This document shows positions 1-64,000 of a stretch of DNA of 64,000 bases, in pieces. Made by a program: the position numbers and the translations under genes. This stretch comes from a virus. The stretch is from positions 126,001-190,000 of the IMG/VR virus record IMGVR_UViG_3300024503_000485, one strand, 5' to 3'. Position 1 is the first letter of the stretch, and each line of letters begins with the position of its first letter. The notes beneath the pieces were generated by a model that ran no database searches, had not been told where the DNA came from, and saw only the letters and a list, made by a program, of their open reading frames with translations.

Positions 1-894
1 AGCATCTAAATTTCTTAGATAGTCACCCGTATCTTTAACTAACTCTTCGTTTGAAACTCTTACTCCGCCGGCGCTCTTTGTGACTATTGCTGAATATCTA
101 GCAATGCCATTATTAATATCTTCAGTTGAATAACCCAATCTTGCAAGTTCGTCTCCAAGTTGACTATTTCTAATCTTCTGAGACATTTCACTTAAACGTT
201 TTGCACCTTGAGTTACACTACCGCCAAATAATGCTAAGTTCTCGCTGTTATTTTTAATAATGCTTGTGTACTGGTCAAGTGTTAGCCCTGTTGCCGAAAC
301 TTGACGTTGCATTTCTTGAATGCTTCCTCCGAAGTTTGCACCAACACTTGCTGCTTTGTTAAACGATTCATAAGTTTTTGTAGCAGCGCCTGCTACAGCA
401 CCAAAGGCCGACCCAAGAACTCCACCAAAAATTGGAATCTTGCCAATAATGCCGCCAACAGCATTGATGTTGTTTCCCATATTGGCAAGATCATTCATTA
501 ACCCAAAGAATGATGATCCTAATGCACTGGCACTACTAGCAACTTTTGTAAATCCAGAAGCAACTAATTTTGTCCCTTCAATAAATTTTTCCTGGGCTCT
601 AAGTTCTTCTTGATATTGTTTTATCTTTTCTTTTTGAGCTTTGTTTTCTTCTTCGTCTTGTTTTATCTTTTCTTTTTGCAGTTTGGTTAATTTTTTAAAT
701 CCGTCCGATGATTCTTCAAGTTGCTTGTAGAATTTTTTCATCGACTCTGCAATTTGTTTTTCAGATTTGCCGTCTTTGCCTTGTTTAGCAGCCAACAGAG
801 CAACAGCACGGACAAGTTCCTTGAGGGTGGCTTCGGTAGCCGCGTTGTTTAATTCAATTGGTTGACCGCCTAGATCACCGGTTACTTCTGCCAT
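1..894 (-). CDS. Tail tape-measure-like protein, N-terminal part (runs off the left edge)
   Basis: An open frame reads leftward from an ATG at 894 to base 1 without a stop, giving 298 visible residues. The first ~40 residues are polar. Residues ~60-100 are a Lys/Glu/Gln-rich, probably coiled-coil segment with two near-identical copies of QKEKIKQ-type sequence. After this comes an Ala/Gly-rich hydrophobic stretch (GAVLGSAFGAVAGAA) and a region with the pattern NNSENLALFGGSVTQGAKRLSEM. That mixture of coiled coil, hydrophobic Gly/Ala segment and this motif is typical of tail tape-measure or gp29-like proteins of marine T4-like phages, which set tail length inside the tube. The gene is divergent from gp26, whose T4 homologue acts in the hub/tape-measure assembly pathway. 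A late-promoter motif sits just upstream on the same strand. Function is inferred from composition and context; the C-terminus is not in the window. Confidence 0.6.
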   Translation of the reverse strand, partial: MAEVTGDLGGQPIELNNAATEATLKELVRAVALLAAKQGKDGKSEKQIAESMKKFYKQLEESSDGFKKLTKLQKEKIKQDEEENKAQKEKIKQYQEELRAQEKFIEGTKLVASGFTKVASSASALGSSFFGLMNDLANMGNNINAVGGIIGKIPIFGGVLGSAFGAVAGAATKTYESFNKAASVGANFGGSIQEMQRQVSATGLTLDQYTSIIKNNSENLALFGGSVTQGAKRLSEMSQKIRNSQLGDELARLGYSTEDINNGIARYSAIVTKSAGGVRVSNEELVKDTGDYLRNLDA

Positions 895-921
895 TATTCA
901 AAATCCCAGAAAAGTGCGTAC

Positions 922-928
922 ATAAATA
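922..928 (+). promoter_or_regulatory. Late promoter -10 motif (ATAAATA) for gp26-gp51
   Basis: ATAAATA matches the core of the T4 late promoter TATAAATA, which is recognised by gp55-type sigma. It lies 35 bases before the gp26 ATG, so the predicted transcript start leaves a short leader. A second motif on the other strand lies 16 bases to the right, making a divergent pair. Confidence 0.6.
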
Positions 929-943
929 CGTATGATTACTTTT

Positions 944-950
944 TATTTAT
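944..950 (-). promoter_or_regulatory. Late promoter -10 motif (minus strand) for the tape-measure-like gene
   Basis: The plus strand reads TATTTAT, which is ATAAATA on the minus strand. It lies 50 bases before the minus-strand ATG at 894. Together with the plus-strand motif at 922-928 it would give overlapping divergent late transcripts. Confidence 0.55.
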
Positions 951-962
951 CGGGGTTAAAAA

Positions 963-1823
963 ATGGTAGAAAATCCATCAATTGCTAAACCAACAAATCC
1001 GTTGGCAGCGTTTTTTAGACAACCAAAGTTATATGTAACTTTACCAAGTCACGGCAAATATTATCCGCCGGGAGTATTGGATCAGAGTGAGAATGGCGAA
1101 TACGCTGTCTATGCTATGACCGCTAAGGACGAACTTATGTTTAAAACTCCCGATGCGTTAATGAATGGTCAAGCAACCGTTGAACTAATAAAAAGCTGTG
1201 TGCCTGCTATTAAAGATCCTTGGAAAATGCCAAGTTTAGATTTAGATGCTGTTTTAATTGCTATTAGAACAGCAACCTACGGTGAAATGATGGAAGTTGA
1301 TGCGGATTGCCCTGAATGCAGTAATCGAAGTACATTTGAAATTAATCTTGTGAGTTATCTTGATAAACTTAATAATTTTAGATATGTAGATCAACTTGAA
1401 GTTCCACCGTTAACTATTACTATTAGACCTTATTCATATCAAGAAATTACTAAGGCTAGTATTAAAGCATTAGAACAACAAAAAGTATTAAACGTTGTTA
1501 CTAACGATTCATTGTCAGATGAAGAAAAATTAGAGCAATTTGGCGAAAGTTTTATTAAATTAACCGAATTAACCGTAGATGTTATTGCAGGATGTATCAC
1601 TAGTATTACTACGCCAGAAGCTACCGTAACTGATTCTGTTATGATTAAAGAATTTATTAACAATGCATCAACTGATGTGTTTAATACAATTAATAAACAT
1701 GTAACAGAAATGAAAGGTAGAATTGATCTACAGACTCAAGAAGTCGAGTGTACAGAATGTCATCATCAATATACTATTAACTTAGTAATGGATCAATCAA
1801 ATTTTTTCGCAGTAAGGTCTTAA
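963..1823 (+). CDS. 26: Baseplate hub protein gp26-like (tail assembly chaperone candidate)
   Basis: This 286-residue protein resembles the T4 gp26 family (the Pfam 'T4 bacteriophage base plate protein' group). In T4 gp26 is needed for hub assembly and acts together with gp51. It has two CxxC pairs, C116/C119 (DCPECS) and C263/C266 (ECTECHH), which together look like a four-cysteine zinc ribbon. The conserved N-terminal segment with PSHGKYYPPG is present. The start ATG follows an AT-rich leader from a late promoter; a weak GGGG lies 9 bases upstream. The last codons (Asn-Phe-Phe at 1800-1808) form a slippery run, and the next gene, gp51, lies in the -1 frame with no start codon. The gene may therefore give two products, as lambda G/GT does. 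Confidence 0.8.
   Translation: MVENPSIAKPTNPLAAFFRQPKLYVTLPSHGKYYPPGVLDQSENGEYAVYAMTAKDELMFKTPDALMNGQATVELIKSCVPAIKDPWKMPSLDLDAVLIAIRTATYGEMMEVDADCPECSNRSTFEINLVSYLDKLNNFRYVDQLEVPPLTITIRPYSYQEITKASIKALEQQKVLNVVTNDSLSDEEKLEQFGESFIKLTELTVDVIAGCITSITTPEATVTDSVMIKEFINNASTDVFNTINKHVTEMKGRIDLQTQEVECTECHHQYTINLVMDQSNFFAVRS
1799..1808 (+). promoter_or_regulatory. Probable -1 ribosomal frameshift site between gp26 and gp51
   Basis: The bases are AAATTTTTTC. In the gp26 frame this contains two overlapping classical X XXY YYZ heptamers, A AAT TTT (1799-1805) and T TTT TTC (1802-1808). Slipping back one base at the second leads directly into the open gp51 frame at 1808, five codons before the gp26 stop at 1821. 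No ATG, GTG or TTG exists in the gp51 frame between here and the conserved gp51 core. A stimulatory structure downstream was not identified by eye. Confidence 0.65.
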
Positions 1824-2035
1824 ACCTCCCAAGGCCGGAGATCTTACATCTTGTTTCAAAATTAGAAAAAGAGGCTAGGGAGATTAAAAAGGATGTCCTC
1901 AAGGCTTGTTGGTATATGCGAGGACTTTCTTATAGTGAAGGTATGAATCTAAGTTATGAAGAGCGCCAAATTATTGGCGAGATTATCAAAGATAATTTAG
2001 AGACCACTAAGAAAAGCGGCCTCCCATTCTTTTAA
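1808..2035 (+). CDS. 51: Baseplate hub assembly catalyst gp51-like, in the -1 frame of gp26
   Basis: The frame reads about 75 codons to a TAA at 2035. The product carries the recognisable gp51 pattern: LPRPEILHLVSKLEKEAR, then CWYMRGLSYSEGMNLSYEER and IIGEIIKDNLE, ending in SGLPFF. gp51 is a small protein needed for T4 hub assembly. There is no usable start codon before the conserved core; the first in-frame ATG is at about 1916, inside CWYMRG. The gene is therefore most simply expressed as a C-terminal extension of gp26 by -1 slippage, giving a fusion of about 357 residues. Initiation at a non-standard codon is the alternative. The stop abuts the stop of the convergent minus-strand gene with no gap. 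The start coordinate given is the first codon after the proposed slip. Confidence 0.75.
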   Translation, partial: RSKVLNLPRPEILHLVSKLEKEAREIKKDVLKACWYMRGLSYSEGMNLSYEERQIIGEIIKDNLETTKKSGLPFF

Positions 2036-3145
2036 TTACTTTTTAAAAATACTTGTTGCACCTGATTTAACATTTTCGGTGAACAATTTCTTTTTGTGTT
2101 CTTCAATTTTTCTTTCAAGTGCTTCTGCCAAAGGATTACCTGTGTTAACTTTGCCAGCGGCTTGCACCGAAGGCTGAGCAGGAGCCTTAGCTCTTGATTT
2201 TCTCGGAGCACGTTTCTTTGTCTGCATTGTAGGTTCAACTGCGGGTTCTTGTGTTGCAGCTGGCTGTTCCGGTGCTGGTTGTTGTTGCATATTAGGATTG
2301 TTTGGATTTGCTGTATGGGTTGTTGTTCCACCAACCTTTGATGTTGTTCCACCAGTTGAGCTTGTTCCAGTGCTTACTGCCGGATTTGGTTCGCCGGCTA
2401 AGTTTGCTGCCATTTGTCCAAATGCACCTCCGCCTGCTGCTGGTTTTTCTTGTGCTGCTGGTTGTGCGCCTAATTCTTTTTGTAGTCCTGCAAGGATTCG
2501 TTGTTTACCTTTTTTATCTAGTTTAGCAATCTTAGCTTTAACCTGTGCATAAGGCGTGCCTTGTTGAGCTTGATCTTGTCCTTGACCACCTGCTGCTTGA
2601 CCTTGTGCGGGTTCCATAGTTGGTTCAATTCTTCCAGATGCATCAGGTTGTGCTGCTCCGCCTGCTGCTGGTTTTCCTTTTGCAGGTGCTGGTTGTCCGC
2701 TAGCGGCCGGTTGTTGGCCTCCTGCTTGACCTTGTGCGGGTTCTTCTTGATCTGTATCTTGCATTCCTGCTTTCTTGGCTGCATTAAGGAAAGGATTATT
2801 TTGACCAATCTTTCCTTTTTTCCACATATCTTGAGCAACTTGACGTTTAGTTATGCCTCCTTGACCACCTGCTGCTTGTTGACCACCGGCACCACCTGCT
2901 GCTTGTTGACCACCTGCTGCTTGACCTTGTGCGGGCTCTTCGTCATCTCCTGCACCTGCTACCGTACTTTTACCTGCGGCAAATCCTTTTTTAGCGGCTG
3001 CACCAAGTCCAGCTATACCACCTGCAACTGCGCCAACGCCTTTGGCAGCAGTTCCTACAGCTTTGCCAACTGCACTACCAATTTTATTCATCAATGGGCC
3101 TTCGGCAAGTTCTTTATCTTCGGTTATGAATTCATTTAATCTCAT
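2036..3145 (-). CDS. Ala/Gly/Gln/Pro-rich protein with capsid-targeting-like N-terminus
   Basis: This 369-residue protein has no recognised enzymatic domain. It opens with MRLNEFITEDKELAEG, which resembles the T4 capsid targeting sequence (MKTYQEFIAE type) and holds two (L/I)-x-E sites of the kind cut by the T4 prohead protease gp21 (ITE and LAE). Residues ~20-65 are Gly/Ala-rich, with repeated GKAVG/AGGIAG-like units. Residues ~70-330 are low complexity with many PAQGQAAGG-type repeats, then a Lys/Arg-rich segment (KKRAPRKSRAKA). A ~30-residue block near residues 200-232 (YAQVKAKIAKLDKKGKQRIL) is repeated at the C-terminus of the upstream neighbour. The gene follows that neighbour by one base. 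A packaged internal or scaffold-like head protein is a plausible inference only. Confidence 0.6.
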   Translation of the reverse strand: MRLNEFITEDKELAEGPLMNKIGSAVGKAVGTAAKGVGAVAGGIAGLGAAAKKGFAAGKSTVAGAGDDEEPAQGQAAGGQQAAGGAGGQQAAGGQGGITKRQVAQDMWKKGKIGQNNPFLNAAKKAGMQDTDQEEPAQGQAGGQQPAASGQPAPAKGKPAAGGAAQPDASGRIEPTMEPAQGQAAGGQGQDQAQQGTPYAQVKAKIAKLDKKGKQRILAGLQKELGAQPAAQEKPAAGGGAFGQMAANLAGEPNPAVSTGTSSTGGTTSKVGGTTTHTANPNNPNMQQQPAPEQPAATQEPAVEPTMQTKKRAPRKSRAKAPAQPSVQAAGKVNTGNPLAEALERKIEEHKKKLFTENVKSGATSIFKK

Positions 3146-3146
3146 T

Positions 3147-4664
3147 TTAAGCAGTTCCTAATTGTTTTTGTAAGAAGCCCATGATACGCTTTTTACTTTT
3201 CTTATCTAACTTAGCTAACTCTGATTTAACTTCTGCATATAGTGTAGCTGTTTTTTTACCATTGGCGCCACCTTGGCCACCTTGATCGGCACCGCCCTGA
3301 CCGGGTGGTGGTAGTTTCATTTGACTATAAACTTGTGTAACAATACCTGCATCAATGCCCTGATCTTGTAAAAACTTTGCTAGTTCTTCTGAATCTGTAG
3401 GAGCACCTGCTTTTTGCCAAGCAGAATTTAACTTGTCTGCCGTGACCTGTGTGGTCATGTTATGACCTTTTGTCTTGGCCCAATCAACTGCTTTGCCTGC
3501 TCCAGCTTTAACCTTGTCCATAAAGCCAGCTTCTGATAACACACGATTAAACACTAGATATACTTGACCTTCACTTAAAGGTCTAGTTTGAATATAATAA
3601 CTTTCTTGTTTTGGTTGTTTGCTGCCTGTACCAGCTGCAACTGCGCCTTGCGCAGCCGCGCCTAAGAATTTAAACACTTCTTTAGCACCTTCGGCAGCAG
3701 ATTTTAACATTGCTCGCTTGTCTGCTGTGGCAGCAATCTGAGCAATATACTCTGGATTATTAAATTTATCATCAATCATGCCCTGAAGAACTTGCCATAC
3801 CTTGTCGCTTTGAGCATAATCTCCTGCTTGCCAAGCAGAAGTAGCATCCATGAATAACTCTTTAGCATCTGCAATATCTGCTGGTTGTCCTACTAGTCCT
3901 TTAATTTCAAAGTTAGCAGAACGTGATCCTAACTCTCCCCCAACTTCATCAAAGATTTGAGTCATGTTTAATCTTCTAGCACCAGGGAATAGATTATCTT
4001 TGATAATATCAACTCCGCCACTGAGTGCATCGCCAATAAGTTCAAAGGTCTTACCAGCAATAAAACCATAGGCTGCTGTTTTAATACCTTTGCCAATGGT
4101 AGTTGAAAGTTTTTCGCCTTTGATTAGTTCAGACGAATTACGAATAATAGCACCTGCAATAGCGCCACCTACTGGGCCACCTGCAAGAGCTGCTAGAGTG
4201 GTAAGCACACCAATAATCGCTGCTGACTTACCTGGATTTTCTTTCATCCAAGTTCCCCATCCAGTTAGAGTTTTATCTAGCTCAGGAAACTTAGCACCAA
4301 CTTTAGCCTTTAAATCTTCAAACTTTTGGTCCATGTTCTTAACAGGCGTAGTATCCTGTAGCCATTTACCAACTTTATTAACTACTTCATCTGCTTTTTT
4401 AGCAACATCGATGCCTTTGCCCAGCATTGTTCTATTACCACCACCTGCACTTACACTTTGCTCTACAGATCCAAATACCTGTTTAACCTGTTCAGGGCTT
4501 AGACTAGCTTCGATAAGAGGTAGCATTTCATTATAAATGCCTTCAACAATTCTGCGTTGTTCCTTATTAAGACCGTCACAGCTTTCCTCTAATATTAATC
4601 GTGAGTTGTGCATATGTCTTTCGACAAGTAACTGATGATTTTCTAATAATGTTGATATTTTCAT
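3147..4664 (-). CDS. Large phage protein with Gly/Ala hydrophobic segment; probable virion protein
   Basis: This 505-residue protein is not a recognised family. The N-terminus MKISTLLENHQLLVERH holds LLE and LVE, possible prohead-protease sites, as in the neighbour. Residues ~150-180 form a hydrophobic Gly/Ala segment (AAIIGVLTTLAALAGGPVGG) that could insert in a membrane, and residues ~195-225 form a second, weaker one. The C-terminus is Gly/Gln-rich and ends in a block (YAEVKSELAKLDKKSKKRIM) closely related to one in the gene that follows. The pair may therefore have arisen by duplication or share a binding partner. A late-promoter motif lies 27 bases before the ATG, which marks it as late-expressed and supports a virion or morphogenesis role. 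Ejected internal protein and membrane-acting protein are both possible. Confidence 0.6.
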   Translation of the reverse strand: MKISTLLENHQLLVERHMHNSRLILEESCDGLNKEQRRIVEGIYNEMLPLIEASLSPEQVKQVFGSVEQSVSAGGGNRTMLGKGIDVAKKADEVVNKVGKWLQDTTPVKNMDQKFEDLKAKVGAKFPELDKTLTGWGTWMKENPGKSAAIIGVLTTLAALAGGPVGGAIAGAIIRNSSELIKGEKLSTTIGKGIKTAAYGFIAGKTFELIGDALSGGVDIIKDNLFPGARRLNMTQIFDEVGGELGSRSANFEIKGLVGQPADIADAKELFMDATSAWQAGDYAQSDKVWQVLQGMIDDKFNNPEYIAQIAATADKRAMLKSAAEGAKEVFKFLGAAAQGAVAAGTGSKQPKQESYYIQTRPLSEGQVYLVFNRVLSEAGFMDKVKAGAGKAVDWAKTKGHNMTTQVTADKLNSAWQKAGAPTDSEELAKFLQDQGIDAGIVTQVYSQMKLPPPGQGGADQGGQGGANGKKTATLYAEVKSELAKLDKKSKKRIMGFLQKQLGTA

Positions 4665-4690
4665 AAAAGACTCAAAATTGATATACTACT

Positions 4691-4697
4691 TATTTAT
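4691..4697 (-). promoter_or_regulatory. Late promoter -10 motif upstream of the 505-residue protein gene
   Basis: The minus strand reads ATAAATA, 27 bases before the ATG at 4664. It lies just after the hairpin at 4702-4721 in the direction of minus-strand transcription, as expected if the upstream operon ends and a late transcript begins here. Confidence 0.55.
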
Positions 4698-4701
4698 TGA
4701 A

Positions 4702-4721
4702 AAGCGAGCTAACGCTCGCTT
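4702..4721 (-). terminator. Hairpin, possible terminator of the gp55-GIY-YIG operon
   Basis: AAGCGAGC and GCTCGCTT form a perfect 8-bp stem with a 4-base loop. On the minus strand it is followed by a short TTTTC run and then the late-promoter motif. The T run is short, so termination is uncertain. Confidence 0.4.
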
Positions 4722-4788
4722 GCTTTATCGCTTCGCTCAAAGCACTTTTCTTTTTTTTAATTATTTCAAAGATGCAGTTGAAATATAT

Positions 4789-4805
4789 TTTGCGCGAAGC
4801 GCAAA
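4789..4805. repeat. Perfect hairpin TTTGCGC-GAA-GCGCAAA
   Basis: A 7-bp stem with a GAA loop. It is flanked by A/T-rich sequence and followed by the first copy of the CATTATCC element at 4811. Confidence 0.5.
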
Positions 4806-4835
4806 TTTAGCATTATCCAGATCGTTTCAGTCACA

Positions 4836-4857
4836 CTTTGCCCGTTGCCGGGCAAAG
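4836..4857. repeat. Perfect hairpin CTTTGCCCG-TTGC-CGGGCAAAG
   Basis: A 9-bp GC-rich stem with a 4-base loop, followed on the plus strand by a run of A residues and the second CATTATCC copy at 4864. On the minus strand the T run precedes the stem, so it is not an ordinary minus-strand terminator. Confidence 0.55.
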
Positions 4858-5175
4858 AAAAAACATTATCCGAGTCGAACCATGTCACACAGCAGTAGAG
4901 CATTACAGAGGCGGTTGTCCGGTACCTCGAGCTCCGTCTTTACACAACGGCGGTATACATTAATCTGCTATCACTAATGTACACGTGGGGTTTTTCTCCC
5001 CTCATTTTACCTTTACATATCCTTTTCAAACAACTAAATCGCAGGTTTTAAGCGATCTTCATCCATAAATGGGTAGTAGTTGAGTACCATTGCGGCATGG
5101 AATTCCGTCCCTGCGACCACGATTGACCAGGTTTAGAGCGCATGAAGTTAAGGCCTGCGCTAGCCAAAAACCGCT

Positions 5176-5610
5176 TTATTTTGCCTTTTTATGTTCTTCT
5201 AGGCGTTGCCTTAGTATGTTTGAACCGCCTACTCTGACGTTTATAATGCCATTATAATATTCGTCAGTTTCTAAAACTCTGCGTTCAAACTGCTCTCTTG
5301 CCTCTAAATAGGACATTTCTGCCTTGGATTTGCAAAGATAAAGTATTTCTCTAGTGAAGTTTCCGGGACCTAATGCTTGGACGTCTGCGTTTAACCTATC
5401 AGAAGAACCCCAGTAATCGCGCCAATCGCTTTCAACTACGGATCTACGTTTAAGTTTTTTGCCTTTGAGTGGTGGTTTAGTACGTTTAAATTGTGCTAAT
5501 TTCTTGCCTATGTACTTCTGCCCGGTTTGTGTGTTCGTGATGAGATAAACAAAGCCAATATAGCCTTCTGGTATTTCGTTTATTGGTTGATTTTGATACG
5601 TCCATTGCAC
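5176..5610 (-). CDS. GIY-YIG family endonuclease
   Basis: This 144-residue protein has the GIY-YIG nuclease signature in variant form. The first motif is G19-F20-V21-Y22 followed by LITN, and the second is Y33-I34-G35-KK. Downstream lies an Arg-containing helix (RDYWGSSDRLNADV) and a Glu-rich region (YLEAREQFERRVL) that fit the rest of the fold. Relatives occur widely in T4-like phages, both as mobile seg-type endonucleases and as fixed phage genes. No DNA-binding tail of the homing type (for example NUMOD repeats) is visible, so it may be a resident nuclease. It is the last gene of the minus-strand operon headed by gp55; its ATG directly follows the preceding stop and the non-coding interval lies beyond it. 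Confidence 0.75.
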   Translation of the reverse strand: MQWTYQNQPINEIPEGYIGFVYLITNTQTGQKYIGKKLAQFKRTKPPLKGKKLKRRSVVESDWRDYWGSSDRLNADVQALGPGNFTREILYLCKSKAEMSYLEAREQFERRVLETDEYYNGIINVRVGGSNILRQRLEEHKKAK

Positions 5611-5841
5611 TCACTTAGTTATTTTAGGCGGTCTTCCAACCATGCCTTTTCTGGCTAACTTTCGTTGTTCGCGTTTTTCTTGTATCTCAACTCGCCTTTT
5701 TGATGCCTCGTTGCGTATTTCTGATAGCCAATATCGTGCCTTAATGCCTGCTTCATCTGAGCCTTTGTATTCAAATCGTTCTTGCCACTTAAAATATTCC
5801 TGAAAAGCAGCAATCATACGATCGTGCGATTCTGTTGTCAT
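5611..5841 (-). CDS. Small basic protein with AT-hook-like C-terminus
   Basis: This 76-residue protein of unknown function is largely helical and highly charged (residues ~25-65 are rich in Glu, Arg and Lys). It ends in KGMVGRPPKITK, whose GRPP core flanked by basic residues resembles an AT-hook that binds the DNA minor groove. Its ATG overlaps the stop of the 2OG oxygenase gene by four bases, and it runs directly into the GIY-YIG gene, so the three are probably translated together. A DNA-binding partner for the neighbouring nuclease is possible but unproven. Confidence 0.6.
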   Translation of the reverse strand: MTTESHDRMIAAFQEYFKWQERFEYKGSDEAGIKARYWLSEIRNEASKRRVEIQEKREQRKLARKGMVGRPPKITK

Positions 5842-6392
5842 AACAAAGGAGGGCCTTCAAAGAATTGAATAAGTGTTTTTCTAGTGCCTTTGGTTACTGG
5901 ATCAACTTTATGAGGAACCCAGCTAGGAAAAACTAACAATGTTCCTGGCAATCTAAATTCTTCAATTACATGAGGACCGTTGAAAAATAAACTTATATCA
6001 CCGCCCTCATACGGTTCGTCAGATAAGTTTAGTAATGCTGTTAATTTAATATCCTTAATACCATCTCTTCTCCCGTCGGTGTGCCAATCATATTCGCCGT
6101 TGGTTTTAGAATCGTAGGTATTGTAACTTAATATTGACTCGTACCCAATTGCGTCAAGATGAAATCTAAAAGCAAGGTTGTTAATAACACCAATTGATTC
6201 ATAAAATTTTTCTAATTCGGGGGATATAAATTTTCTGTTGATAAATTTTACATCGGCAGTTTTAGTTGCTCCATCTGCAGGAACATCTTTTACAGAATCG
6301 TCTCTATTATAATGTAATAGAATTAAAGTCCTGAGTTCTTCACACATTTCTGGTGTATAAAGTTCTTTAACATAATAAAAGTCATAAATCAT
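5838..6392 (-). CDS. 2-oxoglutarate/Fe(II)-dependent oxygenase (prolyl-hydroxylase-like)
   Basis: The 184-residue protein has the double-stranded beta-helix oxygenase signature. The metal ligands are H104 and D106 in the motif DWHTDG, and H161 in VPHKV, and R171 (KGTRK) is placed to bind 2-oxoglutarate. The sequence between them (LTALLNLSDEPYEGGDISLFF) is typical of the PHD/P4H-like family. Such enzymes hydroxylate proteins, nucleic acids or small molecules; the substrate here cannot be told. Genes of this type are frequent in marine T4-like phages. The ATG overlaps the gp46 stop by four bases, so it is co-transcribed with the recombination genes. Confidence 0.85.
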   Translation of the reverse strand: MIYDFYYVKELYTPEMCEELRTLILLHYNRDDSVKDVPADGATKTADVKFINRKFISPELEKFYESIGVINNLAFRFHLDAIGYESILSYNTYDSKTNGEYDWHTDGRRDGIKDIKLTALLNLSDEPYEGGDISLFFNGPHVIEEFRLPGTLLVFPSWVPHKVDPVTKGTRKTLIQFFEGPPLL

Positions 6393-8167
6393 TCTATAAT
6401 CTCCACATCGTTGCTGTAACTGGTAAATCCGTTTTCTTTAATAACTTTTAACACATGATTTACTCGATTTGTTAGATCATCTCTGTGAGAAATTAAGAAA
6501 ACATTTTTATTTCTTTCTCTAGTCATCTTCTTAAGTACCGCAATACTTGATTCTACTCCGCTGGCATCCATGCCGCTGTCTACAAGCTCATCAATAAACA
6601 ACAGGTTGATAGGATGATAAAGATTTTCCCACACATCTCGGAACGCCCAAGATAGAGATAAAATCAATCTGTTGCGTTCACCTCGACTTAAATTATCAAA
6701 ATCTAGGTCCTGGCCTAATTGAGTAATAATAACACTAAGATCATTTTGAAATTCTACAATATGAGGCAATCCTATTCTATCTAGATAATGAGTTAATCGT
6801 TGATTTAAGAATGCTAAGTTTTGATCGATAATACGTTTACGTACAAAACTATCTTTATTTGTTAAAAGTTTATGTAAAAACTCCTGATGATCTTTAACTC
6901 TTACAAGTTCGTTTAGGTTATTCCAGTCAATTTCTTGAACAGCAGTATTTTTTAATTCTAAGATTTGATCATCATAAGGGTTTTCTTCTGCTTCTTTAAT
7001 AGTAGCATCTCTTTCTAACCCATCTAATGTGTTTTTATGATTAAGTGCTTCTTCTAAATTGTCATAAGTTACTTTTGGACAAGCAGTTAGCTCACCTAAT
7101 AATGCCATTGCTTCGTTAAGAGTTGATAGTTCTTCTAAGTGTTCGTTAATAGAACCTTTACTTTCTTCAACTTGTTGAGCTTTTGCTACAAGCATTTCTT
7201 CATGTTTGTCATCATGTAACTCTTGACCACAAGCATGGCATTTATGATCTGCAAGACTAATAAGCTCTTTTTCTAATTTAGAAAGGACTTTTTGTTCTTT
7301 TTCTAATGCCGCTGTTTGTTTAGCAATTAAAGAATTAAGGTTATCTTTTTCTTTTTTGTTTTTATTCCATTCAACTAATGCTCGTTGATTTGATATTTCT
7401 TCTTCAATGTCAATTTGCATTAAACGATCAATACTTTTAAGTATATTTTCAAGAGAGGACTCTTTTTGATCGTTCCACATTTTTTGTTTACGCTCTAACG
7501 CTTCAATGCTTTGTTGAATGCGTTCATTACTAGCTTTAATTGTTTCTATTTTAGTATTTTCTGAAGTAATAGCATCTTTTGTTTGTTTGATTTGTTCTTT
7601 TAAATTTTCTGCTTTTTCTGATAAAAGTGTAATACCTAGTAATTGTTCAATAACGCTTCTTTGATCAGCAGCCTTCATTGATAAGAACGGTTCAGTATAA
7701 GTGTTCAACGCTAAAATGTGTTTAAACATTTCGTGACTCATACCAAATACATCTTCAATTGCTTTTTGTGTTTCTCGACTATCGCCTTGAGATTCGTCAA
7801 GGTCCTGTAATTCTTGTTCTTGACCGTTAATGCTAAATTTTAACAAGTTTGGTTTTCTACCACGTTCAATGTGATATTCAACGCCGTGTTTTTCAAAACT
7901 AATTGTGACTAACATTCCCTTTTGATTAATCTTGTTGATAAGGTTGTCACGTTTAATATTAGTCAGGGCTTGACCGTAGATCGCATAACTCAAGCCATTG
8001 ATGATAGTTGTTTTGCCCGTACCGTTGCGAGCCCCAGAATCATCACCTCCTAGATCTAGATTTTCACCTAAGACTAGAGTTAATTGACCACGGTCAAAAT
8101 CGATGGCTTGAGTTTGATTACCCACGCTCATGAAATTTCTTACGGTTAGATTCTTAATTTTAATCAT
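6389..8167 (-). CDS. 46: Recombination endonuclease subunit gp46 (Rad50/SbcC-like ATPase)
   Basis: The 592-residue protein is an SMC-like ATPase. Walker A is GARNGTGKTT at residues 45-54. A long coiled coil surrounds a zinc hook CHAC near residue 310. The signature motif LSRGERNRL and Walker B LLFIDELVDSGMD lie in the C-terminal lobe, followed by a switch histidine (SHRDD). T4 gp46 is 560 residues. With gp47 it forms the Mre11/Rad50-type complex that resects DNA ends for recombination-dependent replication and helps degrade host DNA. The start overlaps the gp47 stop by four bases, as usual for this pair. Confidence 0.95.
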   Translation of the reverse strand: MIKIKNLTVRNFMSVGNQTQAIDFDRGQLTLVLGENLDLGGDDSGARNGTGKTTIINGLSYAIYGQALTNIKRDNLINKINQKGMLVTISFEKHGVEYHIERGRKPNLLKFSINGQEQELQDLDESQGDSRETQKAIEDVFGMSHEMFKHILALNTYTEPFLSMKAADQRSVIEQLLGITLLSEKAENLKEQIKQTKDAITSENTKIETIKASNERIQQSIEALERKQKMWNDQKESSLENILKSIDRLMQIDIEEEISNQRALVEWNKNKKEKDNLNSLIAKQTAALEKEQKVLSKLEKELISLADHKCHACGQELHDDKHEEMLVAKAQQVEESKGSINEHLEELSTLNEAMALLGELTACPKVTYDNLEEALNHKNTLDGLERDATIKEAEENPYDDQILELKNTAVQEIDWNNLNELVRVKDHQEFLHKLLTNKDSFVRKRIIDQNLAFLNQRLTHYLDRIGLPHIVEFQNDLSVIITQLGQDLDFDNLSRGERNRLILSLSWAFRDVWENLYHPINLLFIDELVDSGMDASGVESSIAVLKKMTRERNKNVFLISHRDDLTNRVNHVLKVIKENGFTSYSNDVEIIE

Positions 8168-9174
8168 AGTTCTTTATAAATCTCTAATAGGAGTCCTTTA
8201 TCGTATGTGTCGCTTTCAATAGCATTGATTTGATTGATAACAATGGTATCAACACTTTCAAATTCAATATCGATAGGCGAAGCACTCGATTCAACTTCTA
8301 CCTTTTCTGGAATAAGCATTAATTCTCGCAAATCGTATTGCGGCATGAATTGCTCTTTAATGAAATTTGCTTCTTCAAATGTAATAGGTAAGTCAATAGT
8401 AACACGACAATGCATTTTTGGTCTTAACAATGCGTCGGGAGTATCAATTATTTGACTTAGCTTGTAGGTACGATATACTGGTTGATTAGCCCAAGTTTTG
8501 TATTGGGGTTTGCCTCCCCACTCTAATAACATCATACCTCGATCGTCATCACCTGCATCGGCGTAATTGTGCGGAAATGCATTACCAATATACACTATGT
8601 TTCCTGTAGCTTGGCGTTTGTGAAAATGCCCGCTAAACACATAATCTTGATTTACAAAATGGTTTCTTTGCAACTGGCCATGATCGGGCATTTGAATCAT
8701 AGCATTCATGTAGAAGCTTGGTAATTCTAAATGTCCAAAAATATATTTGCTTTTAATTTTTGGAATATCTTTCCATTCGTCTCCTACTAACCAAGGGAGT
8801 ATTGTTACATTTCCATCTGTAAAGGGTTCTTTAATAGGAGTTACATTTGGAAACAATCGCATAAATTCAATTGAATTGATTTCTCGTTTGTCTTTATAAA
8901 ACAAATCGTGATTGCCTAAAATAAAATAGACTTTTTCAAAAGATGCGTTTAATCGTTCTAGGTTAGACACCGTATAATTCATAGTGCTAACATCTGTAGT
9001 TGATCGATTGTGATGCCAGTCGCCTAAGAAGATGCAAGTTTCTGCACCTTCTTCTTTAGCAGTATCACAAAACCATTTAACAAATTCTTCACAATCAATG
9101 TTGTGAGTTCTGCTTCCTGATTTTAATCCAAAGTGTATATCCGTAAAACATGCGGCTTTTTTAAATAGATTCAT
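8164..9174 (-). CDS. 47: Recombination endonuclease subunit gp47 (Mre11/SbcD-like nuclease)
   Basis: This 336-residue metallophosphatase-type nuclease is close to the length of T4 gp47 (339). The phosphoesterase motifs are in order: D12-x-H14 (TDIHFG), D52 (LGDWHHN), N88-H89-D90 (GNHD), GHLE, and H183-x-H185 (GHFHKR). It pairs with gp46, encoded immediately downstream with a four-base overlap. Together they process double-strand ends during T4-type recombination and replication. The gene follows gp55 by a 31-base gap. Confidence 0.95.
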   Translation of the reverse strand: MNLFKKAACFTDIHFGLKSGSRTHNIDCEEFVKWFCDTAKEEGAETCIFLGDWHHNRSTTDVSTMNYTVSNLERLNASFEKVYFILGNHDLFYKDKREINSIEFMRLFPNVTPIKEPFTDGNVTILPWLVGDEWKDIPKIKSKYIFGHLELPSFYMNAMIQMPDHGQLQRNHFVNQDYVFSGHFHKRQATGNIVYIGNAFPHNYADAGDDDRGMMLLEWGGKPQYKTWANQPVYRTYKLSQIIDTPDALLRPKMHCRVTIDLPITFEEANFIKEQFMPQYDLRELMLIPEKVEVESSASPIDIEFESVDTIVINQINAIESDTYDKGLLLEIYKEL

Positions 9175-9205
9175 ATGACGAGTTTAATATAATTTTTATT
9201 AAAGG

Positions 9206-10054
9206 TCAATCCCAATCATTACCATTATCGATAGTAACAGGAGCGGTAGCAGGACCACTACCACTACCCCATTGACGAGTCCAACTTGGATTCATACCGT
9301 TCATTTCCAGTATGTCGTCTCTGATGTTCTGGTTACGTTTTTCAATGTTAATGATCCGCACGAATGAATTAGTGACAGCAGCAGTATAATAAGCAAAAGG
9401 ATTATCGGATTTGCTTTCATCAAATTGTAGTCCTATCTGTGTTAGCTGTAAAATAGCCTGCCCTTTCATTTCGTCATTATAGGTATATCCTCTAACGTTG
9501 CCTCTAGTCGCATATCGGTCACATAATTTTAAAAACATTCGAGCTAGATTACTAGTCATTTGGCCGTGGTCTTTGCTAAATGCTCCGGTGTTAATATCAC
9601 CTTTCCAGTGGCTTTTTACAACACATATTAGATTACCGTTGGTATCAAATTTCCAATGTTGAAAGGGCGGAAAATTTACTTTTTCATGACCGTCGCTGGT
9701 ATTTTTAACGGTCTTTTTTCTTCCTGGAGCAAGAGGAATATGTTCAAAGGTCATAACTCTAAAGACTACATCATTCTTGTCAATTTTTTTATAGTCTATT
9801 TCAAATTCTTTTGCGGGAATTTTTTTACCTTGCGCTAACATTGCTGCTTCGTGGTTAATTTTTGCTAACCTAGAAGCTCTGTTTCTTTTTGCTTCGGCAA
9901 TTGTCCTGATATTAATTTTGGACAAGTTTGGTACAATCATATCATACTCTAAAAATGCTTTATCTGTGCATGAGCAGTATGTATTTTTGCTTAAATGTAT
10001 CTCTCTTAGTAAGTCTTTGTTTGTTAGGTACTTAATTTTAGGTACGGTATTCAT
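9206..10054 (-). CDS. 55: RNA polymerase sigma factor for late transcription, gp55-like
   Basis: This 282-residue protein resembles T4-type gp55, a small divergent sigma that directs host RNA polymerase to TATAAATA late promoters with gp33 and the sliding clamp. The identifying part is residues ~195-250, with DEMKGQAILQLTQIGLQFD, NPFAYYTAAVTNSFVRI and EKRNQNIRDD, corresponding to sigma region 2. It is longer than T4 gp55 (185 residues); the N-terminal ~120 residues include an extra basic region. The 75-base gap on its 5' side separates it from the divergent late gene cluster. Ten ATAAATA motifs in this window are its expected targets. The ATG has a GGGAG ribosome-binding site nearby. Confidence 0.85.
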   Translation of the reverse strand: MNTVPKIKYLTNKDLLREIHLSKNTYCSCTDKAFLEYDMIVPNLSKINIRTIAEAKRNRASRLAKINHEAAMLAQGKKIPAKEFEIDYKKIDKNDVVFRVMTFEHIPLAPGRKKTVKNTSDGHEKVNFPPFQHWKFDTNGNLICVVKSHWKGDINTGAFSKDHGQMTSNLARMFLKLCDRYATRGNVRGYTYNDEMKGQAILQLTQIGLQFDESKSDNPFAYYTAAVTNSFVRIINIEKRNQNIRDDILEMNGMNPSWTRQWGSGSGPATAPVTIDNGNDWD

Positions 10055-10102
10055 TCAGTATATATCTCCCTTTTATTAATATAATAGCACATTTTGACAA
10101 GA

Positions 10103-10109
10103 ATAAATA
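10103..10109 (+). promoter_or_regulatory. Late promoter -10 motif for the baseplate gene cluster
   Basis: ATAAATA lies 20 bases before the ATG at 10129, which has the ribosome-binding sequence CGGAG 8-12 bases upstream. It is the only good promoter candidate for the run gp48/54-like, gp53, hub protein, gp5 and gp25. Confidence 0.65.
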
Positions 10110-10128
10110 GACTAAACGGAGTCTTTTT

Positions 10129-11262
10129 ATGCCATTATCGCTTAATCCATTAGCCCAATTAGTTAACAATGTTTCTCAAAGTATTAGCGGAGCCGCTAAC
10201 CAAGCAGGAGCCGGCTTAAACAACATGACCGCTTCTTTATCTAAAACAAATTTAGATTCTGTAACTTCTCGTCTTTCCGGCGGATTAGGCAGCGGATTAA
10301 ATGGAGTTACAGCGGGTGTTGGTAATGCAATTGACCAAGGAATGGCAGGCGTTAAAGGATTAACAGGCTCAATTGGAGGCGCCGGCCTTCCAGCATTAGG
10401 CGGCATAACAGGACAAGCACAAAACTTAGTATCTAAAGTTGGTACGGGTGTTGGTGCTATTAGTAACGTTACTTCTGACATTGCTACCTCTCTTAATAAA
10501 TTAGGCGGTGGAAATATTGCTGGCGGACTACTTGGTGTTGCAGGTGCTATTTCCAAAGCCGCTGGACAATTAAACAATATTCTAAGTCTTGCTAGAGGAA
10601 TAAACTTACCGTCAAATGCAGAGTTATTTCAAACACGAGGCGCGGTAGTATCAATGACACCAGTGCCAGGAAATGATTGGCGTGTTAGAATCAACTGCAA
10701 TTGGGAATTGTTTAACTCTCCTTTGTTTGACGCAACTCTTAAGGAAACCGGCGGACTCGCTTGGCCATACTTGCCAAACATCACGGTATCTTCAAAGGCA
10801 AACTACAGCCAATTAGATCCTGTGCATAATATATATCCATTCCAGGCCTATAAGAGTAGTGCTATTGAAGACATTCAAATTAGTGGAGAGTTTTCAGTTG
10901 AAACTGAAAAAGATGCTTACTACTGGATAGCTGCCACCACTTGGTTAAGAACCGTTACTAAAATGTTTTATGGTACAGGACCAAACGTTGGTAATCCGCC
11001 TATTATTTGTCAACTAACCGGCTATGGAAGTAATGTATTCAACACCGTTCCTGTAGTAATCAAAGCAACAAGTTTTGATTTTAAAGAAGATGTTCAATAC
11101 ATTAAATGTCAAACAGATACAATGTCGCAACCAACATGGGTACCGACACTAAGTACTATCTCGGTGACGGTATCGCCAATTTATAACAGAGCAAGACTAC
11201 GTCAATTTAGTTTAGAAGATTTTGCTTCTGGCAATACAGCAAACACAACAGGATTCCTATAA
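10129..11262 (+). CDS. Baseplate tail-tube cap/initiator-like protein (gp48/gp54 type)
   Basis: The 377-residue protein starts with a ~155-residue Gly/Ala/Ser-rich region with amphipathic repeats. A folded C-terminal domain follows, containing GNDWRVRINCNWELF, WPYLPNITVSSKANY, IQISGEFSVETEKDAYYW and a hydrophobic TTWLRTVTKMFYG. This layout matches the marine phage proteins annotated as T4 gp48 or gp54, the two tube-like proteins that sit on top of the hub and start tail-tube polymerisation. Which of the two it represents cannot be told from sequence alone; its length is closer to gp48 (364). It is the first gene of the late baseplate run and is followed two bases later by gp53. Confidence 0.65.
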   Translation: MPLSLNPLAQLVNNVSQSISGAANQAGAGLNNMTASLSKTNLDSVTSRLSGGLGSGLNGVTAGVGNAIDQGMAGVKGLTGSIGGAGLPALGGITGQAQNLVSKVGTGVGAISNVTSDIATSLNKLGGGNIAGGLLGVAGAISKAAGQLNNILSLARGINLPSNAELFQTRGAVVSMTPVPGNDWRVRINCNWELFNSPLFDATLKETGGLAWPYLPNITVSSKANYSQLDPVHNIYPFQAYKSSAIEDIQISGEFSVETEKDAYYWIAATTWLRTVTKMFYGTGPNVGNPPIICQLTGYGSNVFNTVPVVIKATSFDFKEDVQYIKCQTDTMSQPTWVPTLSTISVTVSPIYNRARLRQFSLEDFASGNTANTTGFL

Positions 11263-11263
11263 C

Positions 11264-11563
11264 ATGGCAAAGTATAGACAAAGTTCACCTTATTTTCTTA
11301 CTAAACAAAACAATTTGTATCTTGAATTGTTGTCTATCAGACCCATTCCTGCAGAGACTGATGATTTCAAATACAAAATAGAAAATCAATACAAACACAG
11401 ACCGGATTTATTGTCCTATGATTTGTATGGAACACCAAAACTATGGTGGGTTTTTGTTCAAAGAAATATGGATGTTATTAAAGATCCAATATATGATTTT
11501 GAACCCGGAACAGAAATTTATCTTCCAAAAAAAAGCAATCTAGAAAGATTTTTAGGAATATAA
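11264..11563 (+). CDS. 53: Baseplate wedge subunit gp53-like
   Basis: The 99-residue protein resembles T4 gp53, which links baseplate wedges. The key segment is YDLYGTPKLWWVFVQRNMD, then DPIYDFEPGTEIYLP, a LysM-like motif typical of gp53 homologues. The frame is open upstream from 11222, but the ATG at 11264 is preferred: it begins just after the preceding stop and gives the family's usual length. It is followed one base later by the next gene, and all lie on one late transcript. Confidence 0.85.
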   Translation: MAKYRQSSPYFLTKQNNLYLELLSIRPIPAETDDFKYKIENQYKHRPDLLSYDLYGTPKLWWVFVQRNMDVIKDPIYDFEPGTEIYLPKKSNLERFLGI

Positions 11564-11564
11564 T

Positions 11565-13874
11565 ATGGCTTTAGGATTACGAGACATTGGTCAAGTATTT
11601 GGTGCAGCATTAACTAAACCAGACGGTACAGGAATCGATCCAACTGCAACAGCATCAAACCTTGGACTTGGTTTTGCAAAAACTTCATCAGACATAAAGT
11701 TAAGTTTATTGCAGGGAAAAACACCTGCAGGAACTGATGCCAGAGCAACTATTAGTGCAGGTAGCAAAGAAAATATTAAACCTAAACAACGAGGGTTTGC
11801 TAATCAGTTAGAACAATTTGCATCATATAATGTTTTATGGACGTTGGCATGTTTAAAACCCGAGGAAGCAAATAATCCTTACCTATACAGAAATTCTGCA
11901 TTCGTTGAAAAACAAGTTGTATTTTCGTCTGGCGGAAGATATGATCAGGAAAGAGCAGCAACAGCCTACGGAGCCCCTGAATACTTTATTCAAAACTTTT
12001 CTATGGATACCTTAATGACAGGTACTCCTGCTACAGGCTCTTCAAATGCTATTAACTTTACCTTTGAAATTATAGAACCTTACAGCATGGGATTGTTTTT
12101 ACAGAGTCTTCAGGTTGCGGCTCTGGCAGCAGGATATCCAAGTTATCTTGAAGAAGCAGTATATTGTTTAAAAATGGAATTTGTAGGATTTGATCAAGAT
12201 ATGAAATCCTATGCTTCTATAAAACCAAAATTCTTTTTAATGTTGTTAAAGAAAACAACTTTTAATGTTACAGAATCTGGAAGCACTTATAAATTTGAAG
12301 CCATTGTTTATAATCAAGAAGGATTTTCTGAAACCTACACAGCATTAAAAACTGATATAGCAATCACAGGAAGTACCGTAAAAGAATTATTAGCAGGCAG
12401 AGAAAGAAGTTTAACAACGGTTCTTAATGAGCACGAACAAAAATCTGTTCCTGAATTAAAAACGTACCCAGACAAGTACGAAATACATTTTCCAGAAAAT
12501 TCATTTGATCCAATCCCTGGAGTTGGACCAGACGATGCAGACAACAGAGCAGTAATAAACACATCAAATGAACGAGTAATTTCAAAAAGTGCATCTTATG
12601 CTAATCCAGAGGACGATCCGGCATTTTTTATTTCAAACGCTATAGGCAATGCAAGTTTTAATTTCCAGGCAGACTCAGGAGGAAACTATGTTGCCCCAAA
12701 AGCAGAAGATGCATATGACGAAAGCACAGGAAAAGTTAATAGAGATAAAGTTTCAATAAATGCAAAAGAAAGAACATTTAACTATGCTCAAAAACAATCA
12801 ATATTAGAAGTTATTACACAAGCCATTGAAGAATCCGATTATGCAGCTAAGGCATTAAAAGAATCTAATATTGATCCAACTGGTATGATTAATTGGTTTA
12901 GAATTGATGTTCAAACACAGCTTTTGAATTGGGATCCTAAATTTAAAAAATATTCAAAACGTATTATTTTTAGAGTAATGCCATACAAAATTCATAATTC
13001 GGTTTTTACAAATCCTAATGCAGTCCCTTTAGGATATGACCAGTTAGAAGAACAAATAGTTAAACAATACAATTACATCTATACAGGTACAAATAATGAT
13101 TTATTAAGATTTGATATACAAATTAATAATTCTTTTTATACCGCAGTTGCATCAAATAGAATTGAAGATGCAGGCCGCCTTGCAAATAAAGATTTACAAA
13201 CATCAGGCGATCCGCAACAAAACAAAGCAGAAGTTGAAAAAGGATCGGGAGGAGTAACAGCAGCTAAGAGTCCTACAGGAAGTAGGCCGGTTGCACAGGA
13301 TGTAAATGCTATTAAACTACCGTTTGGCGGTTCTGGAAATTTAACTGATGAACAAGTAGTTGCTAATAATTTTCACAAAGCATTCCTTGAAAGTTCTCAA
13401 GCTGAAATGGTAAAAATTTCAGCAGAAATTATTGGAGATCCTTACTGGATGGTAGATAGCGGCATGGGCGGATATTTTGCAGGCCCAGGAGCCACAGATC
13501 AAATTACCGAAGACGGGACAGCAAACTATGAAGCAGGTGATACATTCATCTATATGAGATTTAGAACACCGATTGAACCAATGGAAGAAAAAGGAACTTA
13601 TTTGTTTGTTGGAGAATCAGATAGTCCCTTTAGCGGCATTTATAAAGTTATTAAATGTCAAAATAATTTTTCTGAAGGATTGTTTAAACAAACACTAGAG
13701 TGTATTAGAATGCCTCTACAACCTAACGATCTTGATGACAAAGTTGATCCAGATAAACAAAGTACTCTTATGTACAATACAGATAAAGTTAAACCAGAAT
13801 CGTCATCTCCTGTTGACACTGATGATGCCGGTGATGAGGGTGAACCGTCAGATCCACCTACATATTTTGCTTGA
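11565..13874 (+). CDS. Large baseplate structural protein, probably hub-associated
   Basis: This 769-residue protein is a conserved-looking virion protein without enzymatic motifs. Residues ~100-300 contain the patterns NFTFEIIEPYSMGLFLQSLQ and YKFEAIVYNQEGFS. The C-terminal ~180 residues contain YLFVGESDSPFSGIYKVIK and LFKQTLECIRMPLQ, typical of the hub/LysM-like end of phage hub proteins. The last ~30 residues are acidic and Pro/Ser-rich. It lies between gp53 and gp5 on the late transcript. By position it could be the gp27 equivalent (the hub trimer that holds gp5), but the residue-level match is not strong enough to name it. Confidence 0.55.
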   Translation: MALGLRDIGQVFGAALTKPDGTGIDPTATASNLGLGFAKTSSDIKLSLLQGKTPAGTDARATISAGSKENIKPKQRGFANQLEQFASYNVLWTLACLKPEEANNPYLYRNSAFVEKQVVFSSGGRYDQERAATAYGAPEYFIQNFSMDTLMTGTPATGSSNAINFTFEIIEPYSMGLFLQSLQVAALAAGYPSYLEEAVYCLKMEFVGFDQDMKSYASIKPKFFLMLLKKTTFNVTESGSTYKFEAIVYNQEGFSETYTALKTDIAITGSTVKELLAGRERSLTTVLNEHEQKSVPELKTYPDKYEIHFPENSFDPIPGVGPDDADNRAVINTSNERVISKSASYANPEDDPAFFISNAIGNASFNFQADSGGNYVAPKAEDAYDESTGKVNRDKVSINAKERTFNYAQKQSILEVITQAIEESDYAAKALKESNIDPTGMINWFRIDVQTQLLNWDPKFKKYSKRIIFRVMPYKIHNSVFTNPNAVPLGYDQLEEQIVKQYNYIYTGTNNDLLRFDIQINNSFYTAVASNRIEDAGRLANKDLQTSGDPQQNKAEVEKGSGGVTAAKSPTGSRPVAQDVNAIKLPFGGSGNLTDEQVVANNFHKAFLESSQAEMVKISAEIIGDPYWMVDSGMGGYFAGPGATDQITEDGTANYEAGDTFIYMRFRTPIEPMEEKGTYLFVGESDSPFSGIYKVIKCQNNFSEGLFKQTLECIRMPLQPNDLDDKVDPDKQSTLMYNTDKVKPESSSPVDTDDAGDEGEPSDPPTYFA

Positions 13875-13882
13875 GGTAATAA

Positions 13883-15385
13883 ATGGCAGAGTCAGTTAGA
13901 AAACCGCAGAATCAAAAATCTAGTCAAGGCATAGGCAACGGCCCTTATCTTGCTAAGGTGGTAAGCCATCTTGATCCTTCTTTTATGTCGGGATTAGAAG
14001 TTACACTACTTAGAGATTCTGCAAACGAAATTGGTGACGAAAGCCAAACATATCCTGTAAAATACTTAACACCATTTTATGGAAGTACTGCCTACGAATT
14101 TATGGGCAAAAACACCGGCAATGCAGATGCCTATCACGATACACAAAAATCCTACGGCATGTGGTTTACCCCACCGGATATTGGCGTAACCGTAATGGTT
14201 ATATTTGTAGATGGCAATCCTTCTGAAGGATATTTTATTGGTTGTGTTCCTAGCCGTTTTGCCAATAACATGATTCCAGCAATCGGCGGTACTGATGTGG
14301 TAGATATTTCGTCTACAGATAAATCTAAGTATTCAACTAGTATGCCGTTACCAGTTGCAGAAGTCAATAGAAAAGCCAACGATCTAACTAAAAGTACTGC
14401 GGTAGACAAGATTAAAAAACCAGTGCATCCTATGGCAGATAGATTTTTAGAACAAGGGTTAATTGAAGATGATGCACGAGGAGTAACTACATCTACCGTA
14501 AGACGAAATGTACCAAATATGGTTTTTGGTATTTTAACTCCAGGTCCATTAGATCAAAGAGACGGTGCTAAAAAATCAAATATTGGTAGAAAAGATTCTG
14601 CAACAATATCTCCGGTTCCGGTAGGCCGACTAGGAGGAACACAATTAGTATTTGACGACGGCGATGACAGATATTACCGAAAAACTTCTGCAGGTGAAGG
14701 AGGAGTTGAATATCTCGAAGGAAATAAGGGAGATAAAAATATTCCTTATAACGAATACTTTAGGGTACGTACAAGAACAGGCCATCAGTTGTTGATGCAC
14801 AATTCCGAAGATTTGATTTATATTGGTAATGCTAGAGGAACAGCCTGGGTTGAATTAACCAGCAATGGAAAAATAGATATCTATGCTCAAGATAGCATTA
14901 GTATTCACTCTGAACAAGATTTAAACATTCGTGCTGATAGAGATATTAATTTAGAAGCAGGAAGAAACTTTAATGTTAGAAGTGTATTAGGAGCAGTTCA
15001 TATTGATGCAACTACTAATTTAGAATTAGTTGTTGGAGCTAACGGATATCTAACAACAGCAGGAAGTATTCATTTAAATGCAACCGGCGATGCAAACATT
15101 ACAGCAGCAGGAAACAGCAATATAAAAAGTGCTCACCACTTTGAAACTGCAAGTGCTATTGACATGAACGGTCCAGCTGCAACACCTGCTACAAAAGCAT
15201 TGCCGTTAACTTTAAATGACAATTTAGTAACAGACGGAACACTTGATTGGGCTAAAACAAAATATATTAAACCTGATCCTGTTAAAAGTATTATGAAACG
15301 TATACCAATGCACGAACCGTGGCCTTTGCATGAAAATCAAGCGCCACAATTTGTTACTCCGGATAACACGGATAGGGATGCTTAA
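13883..15385 (+). CDS. 5: Baseplate hub spike protein gp5-like, without lysozyme domain
   Basis: This 500-residue protein has the gp5/VgrG layout. An N-terminal OB-fold (residues ~18-125, with YLAKVVSHLDPSFMSGLEVTLL and WFTPPDIGVTVMVIFVDGNP) comes first, then a linker, then a C-terminal beta-helix (residues ~330-440). The beta-helix consists of short repeats such as DLNIRADRDINLEAGRN and GDANITAAGNSNI, forming the membrane-piercing needle. T4 gp5 (575 residues) has a T4-lysozyme domain between these parts; here the intervening region lacks recognisable lysozyme catalytic motifs. Peptidoglycan digestion must then be supplied elsewhere. The gene starts 8 bases after its neighbour with GAGG as ribosome-binding site. 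Confidence 0.85.
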   Translation: MAESVRKPQNQKSSQGIGNGPYLAKVVSHLDPSFMSGLEVTLLRDSANEIGDESQTYPVKYLTPFYGSTAYEFMGKNTGNADAYHDTQKSYGMWFTPPDIGVTVMVIFVDGNPSEGYFIGCVPSRFANNMIPAIGGTDVVDISSTDKSKYSTSMPLPVAEVNRKANDLTKSTAVDKIKKPVHPMADRFLEQGLIEDDARGVTTSTVRRNVPNMVFGILTPGPLDQRDGAKKSNIGRKDSATISPVPVGRLGGTQLVFDDGDDRYYRKTSAGEGGVEYLEGNKGDKNIPYNEYFRVRTRTGHQLLMHNSEDLIYIGNARGTAWVELTSNGKIDIYAQDSISIHSEQDLNIRADRDINLEAGRNFNVRSVLGAVHIDATTNLELVVGANGYLTTAGSIHLNATGDANITAAGNSNIKSAHHFETASAIDMNGPAATPATKALPLTLNDNLVTDGTLDWAKTKYIKPDPVKSIMKRIPMHEPWPLHENQAPQFVTPDNTDRDA

Positions 15386-15387
15386 TT

Positions 15388-15825
15388 ATGGCAAAATTAT
15401 ATAATCAAAAAACGGTTGCAAGTAATATAGCATCTGTTGGAAATCAAAATATTACAGAATTTACCTATAAAGGTTTTTGTTCAGCAGAAACAAAAAAAGG
15501 ATATAAACTCTATGACATCGATCTTGTTAAACAAGATCTAATTAATCATTTTTACATTCGTAAGGGCGAAAAGTTAGAAAACCCAGAATTTGGTACGGTC
15601 ATTTGGGATTTATTATTTGAACAATTTACAGAAGAAGTAAAAAAATTAATTGCTAAAGACGTTGAAGAAATTATTAACTACGACCCTAGAATTGCTGTTA
15701 ATTCAGTAATTGTCGATAGCACAGATCAAGGAATTCGAATAGAAGCAGAGTTAGTATATCTGCCTTTTAATGTTAGCGAGCGTATGACTTTTGACTTTGA
15801 CAAGTTAAATTACTCAGTTAACTGA
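15388..15825 (+). CDS. 25: Baseplate wedge subunit gp25
   Basis: The 145-residue protein belongs to the gp25/lysozyme-like baseplate wedge family, close to the T4 length of 132. Diagnostic features are the central HFYIRKGEKLENPEFGTVIWDLLFE, with the conserved EF/W residues, and DPRIAVNSV. gp25 forms the wedge core with gp6 and gp53 and contacts the sheath initiator. It begins 3 bases after gp5 and is the last gene before a new late promoter. Confidence 0.92.
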   Translation: MAKLYNQKTVASNIASVGNQNITEFTYKGFCSAETKKGYKLYDIDLVKQDLINHFYIRKGEKLENPEFGTVIWDLLFEQFTEEVKKLIAKDVEEIINYDPRIAVNSVIVDSTDQGIRIEAELVYLPFNVSERMTFDFDKLNYSVN

Positions 15826-15842
15826 CCAGTTTATTTTCCGCG

Positions 15843-15849
15843 ATAAATA
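15843..15849 (+). promoter_or_regulatory. Late promoter -10 motif upstream of gp6
   Basis: ATAAATA in the 41-base gap between gp25 and gp6, 18 bases before the gp6 ATG; AGGA serves as ribosome-binding site. Confidence 0.6.
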
Positions 15850-15866
15850 TTGAATAGGACTATAAA

Positions 15867-18800
15867 ATGACAGCTACATCAAGACAAAATAACTTAATTC
15901 TCAACGAAGACTGGACTAGAATTTATCAGACATTTAAAAATGCTGACTTCAAATCCTACGACTTTGAAAATCTTCGCAGGGTCATTATTGAATATATTCG
16001 CGAAAATTATCCTGAAGATTTTAATGATTATATTGAATCAAGCGAATACTTAGCTTTAATTGACGCCATTGCATTTTTAGGACAGAGTTTAAGTTTCCGT
16101 ATTGACTTAGCTAGTCGTGAAAATTTTATTGAACTAGCAGAGCGTAAAGAAAGTGTTTTAAAACTTGCTAGGATGTTGAGTTATACTCCTAAAAGAAATA
16201 TTCCGTCAAAGGGATTGTTAAAATTTGACACCATATCAACAACTGAAGATATTGTTGATAGTAACGGAAAAAATTTATCTAAACAAATTATCATCTGGAA
16301 CGATCCTACTAATTCAAATTGGAGCGAGCAATTCCTATTGGTCCTTAATGCAGCTATGGCAGACAATACAGAGTTTGGCCGAAGCCAAGGATCTGGTACT
16401 ATTGACGGTATTAGAACAGAACAATATAGATTAAGAACATCTAACAGAGATATTCCATTATACACATTTAGTAAAAATGTTGCAGGAAGAAGAATGTCTT
16501 TCGAGCTTGTTAGCACAACCTTTAAAGGCAAAGAAGAAATTTATGAAGAAGCACCTACGCCTGCTAATCAACTAGGATTTATATATAAAAATGACAATAA
16601 AGGACCAGCAAGTTTAAACAATGGTTTCTTCTTAATGTTTAAACAAGGTAGTTTAGAATTAGCAGATTTCTCAATCGCAGTTCCTACGACAAATGAAAAA
16701 GTTTCTATTGACGCCGAAGGAATTAATAACAACGATATTTGGTTATATTCTTTAAACTCTGTTGGAGCACAAACAACAGAATGGTTGCAAGTTCCAAATT
16801 TAATTGGAAACAATATTGCTTATAATAGTTTGGTCAATCAGGTCAAGAACATTTATTCTGTTGTAACTAAAGACAAAGACAAAGTTGATTTATTATTCTC
16901 AGACGGAGTATACGGAAACTTACCTCAAGGTAATTTTAGAATTTATTATCGTGTTTCAAATGGTTTGAGTTACTCTATAACTCCTAGCGACATGCGAGGA
17001 ATCAGCATATCTATACCTTATGTTAATAAATTAGGATCAGCTCATACATTAACAATTAGTATGAGTTTAAAATATACCGTATCGTCCTCAACTCCAAGTG
17101 AAAGTATTGATAGTATTCGTGCAAATGCACCAGCATCTTATTATACACAAAACAGAATGATCACAGGCGAAGATTATAATCTTGCGCCTTTAACCAGCAG
17201 TCAAGATATTCTTAAAGTTAAAGCAATTAATAGAACATCGAGCGGTATTAGCAGAAATTTTGATATTATTGATGCCAGCGGAAAATATTCAAGTATTGAT
17301 GTATTCGCTGACGACGGTTTAATTTATAAAAACGAAGTTGAGACAACATTAGGGTTTAAATTTACAAATAAGATTGAAATTTATAACTTTATTAGAAATA
17401 CTATTGAGCCATTAATTGACAGCACTGATGTTTTTAATTTTTATATAACAAAATATACAAAAATTTTGTTTACGGATCCAACATCGGTTTGGAATTCAGT
17501 AACCACATCAACTAATAGTTCAACAGGATATTTTATTAGTGGAGTTGACTCGTCATTATTAAAAACAGGTGTTTATACAAATAATACTTTGAAATATCTT
17601 TTACCTGATTCAATAGTTAAATTTGTTCCGCCCGCCGGCAAAGCATTTAAAAACGGAAAACTTGTTACTCAAGATTTAACAGATCCTTTACAAAAATCAT
17701 ATATTTGGTCTAAGGTTGTTAGAGTTGTTGGTGACGGTACAAATGCGGGCCGTGGAGTATTAAGTACAGGCCTAGGCCCAATTACATTTAGTGATAATAT
17801 TCCTTCGGGTTCGGTAGCTTTTCAAATAGTACCAAAGTGGGTTTCAAATTTACCTAATGCATTTGAAACTGAAATGGCAAACCTTGCATTTTCAAATTTA
17901 AACTTTGGTTTGCGATACGATATTGAATCTGCCGCCTGGAAAATTATTACAGCCGCAAATCTAGATTTAATCAATAGTTTTAGTCTTGGTAAAGCAGGCG
18001 ACACATCAAACTCTGGAATTGATTCTTCATGGATCATAGCGTTTGTTAAAGAACCAGACAAGTATGTTGTCCACGTTAGAAGCATGGAATATATTTTTGC
18101 TAGTATTAGAAAAAATCGTTTCTATTTTGATTCAAATCAAAAAATCTACGATAGCAAAACAAACAAGGTTGTTAAAGATCAAATCAAGGTATTAGGAATT
18201 AATACCGACAACGGTCTTTTAGATTATCTAAAACAAGATCTTGTTTTTGAAATTAGTGATAGTATTCGTTTTGAAGATGGATATCAAAGCACCGATGCAA
18301 TTAAAATTGCGTTTGCTGATTCTGACGACGACGGAGTTATTGATGACCCAGACGAGTTTATTAGAATTGTTGGAGAAGATTCAGCAAATAAATTTTTGTT
18401 TTTCCAAGAAACGGTCGACGACACCGGAGCAAAAATATTTCAATATTTCGATAATACAAACAATGACATTGTATTAGCGGCTAAAGAAATTGACGTCAAG
18501 GTTACAGATTATACCGATGGCCAACTTGTATATTTTTATGACATTGCTGAAGATGTTGTAAAAATGGTTGATAGAACAACAAATACATTTGTTCTTCAAA
18601 GTAATTTTAGAGCAAACATTGGTAGGGCTGGAATTAAATTCCAATATCTGCACCATGCAAATGTTGACCGCCGTATCGATCCAAGCGTAAGTAATATTAT
18701 TGATGTGTATCTATTAACACGTTCTTATGACACAGATTTTAGAAATTACTTGCAAGGTGTGTTAACAAAAATGCCCGAACCGCCAACAACAGAAAGTTTA

Positions 18801-19274
18801 AGAATTGCATTTGGCGGAAACTTGAGTGCAATTAAATCTATAAGCGATGATATTGTATATCATCCAGTTTCATATAAAGTGTTATTCGGAAAAACCGCAG
18901 ATGAAAAATTACAAGCAATATTTAAAATTGTTAAAAACTCATCAAAGACAATCAACGATAACGATTTAAAGGTTAGAATTATTGCAGCGATCAATGAATT
19001 TTTTGATTCGGCAAATTGGGACTTTGGAGATAAATTTTATCTTTCAGAATTAATAACCTATGTGATTAATTCAACAGCGCCTGACATTACTAACATGGTT
19101 ATTGTACCAAGACAACAATCTCAGGTGTTTGGTAGTCTGTTTGAAATTCAAAGTAGAGCAGATGAAATTTTTGTAAGCGGTGCTACCGTAGATGATATAG
19201 AAATAGTAACATCTATTAATGCAGCAGAAATTGGTGCAATTTCTGGAACAATTATTACTTCAACGAGTACTTAA
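15867..19274 (+). CDS. 6: Baseplate wedge subunit gp6-like
   Basis: The 1,135-residue protein has the gp6/gpJ-like N-terminus: LILNEDWTRIYQTFKNADF, then YLALIDAIAFLGQSLSFRIDLASREN and LKLARMLSYTPKR. It belongs to the conserved wedge protein that dimerises to form the ring of the T4 baseplate. T4 gp6 has 660 residues, so this homologue carries several hundred extra residues in its middle and C-terminal half; these contain beta-rich segments with no motif I recognise. The gp6-like C-terminal region (TDFRNYLQGVLTKMPEPPTTES) remains visible near residues ~955-985. It follows gp25 and precedes the giant structural gene by two bases. Confidence 0.88.
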   Translation: MTATSRQNNLILNEDWTRIYQTFKNADFKSYDFENLRRVIIEYIRENYPEDFNDYIESSEYLALIDAIAFLGQSLSFRIDLASRENFIELAERKESVLKLARMLSYTPKRNIPSKGLLKFDTISTTEDIVDSNGKNLSKQIIIWNDPTNSNWSEQFLLVLNAAMADNTEFGRSQGSGTIDGIRTEQYRLRTSNRDIPLYTFSKNVAGRRMSFELVSTTFKGKEEIYEEAPTPANQLGFIYKNDNKGPASLNNGFFLMFKQGSLELADFSIAVPTTNEKVSIDAEGINNNDIWLYSLNSVGAQTTEWLQVPNLIGNNIAYNSLVNQVKNIYSVVTKDKDKVDLLFSDGVYGNLPQGNFRIYYRVSNGLSYSITPSDMRGISISIPYVNKLGSAHTLTISMSLKYTVSSSTPSESIDSIRANAPASYYTQNRMITGEDYNLAPLTSSQDILKVKAINRTSSGISRNFDIIDASGKYSSIDVFADDGLIYKNEVETTLGFKFTNKIEIYNFIRNTIEPLIDSTDVFNFYITKYTKILFTDPTSVWNSVTTSTNSSTGYFISGVDSSLLKTGVYTNNTLKYLLPDSIVKFVPPAGKAFKNGKLVTQDLTDPLQKSYIWSKVVRVVGDGTNAGRGVLSTGLGPITFSDNIPSGSVAFQIVPKWVSNLPNAFETEMANLAFSNLNFGLRYDIESAAWKIITAANLDLINSFSLGKAGDTSNSGIDSSWIIAFVKEPDKYVVHVRSMEYIFASIRKNRFYFDSNQKIYDSKTNKVVKDQIKVLGINTDNGLLDYLKQDLVFEISDSIRFEDGYQSTDAIKIAFADSDDDGVIDDPDEFIRIVGEDSANKFLFFQETVDDTGAKIFQYFDNTNNDIVLAAKEIDVKVTDYTDGQLVYFYDIAEDVVKMVDRTTNTFVLQSNFRANIGRAGIKFQYLHHANVDRRIDPSVSNIIDVYLLTRSYDTDFRNYLQGVLTKMPEPPTTESLRIAFGGNLSAIKSISDDIVYHPVSYKVLFGKTADEKLQAIFKIVKNSSKTINDNDLKVRIIAAINEFFDSANWDFGDKFYLSELITYVINSTAPDITNMVIVPRQQSQVFGSLFEIQSRADEIFVSGATVDDIEIVTSINAAEIGAISGTIITSTST

Positions 19275-19276
19275 GA

Positions 19277-22200
19277 ATGGCAAAGTTTTTTCCAAAAAGT
19301 CAATTACCTATTAGAAAGTCATCTGATTTATTACCAAAGGTATTTCAAACAGATGCTAATGATAAATTTTTATCCGGCGTTTTAGATCCGTTACTGCAAC
19401 CTGGTACACTAGAGAAGAACGTAGGATATGTTGGGCGTAGATACGGTAAAACATACAACGGCTCAGACATTTATTTAGATACCGACGCTACTCTTAGAAG
19501 TAGATATCAGTTGGAGCCTGGCGTTGTTCTTAAAAAAGATGGTAAGACACAAAATTTTTATGACTTCATTGACTTTAAAAATATTTTAAAATATTTTGGA
19601 AATAATGAAGATAGAGATGATCTAATTGATCAACACCAGCACTATAGTTGGAACCCTCCTGTTGACTGGGATAAGTTTATTAATTATAGAGAATATTTTT
19701 GGATGCCAAGCGGTCCTCCACCAATTAGAATTTTAGGCCAAAGTTCTTCTGTAATAAGCACATATAGAGTTAAGCTCGGAGAAGCGTCTTCTTTTATTTT
19801 TTCTCCAGACGGCTATACAAACAATCCTAGAATAACATTATATAGAGGACAAAAATACAAATTTATTGTAAATGTTCCGGGTAACGGATTTGTTATTAGA
19901 ACATCATATGATACTGGTTCATTGACATTTAATCCTGATTTATTCTATCCTCAAGGATCTATTGTTGTATTCAATGGTTCTGTATGGAAAGCAAAAGTTC
20001 CAGTATCTCCGGCCGACGGTAGCACAATAACAACAGAATCTCAAGACTGGGAATTTGTTGAAATTGTAAATGCAAATTCAGCAGCACTTGACTACACTAA
20101 AGGAATTACAAATTTTGGCATTGAGAATGGAACACTAACATTTGATGTGCCTTACGATGCGCCGGATATTCTTTATTATCAAAGTATTACTGATCCAAAT
20201 AAATTTGGTCAGTTTATTATTTCCGACATTGAAGAAAATTCAAAAATTAATATTAACGATGATATTATTGGAAAGACAACATATACAAGTAGCAACGGAA
20301 TTGAACTAAGCAATGGTATGATTGTTAATTTTGGCGGTGTTGTTACCCCAGAGAAATATTCAAAAGGAAATTGGTTAGTTGAAGGTGTTGGTAAAGCAAT
20401 CTCATTGACCAACTTTGATGATTTAGTTGTTCCTGTATTAACATCAGATGTTCCAGAAGTATTATTTGATAATGAAGGTTTTGACACAGCACCTTTTGAT
20501 GATGCAAGCTCGTATCCGGGAACAAAAGATTATATCACAATAGCTAAAAGTAGTAAAGATTTAAATCCTTGGTCACGATATAATCGTTGGTTTCATAGAA
20601 GTGTATTGGAACTTTCTTTTAAATTATCAGGAGAAGATTTTTACCACGACGAAGCAGCTAGAGCAAAACGTCCTATTATAGAATTTTTACCAAATTTAAA
20701 ATTATACGAACACGGAGTATTTGCTAAGGAAACCGTAGATTACATTGACACATTTACGTCAGACGTATTTTCTAAAATTGAAGGAAGTACTGGTTATAGT
20801 ATTGACGGTGAGCCGTTGTTTAACGGAGCAAGAATTCTTGTAACGGCCGACACTGATAGTTTAGCTAATAATAAAATTTATCAAGTTAAATTCTTCACTC
20901 AAAACGGTCAAAATCAAATCACCTTAATAAAAGTTGATGATACTGAATCCATCATTGGAGAAACCTTATTAGTTCGCCGTGGAAAGAAAAATAAAGGAAC
21001 AATGTTCTACTATGATGGAACCGCTTGGTTAAGTAGCCAAGAAAAAACTAAAGTTAATCAAGCACCTTTATTTGATGCATTTGATGAAAATGGTGTAAGT
21101 TTTTCTGATAAAGATACGTATCCAGTTTCAACATTCCGCGGTACTAAAATTTTAGCATACAAAGAAAGCACAGGAGTTGTTGACCTAGAACTTGGATTTC
21201 CAATTAGCTATCTTAATATCAGCAACGTTGGAGATATAAGTTTTGAATTTGTATGGGATATAGAATCCTTTACCTATGAAGTTTTAAGAAAATCATATTC
21301 AAAAAATATTAATACTGGTTTCTGTAAATTTAACCTAACAGACGAATATGTTAATCATTGGATTGAAACTGAACAAAAATATCTACAACCAATCATTGAT
21401 TCGCAGGTAATTACCACAGCAACTGACACGGTTTATTTTAATACCGTTGATTGGTTTAAAGTAACTGATCAAGACGAAATTTATTTTTATAAGAACGGAG
21501 AGCGTTATACAGAATCATATACAAGACAAGGTGGAAATTTTATTTTTGCTACACCGTTTGCTGTAAAAGATGTTCTTGTAATAAAAATATTTTGTAATTT
21601 AATTCCAGAAGAAGGATATTATGAAATTCCTGTAGGTTTGGAAAAAAATCCGTTAAACAACGAACTAACAGATTTTACGTTTGGACAAGCAGTTGATCAT
21701 ATTTCGTCTGGATTAGAATTTTACAATGGATTCTCTGGACTTGTTGTAGGAAATAATTCTTTAAGAGACATTCATGGATTCCAGGCATATACTAAGAGAT
21801 TTTTAAAACATGAAAGTGTGGCACCTGTTGCATTAACATTGCTAGTTGATAAGCAGGTTAATTTAATTAAAGCTCTCCGATATGCTAAAAAGTCTTATAC
21901 TGATTTTAAACATAATTTTATTAAAATTTCTGGAGAATTAGATTTTGATGGAGATATTCCAAAGCTAGTTGACAATATTATTAATGAATTAACAAGAGGT
22001 AAAAATCCTTCAAGCCCGTTTGTAAATTCTGATATGATCGGTAGCGGAGCATATACAAATTTAATTTACGAAGTTGAAGATCCAGATATTAACACATTTG
22101 TTATTTCAGATAAATTTGATTTAAAAACTTTAAGTAATCGAGCTGTCTACCTATACATTAATAATCAACAATTAATTAATGGATTTGATTACGAATTTAA

Positions 22201-25200
22201 TAGTGACTTTTCTTTTGTTAATATTTTAAAAACACTTAATGTTGGAGACATACTTGAAATTAGAGAATATGTTTCTTCAGGATTTAATCATATCCCTCAA
22301 ACACCGACAAAGATTGGATTGTTTAAAAAGTTTGTACCTGAAAAATTCTTAGATGACACCTTTGTTGAACCAAAATATATGATTCAAGGACACGACGGTA
22401 GCCTTACAACAGCATTTAATGACTATCGAGACGATGCGCTTCTTGAATTAGAATTAAGAATTTTTAATAACATCAAAAAAGAATATGATGAAAATATATT
22501 TGATATTGATGCAACCGCTGGCGGATATTATAAGACTGGAATATTTGAATACAATCAAATTATACAAATAAACACACAAGAATTTTTAAAATGGATTGCA
22601 GATACAAATATCGATTATGTAAGTAATAGCTATTTTGACAGCGAAAATTCTTTCACTTATACATATTCTAATATGTCTGACCCAGCCGGATTAGAAAATT
22701 TACCAGGTTGGTGGAGAGGAGTCTACAAGTATTTTTACGATACAGATCGTCCACATCGCTGCCCATGGGAAATGTTAGGATTTTCTATTAAACCGACATG
22801 GTGGGAAAGTGAATACGGACCTGCACCATACACTAGAAACAATTTACTTTTATGGGAAGACCTGGCTGCCGGCCTAATTAGACAAGGTCCAAGAGCAGGT
22901 GTTCATAAACGATATGTAAGATCTACTTTGTTAACACACATTCCTGTAGATGGAGATGGTAAACTATTAAGCCCTCTAGATTCAAATCTAGCACAAAATT
23001 TTTCTTTGATTAATAATCAAGGGGATTTTAACTTTGGCGATATTTCCCCTGCAGAACATGCATGGTATAGCAGTAGTGAATATCCATTTGCAACAATTAT
23101 TGGAATGGCATTGTTAAGACCTTTTGAATTTGTAGGCAAAAATTTTGACAATTCAAAAATTGTAAGAAACAAATTAAATCAATTAGTACATACCGATACA
23201 GGTATCTTTGTTAAAGTTGAAGATTTAGTTGGATCAAGTTCTGGCGGATATTTAACCAGCGGATTAGTTTCTTATATTGTAGATTATTTAAAGAGCCATA
23301 ATATTAATGAAAATGTGTTGCAGGAAAAATTAGATGAAATCGATGTTTACCTAACACATAGATTATCTGGATTTGTTGATCAAACACAACAACGATTTAT
23401 TTTAGATTCAAAAAATCCTAATTCTACTTCGGCAAATATTTTTGTTCCGGTAGAAAATCAGGAAATTTATTATAATGTTAGTGCTCCAATTGCAAGTATA
23501 ATTTATAGCGCGGTCATTGTTGAAAAAATGACCAACGGTTGGAAAATTAGCGGCTATGACTTTTTAGATCCGCATTTTACATATTTTGCTCCGGTGATTA
23601 GTCAAATAGATCCTCTTATTTCAGTTGGCGGAGTTTCTGAAAATTTTGTTAATTGGACAGAAGATAAATTTTATGGAAATGGTGTAGTAGCAAGATATAA
23701 TAATGAATATTATAGAAGTGTTAAAAGCCATCAAAGCGGATCCACATTTGATTTAACCCTGTGGAAAAAACTTCCAGACCTTCCTAAGAAAGACGACGTT
23801 CAAGCATTTAAGAGAAGAACATTTAACACCATAAGAGAACAAAAAATAAGTTATGGAACTACCATCGGCACAATCCAAGGAGTAGTTGATTTCTTATTAG
23901 GTTATGAACAATATCTAATTTCTAAAGGATTTAAATTTGATAGATACGATACAGACAGCAAGGTAACTCAAGATTGGTTCACTAGTGCTAAAGAATTTAT
24001 GTACTGGACACAGCATAATTGGGCTCCTGGATCTTTATTAACTTTAAGTCCTGCTGCTGAAAAAATGGATGTATCTTATCCAATTGGTGTTCCTGATAAT
24101 CTATTAGATAGCTTTTATGAATATCAAGTGTTTAGAGGTGACGGTCAGCCATTGACTCCTAATTTCTTAAACATAAAAAGAGATTTTCAAAATATAACTA
24201 TTGAAACTACAAACACAGCAGAAGGAATTTATTTCTTTAAAGCTCACTTAGTGTTAAAAGAACACGTTGCTATTTTCGATGACCGAACCGTTTTCAATGA
24301 TGTTATCTATGATAAAACAACAGGCTATCGTCAAGAAAGAGTTAAGGCAAGAGGTTTTAGAACCGTTGACTGGGACGGTGATTATACAAGTCCCGGATTC
24401 TTATTTGATAATGTTAATATTATAGCATGGCAACCTTATACTGATTACAGATTGGGTGATATAGTTAATTACAAAAGTTATAACTGGGTAACAAAATCTA
24501 ATCACACATCTACCGATCAATTTGTAAATGCATTCTGGACTAAACTTGATTCAACACCGAACAAGAGATTAGTTCCAAACTTTGATTATAGAATTAATCA
24601 ATTTGAAGATTATTATAATCTTGATGCAGATGGTCTTGGGTCAAGCCAACGAGATCTTGGTCGACACGCCATCGGTTATCAAACTAGAGAATACTTACAA
24701 AATCTTGCAGAAGATGACGTAACACAATTTCAGTTATATCAAGGTTTTATTAGAGAAAAAGGTACATTAAATGCCGCTGTTAAAATATTTGATAAACTAA
24801 GCAAAACAACAGAAGATAGTATTGTTTTAAACGAAGAATGGGCGTTTAATGTTGGTACCTTAGGCGGAGTAGACGAGTTAAATGAAGTTGAATTTGCATT
24901 TAATAAAGACTCCTTACAAGTAAATCCTCAGCCAATGATATTTGTGTCATCGGCTTATACAGGAGTAATACTTGATCAATATCTAAGAATCCCTGCATCG
25001 GACTTTACAAATGCTCCGTCGCCTTTTACAACTTCGATTATTCCTAAAACAGATTTTGATCAATTTCAGTCTGCGGGTTACGTAAAACTTGACCAAGTTG
25101 ATTTTGTTATTAAGAATAGATCAGATTTAGAAACATTAGATATTACACAAGTAAAAGACGGCGACCATTTTTGGATTACATTCGATAATTCAGCATGGAC

Positions 25201-28200
25201 GGTTTTAAGATTTACTAGAAAGCCATTATTAACTTTAATTTCAGCAATTAAAACAGGTACAACAATTGAAATTACATTTAATCGTAGACACGCTTTTATT
25301 GTTGACGATTACATTGGCATTAACGATGTTCCTAACCTAACCGGCTTTTATAAAATTAATGAAGTAACTCTTACTTCTGTTATCATTGCCTGCGCATCTG
25401 ATGCTAAAGATCCATTAGTTGATACAAGTACATTAATTCGTGTTTACGGATTAGACAATGTTAGATTTTCTTCTGGATCGGATATAGATCAAGAATATGT
25501 TGCATTATTGCCTAACAATTCAAAATTGTGGTTTGATTCTAATGATAACGGACTATGGGAAGTTGTACAAAAAAATAAAGTCTTTAGCTATAAATCCTTA
25601 ACTGATTATGGAACTACCGTGCCCGAAGGAACAGGACATGCAGTTTGTTATGTTGAAAGATTACAACAAACTATTACAAGCATGCCTTCAAATTCAATGG
25701 TTCTTGTTTATGTTGAGGGACCTACAGGTTTAAAAATTAAACAGACATTTGCCCCTGAGCCTGAACTATATTTGTTGCTTTCTAATTCTTTTGGAGAAGA
25801 ACTTGCAGTAAGTCCTGACGGACATTTCTTAGCAGTTGGATGTCCTAGAGCATCGGGCGTGCCTTCAGCATATATTGGTGTTTTTGATCCTACAGCAAAT
25901 TATGAAATAGGTGATGTTGTTGAATATGCTGGAAAATTGTGGAAGGCTACAACAGCAGTAGTAGGAGACGGCAGTACAATTGATATTCAAAGTAATGATT
26001 GGGAGCCTACATCTTTATTAACTTATGATCCAAATTTTGGCCGTGGCGAAGGATTTAGAAATCAAGGAGCTGTTTCGATTTATGTTTGGAATAATCAAAA
26101 CTGGTCATTAACAACTACACTAGTAAGTCCAAGACCTGCGTTTGATGAAAATTTTGGATCTAATATTTCTATTTCAAAATCTGGTTCAGATTATTGGATG
26201 GCTGTTTCAGCTCCTGGTTCGTTAGATAGCAGGGGTAGAATTTATCTTTACAGGTATAATAGTGAAACTTTGGCCTGGGAACAACACGAAAATAACAATT
26301 ATATTGGAGTATATGTTTCAGATCCTGCTAGACAATATCCAAAAGGATCAATTGTATGGTGGAATAATTCCTACTGGAAAGCGGTTGAGGATACCAACGG
26401 TGACGGTAGTACCATTAGTATCAGTTCACCCGACTGGATAAAAATTGATGACATATCTAGTCAATCATCTTTACCAACAAACGTTTCTATTGAAGATGAC
26501 GGATCAACAATTTCGTCTGGATTATTAAGTGAAAGTGATCTAGCAGAACTTACAAAACAAGGTGATATGTTTGGTTCTGCAATGGCAATGAATAAAGATG
26601 GATCTATATTAGTTGTCGGTGTTGCTGATAGTGATGGTATTTACTTTGCAAATTATAAAGGAATCTGGTCAGCCACCCAAGAATATATTGCAGGAGATGT
26701 TGTAAAATATCAAGGTTACTATCATAGACTAACAAATGTTCGTCCTGAAGATCCTGTAGATTCAGCAACCTATAGAAGTTTTGGAGAATACCCAGACGAT
26801 GGATTGCCATGGACTAACGTGGGCGACAGCACTATTCCGTATTCAACAGGTAAAGTTTATATCTACCAAAGAGATAGTAATAGTGTTTACAAACTAAAAC
26901 AAACAATAACTGCTGGATCAATTGGATTATTTGATGATACTGGCAATAACGAATCTATCACCGTTGGTGATAAATTTGGATTCTCTGTTGATGTTGATGC
27001 AACAGGTCAACACATTGTTATTAGTGCTCCTCAGGCAGATATTAATTTACAAAATCAAGGTGCAGTATATTATTTCTCTGCAACTAGTTTAACAAATCCA
27101 GAATGGAGATTAAAACAAAAATTAGAAAGTTTTGAAGAATATAATAATTTGTTGTTTGGTTCTGATGTATCTATTAGTTCTGGAACAGAAAGAATAGTTG
27201 TTGGCGCAAAAAATGCTCCATACAAATCTTATGCATATTTTGAAACAGGAACTACATTTGATAAAAATTCAACAATATTTTCAACATTTAACGGTTATTC
27301 GGGACAGGTATATTCTTTTGAAAGAGTTAGTGGAAAATATTTCTTAACAGAAAAATTAGAAGCAGACGTAACCAATAATGAATCTTTTGGTTATGCCATT
27401 GATGCAACATCCGATGTTATTGTAGTTGGTTCTCCTAACTACAATAACGGTGACGGTTTAGTTAGAACATTTAGAAAAGATACTTCTGTTAAATCTTTAA
27501 AAACATTAGCCGTTCAAGAACAATTAATTGATATTTCTAAAATTAAAAATATTTCTTTAATTGATGCAGATAAAAATGTTAAGATAAGCGACATTGATTT
27601 TATTGATCCAATTAAATTAAAAATATTAGGACTTGCAGAACAGGAACTTAATTTTAAAACACCGTACGATCCAGCAATTTATACCAACGGAACAGAAGAA
27701 ACCGTAGTAGATCCTGACGCAGCTTGGTTTACAAAGAACGTTGGAAAACTATGGTGGAATTTAAACACAGCTAAGTGGTTGTACTATGAGCAAGGCGATA
27801 TTGCTTATAGAAACGGTAATTGGGGACAATTAGCTAAAGGATCTACTATTGATGTTTATGAATGGGTTGAAACTACTCTATTACCTAGCGAATGGAGTGC
27901 CCTTGCTGACACCACTGCAGGATTAACTGAAGGAATCTCTGGACAGCCATTATATCCTAATGATGATGTATATTCTGTAAAACAATTTTATAATGAAATT
28001 ACACAACAGGTAACAGAAATAAAATATTATTATTGGGTTAAGGGCAGCACCGTTGTCCCACAAAAAGTTAATAGAAAATTGTCAGCAGGAGAAGTTGCAG
28101 CGTTGATTGAGACGCCAATTTCAAGCGGATATCCAATATTAGCATTGTTAGATAGTGATAAAATTTTAGCATACAATTTTAATAAATTTGTAACTTCTGG

Positions 28201-31200
28201 AAGAGCATTATTAAACATTGAATTCTACACAAATGAATCTTCAGTTAATCCTGTGCATAGAGAATATGTATTATTAGCTGAAGGCGTTGCAGACAACCTT
28301 CCTCCAGAAACTTTAGAGACTAAATGGATCGATAGTTTAGTTGGATTTGATCAAGCAGGTAATACCGTGCCTGATCCTAAACTTTCTACTAAAGAAAAAT
28401 ACGGATTATCATTCAGACCTCGTCAGAGTATGTTTGTAAATCGTTCTGAAATTTTAAAAATTGTTATTACTAATATTAATTCATTATTACTAACAAATCC
28501 ATATTCTGAAATTTTAAATTTTGATAATTTAAATTCAACAGATTTAGAACCAGATGAAAAATTAAACGAATATGATGTAGCAGTAGATACAATAACTGAC
28601 TTAGAACAAATTGGTGCAATTCGTGTTCGCCAAGCAGTATTACAAGCAAATATTGTTAACGGCGAAGTTGATACAATTGATATTGTAGATTCTGGATTTG
28701 GTTATAAAAATGCTCCGTACATTGAAATACAAGGTGACGGAACAGGAGCCAGGGCTTATATTACAATTGATAATCAAGGTAGAGTAAGTAGTGTTAAAAT
28801 TCAAACAACCGGAAGAAAATATACAACCGCCACCGTTAAAATTCGAGAGTATTCAGTATTAGTTAGAACTGATGAAACAATTAATAATTTCTGGAGTATC
28901 TATTCTTGGGATCAACAAAGAAGAATTTTCTATAAGAGTAAGTCTCAAGGTTATGATGTAAGAAACTATTGGTCATATATCGATTGGTGGAAACCAGGAT
29001 ACTCAACCTCAACTAGAATATTATATGAAGTTCCAAGTTTGTATTTAGAACCAACAATATATACTGAGCCAGGAGATTTAATTAGAGTTAAAGAATATGC
29101 TAACGGCGGATGGGCAGTACTTGAAAGAACAGCAGACGGCTCTGGTGAAATTTTAGGAAAATATCTGTTAGTTGCTAGACAAAACGGAACAATTGAATTT
29201 AAAGATTCTCTTTATAATACTAAAACAACCGCTATTGGTTTTGATAATGTTGGATATTATGATACAGCATTATATGACTTAGAACCTTCAAGAGAATTAA
29301 GGATTATTTTAAATTCTATTAAAACTGATTTATTTGTTGGAGATCTTAAAGTTGAGTGGAATAAATTATTCTTCACTTGTGTAAGATATGCTTTCTCAGA
29401 AAATCAGCCAATTTTCTGGGCATTTAAAACAAGTTTTATTAATGCATTACATAATGTTGGATCGTTAGAACATAAAGTTTCTTACAAGAACGATAACCTT
29501 CCTGCGTATCAAAAATATCTTGAAGAAATTAAACCATACAAAACTTCTATTAGAGAATATACAAGTCGTTATGTAAATCAAGAATCAACAAATACAGATA
29601 TTTTAGATTTTGATTTACCTCCCGTATATTCCACACGCGATAATAAAATTGTTCCAGTGAATAATGGATACAATTTATTTGATCAGTATCCATGGAAGTG
29701 GTGGTATGACAACAAAGGATTCTCAGTAGTATCTATTGAAGTTTCATATGCAGGTGCAGATTATACATCTGTTCCTACCGTTCTTATTGAGGGCAACGGA
29801 ACAGGAGCAAAAGCTAAAGCATATATTTCAAATGGTAAAGTTTCTGGTATCACAATGGTTGATATTGGAGAAGGGTATACTGAAACACCAACAATTACGT
29901 TAGTTGGTGGCAACGGTTCGTCTTTATTAAAAGCAAAAGCAATTGCAATTTTAGGTCAAACAAAAGCAAGAACATTTAATCTTGGAATTAAGTTTGACAG
30001 AATTTCTAAAGAAGGCATTTATAACGCATTTACGCATTCTCAAACATTTACTGCATCAGGACGTACTGCGGTTTTTGATTTAGCATTTGCGCCAACAAGA
30101 GATAAATCGAAAATTACTATTGTTAAAAACAAACAATTAATATTGAATAATGAATATAGTTTATCATTGTTCAAAACATCTACCGATGATTATAAGATCC
30201 TAAAAGGTAGATTGATTTTTGTTGACCCGCCAGCTAAAGATGATGTTATTACAATAACATATGAAAAGAATGATGAATTGTTAGATGCTGTTAACAGAAT
30301 TAACAAGTATTATTCACCAACTAGCGGAATGATTGGAAATGAAGTTGGACAATTAATGACCGGTATTGATTTTGGCGGAGTTCAAGTTCAAGGAACAACA
30401 TTTGATGTAACTGGCGGATGGGACGCTCTTCCGTGGTTTACTGATAGCTGGGACAGCGTTGACTCTAACGACGATTATTATGTAATTGTTGACGGTAGTA
30501 CCTCTGGGATTGAACTACCAGAAGCTCCTGTAGAAAATCAAATAATTACAATTTATCTACAAAGAGCAGGAACATCTAAACCGATTAGAATTGACGATCC
30601 ACACTTTGATCATGCCGGCGACTCGGCATTAGTAACAAATTCTAATGCTCTTATGCCAACGTTTGTTGGAGATGGTTCTACAAAAATTGTTTCTATTGAA
30701 AATTATTTCCAAACATATGCAGGCGATGTATTAATTTTCCGTCCTGCAGAAAGCGACGGATCTGTTAATATTACAGATACAAACCTTCTCGATTCTAAGA
30801 TTAGTGGCGGAACATTAGCATCAATGAGCGGTGCATATTCAACTGCTACAGGAATGACAGCAGAAGAAATTGTAATTAGCGGTGGCGCATTTAATACGCC
30901 AGATCATACACCTGCTCCTGAAGAAAATGTACCGGGACAAATACTTGATAGTGTTTCTATTAAGGTGTTCCAAACTACAATCAGTGGTGCTGCAACTATT
31001 CAAAATAAAGTTGTTATTTCAGATGGAATTACTTCTCGATATGCCATTGATTTAACTATAATAGAAGAAGCATCAATATTGGTCTATGTAGATAAAATTT
31101 CCTATGTTTCATTTGGAGATAGCACAACCAGTTATAGCATAGATTTTACAACCAACGAAATTGTGTTTAATACTCCACCTGCGCTAGGCTCTACAATTGA

Positions 31201-32962
31201 GATCATTGCAATTGGTCGTGGGGGTATTGCATTATTAGATTTCCAAGAGTTTGTTGCAGATGGCAATACAAGATTGTTCTTAACAAAAGCAGATTATTCT
31301 TTAACACAAAATATTTTAGTAACCGTTGACGGTCATCAAGTCGACACAGGATTTACTAATAGTACTATTGTTGCTGAAGATACAGGAACAACTATTGAAC
31401 CTGGAAAAACAATGGTAGAATTTGGATTAACACCAGATGCAAATTCAATTATTAAAATCATTTGTTTGGGTTCAACATCAAATGTTGATAGTTCTGGATT
31501 GTCTGTAATTCGTGTTAATAAACAAATTTTAACATATGAGGGATCAACACGATCTTTTATGCTAGACAAATTTGTAGATCCATCTAGAAGTTCAGCAATT
31601 GCGTCTATGGTTGTTTTGTTAAACAATAAAAAATTAAAAGGCCCAGATACTTATTATAGAATATACGACGGATCAAATAACGAAGTTGAAGTAGGTGTAG
31701 ATCCAACATCTGTGGTAACATCAGTTGATGTTAGAGTTTATATTAATAATATATTACAGCCATTTGTTACGGCATATATCTATGACGGCACTACCGGAAC
31801 CGTGGTTGTTAATACAGAATATCTAGAATTGCAAGATGTTATTAGAATAGAAATTATTAATAATGCAGAATATTCTGTTACAGATAACATTTTACAAATT
31901 TCTGATTTAGTAACCTTAGTAGACGAAGATCAAATAGAAGTAACTTGGTTTAGCGAATATCCAACGTTTGACATTGTTTCTGACGTTCATTCAGGAGGAA
32001 AAGTTCAATATCAATTGAATAGAGCCCCATTAGATTCTCATTATGTATGGGTTTATAAGAATGGCGAGAGACTAGTTCAAGGAAAAGAATTTGTTGTTTC
32101 AACACCAAGGAATGTTGTATATCTGAATATTCCTTCTTTGTTAACTGACAAAATTGAAATTATGGAATTTGGTAATAATGTTTATAAAACTCCAAGAGCT
32201 TTTGAAATGTATAAAGACATGTTTAACGTAACTCATTATAAGCGTTATGCTATTAATGATGTTCAGTTATCAAAAGAATTAAATTATTACGATACTACTA
32301 TTGAAGTTAATGATGCTTCGGCTCTTGACGAACCTAATATGTCTAAAAATATTCCTGGAGTGGTAACAATCAACAAAGAACGCATCGAGTTCTTAACTAA
32401 ATCCGGAAACGTGTTAGGACAATTAAGAAGAGGAACGTTAGGATCTTCAATCGGTCAAACTTATCCTGCAGGAACCCCAGTAATCAGTGCAGGTGTTGAT
32501 GACATTATTCCTTATATTGATTCTCAAGAAAAAGAAGAGTTTGTTAGCGACGGAAGTACATTGTTGATTGGACCATTATCTTTTGTTCCAACAAAATCAA
32601 CAAGATCTAGCTTTACCAGAAAAACAATTCCAGAAGATTTTGGAGCCTGCGATCAAGTAGAAATATTTGTTGCAGGCAAAAGATTAAGAAAAGATCAGTT
32701 ATCTGTTTATAACGAATCTTTAGGATCAGTAAGTCCATCGGCAGATGAAATTTTAGAAGCAGAATTTTCTGTAGACGGAGCAACACCTTATATAAGATTA
32801 ACTAAGCCAGCAACTGAAGGTACACGAATTTTAATAATTAGAAAAGTTGGTAGATTATGGTACGAGAGAGCTGAAACTACAGCAAGTAGAGGTATTACGC
32901 TGCTTGATAACAATACAGCTATTGCTCGTTTCATTGATCAAAAGCCAACGGAATTGCCATAA
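19277..32962 (+). CDS. Giant multidomain baseplate/fibre structural protein (4,561 residues)
   Basis: One uninterrupted frame covers 13.7 kb, about a fifth of the window. The position after gp6 is that of T4 gp7/gp8, and the N-terminal ~150 residues (SSDLLPKVFQTDANDKFLSG, WNPPVDWDKFINYREYFW) probably form the baseplate-binding part. Residues ~2165-2740 contain six FG-GAP-type blade motifs (FGEELAVSPDG, FGSNISIS, FGSAMAMN, FGFSVDVD, FGSDVSIS, FGYAIDA), suggesting a beta-propeller. Six motifs of the W...Y..GD.V.Y.G..Y type (CBM5/12-like sugar-binding) occur near residues 220-263, 1457-1498, 1715-1758, 2200-2245, 2342-2390 and 2460-2515; the last three interrupt propeller blades. Residues ~3138-3180 and ~3490-3540 hold two related GTGA-type repeats. 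No transmembrane or catalytic motif is seen. A role in host-surface recognition is inferred. Confidence 0.7.
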   Translation: MAKFFPKSQLPIRKSSDLLPKVFQTDANDKFLSGVLDPLLQPGTLEKNVGYVGRRYGKTYNGSDIYLDTDATLRSRYQLEPGVVLKKDGKTQNFYDFIDFKNILKYFGNNEDRDDLIDQHQHYSWNPPVDWDKFINYREYFWMPSGPPPIRILGQSSSVISTYRVKLGEASSFIFSPDGYTNNPRITLYRGQKYKFIVNVPGNGFVIRTSYDTGSLTFNPDLFYPQGSIVVFNGSVWKAKVPVSPADGSTITTESQDWEFVEIVNANSAALDYTKGITNFGIENGTLTFDVPYDAPDILYYQSITDPNKFGQFIISDIEENSKININDDIIGKTTYTSSNGIELSNGMIVNFGGVVTPEKYSKGNWLVEGVGKAISLTNFDDLVVPVLTSDVPEVLFDNEGFDTAPFDDASSYPGTKDYITIAKSSKDLNPWSRYNRWFHRSVLELSFKLSGEDFYHDEAARAKRPIIEFLPNLKLYEHGVFAKETVDYIDTFTSDVFSKIEGSTGYSIDGEPLFNGARILVTADTDSLANNKIYQVKFFTQNGQNQITLIKVDDTESIIGETLLVRRGKKNKGTMFYYDGTAWLSSQEKTKVNQAPLFDAFDENGVSFSDKDTYPVSTFRGTKILAYKESTGVVDLELGFPISYLNISNVGDISFEFVWDIESFTYEVLRKSYSKNINTGFCKFNLTDEYVNHWIETEQKYLQPIIDSQVITTATDTVYFNTVDWFKVTDQDEIYFYKNGERYTESYTRQGGNFIFATPFAVKDVLVIKIFCNLIPEEGYYEIPVGLEKNPLNNELTDFTFGQAVDHISSGLEFYNGFSGLVVGNNSLRDIHGFQAYTKRFLKHESVAPVALTLLVDKQVNLIKALRYAKKSYTDFKHNFIKISGELDFDGDIPKLVDNIINELTRGKNPSSPFVNSDMIGSGAYTNLIYEVEDPDINTFVISDKFDLKTLSNRAVYLYINNQQLINGFDYEFNSDFSFVNILKTLNVGDILEIREYVSSGFNHIPQTPTKIGLFKKFVPEKFLDDTFVEPKYMIQGHDGSLTTAFNDYRDDALLELELRIFNNIKKEYDENIFDIDATAGGYYKTGIFEYNQIIQINTQEFLKWIADTNIDYVSNSYFDSENSFTYTYSNMSDPAGLENLPGWWRGVYKYFYDTDRPHRCPWEMLGFSIKPTWWESEYGPAPYTRNNLLLWEDLAAGLIRQGPRAGVHKRYVRSTLLTHIPVDGDGKLLSPLDSNLAQNFSLINNQGDFNFGDISPAEHAWYSSSEYPFATIIGMALLRPFEFVGKNFDNSKIVRNKLNQLVHTDTGIFVKVEDLVGSSSGGYLTSGLVSYIVDYLKSHNINENVLQEKLDEIDVYLTHRLSGFVDQTQQRFILDSKNPNSTSANIFVPVENQEIYYNVSAPIASIIYSAVIVEKMTNGWKISGYDFLDPHFTYFAPVISQIDPLISVGGVSENFVNWTEDKFYGNGVVARYNNEYYRSVKSHQSGSTFDLTLWKKLPDLPKKDDVQAFKRRTFNTIREQKISYGTTIGTIQGVVDFLLGYEQYLISKGFKFDRYDTDSKVTQDWFTSAKEFMYWTQHNWAPGSLLTLSPAAEKMDVSYPIGVPDNLLDSFYEYQVFRGDGQPLTPNFLNIKRDFQNITIETTNTAEGIYFFKAHLVLKEHVAIFDDRTVFNDVIYDKTTGYRQERVKARGFRTVDWDGDYTSPGFLFDNVNIIAWQPYTDYRLGDIVNYKSYNWVTKSNHTSTDQFVNAFWTKLDSTPNKRLVPNFDYRINQFEDYYNLDADGLGSSQRDLGRHAIGYQTREYLQNLAEDDVTQFQLYQGFIREKGTLNAAVKIFDKLSKTTEDSIVLNEEWAFNVGTLGGVDELNEVEFAFNKDSLQVNPQPMIFVSSAYTGVILDQYLRIPASDFTNAPSPFTTSIIPKTDFDQFQSAGYVKLDQVDFVIKNRSDLETLDITQVKDGDHFWITFDNSAWTVLRFTRKPLLTLISAIKTGTTIEITFNRRHAFIVDDYIGINDVPNLTGFYKINEVTLTSVIIACASDAKDPLVDTSTLIRVYGLDNVRFSSGSDIDQEYVALLPNNSKLWFDSNDNGLWEVVQKNKVFSYKSLTDYGTTVPEGTGHAVCYVERLQQTITSMPSNSMVLVYVEGPTGLKIKQTFAPEPELYLLLSNSFGEELAVSPDGHFLAVGCPRASGVPSAYIGVFDPTANYEIGDVVEYAGKLWKATTAVVGDGSTIDIQSNDWEPTSLLTYDPNFGRGEGFRNQGAVSIYVWNNQNWSLTTTLVSPRPAFDENFGSNISISKSGSDYWMAVSAPGSLDSRGRIYLYRYNSETLAWEQHENNNYIGVYVSDPARQYPKGSIVWWNNSYWKAVEDTNGDGSTISISSPDWIKIDDISSQSSLPTNVSIEDDGSTISSGLLSESDLAELTKQGDMFGSAMAMNKDGSILVVGVADSDGIYFANYKGIWSATQEYIAGDVVKYQGYYHRLTNVRPEDPVDSATYRSFGEYPDDGLPWTNVGDSTIPYSTGKVYIYQRDSNSVYKLKQTITAGSIGLFDDTGNNESITVGDKFGFSVDVDATGQHIVISAPQADINLQNQGAVYYFSATSLTNPEWRLKQKLESFEEYNNLLFGSDVSISSGTERIVVGAKNAPYKSYAYFETGTTFDKNSTIFSTFNGYSGQVYSFERVSGKYFLTEKLEADVTNNESFGYAIDATSDVIVVGSPNYNNGDGLVRTFRKDTSVKSLKTLAVQEQLIDISKIKNISLIDADKNVKISDIDFIDPIKLKILGLAEQELNFKTPYDPAIYTNGTEETVVDPDAAWFTKNVGKLWWNLNTAKWLYYEQGDIAYRNGNWGQLAKGSTIDVYEWVETTLLPSEWSALADTTAGLTEGISGQPLYPNDDVYSVKQFYNEITQQVTEIKYYYWVKGSTVVPQKVNRKLSAGEVAALIETPISSGYPILALLDSDKILAYNFNKFVTSGRALLNIEFYTNESSVNPVHREYVLLAEGVADNLPPETLETKWIDSLVGFDQAGNTVPDPKLSTKEKYGLSFRPRQSMFVNRSEILKIVITNINSLLLTNPYSEILNFDNLNSTDLEPDEKLNEYDVAVDTITDLEQIGAIRVRQAVLQANIVNGEVDTIDIVDSGFGYKNAPYIEIQGDGTGARAYITIDNQGRVSSVKIQTTGRKYTTATVKIREYSVLVRTDETINNFWSIYSWDQQRRIFYKSKSQGYDVRNYWSYIDWWKPGYSTSTRILYEVPSLYLEPTIYTEPGDLIRVKEYANGGWAVLERTADGSGEILGKYLLVARQNGTIEFKDSLYNTKTTAIGFDNVGYYDTALYDLEPSRELRIILNSIKTDLFVGDLKVEWNKLFFTCVRYAFSENQPIFWAFKTSFINALHNVGSLEHKVSYKNDNLPAYQKYLEEIKPYKTSIREYTSRYVNQESTNTDILDFDLPPVYSTRDNKIVPVNNGYNLFDQYPWKWWYDNKGFSVVSIEVSYAGADYTSVPTVLIEGNGTGAKAKAYISNGKVSGITMVDIGEGYTETPTITLVGGNGSSLLKAKAIAILGQTKARTFNLGIKFDRISKEGIYNAFTHSQTFTASGRTAVFDLAFAPTRDKSKITIVKNKQLILNNEYSLSLFKTSTDDYKILKGRLIFVDPPAKDDVITITYEKNDELLDAVNRINKYYSPTSGMIGNEVGQLMTGIDFGGVQVQGTTFDVTGGWDALPWFTDSWDSVDSNDDYYVIVDGSTSGIELPEAPVENQIITIYLQRAGTSKPIRIDDPHFDHAGDSALVTNSNALMPTFVGDGSTKIVSIENYFQTYAGDVLIFRPAESDGSVNITDTNLLDSKISGGTLASMSGAYSTATGMTAEEIVISGGAFNTPDHTPAPEENVPGQILDSVSIKVFQTTISGAATIQNKVVISDGITSRYAIDLTIIEEASILVYVDKISYVSFGDSTTSYSIDFTTNEIVFNTPPALGSTIEIIAIGRGGIALLDFQEFVADGNTRLFLTKADYSLTQNILVTVDGHQVDTGFTNSTIVAEDTGTTIEPGKTMVEFGLTPDANSIIKIICLGSTSNVDSSGLSVIRVNKQILTYEGSTRSFMLDKFVDPSRSSAIASMVVLLNNKKLKGPDTYYRIYDGSNNEVEVGVDPTSVVTSVDVRVYINNILQPFVTAYIYDGTTGTVVVNTEYLELQDVIRIEIINNAEYSVTDNILQISDLVTLVDEDQIEVTWFSEYPTFDIVSDVHSGGKVQYQLNRAPLDSHYVWVYKNGERLVQGKEFVVSTPRNVVYLNIPSLLTDKIEIMEFGNNVYKTPRAFEMYKDMFNVTHYKRYAINDVQLSKELNYYDTTIEVNDASALDEPNMSKNIPGVVTINKERIEFLTKSGNVLGQLRRGTLGSSIGQTYPAGTPVISAGVDDIIPYIDSQEKEEFVSDGSTLLIGPLSFVPTKSTRSSFTRKTIPEDFGACDQVEIFVAGKRLRKDQLSVYNESLGSVSPSADEILEAEFSVDGATPYIRLTKPATEGTRILIIRKVGRLWYERAETTASRGITLLDNNTAIARFIDQKPTELP

Positions 32963-32968
32963 TAAATA
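32962..32968 (+). promoter_or_regulatory. Late promoter -10 motif after the giant gene
   Basis: ATAAATA directly follows the stop codon of the giant gene, 26 bases before the preferred ATG at 32994. Because the transcript would begin near 32975, the upstream ATG at 32973 is unlikely to be the start. Confidence 0.6.
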
Positions 32969-32993
32969 ACATATGGAGATAAAAGAGTCTAAA

Positions 32994-33641
32994 ATGCCAC
33001 AAGATCAAAACACAAATAGCAAGGTAACCGAACAAAAACCCAACGAAACGGGCGGGTTTCACTTCGAAGGTCATATTAAAATATTTGATCCGCAGACCAA
33101 AGAGGTTTTTGTGGATAAGAGAAACGCCATTCACTATGAAAATATGTCAGTAGCAATGGTAAACAGCCTTTCAAATCAAGGGCTAGGAACAATATATCAA
33201 ATGGCTTTTGGAACAGGAGGAACAATTGTTGATCCTACAGGGCTTATTTCGTATTTGACCCCAAATACCGTTGGTGTTAATTCTAGCTTGTATAATCAAA
33301 CTTATCAGAAAATTGTTGACCAAAACGCTTCTGAAAACACCGACCCTGTTCGAAATAAAATGGAAATTCGACATGTAAGCGGAGCAACATATTCAGATAT
33401 TGTTGTTAGTTGTTTACTTGATTACGGAGAGCCCGACGGTCAAGAAGCATTTGATAATAGTCAAGATATGAGCGGAAATTTTGTGTTTGACGAGCTTGGG
33501 CTAAAAAGTTATGATCCAAACGGTAACGGAAAACTATTAACTCATGTAATTTTCCACCCAGTGCAAAAATCATTGAATAGATTATTGCAAGTTGATTATA
33601 CAATTCGAGTTCAAAGTTTAACTGGATATAATGAGGTTTAA
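32994..33641 (+). CDS. Conserved tail/baseplate structural protein of unknown function
   Basis: This 215-residue protein has no recognised domain. Its N-terminal ~20 residues are polar, followed by a beta-rich sequence (GGFHFEGHIKIFDPQTKEVF) and a Gly-rich QMAFGTGG segment. An in-frame ATG exists at 32973, but it would lie at or before the predicted late transcript start. The ATG at 32994, preceded by GGAG and GAG, is preferred. It sits between the giant structural gene and the first fibre gene, whose ATG follows its stop by two bases, so a baseplate or fibre-attachment role is likely. Confidence 0.6.
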   Translation: MPQDQNTNSKVTEQKPNETGGFHFEGHIKIFDPQTKEVFVDKRNAIHYENMSVAMVNSLSNQGLGTIYQMAFGTGGTIVDPTGLISYLTPNTVGVNSSLYNQTYQKIVDQNASENTDPVRNKMEIRHVSGATYSDIVVSCLLDYGEPDGQEAFDNSQDMSGNFVFDELGLKSYDPNGNGKLLTHVIFHPVQKSLNRLLQVDYTIRVQSLTGYNEV

Positions 33642-33643
33642 TC

Positions 33644-35731
33644 ATGCCGTATAGCGTAAATTACACAGATAAAAATACAAAATCGCCAATTACGGTATAT
33701 GACAATACTTCAAGTACCGATACAACATTAACATTTCCCGGACGAAATGTTACAGGCTACGGCCAGATTATTGCAGAAAATTTTCTCCACCTATTAGAAA
33801 ATTTTGCTAGCCCCACCGAACCAGTTAATCCAGTTGAAGGGCAATTGTGGTATGAAAGTGAAACTGGTACACTGATGATCTTTGACAACACCAGTTGGAA
33901 AGCAGCAGGCAGTATTCAGAAAAGCCCAACACAACCATCTGTTAGTGCAGACAAGGTTGGAGAGATCTGGGTCGACACCGTTAAACAACAATTATATGTT
34001 TGGTCAGGTGAAACATGGGTGTTGGTTGGTCCTCAATTCAGTACAACTAGCGGTTTAAGAACTGGACCAATTGTTGACATTATTGACGACTCGGACAACA
34101 CAGCTCGTAAAATTATTAAATTTTTAGTAGATGAAACGCCAATTGCTATTATTAGCGAAGATAGTTTTACTCCTAAAATTAGTATTCCTGGTTTTATCGA
34201 TATTAAATCAGGAATTAATTTAACAACCGTTGCATCGGGCGACGGTAATTATGCTCCAAAATTGTACGGAACTGCTCAAGCAGCAGATGCATTGATTGTT
34301 AATGATGTAGAAGTTGTTGCTTCAAAGTTTTTAAGATCTGATATTACTAATACAACTGAATATGGAATTAACGTTAAAAGTAATAGCGGTATTACATTAG
34401 GAGTTGACAGCGGATTTAGAATTTCATCTTCTGCAACATCGGCAAAAATTTATAATGCCAATCCTGGAAGTAGTATTGATTTACAAGTTAATAGAAACGG
34501 TAGTCAATCAACAATTTTAAGAGTTATTGATAATAAGATTGGTATTAATATTGAAACTCCTCAGCGTGAACTTGACGTAGGTGGCGATATTGGTGTTAGC
34601 GGTGATGTTATTATCACAAGCACAGATCCAAGTACAAATTTTAATAACGGATCTTTGAGAACAGCAGGCGGAGCCGCAGTTACAAAAAATTTAATTGTTG
34701 GAACAGAATTAGAAGTTGGCGGAACAACTACTATTAAAAATCTTCTTCCAAAGACAACTGAAACATATAGTTTAGGTGCAGATCCTACAACCGGCGGAAA
34801 ACGTTGGGATACGGTTTACGCTAAAACTATCAAAGCAGATTTCTTAAAGGGTGTGTTAGACGGTGACGTTGCAGGTAATGCTAGAACAGCCACTAATTTA
34901 AGAACGGTTACTAGTTTTCAAATTAAAGGCGACGTAACATCTCAGGTTATTAATTTTGACGGTTCTGTTGGCGGAAGTATTAAAGAGTTTACAACAACAT
35001 TAACTTCAAACATTATTGAAGGAAAAGAATTTCCTTTTCCAAATGTATCAAAATCAGACGATTTGGTTTTAGTTTTTAGATCTGGTACAGGTCTAATAAA
35101 AGAATCAAGGGATGTATTTGTTGGTGACCTTGGAATTCCAATTGGCGGAATTTTACCGTACGCAGGCATCGATATTCCAGACGGATTTTTATTATGTGAC
35201 GGATCAGAGGTTGAAAAATCAAAATATAGTAAACTATACGATGCTATTGGTAACACATATGGTTTGCCAACTAGGGGTGTAAACACTTTTGTATTGCCGG
35301 ATCTACGTGGTAGATTCCCCCTAGGTCGAGATAATATGGATAATTATGGCACCGTTCCTGAAGAAAACGGCGGCTTCATTGACGCAGGTGGCGGCAACAT
35401 TGATCGTGTTGCAGGTACAGAAGCAGATACATTAGGTGCCGGTGCAGGAGATGCTGAAAGCGTATTAGAAGTTAGAAATCTGCCTGAACATGAACATAAT
35501 TTAAAACCGCCTGGAGTTGATAGACAATTTGCTGTTGTTAGAGTTGATTCGGCGGTCGTTCCGGGAACTTCTCCTGGTTCAGGACTAGGACCAACAGCAG
35601 CTGGTCAAGCTCAGTATCTTAATACATCCGGAGGTATCAAAACAAGTGCTACTTTAGCAACCCCGTTTAGTATTATGAATCCGTTCTTGACTATTAACTA
35701 TATCATAAGATCTGGTCCACCAGCATTCTAA
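33644..35731 (+). CDS. Tail fibre protein with C-terminal tail-collar domain
   Basis: The 695-residue protein has three parts. Residues ~1-150 are an N-terminal module shared with the next three genes, marked by AENFLHLLENFASP..., GQLWYESETGTLMIFDN and WVDTVKQQLYVWSG...LVGP. Residues ~160-490 are a beta-rich shaft with repeats such as TATNLRTVTSFQIKGDV. Residues ~495-560 carry the phage tail-collar domain, with GGILPYAGIDIPDGFLLCDG, TYGLPTRGVNTFVLPDLRGRFPLG, and an EHEHN histidine cluster near the end, as in T4 gp12 (short tail fibre). The C-terminus would bind metal and the host receptor. It is the first of four tandem paralogues and probably a short-tail-fibre or collar fibre. Confidence 0.8.
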   Translation: MPYSVNYTDKNTKSPITVYDNTSSTDTTLTFPGRNVTGYGQIIAENFLHLLENFASPTEPVNPVEGQLWYESETGTLMIFDNTSWKAAGSIQKSPTQPSVSADKVGEIWVDTVKQQLYVWSGETWVLVGPQFSTTSGLRTGPIVDIIDDSDNTARKIIKFLVDETPIAIISEDSFTPKISIPGFIDIKSGINLTTVASGDGNYAPKLYGTAQAADALIVNDVEVVASKFLRSDITNTTEYGINVKSNSGITLGVDSGFRISSSATSAKIYNANPGSSIDLQVNRNGSQSTILRVIDNKIGINIETPQRELDVGGDIGVSGDVIITSTDPSTNFNNGSLRTAGGAAVTKNLIVGTELEVGGTTTIKNLLPKTTETYSLGADPTTGGKRWDTVYAKTIKADFLKGVLDGDVAGNARTATNLRTVTSFQIKGDVTSQVINFDGSVGGSIKEFTTTLTSNIIEGKEFPFPNVSKSDDLVLVFRSGTGLIKESRDVFVGDLGIPIGGILPYAGIDIPDGFLLCDGSEVEKSKYSKLYDAIGNTYGLPTRGVNTFVLPDLRGRFPLGRDNMDNYGTVPEENGGFIDAGGGNIDRVAGTEADTLGAGAGDAESVLEVRNLPEHEHNLKPPGVDRQFAVVRVDSAVVPGTSPGSGLGPTAAGQAQYLNTSGGIKTSATLATPFSIMNPFLTINYIIRSGPPAF

Positions 35732-35746
35732 TATTGGAAATAAGAC

Positions 35747-37576
35747 ATGTCATACACAATAAACAAAACTGATGGAAGTATTTTAGCAACGGTTGCCGAC
35801 GGTCAAGTCGATCAACTATCTTCTGATATTACATTAATTGGAAAAAACTACAGCGGATTTGGCGAAGCATTAAACGAAAACTTTGTTAAGATGCTAGAAA
35901 ATTTTGCTGATACAGGTGAACCAGAAAGACCTATCCGAGGACAAATATGGTTTGATGTAAGCGAATTAAAATTAAAAGTTTACAACGGGACTCAATTTCA
36001 ACCAGTAAGTTCGGCAACAATATCAAACACACAACCTTCAACATTAGGTACAGGCGATTTATGGTTTAATGACACTGACAAACAATTATTTTTCTATGAT
36101 GGAACAAATACAATATTGTTAGGACCGTCATACTCTCAAAGTCAAGGTCTTAGCGGACTTAAAGTAGCAAGTATACTTGATTCATTAAATCAAACTCGTG
36201 TTATAACATATCTATACACCAACGGTGTGTTGTTAGGAATATTTTCAAAAGATAGTTTTACTCCTAAAATTGCTATTCCGGGGTTTTCCGGAGACATTGG
36301 TCCAGGATTTAATGCTGGTACATTAACAAATTTAAAATTTAATGTTACATCTAGTAACGCCGATAAACTTGGAAACCAACCAGCTTCGAAATATTTAAGA
36401 CAAGATACTGATAACATTATTGACGGACAATTAACAATTACCTCAAATAGAGGTTTGTTAGTTGGTGATGCACAGCAAGGACAATTTGTTGTTGTAGATG
36501 GTGATGTTGAGTTTCGTAACGATGCAGAAAATAAAAACATTTCTGTAAAAGTAAAACGAGGTGCTGCGGTTGATAGTGTTTTATCTGTAGACACAATTAA
36601 TCAAACACTAAACATTTATAAAGATAATCCCGGCAGTGAAACATTCATTGGTGGAAATTTAGTAGTTGCTGGCGATTTTACAATTCAAGGCGATACTACA
36701 ACAATTAATACTTCAACAATTAATGTTGAAGATAAAAATATTGAATTAGCAAAAACAGATACTCCAACAGACGCTTATGCAGATGGCGGCGGTATTATTT
36801 TAAAAGGCGCTAGCGATCATGAATTTTTATGGACACAGGCAAGCACAGCATGGAATAGTACCGAACATATAAATTTAGCCACAGGAAAAGCATTTAAGAT
36901 TAACGGTGTTGAAGTTATTACAGCAACATCATTAGGTCCTGGAATTACTAGTATCCCTGGTGTTACATCTTTTGGTACACAAACTTTATTAACGGTTGGT
37001 CCAGAACTTCCGCCTGGTTCAGGTAATCCTCCAACACCTTACCTACGCCTTGAAGATAATAGAATTGCAACCGTTCAGACTAATCAGGATCTTGAATTAG
37101 CCCCAGACGGAACAGGAAATGTTAGTTTAATTAACTATCCTAGAATTACAGGATTGAACGATCCTATCGATCAACAAGATGCAGCAACAAAAGAATATGT
37201 TGATAATACAATAGAAACAAGAAGTTTAGTTTTTAGCATGGATATTTCAGATGCTATTTCTAATTCTGGTATTGCAGCATACTTAACGTTAGTTGCGCCA
37301 CCGGCAGATTTTAGAGACGGCACGGTAGCACGAATTTTATGTACATCGTTATCAAACGGTTCATCAAGTTTAAACATTAATACATACTTAAATTCACTTC
37401 CAACAACTGAATTTATTACACCAGATGCTCCAAGTTCTTTAGTTCCAGGCGGAACAGCGTTTGGAGTTACAGGCGTTTCTTTTTCAACAGCAACGGTTCC
37501 TGCTCCTGTAGTGTCGGTATTTAGAATTGTAAAAACATTCCAGCTAGTTGCTGGCAACTGGACGTTTGTATCATAA
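35747..37576 (+). CDS. Tail fibre paralogue 2
   Basis: The 609-residue protein shares the ~150-residue N-terminal module with its neighbours (LNENFVKMLENFADTGEPERPIRGQIWFD, LWFNDTDKQLFFYDG). The middle is a beta-rich shaft containing the pattern TTINTSTINVEDKNIELAK, seen in many trimeric phage fibres of marine viruses. It ends in a domain (residues ~480-609) unlike the other three, which has no collar motif and no YADLAE motif. Ribosome-binding site GGAAA precedes the ATG. Exchange of the C-terminal tip relative to paralogues suggests a different ligand or attachment point. Confidence 0.75.
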   Translation: MSYTINKTDGSILATVADGQVDQLSSDITLIGKNYSGFGEALNENFVKMLENFADTGEPERPIRGQIWFDVSELKLKVYNGTQFQPVSSATISNTQPSTLGTGDLWFNDTDKQLFFYDGTNTILLGPSYSQSQGLSGLKVASILDSLNQTRVITYLYTNGVLLGIFSKDSFTPKIAIPGFSGDIGPGFNAGTLTNLKFNVTSSNADKLGNQPASKYLRQDTDNIIDGQLTITSNRGLLVGDAQQGQFVVVDGDVEFRNDAENKNISVKVKRGAAVDSVLSVDTINQTLNIYKDNPGSETFIGGNLVVAGDFTIQGDTTTINTSTINVEDKNIELAKTDTPTDAYADGGGIILKGASDHEFLWTQASTAWNSTEHINLATGKAFKINGVEVITATSLGPGITSIPGVTSFGTQTLLTVGPELPPGSGNPPTPYLRLEDNRIATVQTNQDLELAPDGTGNVSLINYPRITGLNDPIDQQDAATKEYVDNTIETRSLVFSMDISDAISNSGIAAYLTLVAPPADFRDGTVARILCTSLSNGSSSLNINTYLNSLPTTEFITPDAPSSLVPGGTAFGVTGVSFSTATVPAPVVSVFRIVKTFQLVAGNWTFVS

Positions 37577-37596
37577 TGAATAAGGAGCGAAATTAA

Positions 37597-39720
37597 ATGC
37601 CATACGTTATAAACCGATACAACGGTACACAATTAGTTGTCTTAGAAGACGGCACATTAGATACAACAACTAGTTTAGGTTTACTAGGTAGAAATTACTC
37701 CGGCTACGGTGAAGTTCAAAATGAAAACTTTCTATTTTTATTAGAAAATTTTGCAAATGGTGCTGCACCAATTAGACCTCTTAGCGGGCAATTATGGTAC
37801 AATAGTACAACCAGCACTTTAAACATTTATGATGGTGCATCGTGGAAGTCGGCTTCAGCCGCTGATGTAAGCACATCAGAACCTCCAACAGGAACAGGTT
37901 CTTTTTGGTTCAATCCAGACACAAATCAACTTTTTGTGTATGACGGAGCAGAATGGAAATTAGTTGGCCCAGAAGCTGTTGACGGATTCCCTGGCACCAA
38001 AATGGAATCTACAACCTTATATGATACAAGTAATTTGGCCCATGCTGTAATTTTAATGAAAGTAAACAACATTGTTCAAGGTATTGTATCAAAGACATTT
38101 TTTACTATTCGTTCGTCAGATTCTATTTCTGGATTTTCAACTATAGTTCCAGGATTAAACATTTCTTCTCTAGTAGTTATTAAAGGAAATGTTGAAGGAA
38201 ATTCAACAACTGCTTCTAGGTTGCAAACATCAAGAACAATTAATGGTGTAGTATTTGATGGCGGATCTGATGTAACAATTAAATCTGCAACCACTAACAA
38301 ATTAATTAAAGGTACATATCTTACAGGTGCCGATTTTGATGGTAGCGTAACAAGAACATGGGCCGTTGATGCATCGTCAACTAATGATATTGGAAAAGTT
38401 GTTGCTAGAGATAGTTCTGGAAACTTCTCAGCAGGAACAATCACAGCTAATTTAATAGGAAATGTGGTAGGTAATGTTAGTGTTGCTACCGGATCAAGCT
38501 CATTTAATAGAGTAATTGCTAATGAATTTATTGGTGCATCGTTGTCTGGAAATGCATTTTCAGCCACACAATTAGAAACAACAAGAAAAATTAACGGCGT
38601 TAATTTTAACGGTACATCTGATATTACAATAACATCTGCGGCAAGCACGTTAACCGGTGATACATTAGCATCAAACGTAGTAACTTCATTTTTAACCAGC
38701 GTTGGAACATTAAATTCATTAGAAGTTAGTGATGCCGGTATTACACTTGGCAGCAACACTTTAAAATTATATTATGATGCTGATGTTACATTACCAGTAA
38801 TCTCAGCAACTAGTTACGGTGAATTAGTTTTTAGAGTTAACGACACAAGCGTTCCGTCAGAATTAGCTGAAGTTTCGTTAGTATCCGGACAGGTTGCCGC
38901 TGGACTAGGAGCCGATACCAAAGCAATGCTTGCTCCAAGAGTAACTGGCGGTGCAAATTTAGGATCTAGTGCTTATAGATATAATAAAGTATATTCAAAT
39001 TATATTAATGCACCAATAGTTAATACAGAAACAATTAATACAACAGCCGAAACAAACAGCGTAACCGTATCAAGTGACCTTATAATTCAAGGCAATTTAG
39101 TTGTAAACGGCATTACAACAACAATTAATTCAACTGATGTTATGGTCCATGACCTAACATTTACGGTTGCAAAAGACGTAGAAAGTCCTATCAATGCAGA
39201 CGGTGCAGGATTTATAGTTGGTGGAGCAAATGCTAGATTAGTTTATAGCGCCACTGGAGATAAGTGGACTATTAATAAACGTTTAGATGCAGGAACTAAC
39301 GATATTATTACCACTGGATTATTCCAAGGAACAGCTACTTCTGCTAGATATGCTGACTTAGCTGAAAATTACATTGCTGATGCGGCATACGAACCTGGTA
39401 CCGTATTAGAATTTGGTGGTTCTGCAGAAGTTAGAATAGCTGAAGATGCAACTACTCGTGTAGCAGGAGTTGTATCTACAGATCCTGCTTATTTGATGAA
39501 TTCTCATTGTACTGGGCAATATGTAGTTGCCCTAGCATTACAGGGTCGAGTTCCGTGTAAAGTACGAGGCAAAATTTCTAAGGGCGATATGCTAATCAGC
39601 GGTGGTAGCGGGTATGCAAGACCGTGTACAACCCCGCAAATTGGTACTATTATTGGTAAAGCCTTAGAAGATTTTGAAGGGATTGAGGGCATTATTGAAG
39701 TTGCTGTGGGCAGGATCTAA
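37597..39720 (+). CDS. Tail fibre paralogue 3 with YADLAE-type C-terminal domain
   Basis: The 707-residue protein has the shared N-terminal module (VQNENFLFLLENFANGAAP, GQLWYNSTTSTLNIYDG). A long shaft follows, with repeats of TSRTINGVVFDGGSDVTI/TTRKINGVNFNGTSDITI type and a TTTINSTDVMVHDLTFTVAKD segment like that of paralogue 2. The C-terminal ~130 residues begin ATSARYADLAENYIAD and contain GVVSTDPAYLMN and LQGRVPCKV, a domain also found at the end of paralogue 4. The start has an AAGGAG ribosome-binding site. Confidence 0.78.
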   Translation: MPYVINRYNGTQLVVLEDGTLDTTTSLGLLGRNYSGYGEVQNENFLFLLENFANGAAPIRPLSGQLWYNSTTSTLNIYDGASWKSASAADVSTSEPPTGTGSFWFNPDTNQLFVYDGAEWKLVGPEAVDGFPGTKMESTTLYDTSNLAHAVILMKVNNIVQGIVSKTFFTIRSSDSISGFSTIVPGLNISSLVVIKGNVEGNSTTASRLQTSRTINGVVFDGGSDVTIKSATTNKLIKGTYLTGADFDGSVTRTWAVDASSTNDIGKVVARDSSGNFSAGTITANLIGNVVGNVSVATGSSSFNRVIANEFIGASLSGNAFSATQLETTRKINGVNFNGTSDITITSAASTLTGDTLASNVVTSFLTSVGTLNSLEVSDAGITLGSNTLKLYYDADVTLPVISATSYGELVFRVNDTSVPSELAEVSLVSGQVAAGLGADTKAMLAPRVTGGANLGSSAYRYNKVYSNYINAPIVNTETINTTAETNSVTVSSDLIIQGNLVVNGITTTINSTDVMVHDLTFTVAKDVESPINADGAGFIVGGANARLVYSATGDKWTINKRLDAGTNDIITTGLFQGTATSARYADLAENYIADAAYEPGTVLEFGGSAEVRIAEDATTRVAGVVSTDPAYLMNSHCTGQYVVALALQGRVPCKVRGKISKGDMLISGGSGYARPCTTPQIGTIIGKALEDFEGIEGIIEVAVGRI

Positions 39721-39732
39721 AAAAGGGTTCAG

Positions 39733-39739
39733 ATAAATA
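39733..39739 (+). promoter_or_regulatory. Late promoter -10 motif upstream of fibre paralogue 4
   Basis: ATAAATA in the 42-base gap between fibre paralogues 3 and 4, 24 bases before the ATG at 39763, which has a GGAG ribosome-binding site. Confidence 0.6.
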
Positions 39740-39762
39740 ATAATAGTTTATGGAGCAGGGTA

Positions 39763-41589
39763 ATGGCATACCAAGTTGATAATTTTAACGGAACGTTTTT
39801 AGTATCTGTAGAAGATGGTACGATTGATACAACTACGGATTTACGTTTCGTAGGTAAGAACTACGCCGGTTATGGCGAAGTACAAAACGAGAATTTTTTA
39901 CATCTTTTACAGAATTTTTCTAATACATCGGCTCCGCCCAAGGCAATCACCGGACAAATTTGGTATGATAGCTCTACTAAAAAGTTAAAATTTTACGACG
40001 GCTCTCGATTTAAAGTTGCCAGCGGTGCTGAAGTTAGCGCAAGTGCTCCAACTGGATTAGCTAAGGGTGATTTTTGGTTTGACGAAAGTGCAAATCAACT
40101 ATACACATGGAGCGGAACAGAGTATGTTTTAATTGGACCAGCAGCCGCTCCGGAATTTGGTACTTCAGCAGCAGTAGGTCAAGTAGTACAAGACAACACC
40201 GGCGGCCCACAAACTATTGTTAAATTAGTTTCAGGTGGCGACACAATTGCTATTGCAAGTAAAACAGATTTTGTTTTAGGATCAGTTAATCCTATTACCG
40301 GATTTAGCAGAATTAAAAAGGGTATTACTTTAGTCAACACTGATAGTTTAACTGGAGTAACTACTGCATCATCGCAATATTACTTCTGGGGTACAGCAAG
40401 TAACTCGTTAAAATTAAACGGAATTGCAGCAGATCAGTTTTTAACCAAAGGTGATTTAAGATTTACAGAACAAATTGCTTTTCCTGATGCAGGAATTACC
40501 GTAGGCGATAGCGATGACTTACTAGTATTTGTTGAAACACAAGATCCTTTTTACAATGAAGTTGGTGGTAATCCGTTAAGAGACGAAGATCAAGTTGTTA
40601 TTGAACAAGCTATTGCAGGACAACCAATTACTTTTAGAATTCGTGTAAACGAAACAACTAAATCAAACGTATTAAAAGTTAAATCTAGCGGAGTATATCC
40701 AGGCTCAGATGGTAATTTATATCTTGGATCAGCATCAAAACGTTGGGGACAAATTTATTCTACAGATATTTACGGTGCATTAACTGGTAACGTTACAGGA
40801 AATACAACAGGTACACACATCGGTGCAGTATATGCCAGTGACGAAACTGAAGCCTTTGACCCAGAAACTAAAACATTTTATGGAACATTAGGTACTCCAA
40901 GTCAGCGTAGTTTAGTTTACGGAGATTTAGTAGGTGAAGTAACAGGATCAGCCCAAACTGCAAGTAAATTGGGATCTTATAGTCCAAGTATTTCAACATC
41001 TCCTGATACCGTAGTAGTTAGAGATTCCGAAGGAAATATTTACGGTACAACCTTTCAAGGAACTGCTTTACTTGCAGACCGTTTAAAAATTGATAATTTA
41101 GCAGTTGATACAGATGCAACTTATAGAACAGCTAAAACTACAGCGGTTGCAAATTCAATTGCAGCACGTGATGGTAGCGGAAACTTATCAGCAGTTTTAT
41201 TTGATGGTACAGCAACCGCAGCTCGATATGCTGACCTAGCAGAAAAATACTTAACAGATAAAGAATACGAGCCTGGCACGGTTGTTTCTGTTTGCGAACA
41301 TGGCGACCACGAAGTAGAAGCCTGTCAGTGGGGACAACGTGCTATTGGTGTAGTAAGTACAAATCCAGCGTTTATGATGAATAAAGATCTAGAAGGCGGA
41401 ACATATATTGCTCTTAAAGGTCGCGTTCCAGTTAAAGTAACAGGCGCAGTTAAAAAAGGACAACGCCTAATAGCAGGAAATGATGGAACAGCAGTAGCTG
41501 GAGTCCCACATGCAAATGATGTATTTGCTATTGCATTAGAAACAAACAACGAAACTTCTGTTAAATTAATAGAAGCGGTTATATTATAA
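39763..41589 (+). CDS. Tail fibre paralogue 4 with YADLAE-type C-terminal domain
   Basis: The 608-residue protein has the shared N-terminal module (VQNENFLHLLQNFSNTSAP, GQIWYDSSTKKLKFYDG, DFWFDESANQLYTWSG). A shorter beta-rich shaft follows and then the C-terminal domain related to paralogue 3 (ATAARYADLAEKYLTD, GVVSTNPAFMMN, LKGRVPVKV). Paralogue 4 differs in an insertion holding a CEHGDHEVEACQWG segment whose two Cys and two His residues could bind a metal. Its own late promoter allows a different expression level from the other fibres. Confidence 0.78.
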   Translation: MAYQVDNFNGTFLVSVEDGTIDTTTDLRFVGKNYAGYGEVQNENFLHLLQNFSNTSAPPKAITGQIWYDSSTKKLKFYDGSRFKVASGAEVSASAPTGLAKGDFWFDESANQLYTWSGTEYVLIGPAAAPEFGTSAAVGQVVQDNTGGPQTIVKLVSGGDTIAIASKTDFVLGSVNPITGFSRIKKGITLVNTDSLTGVTTASSQYYFWGTASNSLKLNGIAADQFLTKGDLRFTEQIAFPDAGITVGDSDDLLVFVETQDPFYNEVGGNPLRDEDQVVIEQAIAGQPITFRIRVNETTKSNVLKVKSSGVYPGSDGNLYLGSASKRWGQIYSTDIYGALTGNVTGNTTGTHIGAVYASDETEAFDPETKTFYGTLGTPSQRSLVYGDLVGEVTGSAQTASKLGSYSPSISTSPDTVVVRDSEGNIYGTTFQGTALLADRLKIDNLAVDTDATYRTAKTTAVANSIAARDGSGNLSAVLFDGTATAARYADLAEKYLTDKEYEPGTVVSVCEHGDHEVEACQWGQRAIGVVSTNPAFMMNKDLEGGTYIALKGRVPVKVTGAVKKGQRLIAGNDGTAVAGVPHANDVFAIALETNNETSVKLIEAVIL

Positions 41590-41598
41590 GGATTAAAA

Positions 41599-42501
41599 AT
41601 GGCAGGCGTTGGAACACAGATTCTTGCATCAGATTATAATAATATTCGAGACAAGATAATTGAGGTAATGGGTACCGGTGCCGGAACTTACGGGTACGGA
41701 CAAGTAATTGCTAGCACAGCAGTAGTTCAAGAAAAAGTAACCAAAGCTCAGTGGGATTATCTTCGATTTGATATTGTTAACGCTAGATTACATCAAACTG
41801 GCACACTCCCAACAATTAGAGAAATTCAAACAACTGATCCAATACGTTACGATGCTGATCATCCAAATTATCAGTATAATACTATTGCTGAACAAGCAAG
41901 AACTGATAGATTTTCAATTGGAGCAGGACAATTTCATACATTAGCAGCAGGGGATGTTTCTAGATCCTCGGCATGGGCTAATAGCGTGTCGTCAAATGTA
42001 GTTGTTGATTTTGGAACGGTTGACCAGTGTAGGTTCTTTTTTAATTCTGGCGGAAAAATTCGATTATATTCTTCAAGAACTGGCGGATCCTCTACTGCTC
42101 AAAATGCTGCCTGGACTAGCCTACTTAGCGCAGTAGGTTCACGAGATTTTTCAGTAAGTTCGTCCGGAGTGTCTTTTTATCAATTGACAAATAGTTACCA
42201 AACATTCTATACATCTACATCGTCATCACCGTATGCATCAAATAGATATACAATTGATGTAAAGTGTAATGTTGCTGATAATTCTGGCGGAACAACTAAT
42301 CAATTAACATTTAGAATTACTTGGCTTGATTCATATACTGATCCAAGTCCTGGAAATCCTCCTCCACCGGGCGATAGTGTTGACGGAACATTAACATTAA
42401 CTATCGAAGAAATTAAAGCTTCGGGAACCCTGTTACCTTCTGGTTCTTTTACAATCACAAGTCCAACAAGTTATTCAATATCTGCAATTGCAGGCTCGTA
42501 A
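41599..42501 (+). CDS. Virion structural protein, first copy of a tandem pair
   Basis: This 300-residue protein opens with ASDYNNIRDKIIEVMGTGAG..YGYGQ and has QWDYLRFDIVNARLHQTG, a pattern seen repeatedly in structural proteins of marine T4-like phages. The C-terminal half is beta-rich and Ser/Thr/Gly-rich (RFFFNSGGKIRLYSS, NSYQTFYTSTSSSPYASNRY), with a proline-rich loop (DPSPGNPPPPGDSV). The next gene has the same architecture over its full length, so the two arose by duplication. No signal peptide or enzyme motif is present. Probably a fibre- or neck-associated virion component. Confidence 0.65.
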   Translation: MAGVGTQILASDYNNIRDKIIEVMGTGAGTYGYGQVIASTAVVQEKVTKAQWDYLRFDIVNARLHQTGTLPTIREIQTTDPIRYDADHPNYQYNTIAEQARTDRFSIGAGQFHTLAAGDVSRSSAWANSVSSNVVVDFGTVDQCRFFFNSGGKIRLYSSRTGGSSTAQNAAWTSLLSAVGSRDFSVSSSGVSFYQLTNSYQTFYTSTSSSPYASNRYTIDVKCNVADNSGGTTNQLTFRITWLDSYTDPSPGNPPPPGDSVDGTLTLTIEEIKASGTLLPSGSFTITSPTSYSISAIAGS

Positions 42502-42529
42502 TTGTTTAAATACCTAACGGAGGAATTTA

Positions 42530-43435
42530 ATGGCGGCCTATGATTATATTAGCGTACCGGATTATAACAATATTAGAAATAAAATTTCTGGAGTAATGTC
42601 TACCGGGTCAGCCACACTTGGATACGGGCAGGCCTTACAATCTTCGTTGGTTGCAACTGGCGATGCTGTTACAAAGACACAATGGGATAATTTAAGATTT
42701 GATGTAGTTAATGCAATAGTGCATCAATCAGGTTCAGTTCCAACAATAACTACAATTAACGAAGGCGAATTACTTAGATATGCAGCTGATCAGCCAAATT
42801 ATCAATATAGCACATTAGCATCGTTAGCAGAAACAAATCGTTTTGATTTAGGAACAGGTCAGTATGTTACTGAAGCAGGAACATCAAGATCTAACTCTGT
42901 TTCTTTTAGTGGCGAGGTAGCAAGTACCTGTACAATATCATTTACAAGTGCTGATCAAGCAAGATATTTTTTTAATTCTGGCGGAAAAATAAGATTTACT
43001 TCAGCATTTACTCAAGGTGCTTCTCCTACACAACAAGATAATTCTTGGAACACTACTTTATCTGCAACATCTGCAAGTCCTGCTGTGTTTGGGGGTAATT
43101 CTCCCGCAGTTAATTTTTATACTTTAACCAATTCTTATCAAACATTTTATCAACTTTCATCATCATCTCCATATTCATCTAATAGATGGCAAATAGATGT
43201 ATTATGTAATATTGGTAATAATAATTCAGGCGGCGCAACATCTATAACTTTTAGATCTAGATGGATTGACGGATATACTGATCCCGGATTTCCTCCCCCT
43301 GGAGATGCAGTTAACGGAACAATGTCCTGGACCATAACCCATGTTAGAGCGTCCGGAGCTTTATATCCAAATTTAACACCTCAGAGTTTTAATGCTCCTT
43401 CTCCTGCTTATGCTGCACCTAGCACCATAGCATAA
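42530..43435 (+). CDS. Virion structural protein, second copy of a tandem pair
   Basis: The 301-residue protein is a full-length paralogue of the preceding one. Shared landmarks are PDYNNIRNKISGVMSTGSATLGYGQ, QWDNLRFDVVNAIVHQSG, ARYFFNSGGKIRF, NSYQTFYQLSSSSPYSSNRW and the Pro-rich loop DPGFPPPGDAV. Divergence is spread along the length, as expected from an old duplication. The ATG has a strong ribosome-binding site (GGAGGA, 6 bases away). It is the last gene before the late promoter of the glycosyltransferase/radical SAM operon. Confidence 0.65.
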   Translation: MAAYDYISVPDYNNIRNKISGVMSTGSATLGYGQALQSSLVATGDAVTKTQWDNLRFDVVNAIVHQSGSVPTITTINEGELLRYAADQPNYQYSTLASLAETNRFDLGTGQYVTEAGTSRSNSVSFSGEVASTCTISFTSADQARYFFNSGGKIRFTSAFTQGASPTQQDNSWNTTLSATSASPAVFGGNSPAVNFYTLTNSYQTFYQLSSSSPYSSNRWQIDVLCNIGNNNSGGATSITFRSRWIDGYTDPGFPPPGDAVNGTMSWTITHVRASGALYPNLTPQSFNAPSPAYAAPSTIA

Positions 43436-43459
43436 TTTTTCACCCCATCTATACCCCAC

Positions 43460-43466
43460 ATAAATA
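43460..43466 (+). promoter_or_regulatory. Late promoter -10 motif for the glycosyltransferase/radical SAM operon
   Basis: ATAAATA lies 28 bases before the ATG at 43494 in the only gap of this stretch. All following plus-strand genes to 56097 overlap or nearly abut and no other ATAAATA is seen between them, so one late transcript probably covers the whole cluster. Confidence 0.6.
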
Positions 43467-43493
43467 ATATACTCATATTATTAGGGAGTATGT

Positions 43494-43844
43494 ATGGAAT
43501 CTTTATTAACAAAAGCCTTAGAGTTTTCAAACTATAAGCAATCTCTAGCCATTCAACGCAAAGCGTTAAAAGAAAAAGTTGATGCAAAATTAACTTTTGG
43601 ATTCAATGGCGGTATTTTTAAAATTAACAGAGAATTAATTAATTTTGTTCAATTTTTAATTGATCAAGATAGATCTACAGATGTAGTTCTTATCGACGCA
43701 AACGACAATCCTGTTTTAGTTAATGATTTGTCAAAATTCAAAGATGAAATTTTTGACAGATACTTTACAGCGACCAACGAATATTATCAAGAATACGAAG
43801 TGATTAAAAAAGCTCGTTCTGTAGAAGCATTGGTGGATCTATGA
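43494..43844 (+). CDS. Small conserved phage protein, unknown function
   Basis: This 116-residue, mostly helical protein begins MESLLTKALEFSNYKQSLAIQRKALKEK and includes an aromatic/charged C-terminal helix (FDRYFTATNEYYQEYEVIKKAR). No known domain is recognised. It heads the glycosyltransferase/radical SAM operon and its stop overlaps the next ATG by four bases (ATGA). A ribosome-binding site AGGGAG lies upstream. Position suggests a link to fibres or to the modification genes, but nothing in the sequence proves it. Confidence 0.6.
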   Translation: MESLLTKALEFSNYKQSLAIQRKALKEKVDAKLTFGFNGGIFKINRELINFVQFLIDQDRSTDVVLIDANDNPVLVNDLSKFKDEIFDRYFTATNEYYQEYEVIKKARSVEALVDL

Positions 43845-44701
43845 AAAAAGGCGGCCTAATTTTTGCTCATAATAGCAGAGAAGTTGACTATGCTTTATTG
43901 GCAGTGATTTCTGGTGGCCTTGCAAAAAAGAATCTTGAAATTCCGTTTACTTTAGTAACAGATGATGCTACAATTGAATGGATGAAGACTTCAAATATTT
44001 GGGATAAAGCAAATGACGTTTTTGAAAACATTATTTCTACCCCACGTCCAGAAACTCTGAACACAAGACGTTTAAATGACGGTAACGAATCGAAAACAAT
44101 TCCTTTCATTAATGCCGATAGAGCATCGGTATGGGATCTAACACCATATGATAGAACACTTCTTCTAGATAGCGATTATTTGATTTTTTCTAACGCCCTG
44201 AATAATTATTGGGATATTGATGAAAGTATTTTAATATCAAAATCTATGAATGATATTAGAGGTGATCGAATTGGTTTCTTAGATAAACATGTATCTGAAA
44301 CAGGAGTTCATTTGTTTTGGGCTACCGCTGTCATTTTTACAAAAAACGAGGAAAGCAAAACATTTTTTGAATATGTAAAACATATTCGAAACAACTACGA
44401 ACAATACGGTGACATTTACAGATTTAATCCTCATCAGTATAGAAACGATATTTCTTTCAGCGTTGCAAAACATTTCTTAGAAGGTTTTACAACAGATACT
44501 TCAAATGCTTTACCGTCATTATTAACTACAACTGATAAAGATATGTTAGCCGATGTTAAGGGAAATAAATTATACTTCCTAATAAATGATCCTTTAAATC
44601 AAGAAGCATTTACAGCATGTTCTATTAATAATACCGATGTTCATGTAATGAATAAACAAAGCATTGTTAGAAATAAAGATAAATTGTTGGAGTTAATATG
44701 A
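43841..44701 (+). CDS. GT-A-like glycosyltransferase (GT8-like)
   Basis: The 286-residue protein shows the GT-A nucleotide-sugar-binding pattern. An N-terminal VTDDATIEW segment is followed by RTLLLDSDYLIF, in which D110-S111-D112 form the metal/UDP-sugar-binding DxD. The arrangement resembles GT8-type retaining transferases. It overlaps the next gene (another transferase) by four bases. The sugar donor and acceptor cannot be read from the sequence; the virion fibres, encoded just upstream, or a host surface glycan are candidates. Confidence 0.65.
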   Translation: MKKGGLIFAHNSREVDYALLAVISGGLAKKNLEIPFTLVTDDATIEWMKTSNIWDKANDVFENIISTPRPETLNTRRLNDGNESKTIPFINADRASVWDLTPYDRTLLLDSDYLIFSNALNNYWDIDESILISKSMNDIRGDRIGFLDKHVSETGVHLFWATAVIFTKNEESKTFFEYVKHIRNNYEQYGDIYRFNPHQYRNDISFSVAKHFLEGFTTDTSNALPSLLTTTDKDMLADVKGNKLYFLINDPLNQEAFTACSINNTDVHVMNKQSIVRNKDKLLELI

Positions 44702-45537
44702 CATTTGGATATTTAATTGTAGTTGCCAAACACGAAACAATTGACTACACAAAATTAGCCTATTCTTTGGCATTAAGTATTAAAAATACACAGAAGTGGG
44801 GTTATAATAATGTAGCTTTAGTTACAGATGATGTTTCTGCTGTAGAACAATTAAAAAGTCCTTGGGTATTTGATAAAGTAATTCCTTGGAACAAAGAAAA
44901 GGGATGGGACGGTCGATCATGGATGGATCATTTAACACCTTGGGATAACACAATATGTTTAGATGCTGACATGTTGTTTACAAGAGATGTTAGTCATTGG
45001 GCAGAATATTTTATTAATAACTCAGAATTGTATGTAGCAAACAAAGCATTTACATACAGAGGAGAAGTTATTACAGGCGATTTTTATAGAAAAGCATTTG
45101 TAAAAAATAATTTGCCTAATTTATATTCTTTCTATACGTTCTTTAAGAAAGATAGCGAACTAGCAAAAGAATTTTTTACCTTAGCAAGACATATTATAAA
45201 AAATCCTAACGAATTTAAAAATACTTTCTTTCCAGATTTTAAACCTAAAGTAATTGGAACCGATGAAGCATTTGCATTATCATCTAAAATTTTAGATATT
45301 ACTGATCAAATTGCATATGATTTAGATTTTCCTAAAATTGTTCACATGAAGCCAATGATTCAAAATTGGCCATGGCCGTCAGATAGATACACAGATCATG
45401 TAGGATTTTATTTCAATGTAAACAACGAACTTAAGATTGGAAATTATAGACAATATGATGTAGTTCATTATGTTGAAAAAGAATTGATTACAGATGAAAT
45501 TATCAGCATACAGGAAGAGAAATTATGGCAGAAATAA
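44698..45537 (+). CDS. Second GT-A-like glycosyltransferase
   Basis: This 279-residue protein is distantly similar to its upstream neighbour. It has NVALVTDDVSAV, then NTICLDADMLFTRD with D89-A90-D91 as the DxD motif, and FALSSKILDITDQI and HMKPMIQNWPWP toward the C-terminus, consistent with a GT8-like fold. It is coupled by overlap to the genes on both sides (four bases upstream, 13 bases downstream). Substrate is unknown. Confidence 0.65.
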   Translation: MTFGYLIVVAKHETIDYTKLAYSLALSIKNTQKWGYNNVALVTDDVSAVEQLKSPWVFDKVIPWNKEKGWDGRSWMDHLTPWDNTICLDADMLFTRDVSHWAEYFINNSELYVANKAFTYRGEVITGDFYRKAFVKNNLPNLYSFYTFFKKDSELAKEFFTLARHIIKNPNEFKNTFFPDFKPKVIGTDEAFALSSKILDITDQIAYDLDFPKIVHMKPMIQNWPWPSDRYTDHVGFYFNVNNELKIGNYRQYDVVHYVEKELITDEIISIQEEKLWQK

Positions 45538-46121
45538 TAGACTTTGACGAATGGTTAGCAAATTATAAACCGCCAGAAGTAAAATTTTACGCTGCATTTG
45601 ATCCTAATACAGGCGATGTAACAGGAGTGTATCCGTCACACGCTCTAACAGATCAAAAAAATGTTGTAGAAATTGATCAAGAAACAGCACAATTAATTAA
45701 TGAAGGCGCATTAAAATTAAATTCGTGTTTTGTTGATATTAGCTCAGGCAAATTTGAAATTGCAGAAATAAGAAGTCTTATAAAGATAGACGATGTGCTC
45801 CATAGGATTGTTGATAAAAAATGGTCTGATGTAGAAGACCCCGATGTAATTGTTTCCTATGTAGAAGGAACAGACAAATTAGTTTTTGACCTTTCTCCTA
45901 AGTATAGAGAATTAAAAAGAAAGATTCACTGGGACGGAAGTACCGAGCTTTGTTTTTTTATTACAGAATATAACGATCCAAATATTGTTAGATTTATAGT
46001 AAAATTTAGTATCAGTGATTTAACAGAAAAACAAATTTCACTAACCGGTTTACCTTTAGAAGGTAGATTTAGTGTTTACACAAGAAGATTATTCCCCAAA
46101 TACGTGATCGAGACAAAATGA
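45525..46121 (+). CDS. Protein of unknown function in the glycosyltransferase operon
   Basis: This 198-residue protein is not a recognised family. It has an acidic, Tyr/Trp-containing N-terminus (FDEWLANYKPPEVKFYAAF) with a DPNTGDVTGVYPSHAL segment, and a beta-rich C-terminus (LPLEGRFSVYTRRLF). No DxD motif, signal peptide or membrane segment is visible. It overlaps both neighbours (13 bases and four bases), which argues that it works with the flanking transferases, perhaps as an acceptor or structural adaptor. Confidence 0.6.
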   Translation: MAEIIDFDEWLANYKPPEVKFYAAFDPNTGDVTGVYPSHALTDQKNVVEIDQETAQLINEGALKLNSCFVDISSGKFEIAEIRSLIKIDDVLHRIVDKKWSDVEDPDVIVSYVEGTDKLVFDLSPKYRELKRKIHWDGSTELCFFITEYNDPNIVRFIVKFSISDLTEKQISLTGLPLEGRFSVYTRRLFPKYVIETK

Positions 46122-47029
46122 AAGTTATTGAATTTGATGTTGTATTTTTAAGTTATGATGAACCTAATGCAGACTTGCATTATGCGGACCTGTGTAATAA
46201 AGTACCTTGGGCAAAACGTATTCACGGTGTTAAAGGTTCAGACCATGCACATAAAGCCGCAGCAGAAAGTAGTGACACTGATTGGTTTGTTACCGTCGAT
46301 GCTGACAATATTGTAGATCCAAGATTTTTTAATCTCGATTTAAAAATGGATGATCCAAAGATACAGGTCTATGGATGGTGTGGCCGCAACGTTATCAATG
46401 GACTACGATATGGTAATGGTGGTTTAAAAATCTGGAAAAAAGATTTTGTTCTTAACATGAAAACACATGAAAATTCTGATAGCGATAGAGGACAAGTTGA
46501 TTTTTGCTGGGAAGATGGATACAAAAACTTTCCTTTAAGTTTTAGTGATAGCATTATTACAGGAAGTCCATTTCAAGCATGGAGAGCAGGATTCCGTGAA
46601 GGTGTTAAAATGACGTTGCTCGACGGAGTCAAAGTTCCTCCGGCTGAAATACAAGAACGCATTTGGTGGCATAACATTCATAGACTGCGTATGTGGTCTA
46701 CGGTAGGCGCTCACGAAGAAAACGGTCTATATGCTGTATACGGTGCTAGACTAGGAACATGGATGGCTAATTGCACAGACTGGAATTATATAGAAGTTAG
46801 AGATTTTGAAATTCTTAGAGGAATCTGGAATCAATATGGACGTCCCTACGAAGAAGTAAACGGTGAAGGATTAGTTGATGCAACAAAGGACCTAGGTGAA
46901 AAAATTAAAGTTGGTTTAGGTTTGCACTGGCCTTATTTAGATCCTAACCAAAGCAAGTACACACTAGATTTATATAATGAAACTATGAATTTAAACGATA
47001 CTTATTTTAGAATGCCCGAAAATGTATGA
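46118..47029 (+). CDS. Glycosyltransferase-like protein with VDADN motif
   Basis: The 303-residue protein has VVFLSYDEPNADLHYADLCNK near its start, a HGVKGSDHAHKAAAE helix, then WFVTVDADNIVDP with D61-A62-D63 placed as a GT-A DxD. It continues with LRYGNGGLKIWKK and a SPFQAWRAGFREG segment that resembles the acceptor region of this group. The intact C-terminal domain of the next gene shares this whole layout. Its 3' end overlaps the next start by eight bases. Confidence 0.6.
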   Translation: MKVIEFDVVFLSYDEPNADLHYADLCNKVPWAKRIHGVKGSDHAHKAAAESSDTDWFVTVDADNIVDPRFFNLDLKMDDPKIQVYGWCGRNVINGLRYGNGGLKIWKKDFVLNMKTHENSDSDRGQVDFCWEDGYKNFPLSFSDSIITGSPFQAWRAGFREGVKMTLLDGVKVPPAEIQERIWWHNIHRLRMWSTVGAHEENGLYAVYGARLGTWMANCTDWNYIEVRDFEILRGIWNQYGRPYEEVNGEGLVDATKDLGEKIKVGLGLHWPYLDPNQSKYTLDLYNETMNLNDTYFRMPENV

Positions 47030-49289
47030 TATTTTTTATGTTTCAAAAAATTCCATTAACGACTATAACTGGAACTCAGTCAAGTCAAAATATCCCACAG
47101 CTAGAAAATTTGAAAACATAAATTCTTTTGATCAATTAAAAAAACAAGCATTTACTAAAATGTTTTGGGTTGTGTGGGACGACCTTACCTTATTAGACAA
47201 TCTTAATTTAAACACATACAGAGCTACCCAGTGGGACGATATGTATGTTCATGTATTTAAAAATAGTGATCATTACGACGGAGTTTGTTTATTTCCTAAG
47301 TCAGTTACAATTTCTCAAAGAGAATTTGATAATCGGTTTTTTACAGATAAAAAAGAAATAGATATTGTTGCTAGTATTCCACTAGGATATGATAAATTTA
47401 ATATTACAACTTACGATGATTATCTAAACGCTGTTGAACAATCAAGTACAGACATGTTTTGGGCAATTTGGCCTGATGTAAATGTCAAAGAAGATTTTAA
47501 ATTTAATTATAAAGTTCCTAAGCATAATTCTAATATTGTTCATATTTTTAAAAATGGAGAATTTTTTGACGGCATTTGCTTATTTCCAAAAAATGTAAAA
47601 GTTTCTAAGAGAGAATTTTATCATAGATTTTTTGCAGAAAAAAAAGAAATAGATATTGTTGCTAGTATTCCAAAACAATACAACATCTATTCTCCTAAAA
47701 CATTTGATGAGTATAAACAAATTACAGACGATATGTTTTGGATTGTGTGGCCTGAGGTAAAAATTATTAACAATGAAATTTTTGATTTATATTTTAGCCA
47801 TCACAATACCTATGACAGAAGAGAAAATCATGTTTTTAAAAATTTGTGTAATTACGACGAATCTTACCTAAGCGGAATTTTGTTATGCAGCAAATTTAAA
47901 CCTTTAACACAAGAAGAGTTTGATAAACAATATCCTACTGATAAAAAAGAATATAATATAATCGCTAGTAAATTTCAATATCCTATATATACAATCACAT
48001 CTTACGAGCAATATTTAGATATATGTAAAACTGAATCTCAAAATATGTTTTGGTGTGTATGGCCAGAAATTAAAATATTAGATGATAAACTATTTGATTT
48101 GTATTTTGATCCAAATAGTGGGGCATTTGATTATGATAGAAAAGAAAATCATGTTTTTAAAAATTTATGTAACGACAAAGAATCTTTTCTAAACGGTGTA
48201 GTATTATTTTCTAAAGAAAAAATCATATCTAAAAAAGAATTTAATAGAAGATTTTTAATTGATAAAAAAGAACATAATTTTGTAGCAAGTCGTTATGCGT
48301 ATCCTGTTTACAATATTGATACTTATGACGATTACAAACAAATTATAGACACCGAATCTCAACCTTTATTCTGGGCAATTTGGCCTGAAATAGAAATTAT
48401 TGATTCTGAAATTTTTAATTTATATTTTGAACCTAATAATGGCGTATATGATTATGATAGAAATATCAATCATGTATTTCAGCATAAATTTAGAAACGAA
48501 TTAACATATAACGGATTGATGTTAATGTCTACATCAACGCCAGTTAGTCCTAAAGAAATTGATTTTAGGTTTTTAATTAATAAAAAACAATATGAACAAG
48601 TTGTTTCTAAGCATAAAGACTATGATATAATATTTGTAAGTTATAACGAACCTAATGCTGAAGAAAATTATAATAAACTAATTAACAAATTTCCAAGAGC
48701 TAAACGAGTACATGGTGTTAAAGGTATTCATCAAGCGCATATAAAGGCAGCTGAACTTGCCACAACAGACATGTTCTGGGTTGTTGATGCCGATGCACAT
48801 ATAATAGATGATTTTAATTTTAATCATCAGGCAACGCGATACGAAAAAGATGTTGTTCATGTGTGGAGAAGTAAAAATCCAATAAATGATTTAATATATG
48901 GTTATGGTGGAGTAAAACTATTACCAAGAAAATTAACATTAGATATGGATGTAAATACAGCCGACATGACAACATCGATTAGTAAAAAATTTAAAGCAAT
49001 GCCGGAAGTCAGTAATATATCTGCATTCAATACAGATCCTTTTAATACTTGGAAATCGGCATTTAGAGAATGTGTAAAACTTTCTAGTAGAACAATTGCT
49101 GGACAAGTTGATGAGGAAACACAAAAGAGATTAGACATATGGTGTTCTGTAGCAAAAGACAAATTTGCTAATGATGCACTTAGCGGTGCAATTGCAGGAC
49201 GTAAGTACGGAGAAGAAAATAAAAACAATCCAGAAGCCCTTGCAAAAATTAATGATTTTGATTGGTTAAAAACACAATATGGAATTTAA
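47022..49289 (+). CDS. Repeat protein: five degenerate and one intact glycosyltransferase-like unit
   Basis: This 755-residue protein is a string of related ~95-107-residue units followed by a complete domain. Each degenerate unit contains MFW-x-(V/I)W(P/D)(D/E), then a (V)H-(V/I)FK-N segment, an LF(P/S)K stretch and F--(R/Q)(F/Y)--(D/E)KKE; the FW motif falls at residues ~48, 146, 239, 343 and 450. The final unit (~535-755) has MFWVVDADAH with D589/D591, plus YDIIFVSYNEPNAEENY and HGVKGIHQAH, matching the previous gene. In the five earlier copies the DxD is replaced by W(P/D)(D/E) residues, so only the last is likely to bind a nucleotide sugar. The repeats may bind glycan or scaffold partners. 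Confidence 0.6.
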   Translation: MYDIFYVSKNSINDYNWNSVKSKYPTARKFENINSFDQLKKQAFTKMFWVVWDDLTLLDNLNLNTYRATQWDDMYVHVFKNSDHYDGVCLFPKSVTISQREFDNRFFTDKKEIDIVASIPLGYDKFNITTYDDYLNAVEQSSTDMFWAIWPDVNVKEDFKFNYKVPKHNSNIVHIFKNGEFFDGICLFPKNVKVSKREFYHRFFAEKKEIDIVASIPKQYNIYSPKTFDEYKQITDDMFWIVWPEVKIINNEIFDLYFSHHNTYDRRENHVFKNLCNYDESYLSGILLCSKFKPLTQEEFDKQYPTDKKEYNIIASKFQYPIYTITSYEQYLDICKTESQNMFWCVWPEIKILDDKLFDLYFDPNSGAFDYDRKENHVFKNLCNDKESFLNGVVLFSKEKIISKKEFNRRFLIDKKEHNFVASRYAYPVYNIDTYDDYKQIIDTESQPLFWAIWPEIEIIDSEIFNLYFEPNNGVYDYDRNINHVFQHKFRNELTYNGLMLMSTSTPVSPKEIDFRFLINKKQYEQVVSKHKDYDIIFVSYNEPNAEENYNKLINKFPRAKRVHGVKGIHQAHIKAAELATTDMFWVVDADAHIIDDFNFNHQATRYEKDVVHVWRSKNPINDLIYGYGGVKLLPRKLTLDMDVNTADMTTSISKKFKAMPEVSNISAFNTDPFNTWKSAFRECVKLSSRTIAGQVDEETQKRLDIWCSVAKDKFANDALSGAIAGRKYGEENKNNPEALAKINDFDWLKTQYGI

Positions 49290-50697
49290 TAGAAATATAA
49301 AAGGTAATGAACTTAGAAAGATTGATGGAAAATATCAGTCTCGATATCTATTAGATGCAGAATTTGTTCATAAGGAATTAAACGAAGTAAGTCCAAGTTT
49401 TTGTTTGGCCAAATGGTTTAATGTTAGTATACACATTCCGTCTGGAAGAACACATAGTTGTTATCATCCTAGAAGTCATGCAATTCCATTAGATGAAGTA
49501 AAGATCGATGTTAGTGCATTGCATAATACAAAATATAAAAAATCTCAACGTGCATTGATGTTACAGGGTATACGACCTAAAGAATGCGAATTTTGTTGGC
49601 AAATTGAAGATAGCGGAAACCAACTAAGCGATCGAGCATATCGAAGCAAAGATGTATGGGAACCAGGGTTAATTGATGAAGCATTAGAGCTTGGTTACGA
49701 GGGAAATGCTAAACCAAGATATGTTGAAGTAAATTTTAATCAAGCATGTAATTTTAAATGTAGTTATTGTAGCCCTCATCTTAGCACAGCATGGTATGAT
49801 GAAATTAAAAAAGAAGGCCCGTACCTTTTAACTGACCGTGTGCATAATGATATTCTATGGATTCAAAACGAATCACCAATCGACAATAGTCCTGAAAATC
49901 CTTATGTAAAAGCATTCTGGGAATGGCTTCCAGAAATTTATCCAACCTTACAAACATTCCGCATGACTGGCGGAGAACCGCTTATGGATAAAAATACCTT
50001 TAGGATGTTTGAATATGTAAAAAATAATCCTAAAAGTGATCTTCATTTAAGTATTACAAGTAATTGCTGTCCTCCAAAAGACCAATGGTCAAAATTTATG
50101 TCTAGTTTAAAAGAAATTACAGATGCAGAGGCTGTTGATCATTTTATGTTATTTTGTAGTTTAGATAGTTGGGGTAAGCAAGCAGAATATATACGTAATG
50201 GAATGGATTTTGAAATGTTAAAGGCAAACGTCACTGACTATCTTGCAAATAGTCAGAAACATTCACTTACTTTTATCATAACATTTAATGCTTTGAGTTA
50301 TACTCGTATTGTTGAATATTTGCAGAACATTATTAAATTGAGAAGAAAATTTAGTAAACGTAGACAACTAATTTGGTTTGATATCCCTCCGCTCCATGAT
50401 CCAGATTTTTTAAATCCCAAAGTAATGCCAGAAATGGTAACAGAACTTAAATTGGCATTAAAATATATGTTAGAAAATAAAGAAGGTCGTGGTAATCAGT
50501 TTATGGGATTTAGCGACTTTGAAGTGAGTAAAGTTCGAAGATTAATTGATTGGATTGAATCAGATACAGGATTTGACAAAGATAAAGCTATGAAAAATTT
50601 TTATGAATTTTTCTCAGAACACGATAGAAGACGAAATACAAATTTTTTAAATACATTTCCTGAACTAACAGATTTTTGGAATAGGTGTAAAGAATAA
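49279..50697 (+). CDS. Radical SAM enzyme 1 (N-terminal-twitch type)
   Basis: The 472-residue protein has the radical SAM cluster motif C157-x3-C161-x2-C164 (CNFKCSYC) and the SAM-binding GGEP at residues 231-234. Ahead of it (residues ~35-120) lies a Cys-rich module: FCLAKWFNVSIHI, HSCYHPR, then CEFCWQIED. This fits the auxiliary-cluster 'twitch' domain placed N-terminally, as in the N-terminal-twitch radical SAM group known from marine phages and bacteria. Such enzymes usually modify peptides or small molecules through a 5'-deoxyadenosyl radical. The substrate is unknown. It overlaps its neighbours by 11 bases and one base. Confidence 0.85.
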   Translation: MEFNRNIKGNELRKIDGKYQSRYLLDAEFVHKELNEVSPSFCLAKWFNVSIHIPSGRTHSCYHPRSHAIPLDEVKIDVSALHNTKYKKSQRALMLQGIRPKECEFCWQIEDSGNQLSDRAYRSKDVWEPGLIDEALELGYEGNAKPRYVEVNFNQACNFKCSYCSPHLSTAWYDEIKKEGPYLLTDRVHNDILWIQNESPIDNSPENPYVKAFWEWLPEIYPTLQTFRMTGGEPLMDKNTFRMFEYVKNNPKSDLHLSITSNCCPPKDQWSKFMSSLKEITDAEAVDHFMLFCSLDSWGKQAEYIRNGMDFEMLKANVTDYLANSQKHSLTFIITFNALSYTRIVEYLQNIIKLRRKFSKRRQLIWFDIPPLHDPDFLNPKVMPEMVTELKLALKYMLENKEGRGNQFMGFSDFEVSKVRRLIDWIESDTGFDKDKAMKNFYEFFSEHDRRRNTNFLNTFPELTDFWNRCKE

Positions 50698-52064
50698 TGG
50701 ATGATAGAGTAAATTATATTAAAGGTGTTAGAGATCGTTTAAACAAAATAGGTCCAGGTTTTTGTGCAATGAAATGGTTGCATCAAACTTTGTATCTTCA
50801 CACCGGTGATAACCATAGTTGTTACCATCCTCGTCCTCATCACATTCCATTAGATGAAATTAAAATAGATGCAAGTGCTTTACACAATACTAAATGGAAA
50901 AAACAACAACGTAAAAAAATGTTAGAAGGTGAAAGACCAGAAGAATGTTATTATTGTTGGAATATTGAAGACTTGCCGGGAGAGCATATAAGTGATCGAA
51001 TGATTCATAGTTCTAGCGATTTTTCAGAACCTTACATAGAAAAATTAGCAGAATTACCATGGGACGCTCCGGTAAACCCACGCTATCTAGAAGTAAGTTT
51101 TGGTAACGGATGCAACTATCGCTGTGGTTATTGTTGCCCACAGGCTAGTACTATGTGGATGGAAGAGATCAAGAAACACGGTAATTATGATTTAACTTAT
51201 AATCAATATGGTATTGAGTTTTTAAAAAATGGAACATATTATGGGCCTAAAGATGAAAACCCTTACATCGAAGCATTCTGGAAGTGGTGGCCAAGTTTAC
51301 GTAATGATTTACATACTTTACGTATTACAGGCGGTGAACCATTAATGAATCCTGGTGCTATGCAGTTTTTTGATTTACTAGAAGATGAGCCAGCTCCCCA
51401 TTTAGAGATTACACTTAATAGTAATCTTGGAGTAACTTTTGATCGAGTTGATCGATTAATAGCTCGAGTAAAAAGTTTAATAGAACAGAAAAAAATTAGA
51501 AAGTTTAGTTTCTTTACTAGCATTGATAGCTGGGGAGAACAAGCAGAATATATGCGTACAGGATTAAAATGTGATCACTGGGAACGCAATATGAAAGAAG
51601 TAATTAAAGCCGGTGCAACGGTAAATCTAATGTGTACTTATAACGTATTATGTGTAACTAATTTTCAAAAGTTATTACACAAAGTTATCGAATGGAGAAA
51701 AGAATACGGCAAGGAAGCTGTATCTTTTGATACACCATATTTAAAAGAACCGCCACACTGGATGATTAATATTTTGCCTGAAGAATTTATTAAACATCAA
51801 GAAGACACTTTAAAATTTATTGAAGATAATATGGATTGGTTTACAGGCGTCGAATACGAAAAGTTTAAACGTGTAACAGATTACATGAAAGAAAATCCAG
51901 TTAGCGATTTAAAAATTCTTCAAGGAAGAAGAGATTTTTATAGTTTCTTTTCTGAAAATGATAGAAGATTAGGAACTAATTTATTAGAGGTTTTTCCAGA
52001 GTATAGTAACTTTTATAACTTATGTAAAAACATTTACGAAAATTATGATAACAGAAACAAATAA
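50697..52064 (+). CDS. Radical SAM enzyme 2 (N-terminal-twitch type)
   Basis: The 455-residue protein is a paralogue of radical SAM enzyme 1. The cluster motif is C139-x3-C143-x2-C146 (CNYRCGYCC), and RITGGEPLMNPG supplies the SAM-binding strand. The N-terminal module is conserved (FCAMKWLHQTLYLH, HSCYHPRPHHIPLDE, CYYCWNIED). The C-terminal FFSENDRRLGTNLLEVFPE is also close to the end of enzyme 1. The start shares its A with the stop of the previous gene (TAATG), so translation is coupled. Confidence 0.85.
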   Translation: MDDRVNYIKGVRDRLNKIGPGFCAMKWLHQTLYLHTGDNHSCYHPRPHHIPLDEIKIDASALHNTKWKKQQRKKMLEGERPEECYYCWNIEDLPGEHISDRMIHSSSDFSEPYIEKLAELPWDAPVNPRYLEVSFGNGCNYRCGYCCPQASTMWMEEIKKHGNYDLTYNQYGIEFLKNGTYYGPKDENPYIEAFWKWWPSLRNDLHTLRITGGEPLMNPGAMQFFDLLEDEPAPHLEITLNSNLGVTFDRVDRLIARVKSLIEQKKIRKFSFFTSIDSWGEQAEYMRTGLKCDHWERNMKEVIKAGATVNLMCTYNVLCVTNFQKLLHKVIEWRKEYGKEAVSFDTPYLKEPPHWMINILPEEFIKHQEDTLKFIEDNMDWFTGVEYEKFKRVTDYMKENPVSDLKILQGRRDFYSFFSENDRRLGTNLLEVFPEYSNFYNLCKNIYENYDNRNK

Positions 52065-53268
52065 AAATTCTTGGTGTGTTAATGCGTTCCATGGAATGAG
52101 CGCAAATAACAACGGAAGTTCTAAAATGTGTTGTATGATTATTGAAGAATACAACAGAATGAAAGAATTACAACCAATTTATTTTGTAGACAAAATGTCT
52201 ATCGAACAAAATTTTAATAATCCTGTAGCAATACAAATTCGAAAAGATTTAGAAAACGGAATAAGAAATTATGCCTGCAAAAATTGTTGGGAAGAAGAAA
52301 ATGCTGGACGTAAAAGTAAGCGTCTTCGAGATAATGAAATATATTTTAGATCGATAGAAAGGGGAGAAAAACCATTTACCGGTCTTGCTAAGTTTGAATT
52401 AAATCTAGGAAATAATTGTAACATAAAGTGTAGAACCTGTGCTCCTCAGATTAGTTCAACATGGATGAAAGAAGATTACGATCTGCATCATTCAAAAATT
52501 TCTTATAAAGAATATGCAGAAATGATGAGAGTGTTTCATCAGAGCTACGACGACGAAAGTGTTTTCTGGGAAGATTTAAAAAATAATTTAGTCAATATTA
52601 GACAATTTGATTTTTATGGCGGCGAACCGTTTTTAAGTAAAAAGATGTGGGAAATTCTAAGTATATGTGTTGACAAAGGATATGCTAAAGATATTGAATT
52701 GCATTATAATACTAACGGTACAACTTGGCCAGAAGATAAAATTTCTATGTTTAAACATTTTAAAGGTGTTAATTTATCTTTTAGTATTGACGGTATAGAA
52801 GAACAATTTGAATATATGAGATTTCCAGCAAAATGGAATGAAGTATTAGAAAATATGAATAAGGCAAAAGAGCTTGCTAATAGTTTAAAAACTCTTAAAA
52901 TTAGTTGGTGCATTACTTTAAGTACACTGAACATATATGACTTACCTAAAACAATAAATTTTTATTACGATCATTTTTCTAGTTTTGGTTTTTATCTAAA
53001 TTTAGTTCACGGACCCCGACATTATAATATTTCAACTCTCCCAACAGATATTAAAGAAAAAATTATTCAACATATTAATGATGTTGTGCCTAAGACGCAG
53101 AATCAAGCATGGATGTATCTAGATGGCATTTTAAATTTTATAAAAAACGGACACTACGAGCCTTCAAGTTTTACTTCTCTAAAGGAAGTAACAAAAAAAC
53201 ACGATCAATATCGAGGACAAGAATTTAATAAAGTTTTTCCTGACTATTCAAAAATTATAGGTATGTAA
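52045..53268 (+). CDS. Radical SAM enzyme 3 (N-terminal-twitch type)
   Basis: The 407-residue protein has C125-x3-C129-x2-C132 (CNIKCRTC) and FYGGEPFLSKK. The N-terminal module is more divergent (SWCVNAFHGMSANNNG, KMCCM, then CKNCWEEENAGRKSKR) but keeps the spacing of Cys pairs before the catalytic domain. The 3' end has the same ending as enzymes 1 and 2 (FNKVFPDYSKI). It overlaps the previous gene by 20 bases. It may act on the same substrate in sequence or on a parallel one. Confidence 0.85.
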   Translation: MITETNKNSWCVNAFHGMSANNNGSSKMCCMIIEEYNRMKELQPIYFVDKMSIEQNFNNPVAIQIRKDLENGIRNYACKNCWEEENAGRKSKRLRDNEIYFRSIERGEKPFTGLAKFELNLGNNCNIKCRTCAPQISSTWMKEDYDLHHSKISYKEYAEMMRVFHQSYDDESVFWEDLKNNLVNIRQFDFYGGEPFLSKKMWEILSICVDKGYAKDIELHYNTNGTTWPEDKISMFKHFKGVNLSFSIDGIEEQFEYMRFPAKWNEVLENMNKAKELANSLKTLKISWCITLSTLNIYDLPKTINFYYDHFSSFGFYLNLVHGPRHYNISTLPTDIKEKIIQHINDVVPKTQNQAWMYLDGILNFIKNGHYEPSSFTSLKEVTKKHDQYRGQEFNKVFPDYSKIIGM

Positions 53269-53270
53269 AA

Positions 53271-54536
53271 ATGAGTTTTTGGAATTTTAATGAATTAATA
53301 CAAGTACATATTGAACTTACAAATCATTGTAATGCTGCTTGTCCTATGTGCGTAAGATTTTATAATTCTTCAGAGTTAATTAGACCAGATTTAAATTTAA
53401 GTCAAATTTCTTTAGAAGATTTTAAAAAATGGTTCCCTCAAGAAGTATTAGATAGAGTTAAACTTTGGTTATTCTGTGGCGTTCATGGAGATCCGTGTAT
53501 GGCTAAAGATTTTTATGAAATATGCGAGTACATCATTAATAATAGTCCTGGGGTCATAGCTGTGCATACAAATGGCGGCATGAGAAATCCTGAATGGTGG
53601 GCAAAATTAGGTAATCTTTTTGCAAAAGGAAAAGCATCAAATCAATATAGGCTTACTTTTTCCATTGACGGGTTAGAAGATACAAATCACATTTATCGAA
53701 GAAACGTTAAATGGGATAAACTTATAGCAAATGCACAAGCATTTATTGATGCGGGTGGGAGAGCTCTTTGGGACTTTTTAATTTTTAAACACAACGAGCA
53801 TCAACTAGATACTGCAAAAAAATTATCTGAGGATATGGGATTTACTGAATTTGTTCCTAAAAAAGCATTAGGCGTTGATAATGGAACAGAATTAATATAT
53901 ATGGTAGCTCTTAATAAAGAAGGACAATTAGATTACTATATTGAAGCTCCTACAAATCCCAAAAATAGAAATTTAGAAAATCCAACAGGAATCCAACCTT
54001 TAAAATTTTATCCTTTTTCAAAAGATGATTATAATAAGATGAAAGAAAATTCAGAATTTAAAAATTCTTATTATAAAAGAACAGAAGAAATTGTTGATAT
54101 AATAGCAAGTTCTAAATATGACGAACACGACTCGTGTAATATTAAGTGTAAATCGCATATTGATGATGGGTATAAACGTGGAAAAGAAATTTTTGTCGAT
54201 AGTGCTGGTAACGTTATGCCTTGTTGTTATATTGGAACACATTTAAATGGAATTTATTCTGATCCTCCAAGTATGCAACTTGTTCGTAATTTAAATAATT
54301 ATGGACCAGAAAAACTTAATTTAAATAACCATTCTTTAGAAGAAATTTTATCAGCGGAGCATTTAGATAGATTATATGCAGACACATGGGATAAAACAAC
54401 AAAAGAAGGAAAACTTGTTTATTGTTCTAAAACCTGCGGAACATTTTCATCTATAGATAAAATTTTTACACATGAAATTGTTTTAAAAAATAGAAAAAAA
54501 AGATATTTAGAATCACAAAAACCAAATGAAAGTTGA
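53271..54536 (+). CDS. Radical SAM enzyme 4 with SPASM-like C-terminus
   Basis: The 421-residue protein has its radical SAM motif close to the start, C20-x3-C24-x2-C27 (CNAACPMC), without the N-terminal module of the other three. Its C-terminal part instead holds a Cys-rich SPASM-like region: CNIKCKSH, GNVMPCCYIG and CSKTCG. SPASM enzymes carry auxiliary iron-sulphur clusters and typically modify ribosomal peptides or sugars. It starts two bases after enzyme 3 and overlaps the next gene by 11 bases. It thus seems to be of separate origin from enzymes 1-3. Confidence 0.8.
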   Translation: MSFWNFNELIQVHIELTNHCNAACPMCVRFYNSSELIRPDLNLSQISLEDFKKWFPQEVLDRVKLWLFCGVHGDPCMAKDFYEICEYIINNSPGVIAVHTNGGMRNPEWWAKLGNLFAKGKASNQYRLTFSIDGLEDTNHIYRRNVKWDKLIANAQAFIDAGGRALWDFLIFKHNEHQLDTAKKLSEDMGFTEFVPKKALGVDNGTELIYMVALNKEGQLDYYIEAPTNPKNRNLENPTGIQPLKFYPFSKDDYNKMKENSEFKNSYYKRTEEIVDIIASSKYDEHDSCNIKCKSHIDDGYKRGKEIFVDSAGNVMPCCYIGTHLNGIYSDPPSMQLVRNLNNYGPEKLNLNNHSLEEILSAEHLDRLYADTWDKTTKEGKLVYCSKTCGTFSSIDKIFTHEIVLKNRKKRYLESQKPNES

Positions 54537-56097
54537 TGTATTATACTCCGGACAATTAAGATATGCTGAGGCATGTTCTCGACAAAAAGAATTTTTTAAA
54601 AATACTGAGTGTCGAAATGTTTTTAGTTTATTAGACATCGTACAAGATTCTCATGCAAAAATGGCATTACGATCTTCCTACATGTTTGATGCTGACAAAG
54701 ATTTTCGATATGCTTTAAATTATATTACAGAACAATTGAATCCAGAGGTCACTGCTGTATATTCAAAATATCAAATTTCTGAATGGTTTCAAAATGCATA
54801 TGGGGAAATAGATACCTATAAAGTCTATTATATTCAACACTTATATACATTCATCGAAGGATTAAAACAAACTAAAAATGATGTTGTTGTTTCAATAACA
54901 ACAGATTTAATATTAGAAGGAGATTTAAATTCTTTTCTTATTGGAGTAGATTTAGAAACTCCTCAGGTTTATTGTCATTATAAAAATTTATTAATTCCGC
55001 ATGTTATTATTTTAAACAATAAGGCAAGAGAAATAATTCTTAATAAAAGCAGTGAGTTTTTATCTACATTTTTTACAACAAATCCTCCAGAAACTTGGTT
55101 CAAGGCTGAAACACTTTGGGAAAAACTTTTTGAATATTGTGGAATAAAAATTAAAATATTAAAGACAATACATCAATGTAAGGTAAGACCCACAATGGTT
55201 ATTACAGATTTAAAAAAATCTATTAATCAATTGAGTATTATGTTTGAAAATTGGAGAAAGTATAAAGATACCGCAAGTAAACAATCTAAATTTAAATTTG
55301 ATAAAAAATTAATATCAAGGATTGTTGCTTATGGATGTAGTTATACAGCAGGAGATGAATTTTTAGATACTTTATATCGAGCCGATGCGGAAGAAATTAA
55401 AAAACGAAACATTAGAGAATGGTTTGATCTTAAAGTTAATTTTGATAAAAATTTAATTGCAACCATTAATGAAAAACAAAGAAATATGGCTTGGCCTGCA
55501 ATCTTAGCAAATAGATTATCGATGTTAATTGATAATAGAGCTAAAGCAGGAAATTCATTAGCAAATATAGTTTGGCAAATTGAAAAAGATTTTGCCAACG
55601 GAGATATTACTGAAAAAGATTTAATAATTGTTGGATTAACATCATACGAAAGAAATATATATTTTTCACATAAAGAACCAGTTTCGGTTCTGATGCATAT
55701 GAGAGAAAATTTTCCAAAACAATTTCAAAAGTATCAAGGACCAATTGCGGATTTTAATAATTCTATGTTTATGTATTATTTTTATTACTTGTGTCTTTCA
55801 CGACTAATACAATTATCATCAAACCATTTAAAAGGAAGATTGTTAATTGTTCCGTGTATTAACGACGACAATTATAAAAATTTTGATCCTGTGTTAGAAA
55901 AATACTTTCAAACAGATATTTTAAATTTTAGAGATGAATGTTTAAACAGCGAGTATTTTATTACTGATAAAAATCTTTATGATTTTGTTGAACTGCAAGA
56001 GGATGATATTCATGCTGGTGGCCATCCAAAACAAATCGTGCATGAAAGATTTGTTGACCACTTACTAGAGATTTTTCCAACTAAAGAAATTTCTTAG
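54526..56097 (+). CDS. Fusion: unknown N-terminal domain and SGNH-hydrolase-like C-terminal domain
   Basis: The 523-residue protein has two halves. Residues ~1-255 (KVDVLYSGQLRYAEACSRQK at the start) are of unknown type, with a possible GT-like VVVSITTDLILEGDL segment but no clear DxD. Residues ~265-523 have an SGNH-like pattern: YGCSYTAGDEF with nucleophile candidate S272, then NRAKAGNSLANIVWQ as the Gly/Asn block, and DDIHAGGHPKQ near the end as a D-x-x-H-type block. SGNH enzymes are esterases or acyltransferases/deacetylases acting often on carbohydrates, which fits the operon. It is the last gene of the operon, and its 3' end overlaps the convergent minus-strand gene by 17 bases. Confidence 0.6.
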   Translation: MKVDVLYSGQLRYAEACSRQKEFFKNTECRNVFSLLDIVQDSHAKMALRSSYMFDADKDFRYALNYITEQLNPEVTAVYSKYQISEWFQNAYGEIDTYKVYYIQHLYTFIEGLKQTKNDVVVSITTDLILEGDLNSFLIGVDLETPQVYCHYKNLLIPHVIILNNKAREIILNKSSEFLSTFFTTNPPETWFKAETLWEKLFEYCGIKIKILKTIHQCKVRPTMVITDLKKSINQLSIMFENWRKYKDTASKQSKFKFDKKLISRIVAYGCSYTAGDEFLDTLYRADAEEIKKRNIREWFDLKVNFDKNLIATINEKQRNMAWPAILANRLSMLIDNRAKAGNSLANIVWQIEKDFANGDITEKDLIIVGLTSYERNIYFSHKEPVSVLMHMRENFPKQFQKYQGPIADFNNSMFMYYFYYLCLSRLIQLSSNHLKGRLLIVPCINDDNYKNFDPVLEKYFQTDILNFRDECLNSEYFITDKNLYDFVELQEDDIHAGGHPKQIVHERFVDHLLEIFPTKEIS

Positions 56098-56386
56098 TTT
56101 CGTCTGAAATGTCTTGTTTAAGACGTTCTACATCAACTTCAAAATCTATTTTTTTAATAGTGTCGTGATATTCTTGCATTGTTTCTAATAGCTTATCGGC
56201 AACTTCTTCTGCATCAGAAACAGACAATAACTCTGCAACTTCTATTTTCCAAACTCTGCCATTATCAAATTCTAATTTAATAGCATTAAGATAAGCGACC
56301 GGCATGGTGTTCATATACATATCCTCGAACACCTCCGGCCACTCTTTGATTAGATGCTTTGGTGGTTTAAAGAGACGCTTAGGCAC
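56081..56386 (-). CDS. Small conserved phage protein, unknown function
   Basis: This 101-residue acidic protein begins MPKRLFKPPKHLIKEWPEVFEDMYMN and carries an amphipathic C-terminal half (VSDAEEVADKLLETMQEYHDTIKK) likely to be helical. No domain is recognised. Its start overlaps the stop of the upstream gene by eight bases and its 3' end overlaps the convergent radical SAM operon by 17 bases. It is the last gene of the minus-strand run starting near 57534. Confidence 0.6.
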   Translation of the reverse strand: MPKRLFKPPKHLIKEWPEVFEDMYMNTMPVAYLNAIKLEFDNGRVWKIEVAELLSVSDAEEVADKLLETMQEYHDTIKKIDFEVDVERLKQDISDETKKFL

Positions 56387-57029
56387 TTGCTTCTTCTTTA
56401 GCCTTAGTAGTCTTTTTAACTGGTGGATCTAATTCATCTGCTTGTTTACGTAGTCTTGCAGCTTCTTTATACATAGCATCTGCTTGACTGCGATAACTTT
56501 TAGCAAGGTCTTTATCAGTTAATGCTTCTGTAGTTGATGCTTGTGCTCTTACTGGAGCAGGAACATCTGGATCTACATTAGGAACAGCTTCTGATTTTTG
56601 TTGTTTCTTTTTAAAATCTTGATCTCTTGCTGGTGCGCCGGAAACAAGATTTGATAATTCGTCAACGGTGCAATTTTTTTGTTCTGCGATAAGAACATTT
56701 AATTCAGACAACACAATATTGGTGCTAGACGTTGGAGTCATAATAACCATATCAGTTGCAACTTTTTGTAATCTTCCGTCTGCTTGCATAGCTTGAAGCA
56801 TAGGACGACCATCTGGAAACAATCGAGTATGCATGATTTCGCCAAACTCATTTACCTCTTGCCCCTGGTCGCTTTCAAGCAATCCCATCAGAGCATCGTG
56901 ATAGGAATCAGTTAAGTTTGCTGTTCCTACTACAAGAGCTGATCCTGAATCGCCCGGTATTGTTCTAAATACGGTGATTACTTTCGCTCCAGTATTTTTC
57001 ATTCTTCCGATGTGCTTGATTTGTCTCAT
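56379..57029 (-). CDS. Conserved phage protein with helical Ala/Lys-rich C-terminus
   Basis: The 216-residue protein is of a type often seen in marine T4-like phages but its role is unknown to me. Residues ~1-110 form a probably globular N-terminal part (HIGRMKNTGAKVITVFRTIPGD, ALVVGTANL, YHDALMGLLES). Residues ~135-216 are low complexity and charged: Pro/Ala-rich, then helical repeats (KSYRSQADAMYKEAARLRKQADEL), then Lys-rich. It runs in an operon with small genes on both sides, separated by two bases from the one upstream. Confidence 0.6.
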   Translation of the reverse strand: MRQIKHIGRMKNTGAKVITVFRTIPGDSGSALVVGTANLTDSYHDALMGLLESDQGQEVNEFGEIMHTRLFPDGRPMLQAMQADGRLQKVATDMVIMTPTSSTNIVLSELNVLIAEQKNCTVDELSNLVSGAPARDQDFKKKQQKSEAVPNVDPDVPAPVRAQASTTEALTDKDLAKSYRSQADAMYKEAARLRKQADELDPPVKKTTKAKEEASA

Positions 57030-57031
57030 GA

Positions 57032-57262
57032 TTATTGTTCCTTTTTGCTAACAGAATCTAAAAATGTTGAAAGTCTATTATAAACTTTACCAACTGCTTC
57101 TAGTTCGTTTGCTTTAAATGCTCCACGTTGGCTAGCAACGTCGATAATGCTTTTTAGTGCTGTAAGGTCACTAACGTTTAAATCTGCAGAGTTTGCGGCC
57201 GGAGCTTCTGGAGCAGAAGCAGCTGGAGCAGTAGTTTGCAAATCTTTGTTTTCTTCAGTCAT
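57032..57262 (-). CDS. Small acidic/Ala-rich phage protein
   Basis: This 76-residue protein has an Ala/Pro-rich, probably disordered N-terminal 30 residues and a helical C-terminal half (SDLTALKSIIDVASQRGAF, EAVGKVYNRLSTFLDSVSKK). The ATG has a GGAG ribosome-binding site 7 bases upstream. It stands two bases before the next gene in the same operon. Its function is unknown. Confidence 0.6.
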   Translation of the reverse strand: MTEENKDLQTTAPAASAPEAPAANSADLNVSDLTALKSIIDVASQRGAFKANELEAVGKVYNRLSTFLDSVSKKEQ

Positions 57263-57264
57263 TG

Positions 57265-57534
57265 TTATCTCCTTAATTTTGTACAGGCTAATGCAAAGAA
57301 TGTCATTTCTTTTTCATCTTCAAATCCAACATACGTTGAAGTTTTTAGATTTCCGTTCTCATCAAAAGACGGTATTTGTTTAATACAATATCTTCCTTTT
57401 AATTTAGAACGAATCCAATCATCTAATTCGTTATTATAAACATCTCTTTCGCTTAATTTCATTTTTAAAAAATGTGGCGGAATCCTAGTAAGTTTTCTAG
57501 TGTTCAAAACGTCTAACGGATTAAGATCATTCAT
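57265..57534 (-). CDS. Small conserved phage protein, unknown function
   Basis: The 89-residue protein includes ELDDWIRSKLKGRYCIKQ and ends in a FALACTKLRR helix. Its only notable context is the full late promoter consensus TATAAATA placed just 7 bases before the ATG. A transcript from it would start at or about the ATG, so either it is leaderless or initiation is at an internal ATG (residue 25, MKLSERDV). It begins the operon running to 56081. Confidence 0.6.
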   Translation of the reverse strand: MNDLNPLDVLNTRKLTRIPPHFLKMKLSERDVYNNELDDWIRSKLKGRYCIKQIPSFDENGNLKTSTYVGFEDEKEMTFFALACTKLRR

Positions 57535-57540
57535 ACGTGA

Positions 57541-57548
57541 TATTTATA
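57541..57548 (-). promoter_or_regulatory. Late promoter, full TATAAATA match (minus strand)
   Basis: The plus strand reads TATTTATA, so the minus strand has the exact T4 late consensus. It is the best match of all sites in the window but unusually close to the ATG at 57534. Confidence 0.65.
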
Positions 57549-57588
57549 GTAGTAGTTTATAATATTATACAGAATTGAAATGAAAATT

Positions 57589-57981
57589 TCAATCTGCGTT
57601 TAATCGTTTGCTCATAGCTTTTGAATATCCCATTTTCATAACATCGCCGGAAAATAGATAAAGTTCAAATGCTGCTTTTTCGGATAACACCGATAACGTA
57701 TGTTTTTCAAGATACCACGGGGCATGAATAAAGTTATCTAACCAAACTAGTATTTGGGGTGTTATTTTAATTTCTTTGGGAATTTTTATACTATAGGTCT
57801 TTATGTCTGCTTCTTCTTGAATAAATCTAAGACCTTCTTCTGTGAGGCGTAGTCCGCCTTCGTTTTTTGTGCGCAAGTTGTACCACCAACTTGTTTTTAA
57901 TTGATCAAATGTGCGGTCGTCTACTTCTTTATTTGCCGCTTTCAAGAACACCGCAGTATAGGTATTCTTGGTATAAGTCAT
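57589..57981 (-). CDS. Conserved phage protein, unknown function
   Basis: This 130-residue protein has a Trp-rich central part (LKTSWWYNLRTKNEGGLRLTEEGL) that may be a winged-helix-like element, followed by IPKEIKITPQILVWLDNF, WYLEKHTL and a basic end (SKAMSKRLNAD). The function is unknown. It overlaps the next upstream gene by four bases, and the 54-base gap on its 3' side contains the late promoter of the following operon. Confidence 0.6.
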   Translation of the reverse strand: MTYTKNTYTAVFLKAANKEVDDRTFDQLKTSWWYNLRTKNEGGLRLTEEGLRFIQEEADIKTYSIKIPKEIKITPQILVWLDNFIHAPWYLEKHTLSVLSEKAAFELYLFSGDVMKMGYSKAMSKRLNAD

Positions 57982-58262
57982 TTTATCGGTTCACCTTGTG
58001 TTAATTTATATACTGCAAAATCTGTTGTTTTAAAAAGTTTGTTTAATTTTTTTGCTAGATTGTGTGCATGGCCTGGATTTGAAAAACTAACCTTTTTGTA
58101 TTTTGGTCCAGGATAGCTAGCCAACAGGCTTCCGCTCTTTAAATTAAAAGGCTGGCCTTTGTAGAATACTGCCCATATAGCTTCACTTTCAAGAATCTGT
58201 TCAACCTTGTAGTTTTCTTTATTGGCATATTCGAGTATTATCTTCGGTTTTGGTCTACTCAT
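57978..58262 (-). CDS. Small basic phage protein, unknown function
   Basis: This 94-residue basic protein begins MSRPKPKIILEYANKENYKVEQ and contains a Gly/Pro-rich stretch (ASYPGPKYKKVSFSNPGHAHN) and a Lys-rich helix. No family is recognised. The ribosome-binding site AGGA lies inside the loop of a perfect 10-bp inverted repeat immediately before the ATG, and a late promoter lies just beyond, so expression may be regulated at translation. Confidence 0.6.
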   Translation of the reverse strand: MSRPKPKIILEYANKENYKVEQILESEAIWAVFYKGQPFNLKSGSLLASYPGPKYKKVSFSNPGHAHNLAKKLNKLFKTTDFAVYKLTQGEPIK

Positions 58263-58294
58263 TATATACGTGTTCCTAATTAACCACGTATATA
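58263..58294 (-). repeat. Inverted repeat with ribosome-binding site in its loop
   Basis: TATATACGTG (58263-58272) and CACGTATATA (58285-58294) form a perfect 10-bp stem around a 12-base loop that contains AGGA on the minus strand. The stem ends directly at the ATG of the gene at 58262. It overlaps by two bases the late-promoter motif on the same strand. Confidence 0.6.
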
Positions 58295-58299
58295 TTTAT
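58293..58299 (-). promoter_or_regulatory. Late promoter -10 motif (minus strand) for the genes at 58262-57589
   Basis: ATAAATA on the minus strand, 31 bases before the ATG at 58262. It is in the 42-base gap between that gene and the one ending at 58305. Confidence 0.55.
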
Positions 58300-58304
58300 C
58301 ACCT

Positions 58305-58553
58305 TTAGAACGTTCCGCCGTCAAACTTTACATCGATTTGAGTGGTTGATTCTTTAATTTCTTTCAATAAATCGCGAATTTCGGCAACCGTAGAACCTAA
58401 TTTAGTCGTTATAATAGCTAGTTCTTGTACTAGCTCTTTTCCTTCTTGAATAGATATACGTATATCTTTCTGTTGACTTTTTTCTGCTACATTTAATCGT
58501 TGAATAAGCCTTTCAACACTAGGTAATTTATCTGGTATATTATTTGCTGACAT
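58305..58553 (-). CDS. Small coiled-coil phage protein
   Basis: This 82-residue protein consists largely of helices with coiled-coil spacing (SVERLIQRLNVAEKSQQK, GKELVQELAIITTKLGSTVAEIRDLLKEIKES). The C-terminus is IDVKFDGGTF. It overlaps the upstream gene by 14 bases. No homologue was identified; a multimerising accessory protein is a reasonable guess. Confidence 0.6.
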   Translation of the reverse strand: MSANNIPDKLPSVERLIQRLNVAEKSQQKDIRISIQEGKELVQELAIITTKLGSTVAEIRDLLKEIKESTTQIDVKFDGGTF

Positions 58554-59016
58554 TTGATAATACCTGTTTCATTTCCATTTCTGTTTTAAATGGACCTTTA
58601 AAATCATATCTTTGTAAAGTAATCATTTTTGGACAAAATGATTTTACCCAACCTTTATCGAAACGGATGACATAGTATCCGGCACAATATAAACTTTTAC
58701 TATCTTTACTTTTTGTGAACAACGGTAGTTTACGTTTGATGTCGAACATAGCATTATGAGGTTCAACACTAGTTGAATAGCCATGAACTTCATTTGGTAA
58801 TGAACCATTGGCTTCTTTAACAATTTTAGCAACAAAGAAATCTTTGCCAAATTGTTTCGTCAGGCTTTCTTTATTATCATAAATTTTAATACCTGTTTCA
58901 TTACTAAGTACAAATCGCTCGTCTTCAATCTTTCGAAGAGTTGCAAATTTTTCTCCGTCCTTTTCAACAATCCAAAATTTATCTTTAATGATTGGTTTAG
59001 CGTGTATCTCTGTCAT
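58540..59016 (-). CDS. Conserved phage protein, unknown function
   Basis: The 158-residue protein contains DKFWIVEKDGEKFATLRKIED, FFVAKIVKE and YVIRFDKGWVKSFCPKMITLQRYDFKGPF. These repeated W/F-K-G beta patterns suggest a small beta-barrel. The frame is open up to 59103, but the ATG at 59016 is chosen because GGGAG lies 6 bases before it, whereas the upstream ATGs have no such site. The longer version would add 29 residues with four Cys residues. Function is unknown. Confidence 0.6.
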   Translation of the reverse strand: MTEIHAKPIIKDKFWIVEKDGEKFATLRKIEDERFVLSNETGIKIYDNKESLTKQFGKDFFVAKIVKEANGSLPNEVHGYSTSVEPHNAMFDIKRKLPLFTKSKDSKSLYCAGYYVIRFDKGWVKSFCPKMITLQRYDFKGPFKTEMEMKQVLSNVSK

Positions 59017-59059
59017 GTGATTCTCCCAACATGTTGCTGACTTGTTTTCACAAGTATTT

Positions 59060-60070
59060 TCATACTGACAAAACTCTAGTTTCATCATAGTTGTATCTAG
59101 CATTTAATGGCTCCGCATAAGATTGTGCCTGCTCTGCAATTTTTTTCAAATCGTAGAGATGACAAAATTTCATTAATCTAATTCCAACTTGATTAACATT
59201 TTTGTTAGCAGTTGTAGCAGTATTAATTGTTTCTACAATAATTTTTTTAATTTCTTCTGGTTGATAAGACAAATCGATTAGTCGCCGATTTCTCTCATAG
59301 TCTTCCAAAACTCTGTGTTCTTTGCCTTCGTGGTCAGTCCATCTCTGAAGCATGAGATTGTTCCACGCAAATCCTTTGGTTTTACGATCTTCGAACGCTT
59401 CAGCAAGACCCACTTTTTTGCTTGTGCCTTTAGTACGCACACCTGGATACGCTGAGAAGACATTATCACTGGTATCACCACGCATACATTTTTCAAATAG
59501 TTGCCATTCTGGATTGGGTGCTGCTTTAGCTTCTTTAGTTTTTTTGTCAACAATGGGCTTACCTTTGTCATCAAAATACCCCTCATGTGTAATAGTCATT
59601 TCCATTACACCGTTATATTGTTTCACATTGGGTGCAATAAGTTGTGCAAAATCGGTATCTGTAGAAATAATAACATGGTTATCATCTGGATGATTTTGAA
59701 TCCAGCCTGCAATTAAATCATCTGCTTCTAATTGCGGATGATGCATAACGGTGCAATTTGTTTTATCTTTAATGAATTCTTTAAAGGTATCAAATGCTTC
59801 CCAAAATAGTGTATCTTCTTCTTGTTCTTTTTCGCTGTGTGCCGCACGAGCTTCTGCACGATTTCTTTTGTAGGGGGCGTAAAAATCTTTGCGCCAGCTA
59901 CGACCTTCTAAGCAGAAAATAACGTGACTGCCGTTAAACTGCTGCCAGGCTTTACGAATTGAATTTAAAGTTATATGAAAAGCCATGCCAAGTTTAATAT
60001 CAGCATCGCCGTTGATCACATGCCGTGCGCGAAAAAAAGTATTCGCAGTATCAACTAAAATGTAGGTCAT
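59060..60070 (-). CDS. rnh: T4 RNase H-like 5'-3' exonuclease/flap endonuclease
   Basis: The 336-residue protein belongs to the FEN-1/5' nuclease family. Metal-binding acidic residues are D7 (ILVDTAN), the cluster LEADDLIAGW, the STDTDFAQL segment, and MRGDTSDNVFSAYPGVRTKG, which leads into the helix-hairpin DNA-binding element. The Arg/Lys-rich arch region (RKDFYAPYKRNRAEAR) is also visible. T4 RNase H (305 residues) removes RNA primers from lagging-strand fragments, so this enzyme serves phage DNA replication. It overlaps the next upstream gene by four bases. Confidence 0.85.
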   Translation of the reverse strand: MTYILVDTANTFFRARHVINGDADIKLGMAFHITLNSIRKAWQQFNGSHVIFCLEGRSWRKDFYAPYKRNRAEARAAHSEKEQEEDTLFWEAFDTFKEFIKDKTNCTVMHHPQLEADDLIAGWIQNHPDDNHVIISTDTDFAQLIAPNVKQYNGVMEMTITHEGYFDDKGKPIVDKKTKEAKAAPNPEWQLFEKCMRGDTSDNVFSAYPGVRTKGTSKKVGLAEAFEDRKTKGFAWNNLMLQRWTDHEGKEHRVLEDYERNRRLIDLSYQPEEIKKIIVETINTATTANKNVNQVGIRLMKFCHLYDLKKIAEQAQSYAEPLNARYNYDETRVLSV

Positions 60071-60504
60071 TTATTATTTCTTTTTACACTCTGTATGTCC
60101 AAAGTCCCTGTTTGTAAAGGACCACCGTAATCACCGTCAACAACAACATTAGCACATAGTTCACGGAACCAACGATCGACAATTTCTTCGTCCAAATCAC
60201 CGTCAGCACCATAACCTTCTTGCTTTAATTGTAGCACAAAATGTTCATTCCAGTCAAGTTCAAAAAAACCGTTACGAACATTGTCTTTGTTTATATGTGT
60301 ATTTAACACGCCTACCCATGGTTCTTTCTTTCGAGTAGCACGATCTTTTGGACTCAATTTAGCCAATTCTTGTTCTTGAGCAATTTCTTTTAGGCTATTT
60401 TCGGCTTCTTCTTTTAATTTGTTAGCCTGTTCAAGTGCTAATCTTGCTTCTTCAATGTTGGCTTCGATTTTATCTAAACCAAATAATTTTTTAATAAATT
60501 TCAT
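60067..60504 (-). CDS. Phage protein with coiled-coil N-terminus, unknown function
   Basis: The 145-residue protein begins MKFIKKLFGLDKIEANIEEARLALEQANKL and keeps a long charged coiled coil over residues ~10-60. Then a globular C-terminal part follows (WVGVLNTHINKDNVRNGFFELDW, VDRWFRELCANVVVDGDYGG). A GTG at 60516 opens the frame further upstream, but the ATG at 60504 is used: TGGGGA just before it acts as ribosome-binding site, and the ATG overlaps the QueE stop (TAATG), so translation is coupled. No enzymatic motif is visible. Confidence 0.65.
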   Translation of the reverse strand: MKFIKKLFGLDKIEANIEEARLALEQANKLKEEAENSLKEIAQEQELAKLSPKDRATRKKEPWVGVLNTHINKDNVRNGFFELDWNEHFVLQLKQEGYGADGDLDEEIVDRWFRELCANVVVDGDYGGPLQTGTLDIQSVKRNNK

Positions 60505-61367
60505 TAAGTTCCCCACTCATTTTTAAATAATGGTACTTGTAGTCTATCACTATAGCGCAAGCCATTTTTCATCGCTAGTTCAGCGACCCTACGATTATTA
60601 AGAGTATAAACAGACTCCACCCCACCAACTGGCATAAGATATACGGGTCCTGTAAACCCTTCGGCTCTGTAAATGTCTGCTGTTTCAATTGCTTCTTCTG
60701 CATCTTCTTCTGTCGCTACTACAAACTTAAGGTAAGTGTAGCCAACCTCCTCATATTCACATACAATGTCTGGACGAATAGCTTCACTGCGTTCTTCACC
60801 GGAACAACTTAGTTTAGCACTTACACTAAATGTAATTTCTTTATTATATTCTGGATGCGGCATCAACCATTCGATAGAAAGAAATTCTTTAAACTCTGGC
60901 GTTAGTTTTTGAGTACCATTAGTTTCAAAGGTAATCTCTTTTAAACCAGCCATCTTAGGATGGCGCAACAGATCTGGATAAGCACGTTGCCAACCTAGTA
61001 ACGGCTCGCCGCCTGTAATGACCAAGTGTTCGTCCTGCCACTGATTAAATGGAAGGATTTCGCAGATACGTTCTGCAATACCATCTGTTGTAAGCATAGG
61101 ACTAAGATCTTTAAAACGAGGATCCCAACTAGCGTAACTATCACAGCCTGTGCTAACAAGCGGAAGTTCTTCGTATTTTGTATAAGGTTTTCTTTCGTGC
61201 TGGATAGCAATATCTTCAACTTCTGCACTTAGTTCGCCCTTTGGCATACCAAAGCCTGCACATTTAAAGTTACAACCAAATGTACGTAAGAAAACAGAAG
61301 GCACACCCATAAAGCGTCCTTCACCTTGAATGCTATAAAATAGCTCTGCGATTTTAATTTTGCTCAT
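60504..61367 (-). CDS. queE: QueE-like 7-carboxy-7-deazaguanine synthase (radical SAM)
   Basis: The 287-residue protein opens with the QueE hallmark FYSIQGEGRFMGVPSVFLR. The radical SAM cysteines are C32 and C36 (CNFKC), and GGEP lies at 119-122. QueE turns 6-carboxytetrahydropterin into 7-carboxy-7-deazaguanine, the precursor of queuosine and of 7-deazaguanine DNA modifications in phages. Here the third cluster cysteine is not at C36+3; the nearest candidate is C75 in TGCDSYASWD, after a ~38-residue insertion. QueC, QueD and FolE partners are not in this window. The gene overlaps the AbrB-like gene by 14 bases and the next downstream gene by one. Confidence 0.85.
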   Translation of the reverse strand: MSKIKIAELFYSIQGEGRFMGVPSVFLRTFGCNFKCAGFGMPKGELSAEVEDIAIQHERKPYTKYEELPLVSTGCDSYASWDPRFKDLSPMLTTDGIAERICEILPFNQWQDEHLVITGGEPLLGWQRAYPDLLRHPKMAGLKEITFETNGTQKLTPEFKEFLSIEWLMPHPEYNKEITFSVSAKLSCSGEERSEAIRPDIVCEYEEVGYTYLKFVVATEEDAEEAIETADIYRAEGFTGPVYLMPVGGVESVYTLNNRRVAELAMKNGLRYSDRLQVPLFKNEWGT

Positions 61368-61545
61368 TGTTTATTATACCTTTATATATGAAATTTGTCA
61401 AGTCCTCTTTGACCAAACTCCATGTTCCGTCTTTATTATCAATCCAATTTATAGTATCGCCTTCTTTCCAACCCATCTCATTTAGTAAATCTTGAGGCAA
61501 TGGTAATATTCCATCTTCGTTAATCGTTAATGTCCAACTTTTCAA
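61354..61545 (-). CDS. Small AbrB/SpoVT-like DNA-binding domain protein
   Basis: This 63-residue protein has the swapped-hairpin AbrB pattern: LTINEDGILPLPQDLLNEMGWKEG, followed by DTINWIDNKDGTWSL. Such domains dimerise and bind DNA; they are found in transition-state regulators and as antitoxins. No toxin gene stands next to it: neighbours are QueE (14-base overlap) and dCMP deaminase (26-base overlap). A phage transcriptional regulator or an orphan antitoxin are both possible. Confidence 0.65.
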   Translation of the reverse strand: MKSWTLTINEDGILPLPQDLLNEMGWKEGDTINWIDNKDGTWSLVKEDLTNFIYKGIINNEQN

Positions 61546-62038
61546 CTTTTACTCCGGATTTTTCAAGAAATTTAATTCCATCATCATTACGATAAGATTC
61601 GCGATAGAAAACACTATTAATCCCGCTTTGATAAATGAGTTTGGCACAATCAAGGCAAGGACTATGAGTAACAAACATAGTAGCATTCGCACCAGACTCA
61701 GTACTTTTAGCCAATTTGGCAATTGCATTTGTTTCTGCATGTAATACCTCGGGTTTAGTTTTTAATCCAAAATGAACGTTACATCCTGCTTCTTCATTCC
61801 ATTCTTCGTATGGATATTTAGAAAGAAATTCGTCGGGACTCAGCCATCCGCCTGCTCCGGTGTCATAATCTCTATATTCGCAGTTATTTTCCCAACCAGC
61901 CGGCATACCATTATAGCCAATACTGATAATTCTATCATCTTTGACTACAATAGCACCAACATGTAATCTTTGTGCATGACTAAGCTCGGAGAATAATTGA
62001 GCGGCCTTCATGTATGCGCTCTTCATTTTTTCTTTCAT
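61520..62038 (-). CDS. cd: Deoxycytidylate (dCMP) deaminase
   Basis: The 172-residue protein has the zinc deaminase motifs H100-A101-E102 (LHAETNAIAK) and P127-C128-x2-C131 (SPCLDCAKL), plus the YNGMPAGWENNCEYRD segment and Cys/His residues of the T4-type second zinc site (C86, H89). It converts dCMP to dUMP for dTTP synthesis, raising thymidine supply for AT-rich phage DNA. T4 Cd is 193 residues. The ATG at 62038 is preceded by AGGGAT. Its N-terminal end overlaps the preceding small gene by 59 bases, which is long for this genome. Confidence 0.9.
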   Translation of the reverse strand: MKEKMKSAYMKAAQLFSELSHAQRLHVGAIVVKDDRIISIGYNGMPAGWENNCEYRDYDTGAGGWLSPDEFLSKYPYEEWNEEAGCNVHFGLKTKPEVLHAETNAIAKLAKSTESGANATMFVTHSPCLDCAKLIYQSGINSVFYRESYRNDDGIKFLEKSGVKVEKLDIND

Positions 62039-62231
62039 TTCTATCCCTTTGTTCTTGCTTCCAATGATCGTATCTTAATTTTCTACACGCATCTCGAACT
62101 TCTGCAGGAATATCTGGATGCCATTCGGCCATGCCGCAGTCGTATACTCGTTGTCGAGGAAAATCTAATAATACAAGAATTCCAAGGCCAACTATTATTA
62201 TTAATGCTGCAACAATTTTATCAAATTTCAT
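61980..62231 (-). CDS. Small membrane-anchored phage protein, unknown function
   Basis: This 83-residue protein has an N-terminal hydrophobic segment (residues ~5-23, VAALIIIVGLGILVLLDF) that should span the membrane. A cytoplasmic or periplasmic part follows (DCGMAEWHPDIPAEVRDACRK) with two Cys residues and a highly charged tail (QEQRDRNERKNEERIHEG). The last 59 bases overlap the dCMP deaminase start. No known family is recognised; the pattern of a single helix and a short tail resembles many small phage-specific membrane proteins. Confidence 0.55.
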   Translation of the reverse strand: MKFDKIVAALIIIVGLGILVLLDFPRQRVYDCGMAEWHPDIPAEVRDACRKLRYDHWKQEQRDRNERKNEERIHEGRSIILRA

Positions 62232-62422
62232 AAAGCGTGACTTACTAAAATTTTACACATTAGAGCATCGTGTTCATTTTTAAAAAAGAATTTCATACAT
62301 TCTTCGCTTACTTCTGTTGTGTATCGACCGCCGGGTAGTCCAAAGTGTTCGAGAACACTAGCACAGGTTCCACTCCACCAAACATCACCTTGATTACGCC
62401 ACGGTATAGTAATAACATTCAT
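62228..62422 (-). CDS. Small phage protein, unknown function
   Basis: This 64-residue protein begins MNVITIPWRNQGDVWWSGTCASVLEHFGLPGG and contains three Cys residues and a Trp pair. Nothing is recognised. It overlaps its neighbours by four bases on both sides, which supports it being a real gene in a translationally coupled series. Confidence 0.55.
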   Translation of the reverse strand: MNVITIPWRNQGDVWWSGTCASVLEHFGLPGGRYTTEVSEECMKFFFKNEHDALMCKILVSHAL

Positions 62423-62613
62423 TCTGGTAATGGATTAAATCGTTGAAGAAAACTTTCAATGTAACAACTCCATTCCTGACATTCTGCTATATTAGGATTG
62501 CAGTTATCTAATCGATAATACACCCAAGTATGATCATCGATTTCGGTTACACTAATAACACGAAATTTTTTTCTATCATTATAGGTACCCCAAAGTGTTC
62601 CTGCTTTAACCAT
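62419..62613 (-). CDS. Small phage protein, unknown function
   Basis: The 64-residue protein has a beta-rich pattern (AGTLWGTYNDRKKFRVISVTE, TWVYYRL) then a Cys/Trp-rich part (NIAECQEWSCYIESFLQRF). The start overlaps the SGNH-like gene upstream by eight bases and the stop overlaps the next gene by four. The function is unknown; small proteins of this general type occur in cyanophage genomes. Confidence 0.55.
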   Translation of the reverse strand: MVKAGTLWGTYNDRKKFRVISVTEIDDHTWVYYRLDNCNPNIAECQEWSCYIESFLQRFNPLPE

Positions 62614-63193
62614 ATTCTTTGTTCCTTAAAAATTGTGACAGCAATTCAAAAATAACTTTATTTCCTTTTTCAGTATAATGATTAATTAAACCTCTTTCCG
62701 AACTCCAAAGTCTACTAAAATCAAAATGATTTTTTTCTATTGATAGTTTTTTTAAAATTTCAATATGAGATAAACTTATATAAGGAATTGTTATTATACT
62801 ATTAATTTCTTTTCTTAACAACCGATAAACATCTAATTGATACTCGTCGTCGTAGTGATATTTGAACCATCCTTGAGCAGTTTTTAAATTACCATCAAAC
62901 AAAGAAAAATTTTCGTTTATGTCGGTTAAAATTAAATCACAATCTTTATGAAATCCAGTTTTATGAATTGGATGATTTGGAGTATGTATTCTACTAGGAC
63001 TGGTATGACTAACAATTATACAATCATACAGGTGTTGGTTAATAGTTTCAATTTGTTTATATATTTTGTATTCGCCTACGCCAGCTTGAGCTACATTTGT
63101 AACTTCGTGTTCTTTAGCCAATAAATCAACCCAACCAATAGAGGCATTTGGCCACTTAGCGGCAAAACTATCACCGGCAATTAAAATTCTCAT
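62606..63193 (-). CDS. SGNH-hydrolase-like protein
   Basis: The 195-residue protein has an SGNH/GDSL outline: ILIAGDSFAAKW at the start with Ser9 as nucleophile candidate, then VAQAGVGEYKIY as the second block, SHTSPSRIH as a third, and INHYTEKGNKVIFELL toward the end in place of the D-x-x-H block. The expected catalytic Asp is not obvious (Asn precedes the His). It could be an esterase/deacetylase or a non-catalytic relative. It overlaps the next SGNH-like gene by four bases, making a tandem pair. Confidence 0.6.
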   Translation of the reverse strand: MRILIAGDSFAAKWPNASIGWVDLLAKEHEVTNVAQAGVGEYKIYKQIETINQHLYDCIIVSHTSPSRIHTPNHPIHKTGFHKDCDLILTDINENFSLFDGNLKTAQGWFKYHYDDEYQLDVYRLLRKEINSIITIPYISLSHIEILKKLSIEKNHFDFSRLWSSERGLINHYTEKGNKVIFELLSQFLRNKEYG

Positions 63194-64000
63194 AGTGCTT
63201 TCAACCAGGGTAGATATTTAGTAGCAATGAGAGTGTGATAATCTTTATTATAATGTTCGTTGTCTTCGATAAAATATTTTGTATGGTCAATATTTTTATC
63301 TAAAAAGAATTTTTCAACGGTCTTAGGTGCTAATGTTGTAGCTTTTAATTGTCCGTAGTAGTTATAAACATCGGGAAATTTCAATCTTTCTGTAAAATTA
63401 AAAAGATATAATTTAGCATTGTTTTCAAAACAAATTCTATCCCAGGCAAAGATTTGTAAACCAAAATCTCTTTTTTCTAAAAAAGAGTTTAATTCAAAAA
63501 ATAATTTAACCTGCATATAAGTATTTTTTCTTAGATCAGGTTCTAATAATCCTTTCTCAGCAGATAAATTCATACCGGGAAATTTTGAATAATCGTCGTA
63601 TGTGGGTTTATTGAATAATTGAAGTTTGTCTTTAACTACCGTATTGTCAACGTATCTAGAAATTAAAGAATTATCACTATCACATTTTAATTTAAAATGA
63701 TCTACAGGAATAACATCGTCGGATAATTCATTATCAAATCCTATTGTAAAACGATTTAAAGGTGCTACACATAGAAATACTTCATCAATGTCGTTATATT
63801 CTTCAAACATCGATTTTAACCAGTCTGTATACACACGATTGTTTACACCTGCCATTGCATATATAGCCGCAGGTTTGTTTAGTTCGGACGAATAAATTTC
63901 TCCGTAATTATTTTCATTCCAGTAAGAAAAACTTCCTGGACCAATTTTTCCAGGAATACTATGGTATCCACAAGTATGACTATCTCCAATAAACAACGAT
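63190..64000 (-). CDS. SGNH-hydrolase-like protein, 5' end beyond the window
   Basis: The frame is open to the right edge, so the true start probably lies outside; about 270 residues are visible. It begins (L)FIGDSHTCGY, with the Ser of GDSH as nucleophile candidate, and has MAGVNNRVYTDW as the Gly/Asn block, LCVAPLNRF, and EDNEHYNKDYHTLIA near the end with Asp and His placed as the D-x-x-H pair. These are consistent with an SGNH-family esterase. It is coupled to the smaller SGNH-like gene downstream. The first codon in the window (TTG) should not be taken as the real start. Confidence 0.6.
   Translation of the reverse strand, partial: SLFIGDSHTCGYHSIPGKIGPGSFSYWNENNYGEIYSSELNKPAAIYAMAGVNNRVYTDWLKSMFEEYNDIDEVFLCVAPLNRFTIGFDNELSDDVIPVDHFKLKCDSDNSLISRYVDNTVVKDKLQLFNKPTYDDYSKFPGMNLSAEKGLLEPDLRKNTYMQVKLFFELNSFLEKRDFGLQIFAWDRICFENNAKLYLFNFTERLKFPDVYNYYGQLKATTLAPKTVEKFFLDKNIDHTKYFIEDNEHYNKDYHTLIATKYLPWLKAL

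Follow-up and report, generated by a model that had tools for sequence, protein, structure and literature searches.

A putative -1 frameshift signal with a conserved slip site and a downstream stem-loop in the gp26-type gene, a probable tail assembly chaperone gene, of T4-like phages

Results

Organization of the gp26-type locus

The window, by which we mean the whole 64,000-nucleotide (64 kb) stretch of DNA that was analysed, belongs to a 219 kb virus record (IMGVR_UViG_3300024503_000485). Near its left end, an ATG opens an ORF on the plus strand at 963-1823, which encodes a 286-aa protein (TAC-N; TAC, tail assembly chaperone). We assigned this 0-frame product to the gp26 type because it scored 74.1 bits (E = 1.7e-20) against the T4_baseplate profile PF12322, in which membership was defined by a score over the curated cut-off of 24.5 bits, and matched phrog_150 (baseplate hub; E = 1.5e-23). 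A genome-wide count over the 219 kb record, which may be incomplete, gave one gene with PF12322, and no second, in-frame long-form gene such as that of T4 was found. The AlphaFold model of TAC-N had a pLDDT of 84, and its best fold matches in BFVD were T4-like baseplate hub proteins (E down to 3e-23). Searches of the PDB with TAC-N by sequence and by fold returned nothing significant. Because no solved TAC structure matched the model, membership in the TAC fold rests on the T4-like families and on the published assignment.

Toward the 3' end of this ORF, AAATTTTTTC at 1799-1808 contains two overlapping heptamers in the 0-frame phase, A AAT TTT (1799-1805) and T TTT TTC (1802-1808). The initial annotation had read both heptamers correctly in frame but had ended the gp26 frame at this sequence; four further sense codons (GCA GTA AGG TCT) precede the TAA. 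The -1 frame, open from position 1781, lies between one TAA at 1778-1780 and another at 2033-2035. As the initial annotation had claimed, it has no start before its conserved core, since its first ATG, GTG or TTG is the ATG at 1916, within the core. A slip at T TTT TTC would re-read C 1808 and join 282 residues to an extension of 75 (1808-2035, plus strand, stop included; TAC-C, or 'gp51'), and the resulting fusion, TAC-NC, would have 357 aa, exactly the approximate length predicted earlier. Both strands of the window were scanned for open stretches of at least 100 codons that carry an X XXY YYZ heptamer in phase within their last 25 codons and whose -1 frame runs on for at least 40 codons beyond the stop. 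This locus was the only one returned, and thus the site is not a mere chance occurrence.

Divergent from the TAC-N gene, positions 1-894 (minus strand) hold the N-terminal part of the tape-measure-like gene that the initial annotation had placed beside gp26/gp51. The gene continues upstream of the window (4662-7895 of L049, minus strand), and its 1077-aa product has long helical stretches as well as a GH19 domain near the C-terminus (PF00182, E = 1.1e-6). The counterpart of this gene next to gp26 of phage RaK2 is annotated as similar to tape measure protein, and we infer that the 1077-aa product is the tape measure. GH19 is a chitinase/endolysin-type domain, and its presence on a tape-measure-like protein suggests a tail-borne muralytic activity. 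On the other side, a minus-strand gene at 2036-3145 converges with the -1 extension and abuts it (2035/2036); it encodes a 369-aa protein with low-complexity AAGGQQ-rich repeats. Elsewhere in the window, the structural region contains one ORF of 4561 aa (19277-32962), and four consecutive ORFs at 49279-54536 carry radical-SAM-like cysteine motifs (CNFKCSYC, CNYRCGYC, CNIKCRTC and CNAACPMC) and adjoin glycosyltransferase-like genes, which is unusual for a phage.

Conservation of the slip site among relatives

The initial annotation had proposed a comparison of gp26-gp51 junctions among T4-like phages. When the junctions were compared, in-phase TTTTTTC followed by a -1 extension was present in 36/36 window-type IMG/VR relatives that include the junction, and T TTT TTC was likewise identical in 80/80 cyanophage-type IMG/VR loci (relatives of S-PM2); a start codon for gp51 was not conserved. 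The window-type extensions were 75-76 aa long and mostly ended in LPFF; this set includes L034, which is cut at the contig end, and L027, which enters another frame near its end. The L027 extension ends in VCLFSNYL.. instead of the conserved LPFF, suggesting a one-base assembly error. In the cyanophage-type loci, one sense codon precedes the 0-frame stop and the extension is 59-66 aa long. Across relatives generally, the stop lies 1 to 11 codons past the slip site, at varying positions.

Most of the cultured phages that we examined carry the same heptamer. In-phase TTTTTTC with an extension of 70-77 aa was found in the jumbo phages Atu_ph07, Phosso, PA5oct, RaK2, 7t3 and CBB, and TTTTTTC also occurs in KVP40-like phi-pp2 and in OLIVR6, ACP17, Bhz51 and Asswx_1. 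Variants were TTTTTTG in RHph_I1_9 and TTTTTTT in pf16. Thus, an in-phase T6 slip site and an open -1 frame were found in all cultured T4-like phages examined but T4, with one Stenotrophomonas record reading T5. In that record (phage IME-SM1; L135, KR560069.1), the sequence near the end of gp26 is GATTTTTCGG, and the close relative Bhz51 (L136) has T6; the T5 is probably a one-base homopolymer error that altered the annotated end of gp26.

The codon choice at this position was specific. In the sampled genes, C-terminal Phe-Phe codons were TTTTTTC in 53/53 cases and internal ones in 1/33 (Fisher p = 8e-23, an optimistic value because the sequences are related). The initial annotation had named both heptamers as canonical slip sites. 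While T TTT TTC is conserved across relatives, A AAT TTT is kept in part of the clade alone, being missing from L026, L027, L030-L036 and most cyanophages. We therefore ruled out A AAT TTT, unconserved beyond the close clade, as the main slip site; judged from its distribution, it is probably auxiliary.

A stem-loop downstream of the slip site

A stem-loop, absent from the initial annotation, forms part of the signal. Its 5' arm (1812-1821) starts after a 3-nt spacer and pairs with the 3' arm (1838-1847) in a stem of 10 bp, with an inner helix of 1825-1827 and 1832-1834. The predicted energy of the fold is -14.8 kcal/mol, and 1 of 200 dinucleotide shuffles was as stable. Over 18 relatives, double-sided changes were found in four of the nine pairs, and the observed covariation score was reached by none of 500 shuffles; sliding the partner abolished the signal. 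The spacer is under the usual length, and the outer pairs of the stem must therefore be open when a ribosome occupies the slip site.

We further compared stability with that of synonymously recoded sequences, a test in which the encoded protein is kept fixed. Stability exceeded that of the recoded sequences (p < 0.05) in 18/24 window-clade and 22/29 cyanophage loci, with a mean z of -2.3 in both, and there was no effect just downstream (z about 0). In about a quarter of the loci, including L029, L030, L032, RaK2, 7t3 and several cyanophages, this test did not detect the hairpin. The sequence of the cyanophage hairpin is unrelated to that of the window clade. Thus, a conserved, putatively stimulatory RNA structure lies 3' of the slip site, though not in every lineage.

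Selection on the -1 extension and its relationships

The extension is under purifying selection, with a pN/pS of 0.29 overall and 0.23 past the hairpin. Synonymous divergence was lower over its first 19 codons (0.57 vs 0.75), as expected where an RNA element overlaps the coding sequence. A stop in the -1 frame lies immediately 5' of the slip site in L031-L036 and in ten cyanophage-type loci. No ATG, GTG or TTG occurs among the initial 24 extension codons in L001, L007, L009, L010, L015, L019, L025, L032, L035, PA5oct and RaK2, and in PA5oct these start codons are absent throughout the -1 frame. The downstream frame is therefore under coding selection without a conserved start of its own. In the database records of PA5oct (L041), RaK2 (L042), Atu_ph07 (L039) and S-PM2 (L048), the extension is omitted or begun at an internal codon, and a joined CDS is annotated in none of them.

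The predicted structure of the extension consists of two long helices linked by a short one (pLDDT 89); in a BFVD fold search, it was matched only weakly, by short phage proteins that are uncharacterised (best E = 0.008). The profile phrog_634 matched the cyanophage extensions (E = 3.5e-28) and the KVP40-type extensions (E = 5.9e-21); the extensions of S-PM2, phi-pp2, RHph_I1_9, pf16 and ACP17 matched it. The window's own extension had no direct phrog_634 match; hhalign linked it weakly to the cyanophage set (31 columns, probability 35%), and when it was aligned directly with T4 gp51 by hhalign, the only match was N-terminal and spurious. Thus, the label gp51 in the initial annotation is clear for the cyanophage and KVP40-type extensions and weak for that of the window.

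The arrangement in T4

T4 gp26 belongs to PF12322, as does T4 gp51 in its N-terminal part, and residues 147-246 of gp51, in its C-terminal part, match phrog_634. T4 gp51 therefore combines the two families in one frame and represents a naturally occurring, in-frame long version of the gp26 type. Genes 26 and 51 of T4 are separate and divergent, and T4 gp26 retains the Phe-Phe as TTC TTT, without a slip site. In seven cultured phages, the genome-wide number of PF12322 copies was one in each of the six with the slip site and two in T4. Among the phages examined, T4 alone had an independent gp51 and no slippery sequence, a combination that the initial annotation had regarded as evidence against frameshifting. 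The lack of the site is expected in T4, which has a second, in-frame long-form gene. It appears from these sequences that duplication and in-frame fusion replaced frameshifting in the T4 lineage.

Discussion

The production of tail chaperones by frameshifting is a textbook mechanism. A short and a -1 extended product can be read from the one gene described here, as in the lambda G/GT type, and the analogy with G/GT drawn in the initial annotation withstood our comparisons at the level of sequence architecture. We consider it very likely that -1 programmed ribosomal frameshifting at T TTT TTC makes the long TAC form. Support for this origin of gp51, also proposed initially, comes at the sequence level from the conserved site, the open frame, the start-less relatives, selection and RNA structure, from which we infer slippage, the ratio at which it occurs and a role as chaperone. 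Taken as a whole, the explanation that the locus is the TAC gene of a large T4-like phage and is read in this way has a high probability. Points against it are the short spacer, the loci in which the hairpin was not detected, the lack of a match between TAC-N and solved TAC structures, and the weak link of the window's extension to phrog_634.

Most ribosomes would translate 963-1823 and release the short TAC-N of 286 aa. In a minority, the phenylalanine tRNAs in the P-site and A-site would re-pair one base upstream at T TTT TTC, a slip that would be promoted by stalling at the stem-loop (1812-1847), which spans the 0-frame stop. The slipped ribosomes would continue in the -1 frame to give the 357-aa TAC-NC. 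If the parallel with lambda G/GT holds, the tape measure protein would be coated by many short copies, and a few long copies would recruit tail-tube subunits via the helical C-terminal domain.

The same fusion would arise if RNA polymerase added one U at the T6, so that part of the mRNA encoded it in a single frame. The conserved run of six T is compatible with such transcriptional slippage, although six bases is short for efficient slippage by bacterial RNA polymerase. Polymerase slippage can also be favoured by a downstream hairpin (review PMC5009743). In the surveyed loci, however, the run never exceeds six except in pf16 (T7), its codon phase is fixed and it is followed by C in nearly all cases. 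Because length, phase and the following C are all constrained, tandem slippage on X XXY YYZ fits better than a length-driven mechanism, and we regard polymerase slippage as unlikely.

It is very improbable that the extension is instead an independent gene with its own start, as the annotations of S-PM2, OLIVR6 and RHph_I1_9 have it, perhaps with translation coupled to the stop of gp26. Many cyanophages do have an ATG three codons past the slip site, but a start of this kind is not conserved and is missing in several lineages, and we rejected it for this reason; further, an independent gene would account neither for a T6 that is invariant and fixed in codon phase, nor for the hairpin or the in-frame fusion of T4 gp51. 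As a T6 homopolymer is error-prone, and IME-SM1 has T5 where Bhz51 has T6, the two frames could in principle be one continuous frame split by a sequencing or assembly error, or the extension could be dead. The same T6 occurs in more than 100 assemblies, including isolates, the 0-frame stops differ in position and the extension is under purifying selection. The comparative data rule out this reading, to which we attach almost no probability.

Programmed frameshifting at T TTT TTC can be set beside several known systems. In lambda G/GT, the established tail assembly chaperone frameshift (Xu, Hendrix and Duda 2004; review PMC5009743), both the slippery sequence and the protein family are different; the window differs further in having a stem-loop after the slip site and a tape-measure-like gene that is divergent rather than downstream. 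Vladimirov, Gautam and Davidson (2022, Virology 566:9-15) are reported by citing papers to have assigned T4 gp26/gp51 as tail assembly chaperones and identified the TAC genes of T4-like phages. The short form in the window belongs to PF12322 and phrog_150 like T4 gp26, and the short and long forms are the counterparts of gp26 and gp51, but in T4 these are two separate divergent genes with no slip site. The gp26/gp51 loci of Kyanoviridae (e.g. S-PM2) share T TTT TTC, a hairpin directly downstream and the -1 ORF; they differ in the shorter extension, the hairpin sequence, a tape-measure-sized gene directly downstream and annotation as two genes. The closest cultured relatives are jumbo phages of the RaK2/Atu_ph07/PA5oct type, which have T TTT TTC, a homologous extension and an adjoining divergent structural gene, although their TAC-N is merely 31-37% identical to that of the window and the extension is usually unannotated or begun at an internal codon. 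The TAC locus of phage Adele (Vandenendeviridae/Andersonviridae) has a T-rich -1 site, GTTTTT, at the end of TAC-N, argued by comparison (PMC12846349); it belongs to other phage families and resembles the window in its slip-site layout.

A review (PMC5009743) listed T4 as the exception to a tail chaperone frameshift that is otherwise near-universal, and some T4-like phages have been described as using two genes in place of frameshifting (PRFect, PMC10885494). According to the paper on phage Adele (PMC12846349), TAC-N genes of T4-like phages are known to contain polyT slip sites, and the frameshift is thus probably already known in part of the T4-like group. The novelty appears to lie in the RNA signal, in its conservation and its breadth: in the literature examined, we found neither the stem-loop with its covariation, nor the occurrence in KVP40-type, Ceceduovirus and RaK2-type phages, nor the correlation with gene copy number.

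It is probable that nearly all T4-like myophages, RaK2-type jumbo phages and Straboviridae beyond the T4 genus among them, depend for tail assembly on a single ancestral cassette, consisting of T TTT TTN and a fast-evolving, repeatedly re-formed stem-loop. T4 would then be derived, its gene having been duplicated and the long form fused in frame (gp51) before the slip site was lost. Our results suggest that T4-like phages, taken together, do not depart from the rule and that the two-gene solution is confined to T4 among the records examined. Further, several records of cyanophages and of RaK2, PA5oct and their jumbo phage relatives leave out a short conserved coding region, gp51, or start it wrongly. 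With a slip site that hardly varies and a hairpin whose sequence is free to change, the family is well suited, as a natural collection, to the study of bacterial -1 frameshift signals.
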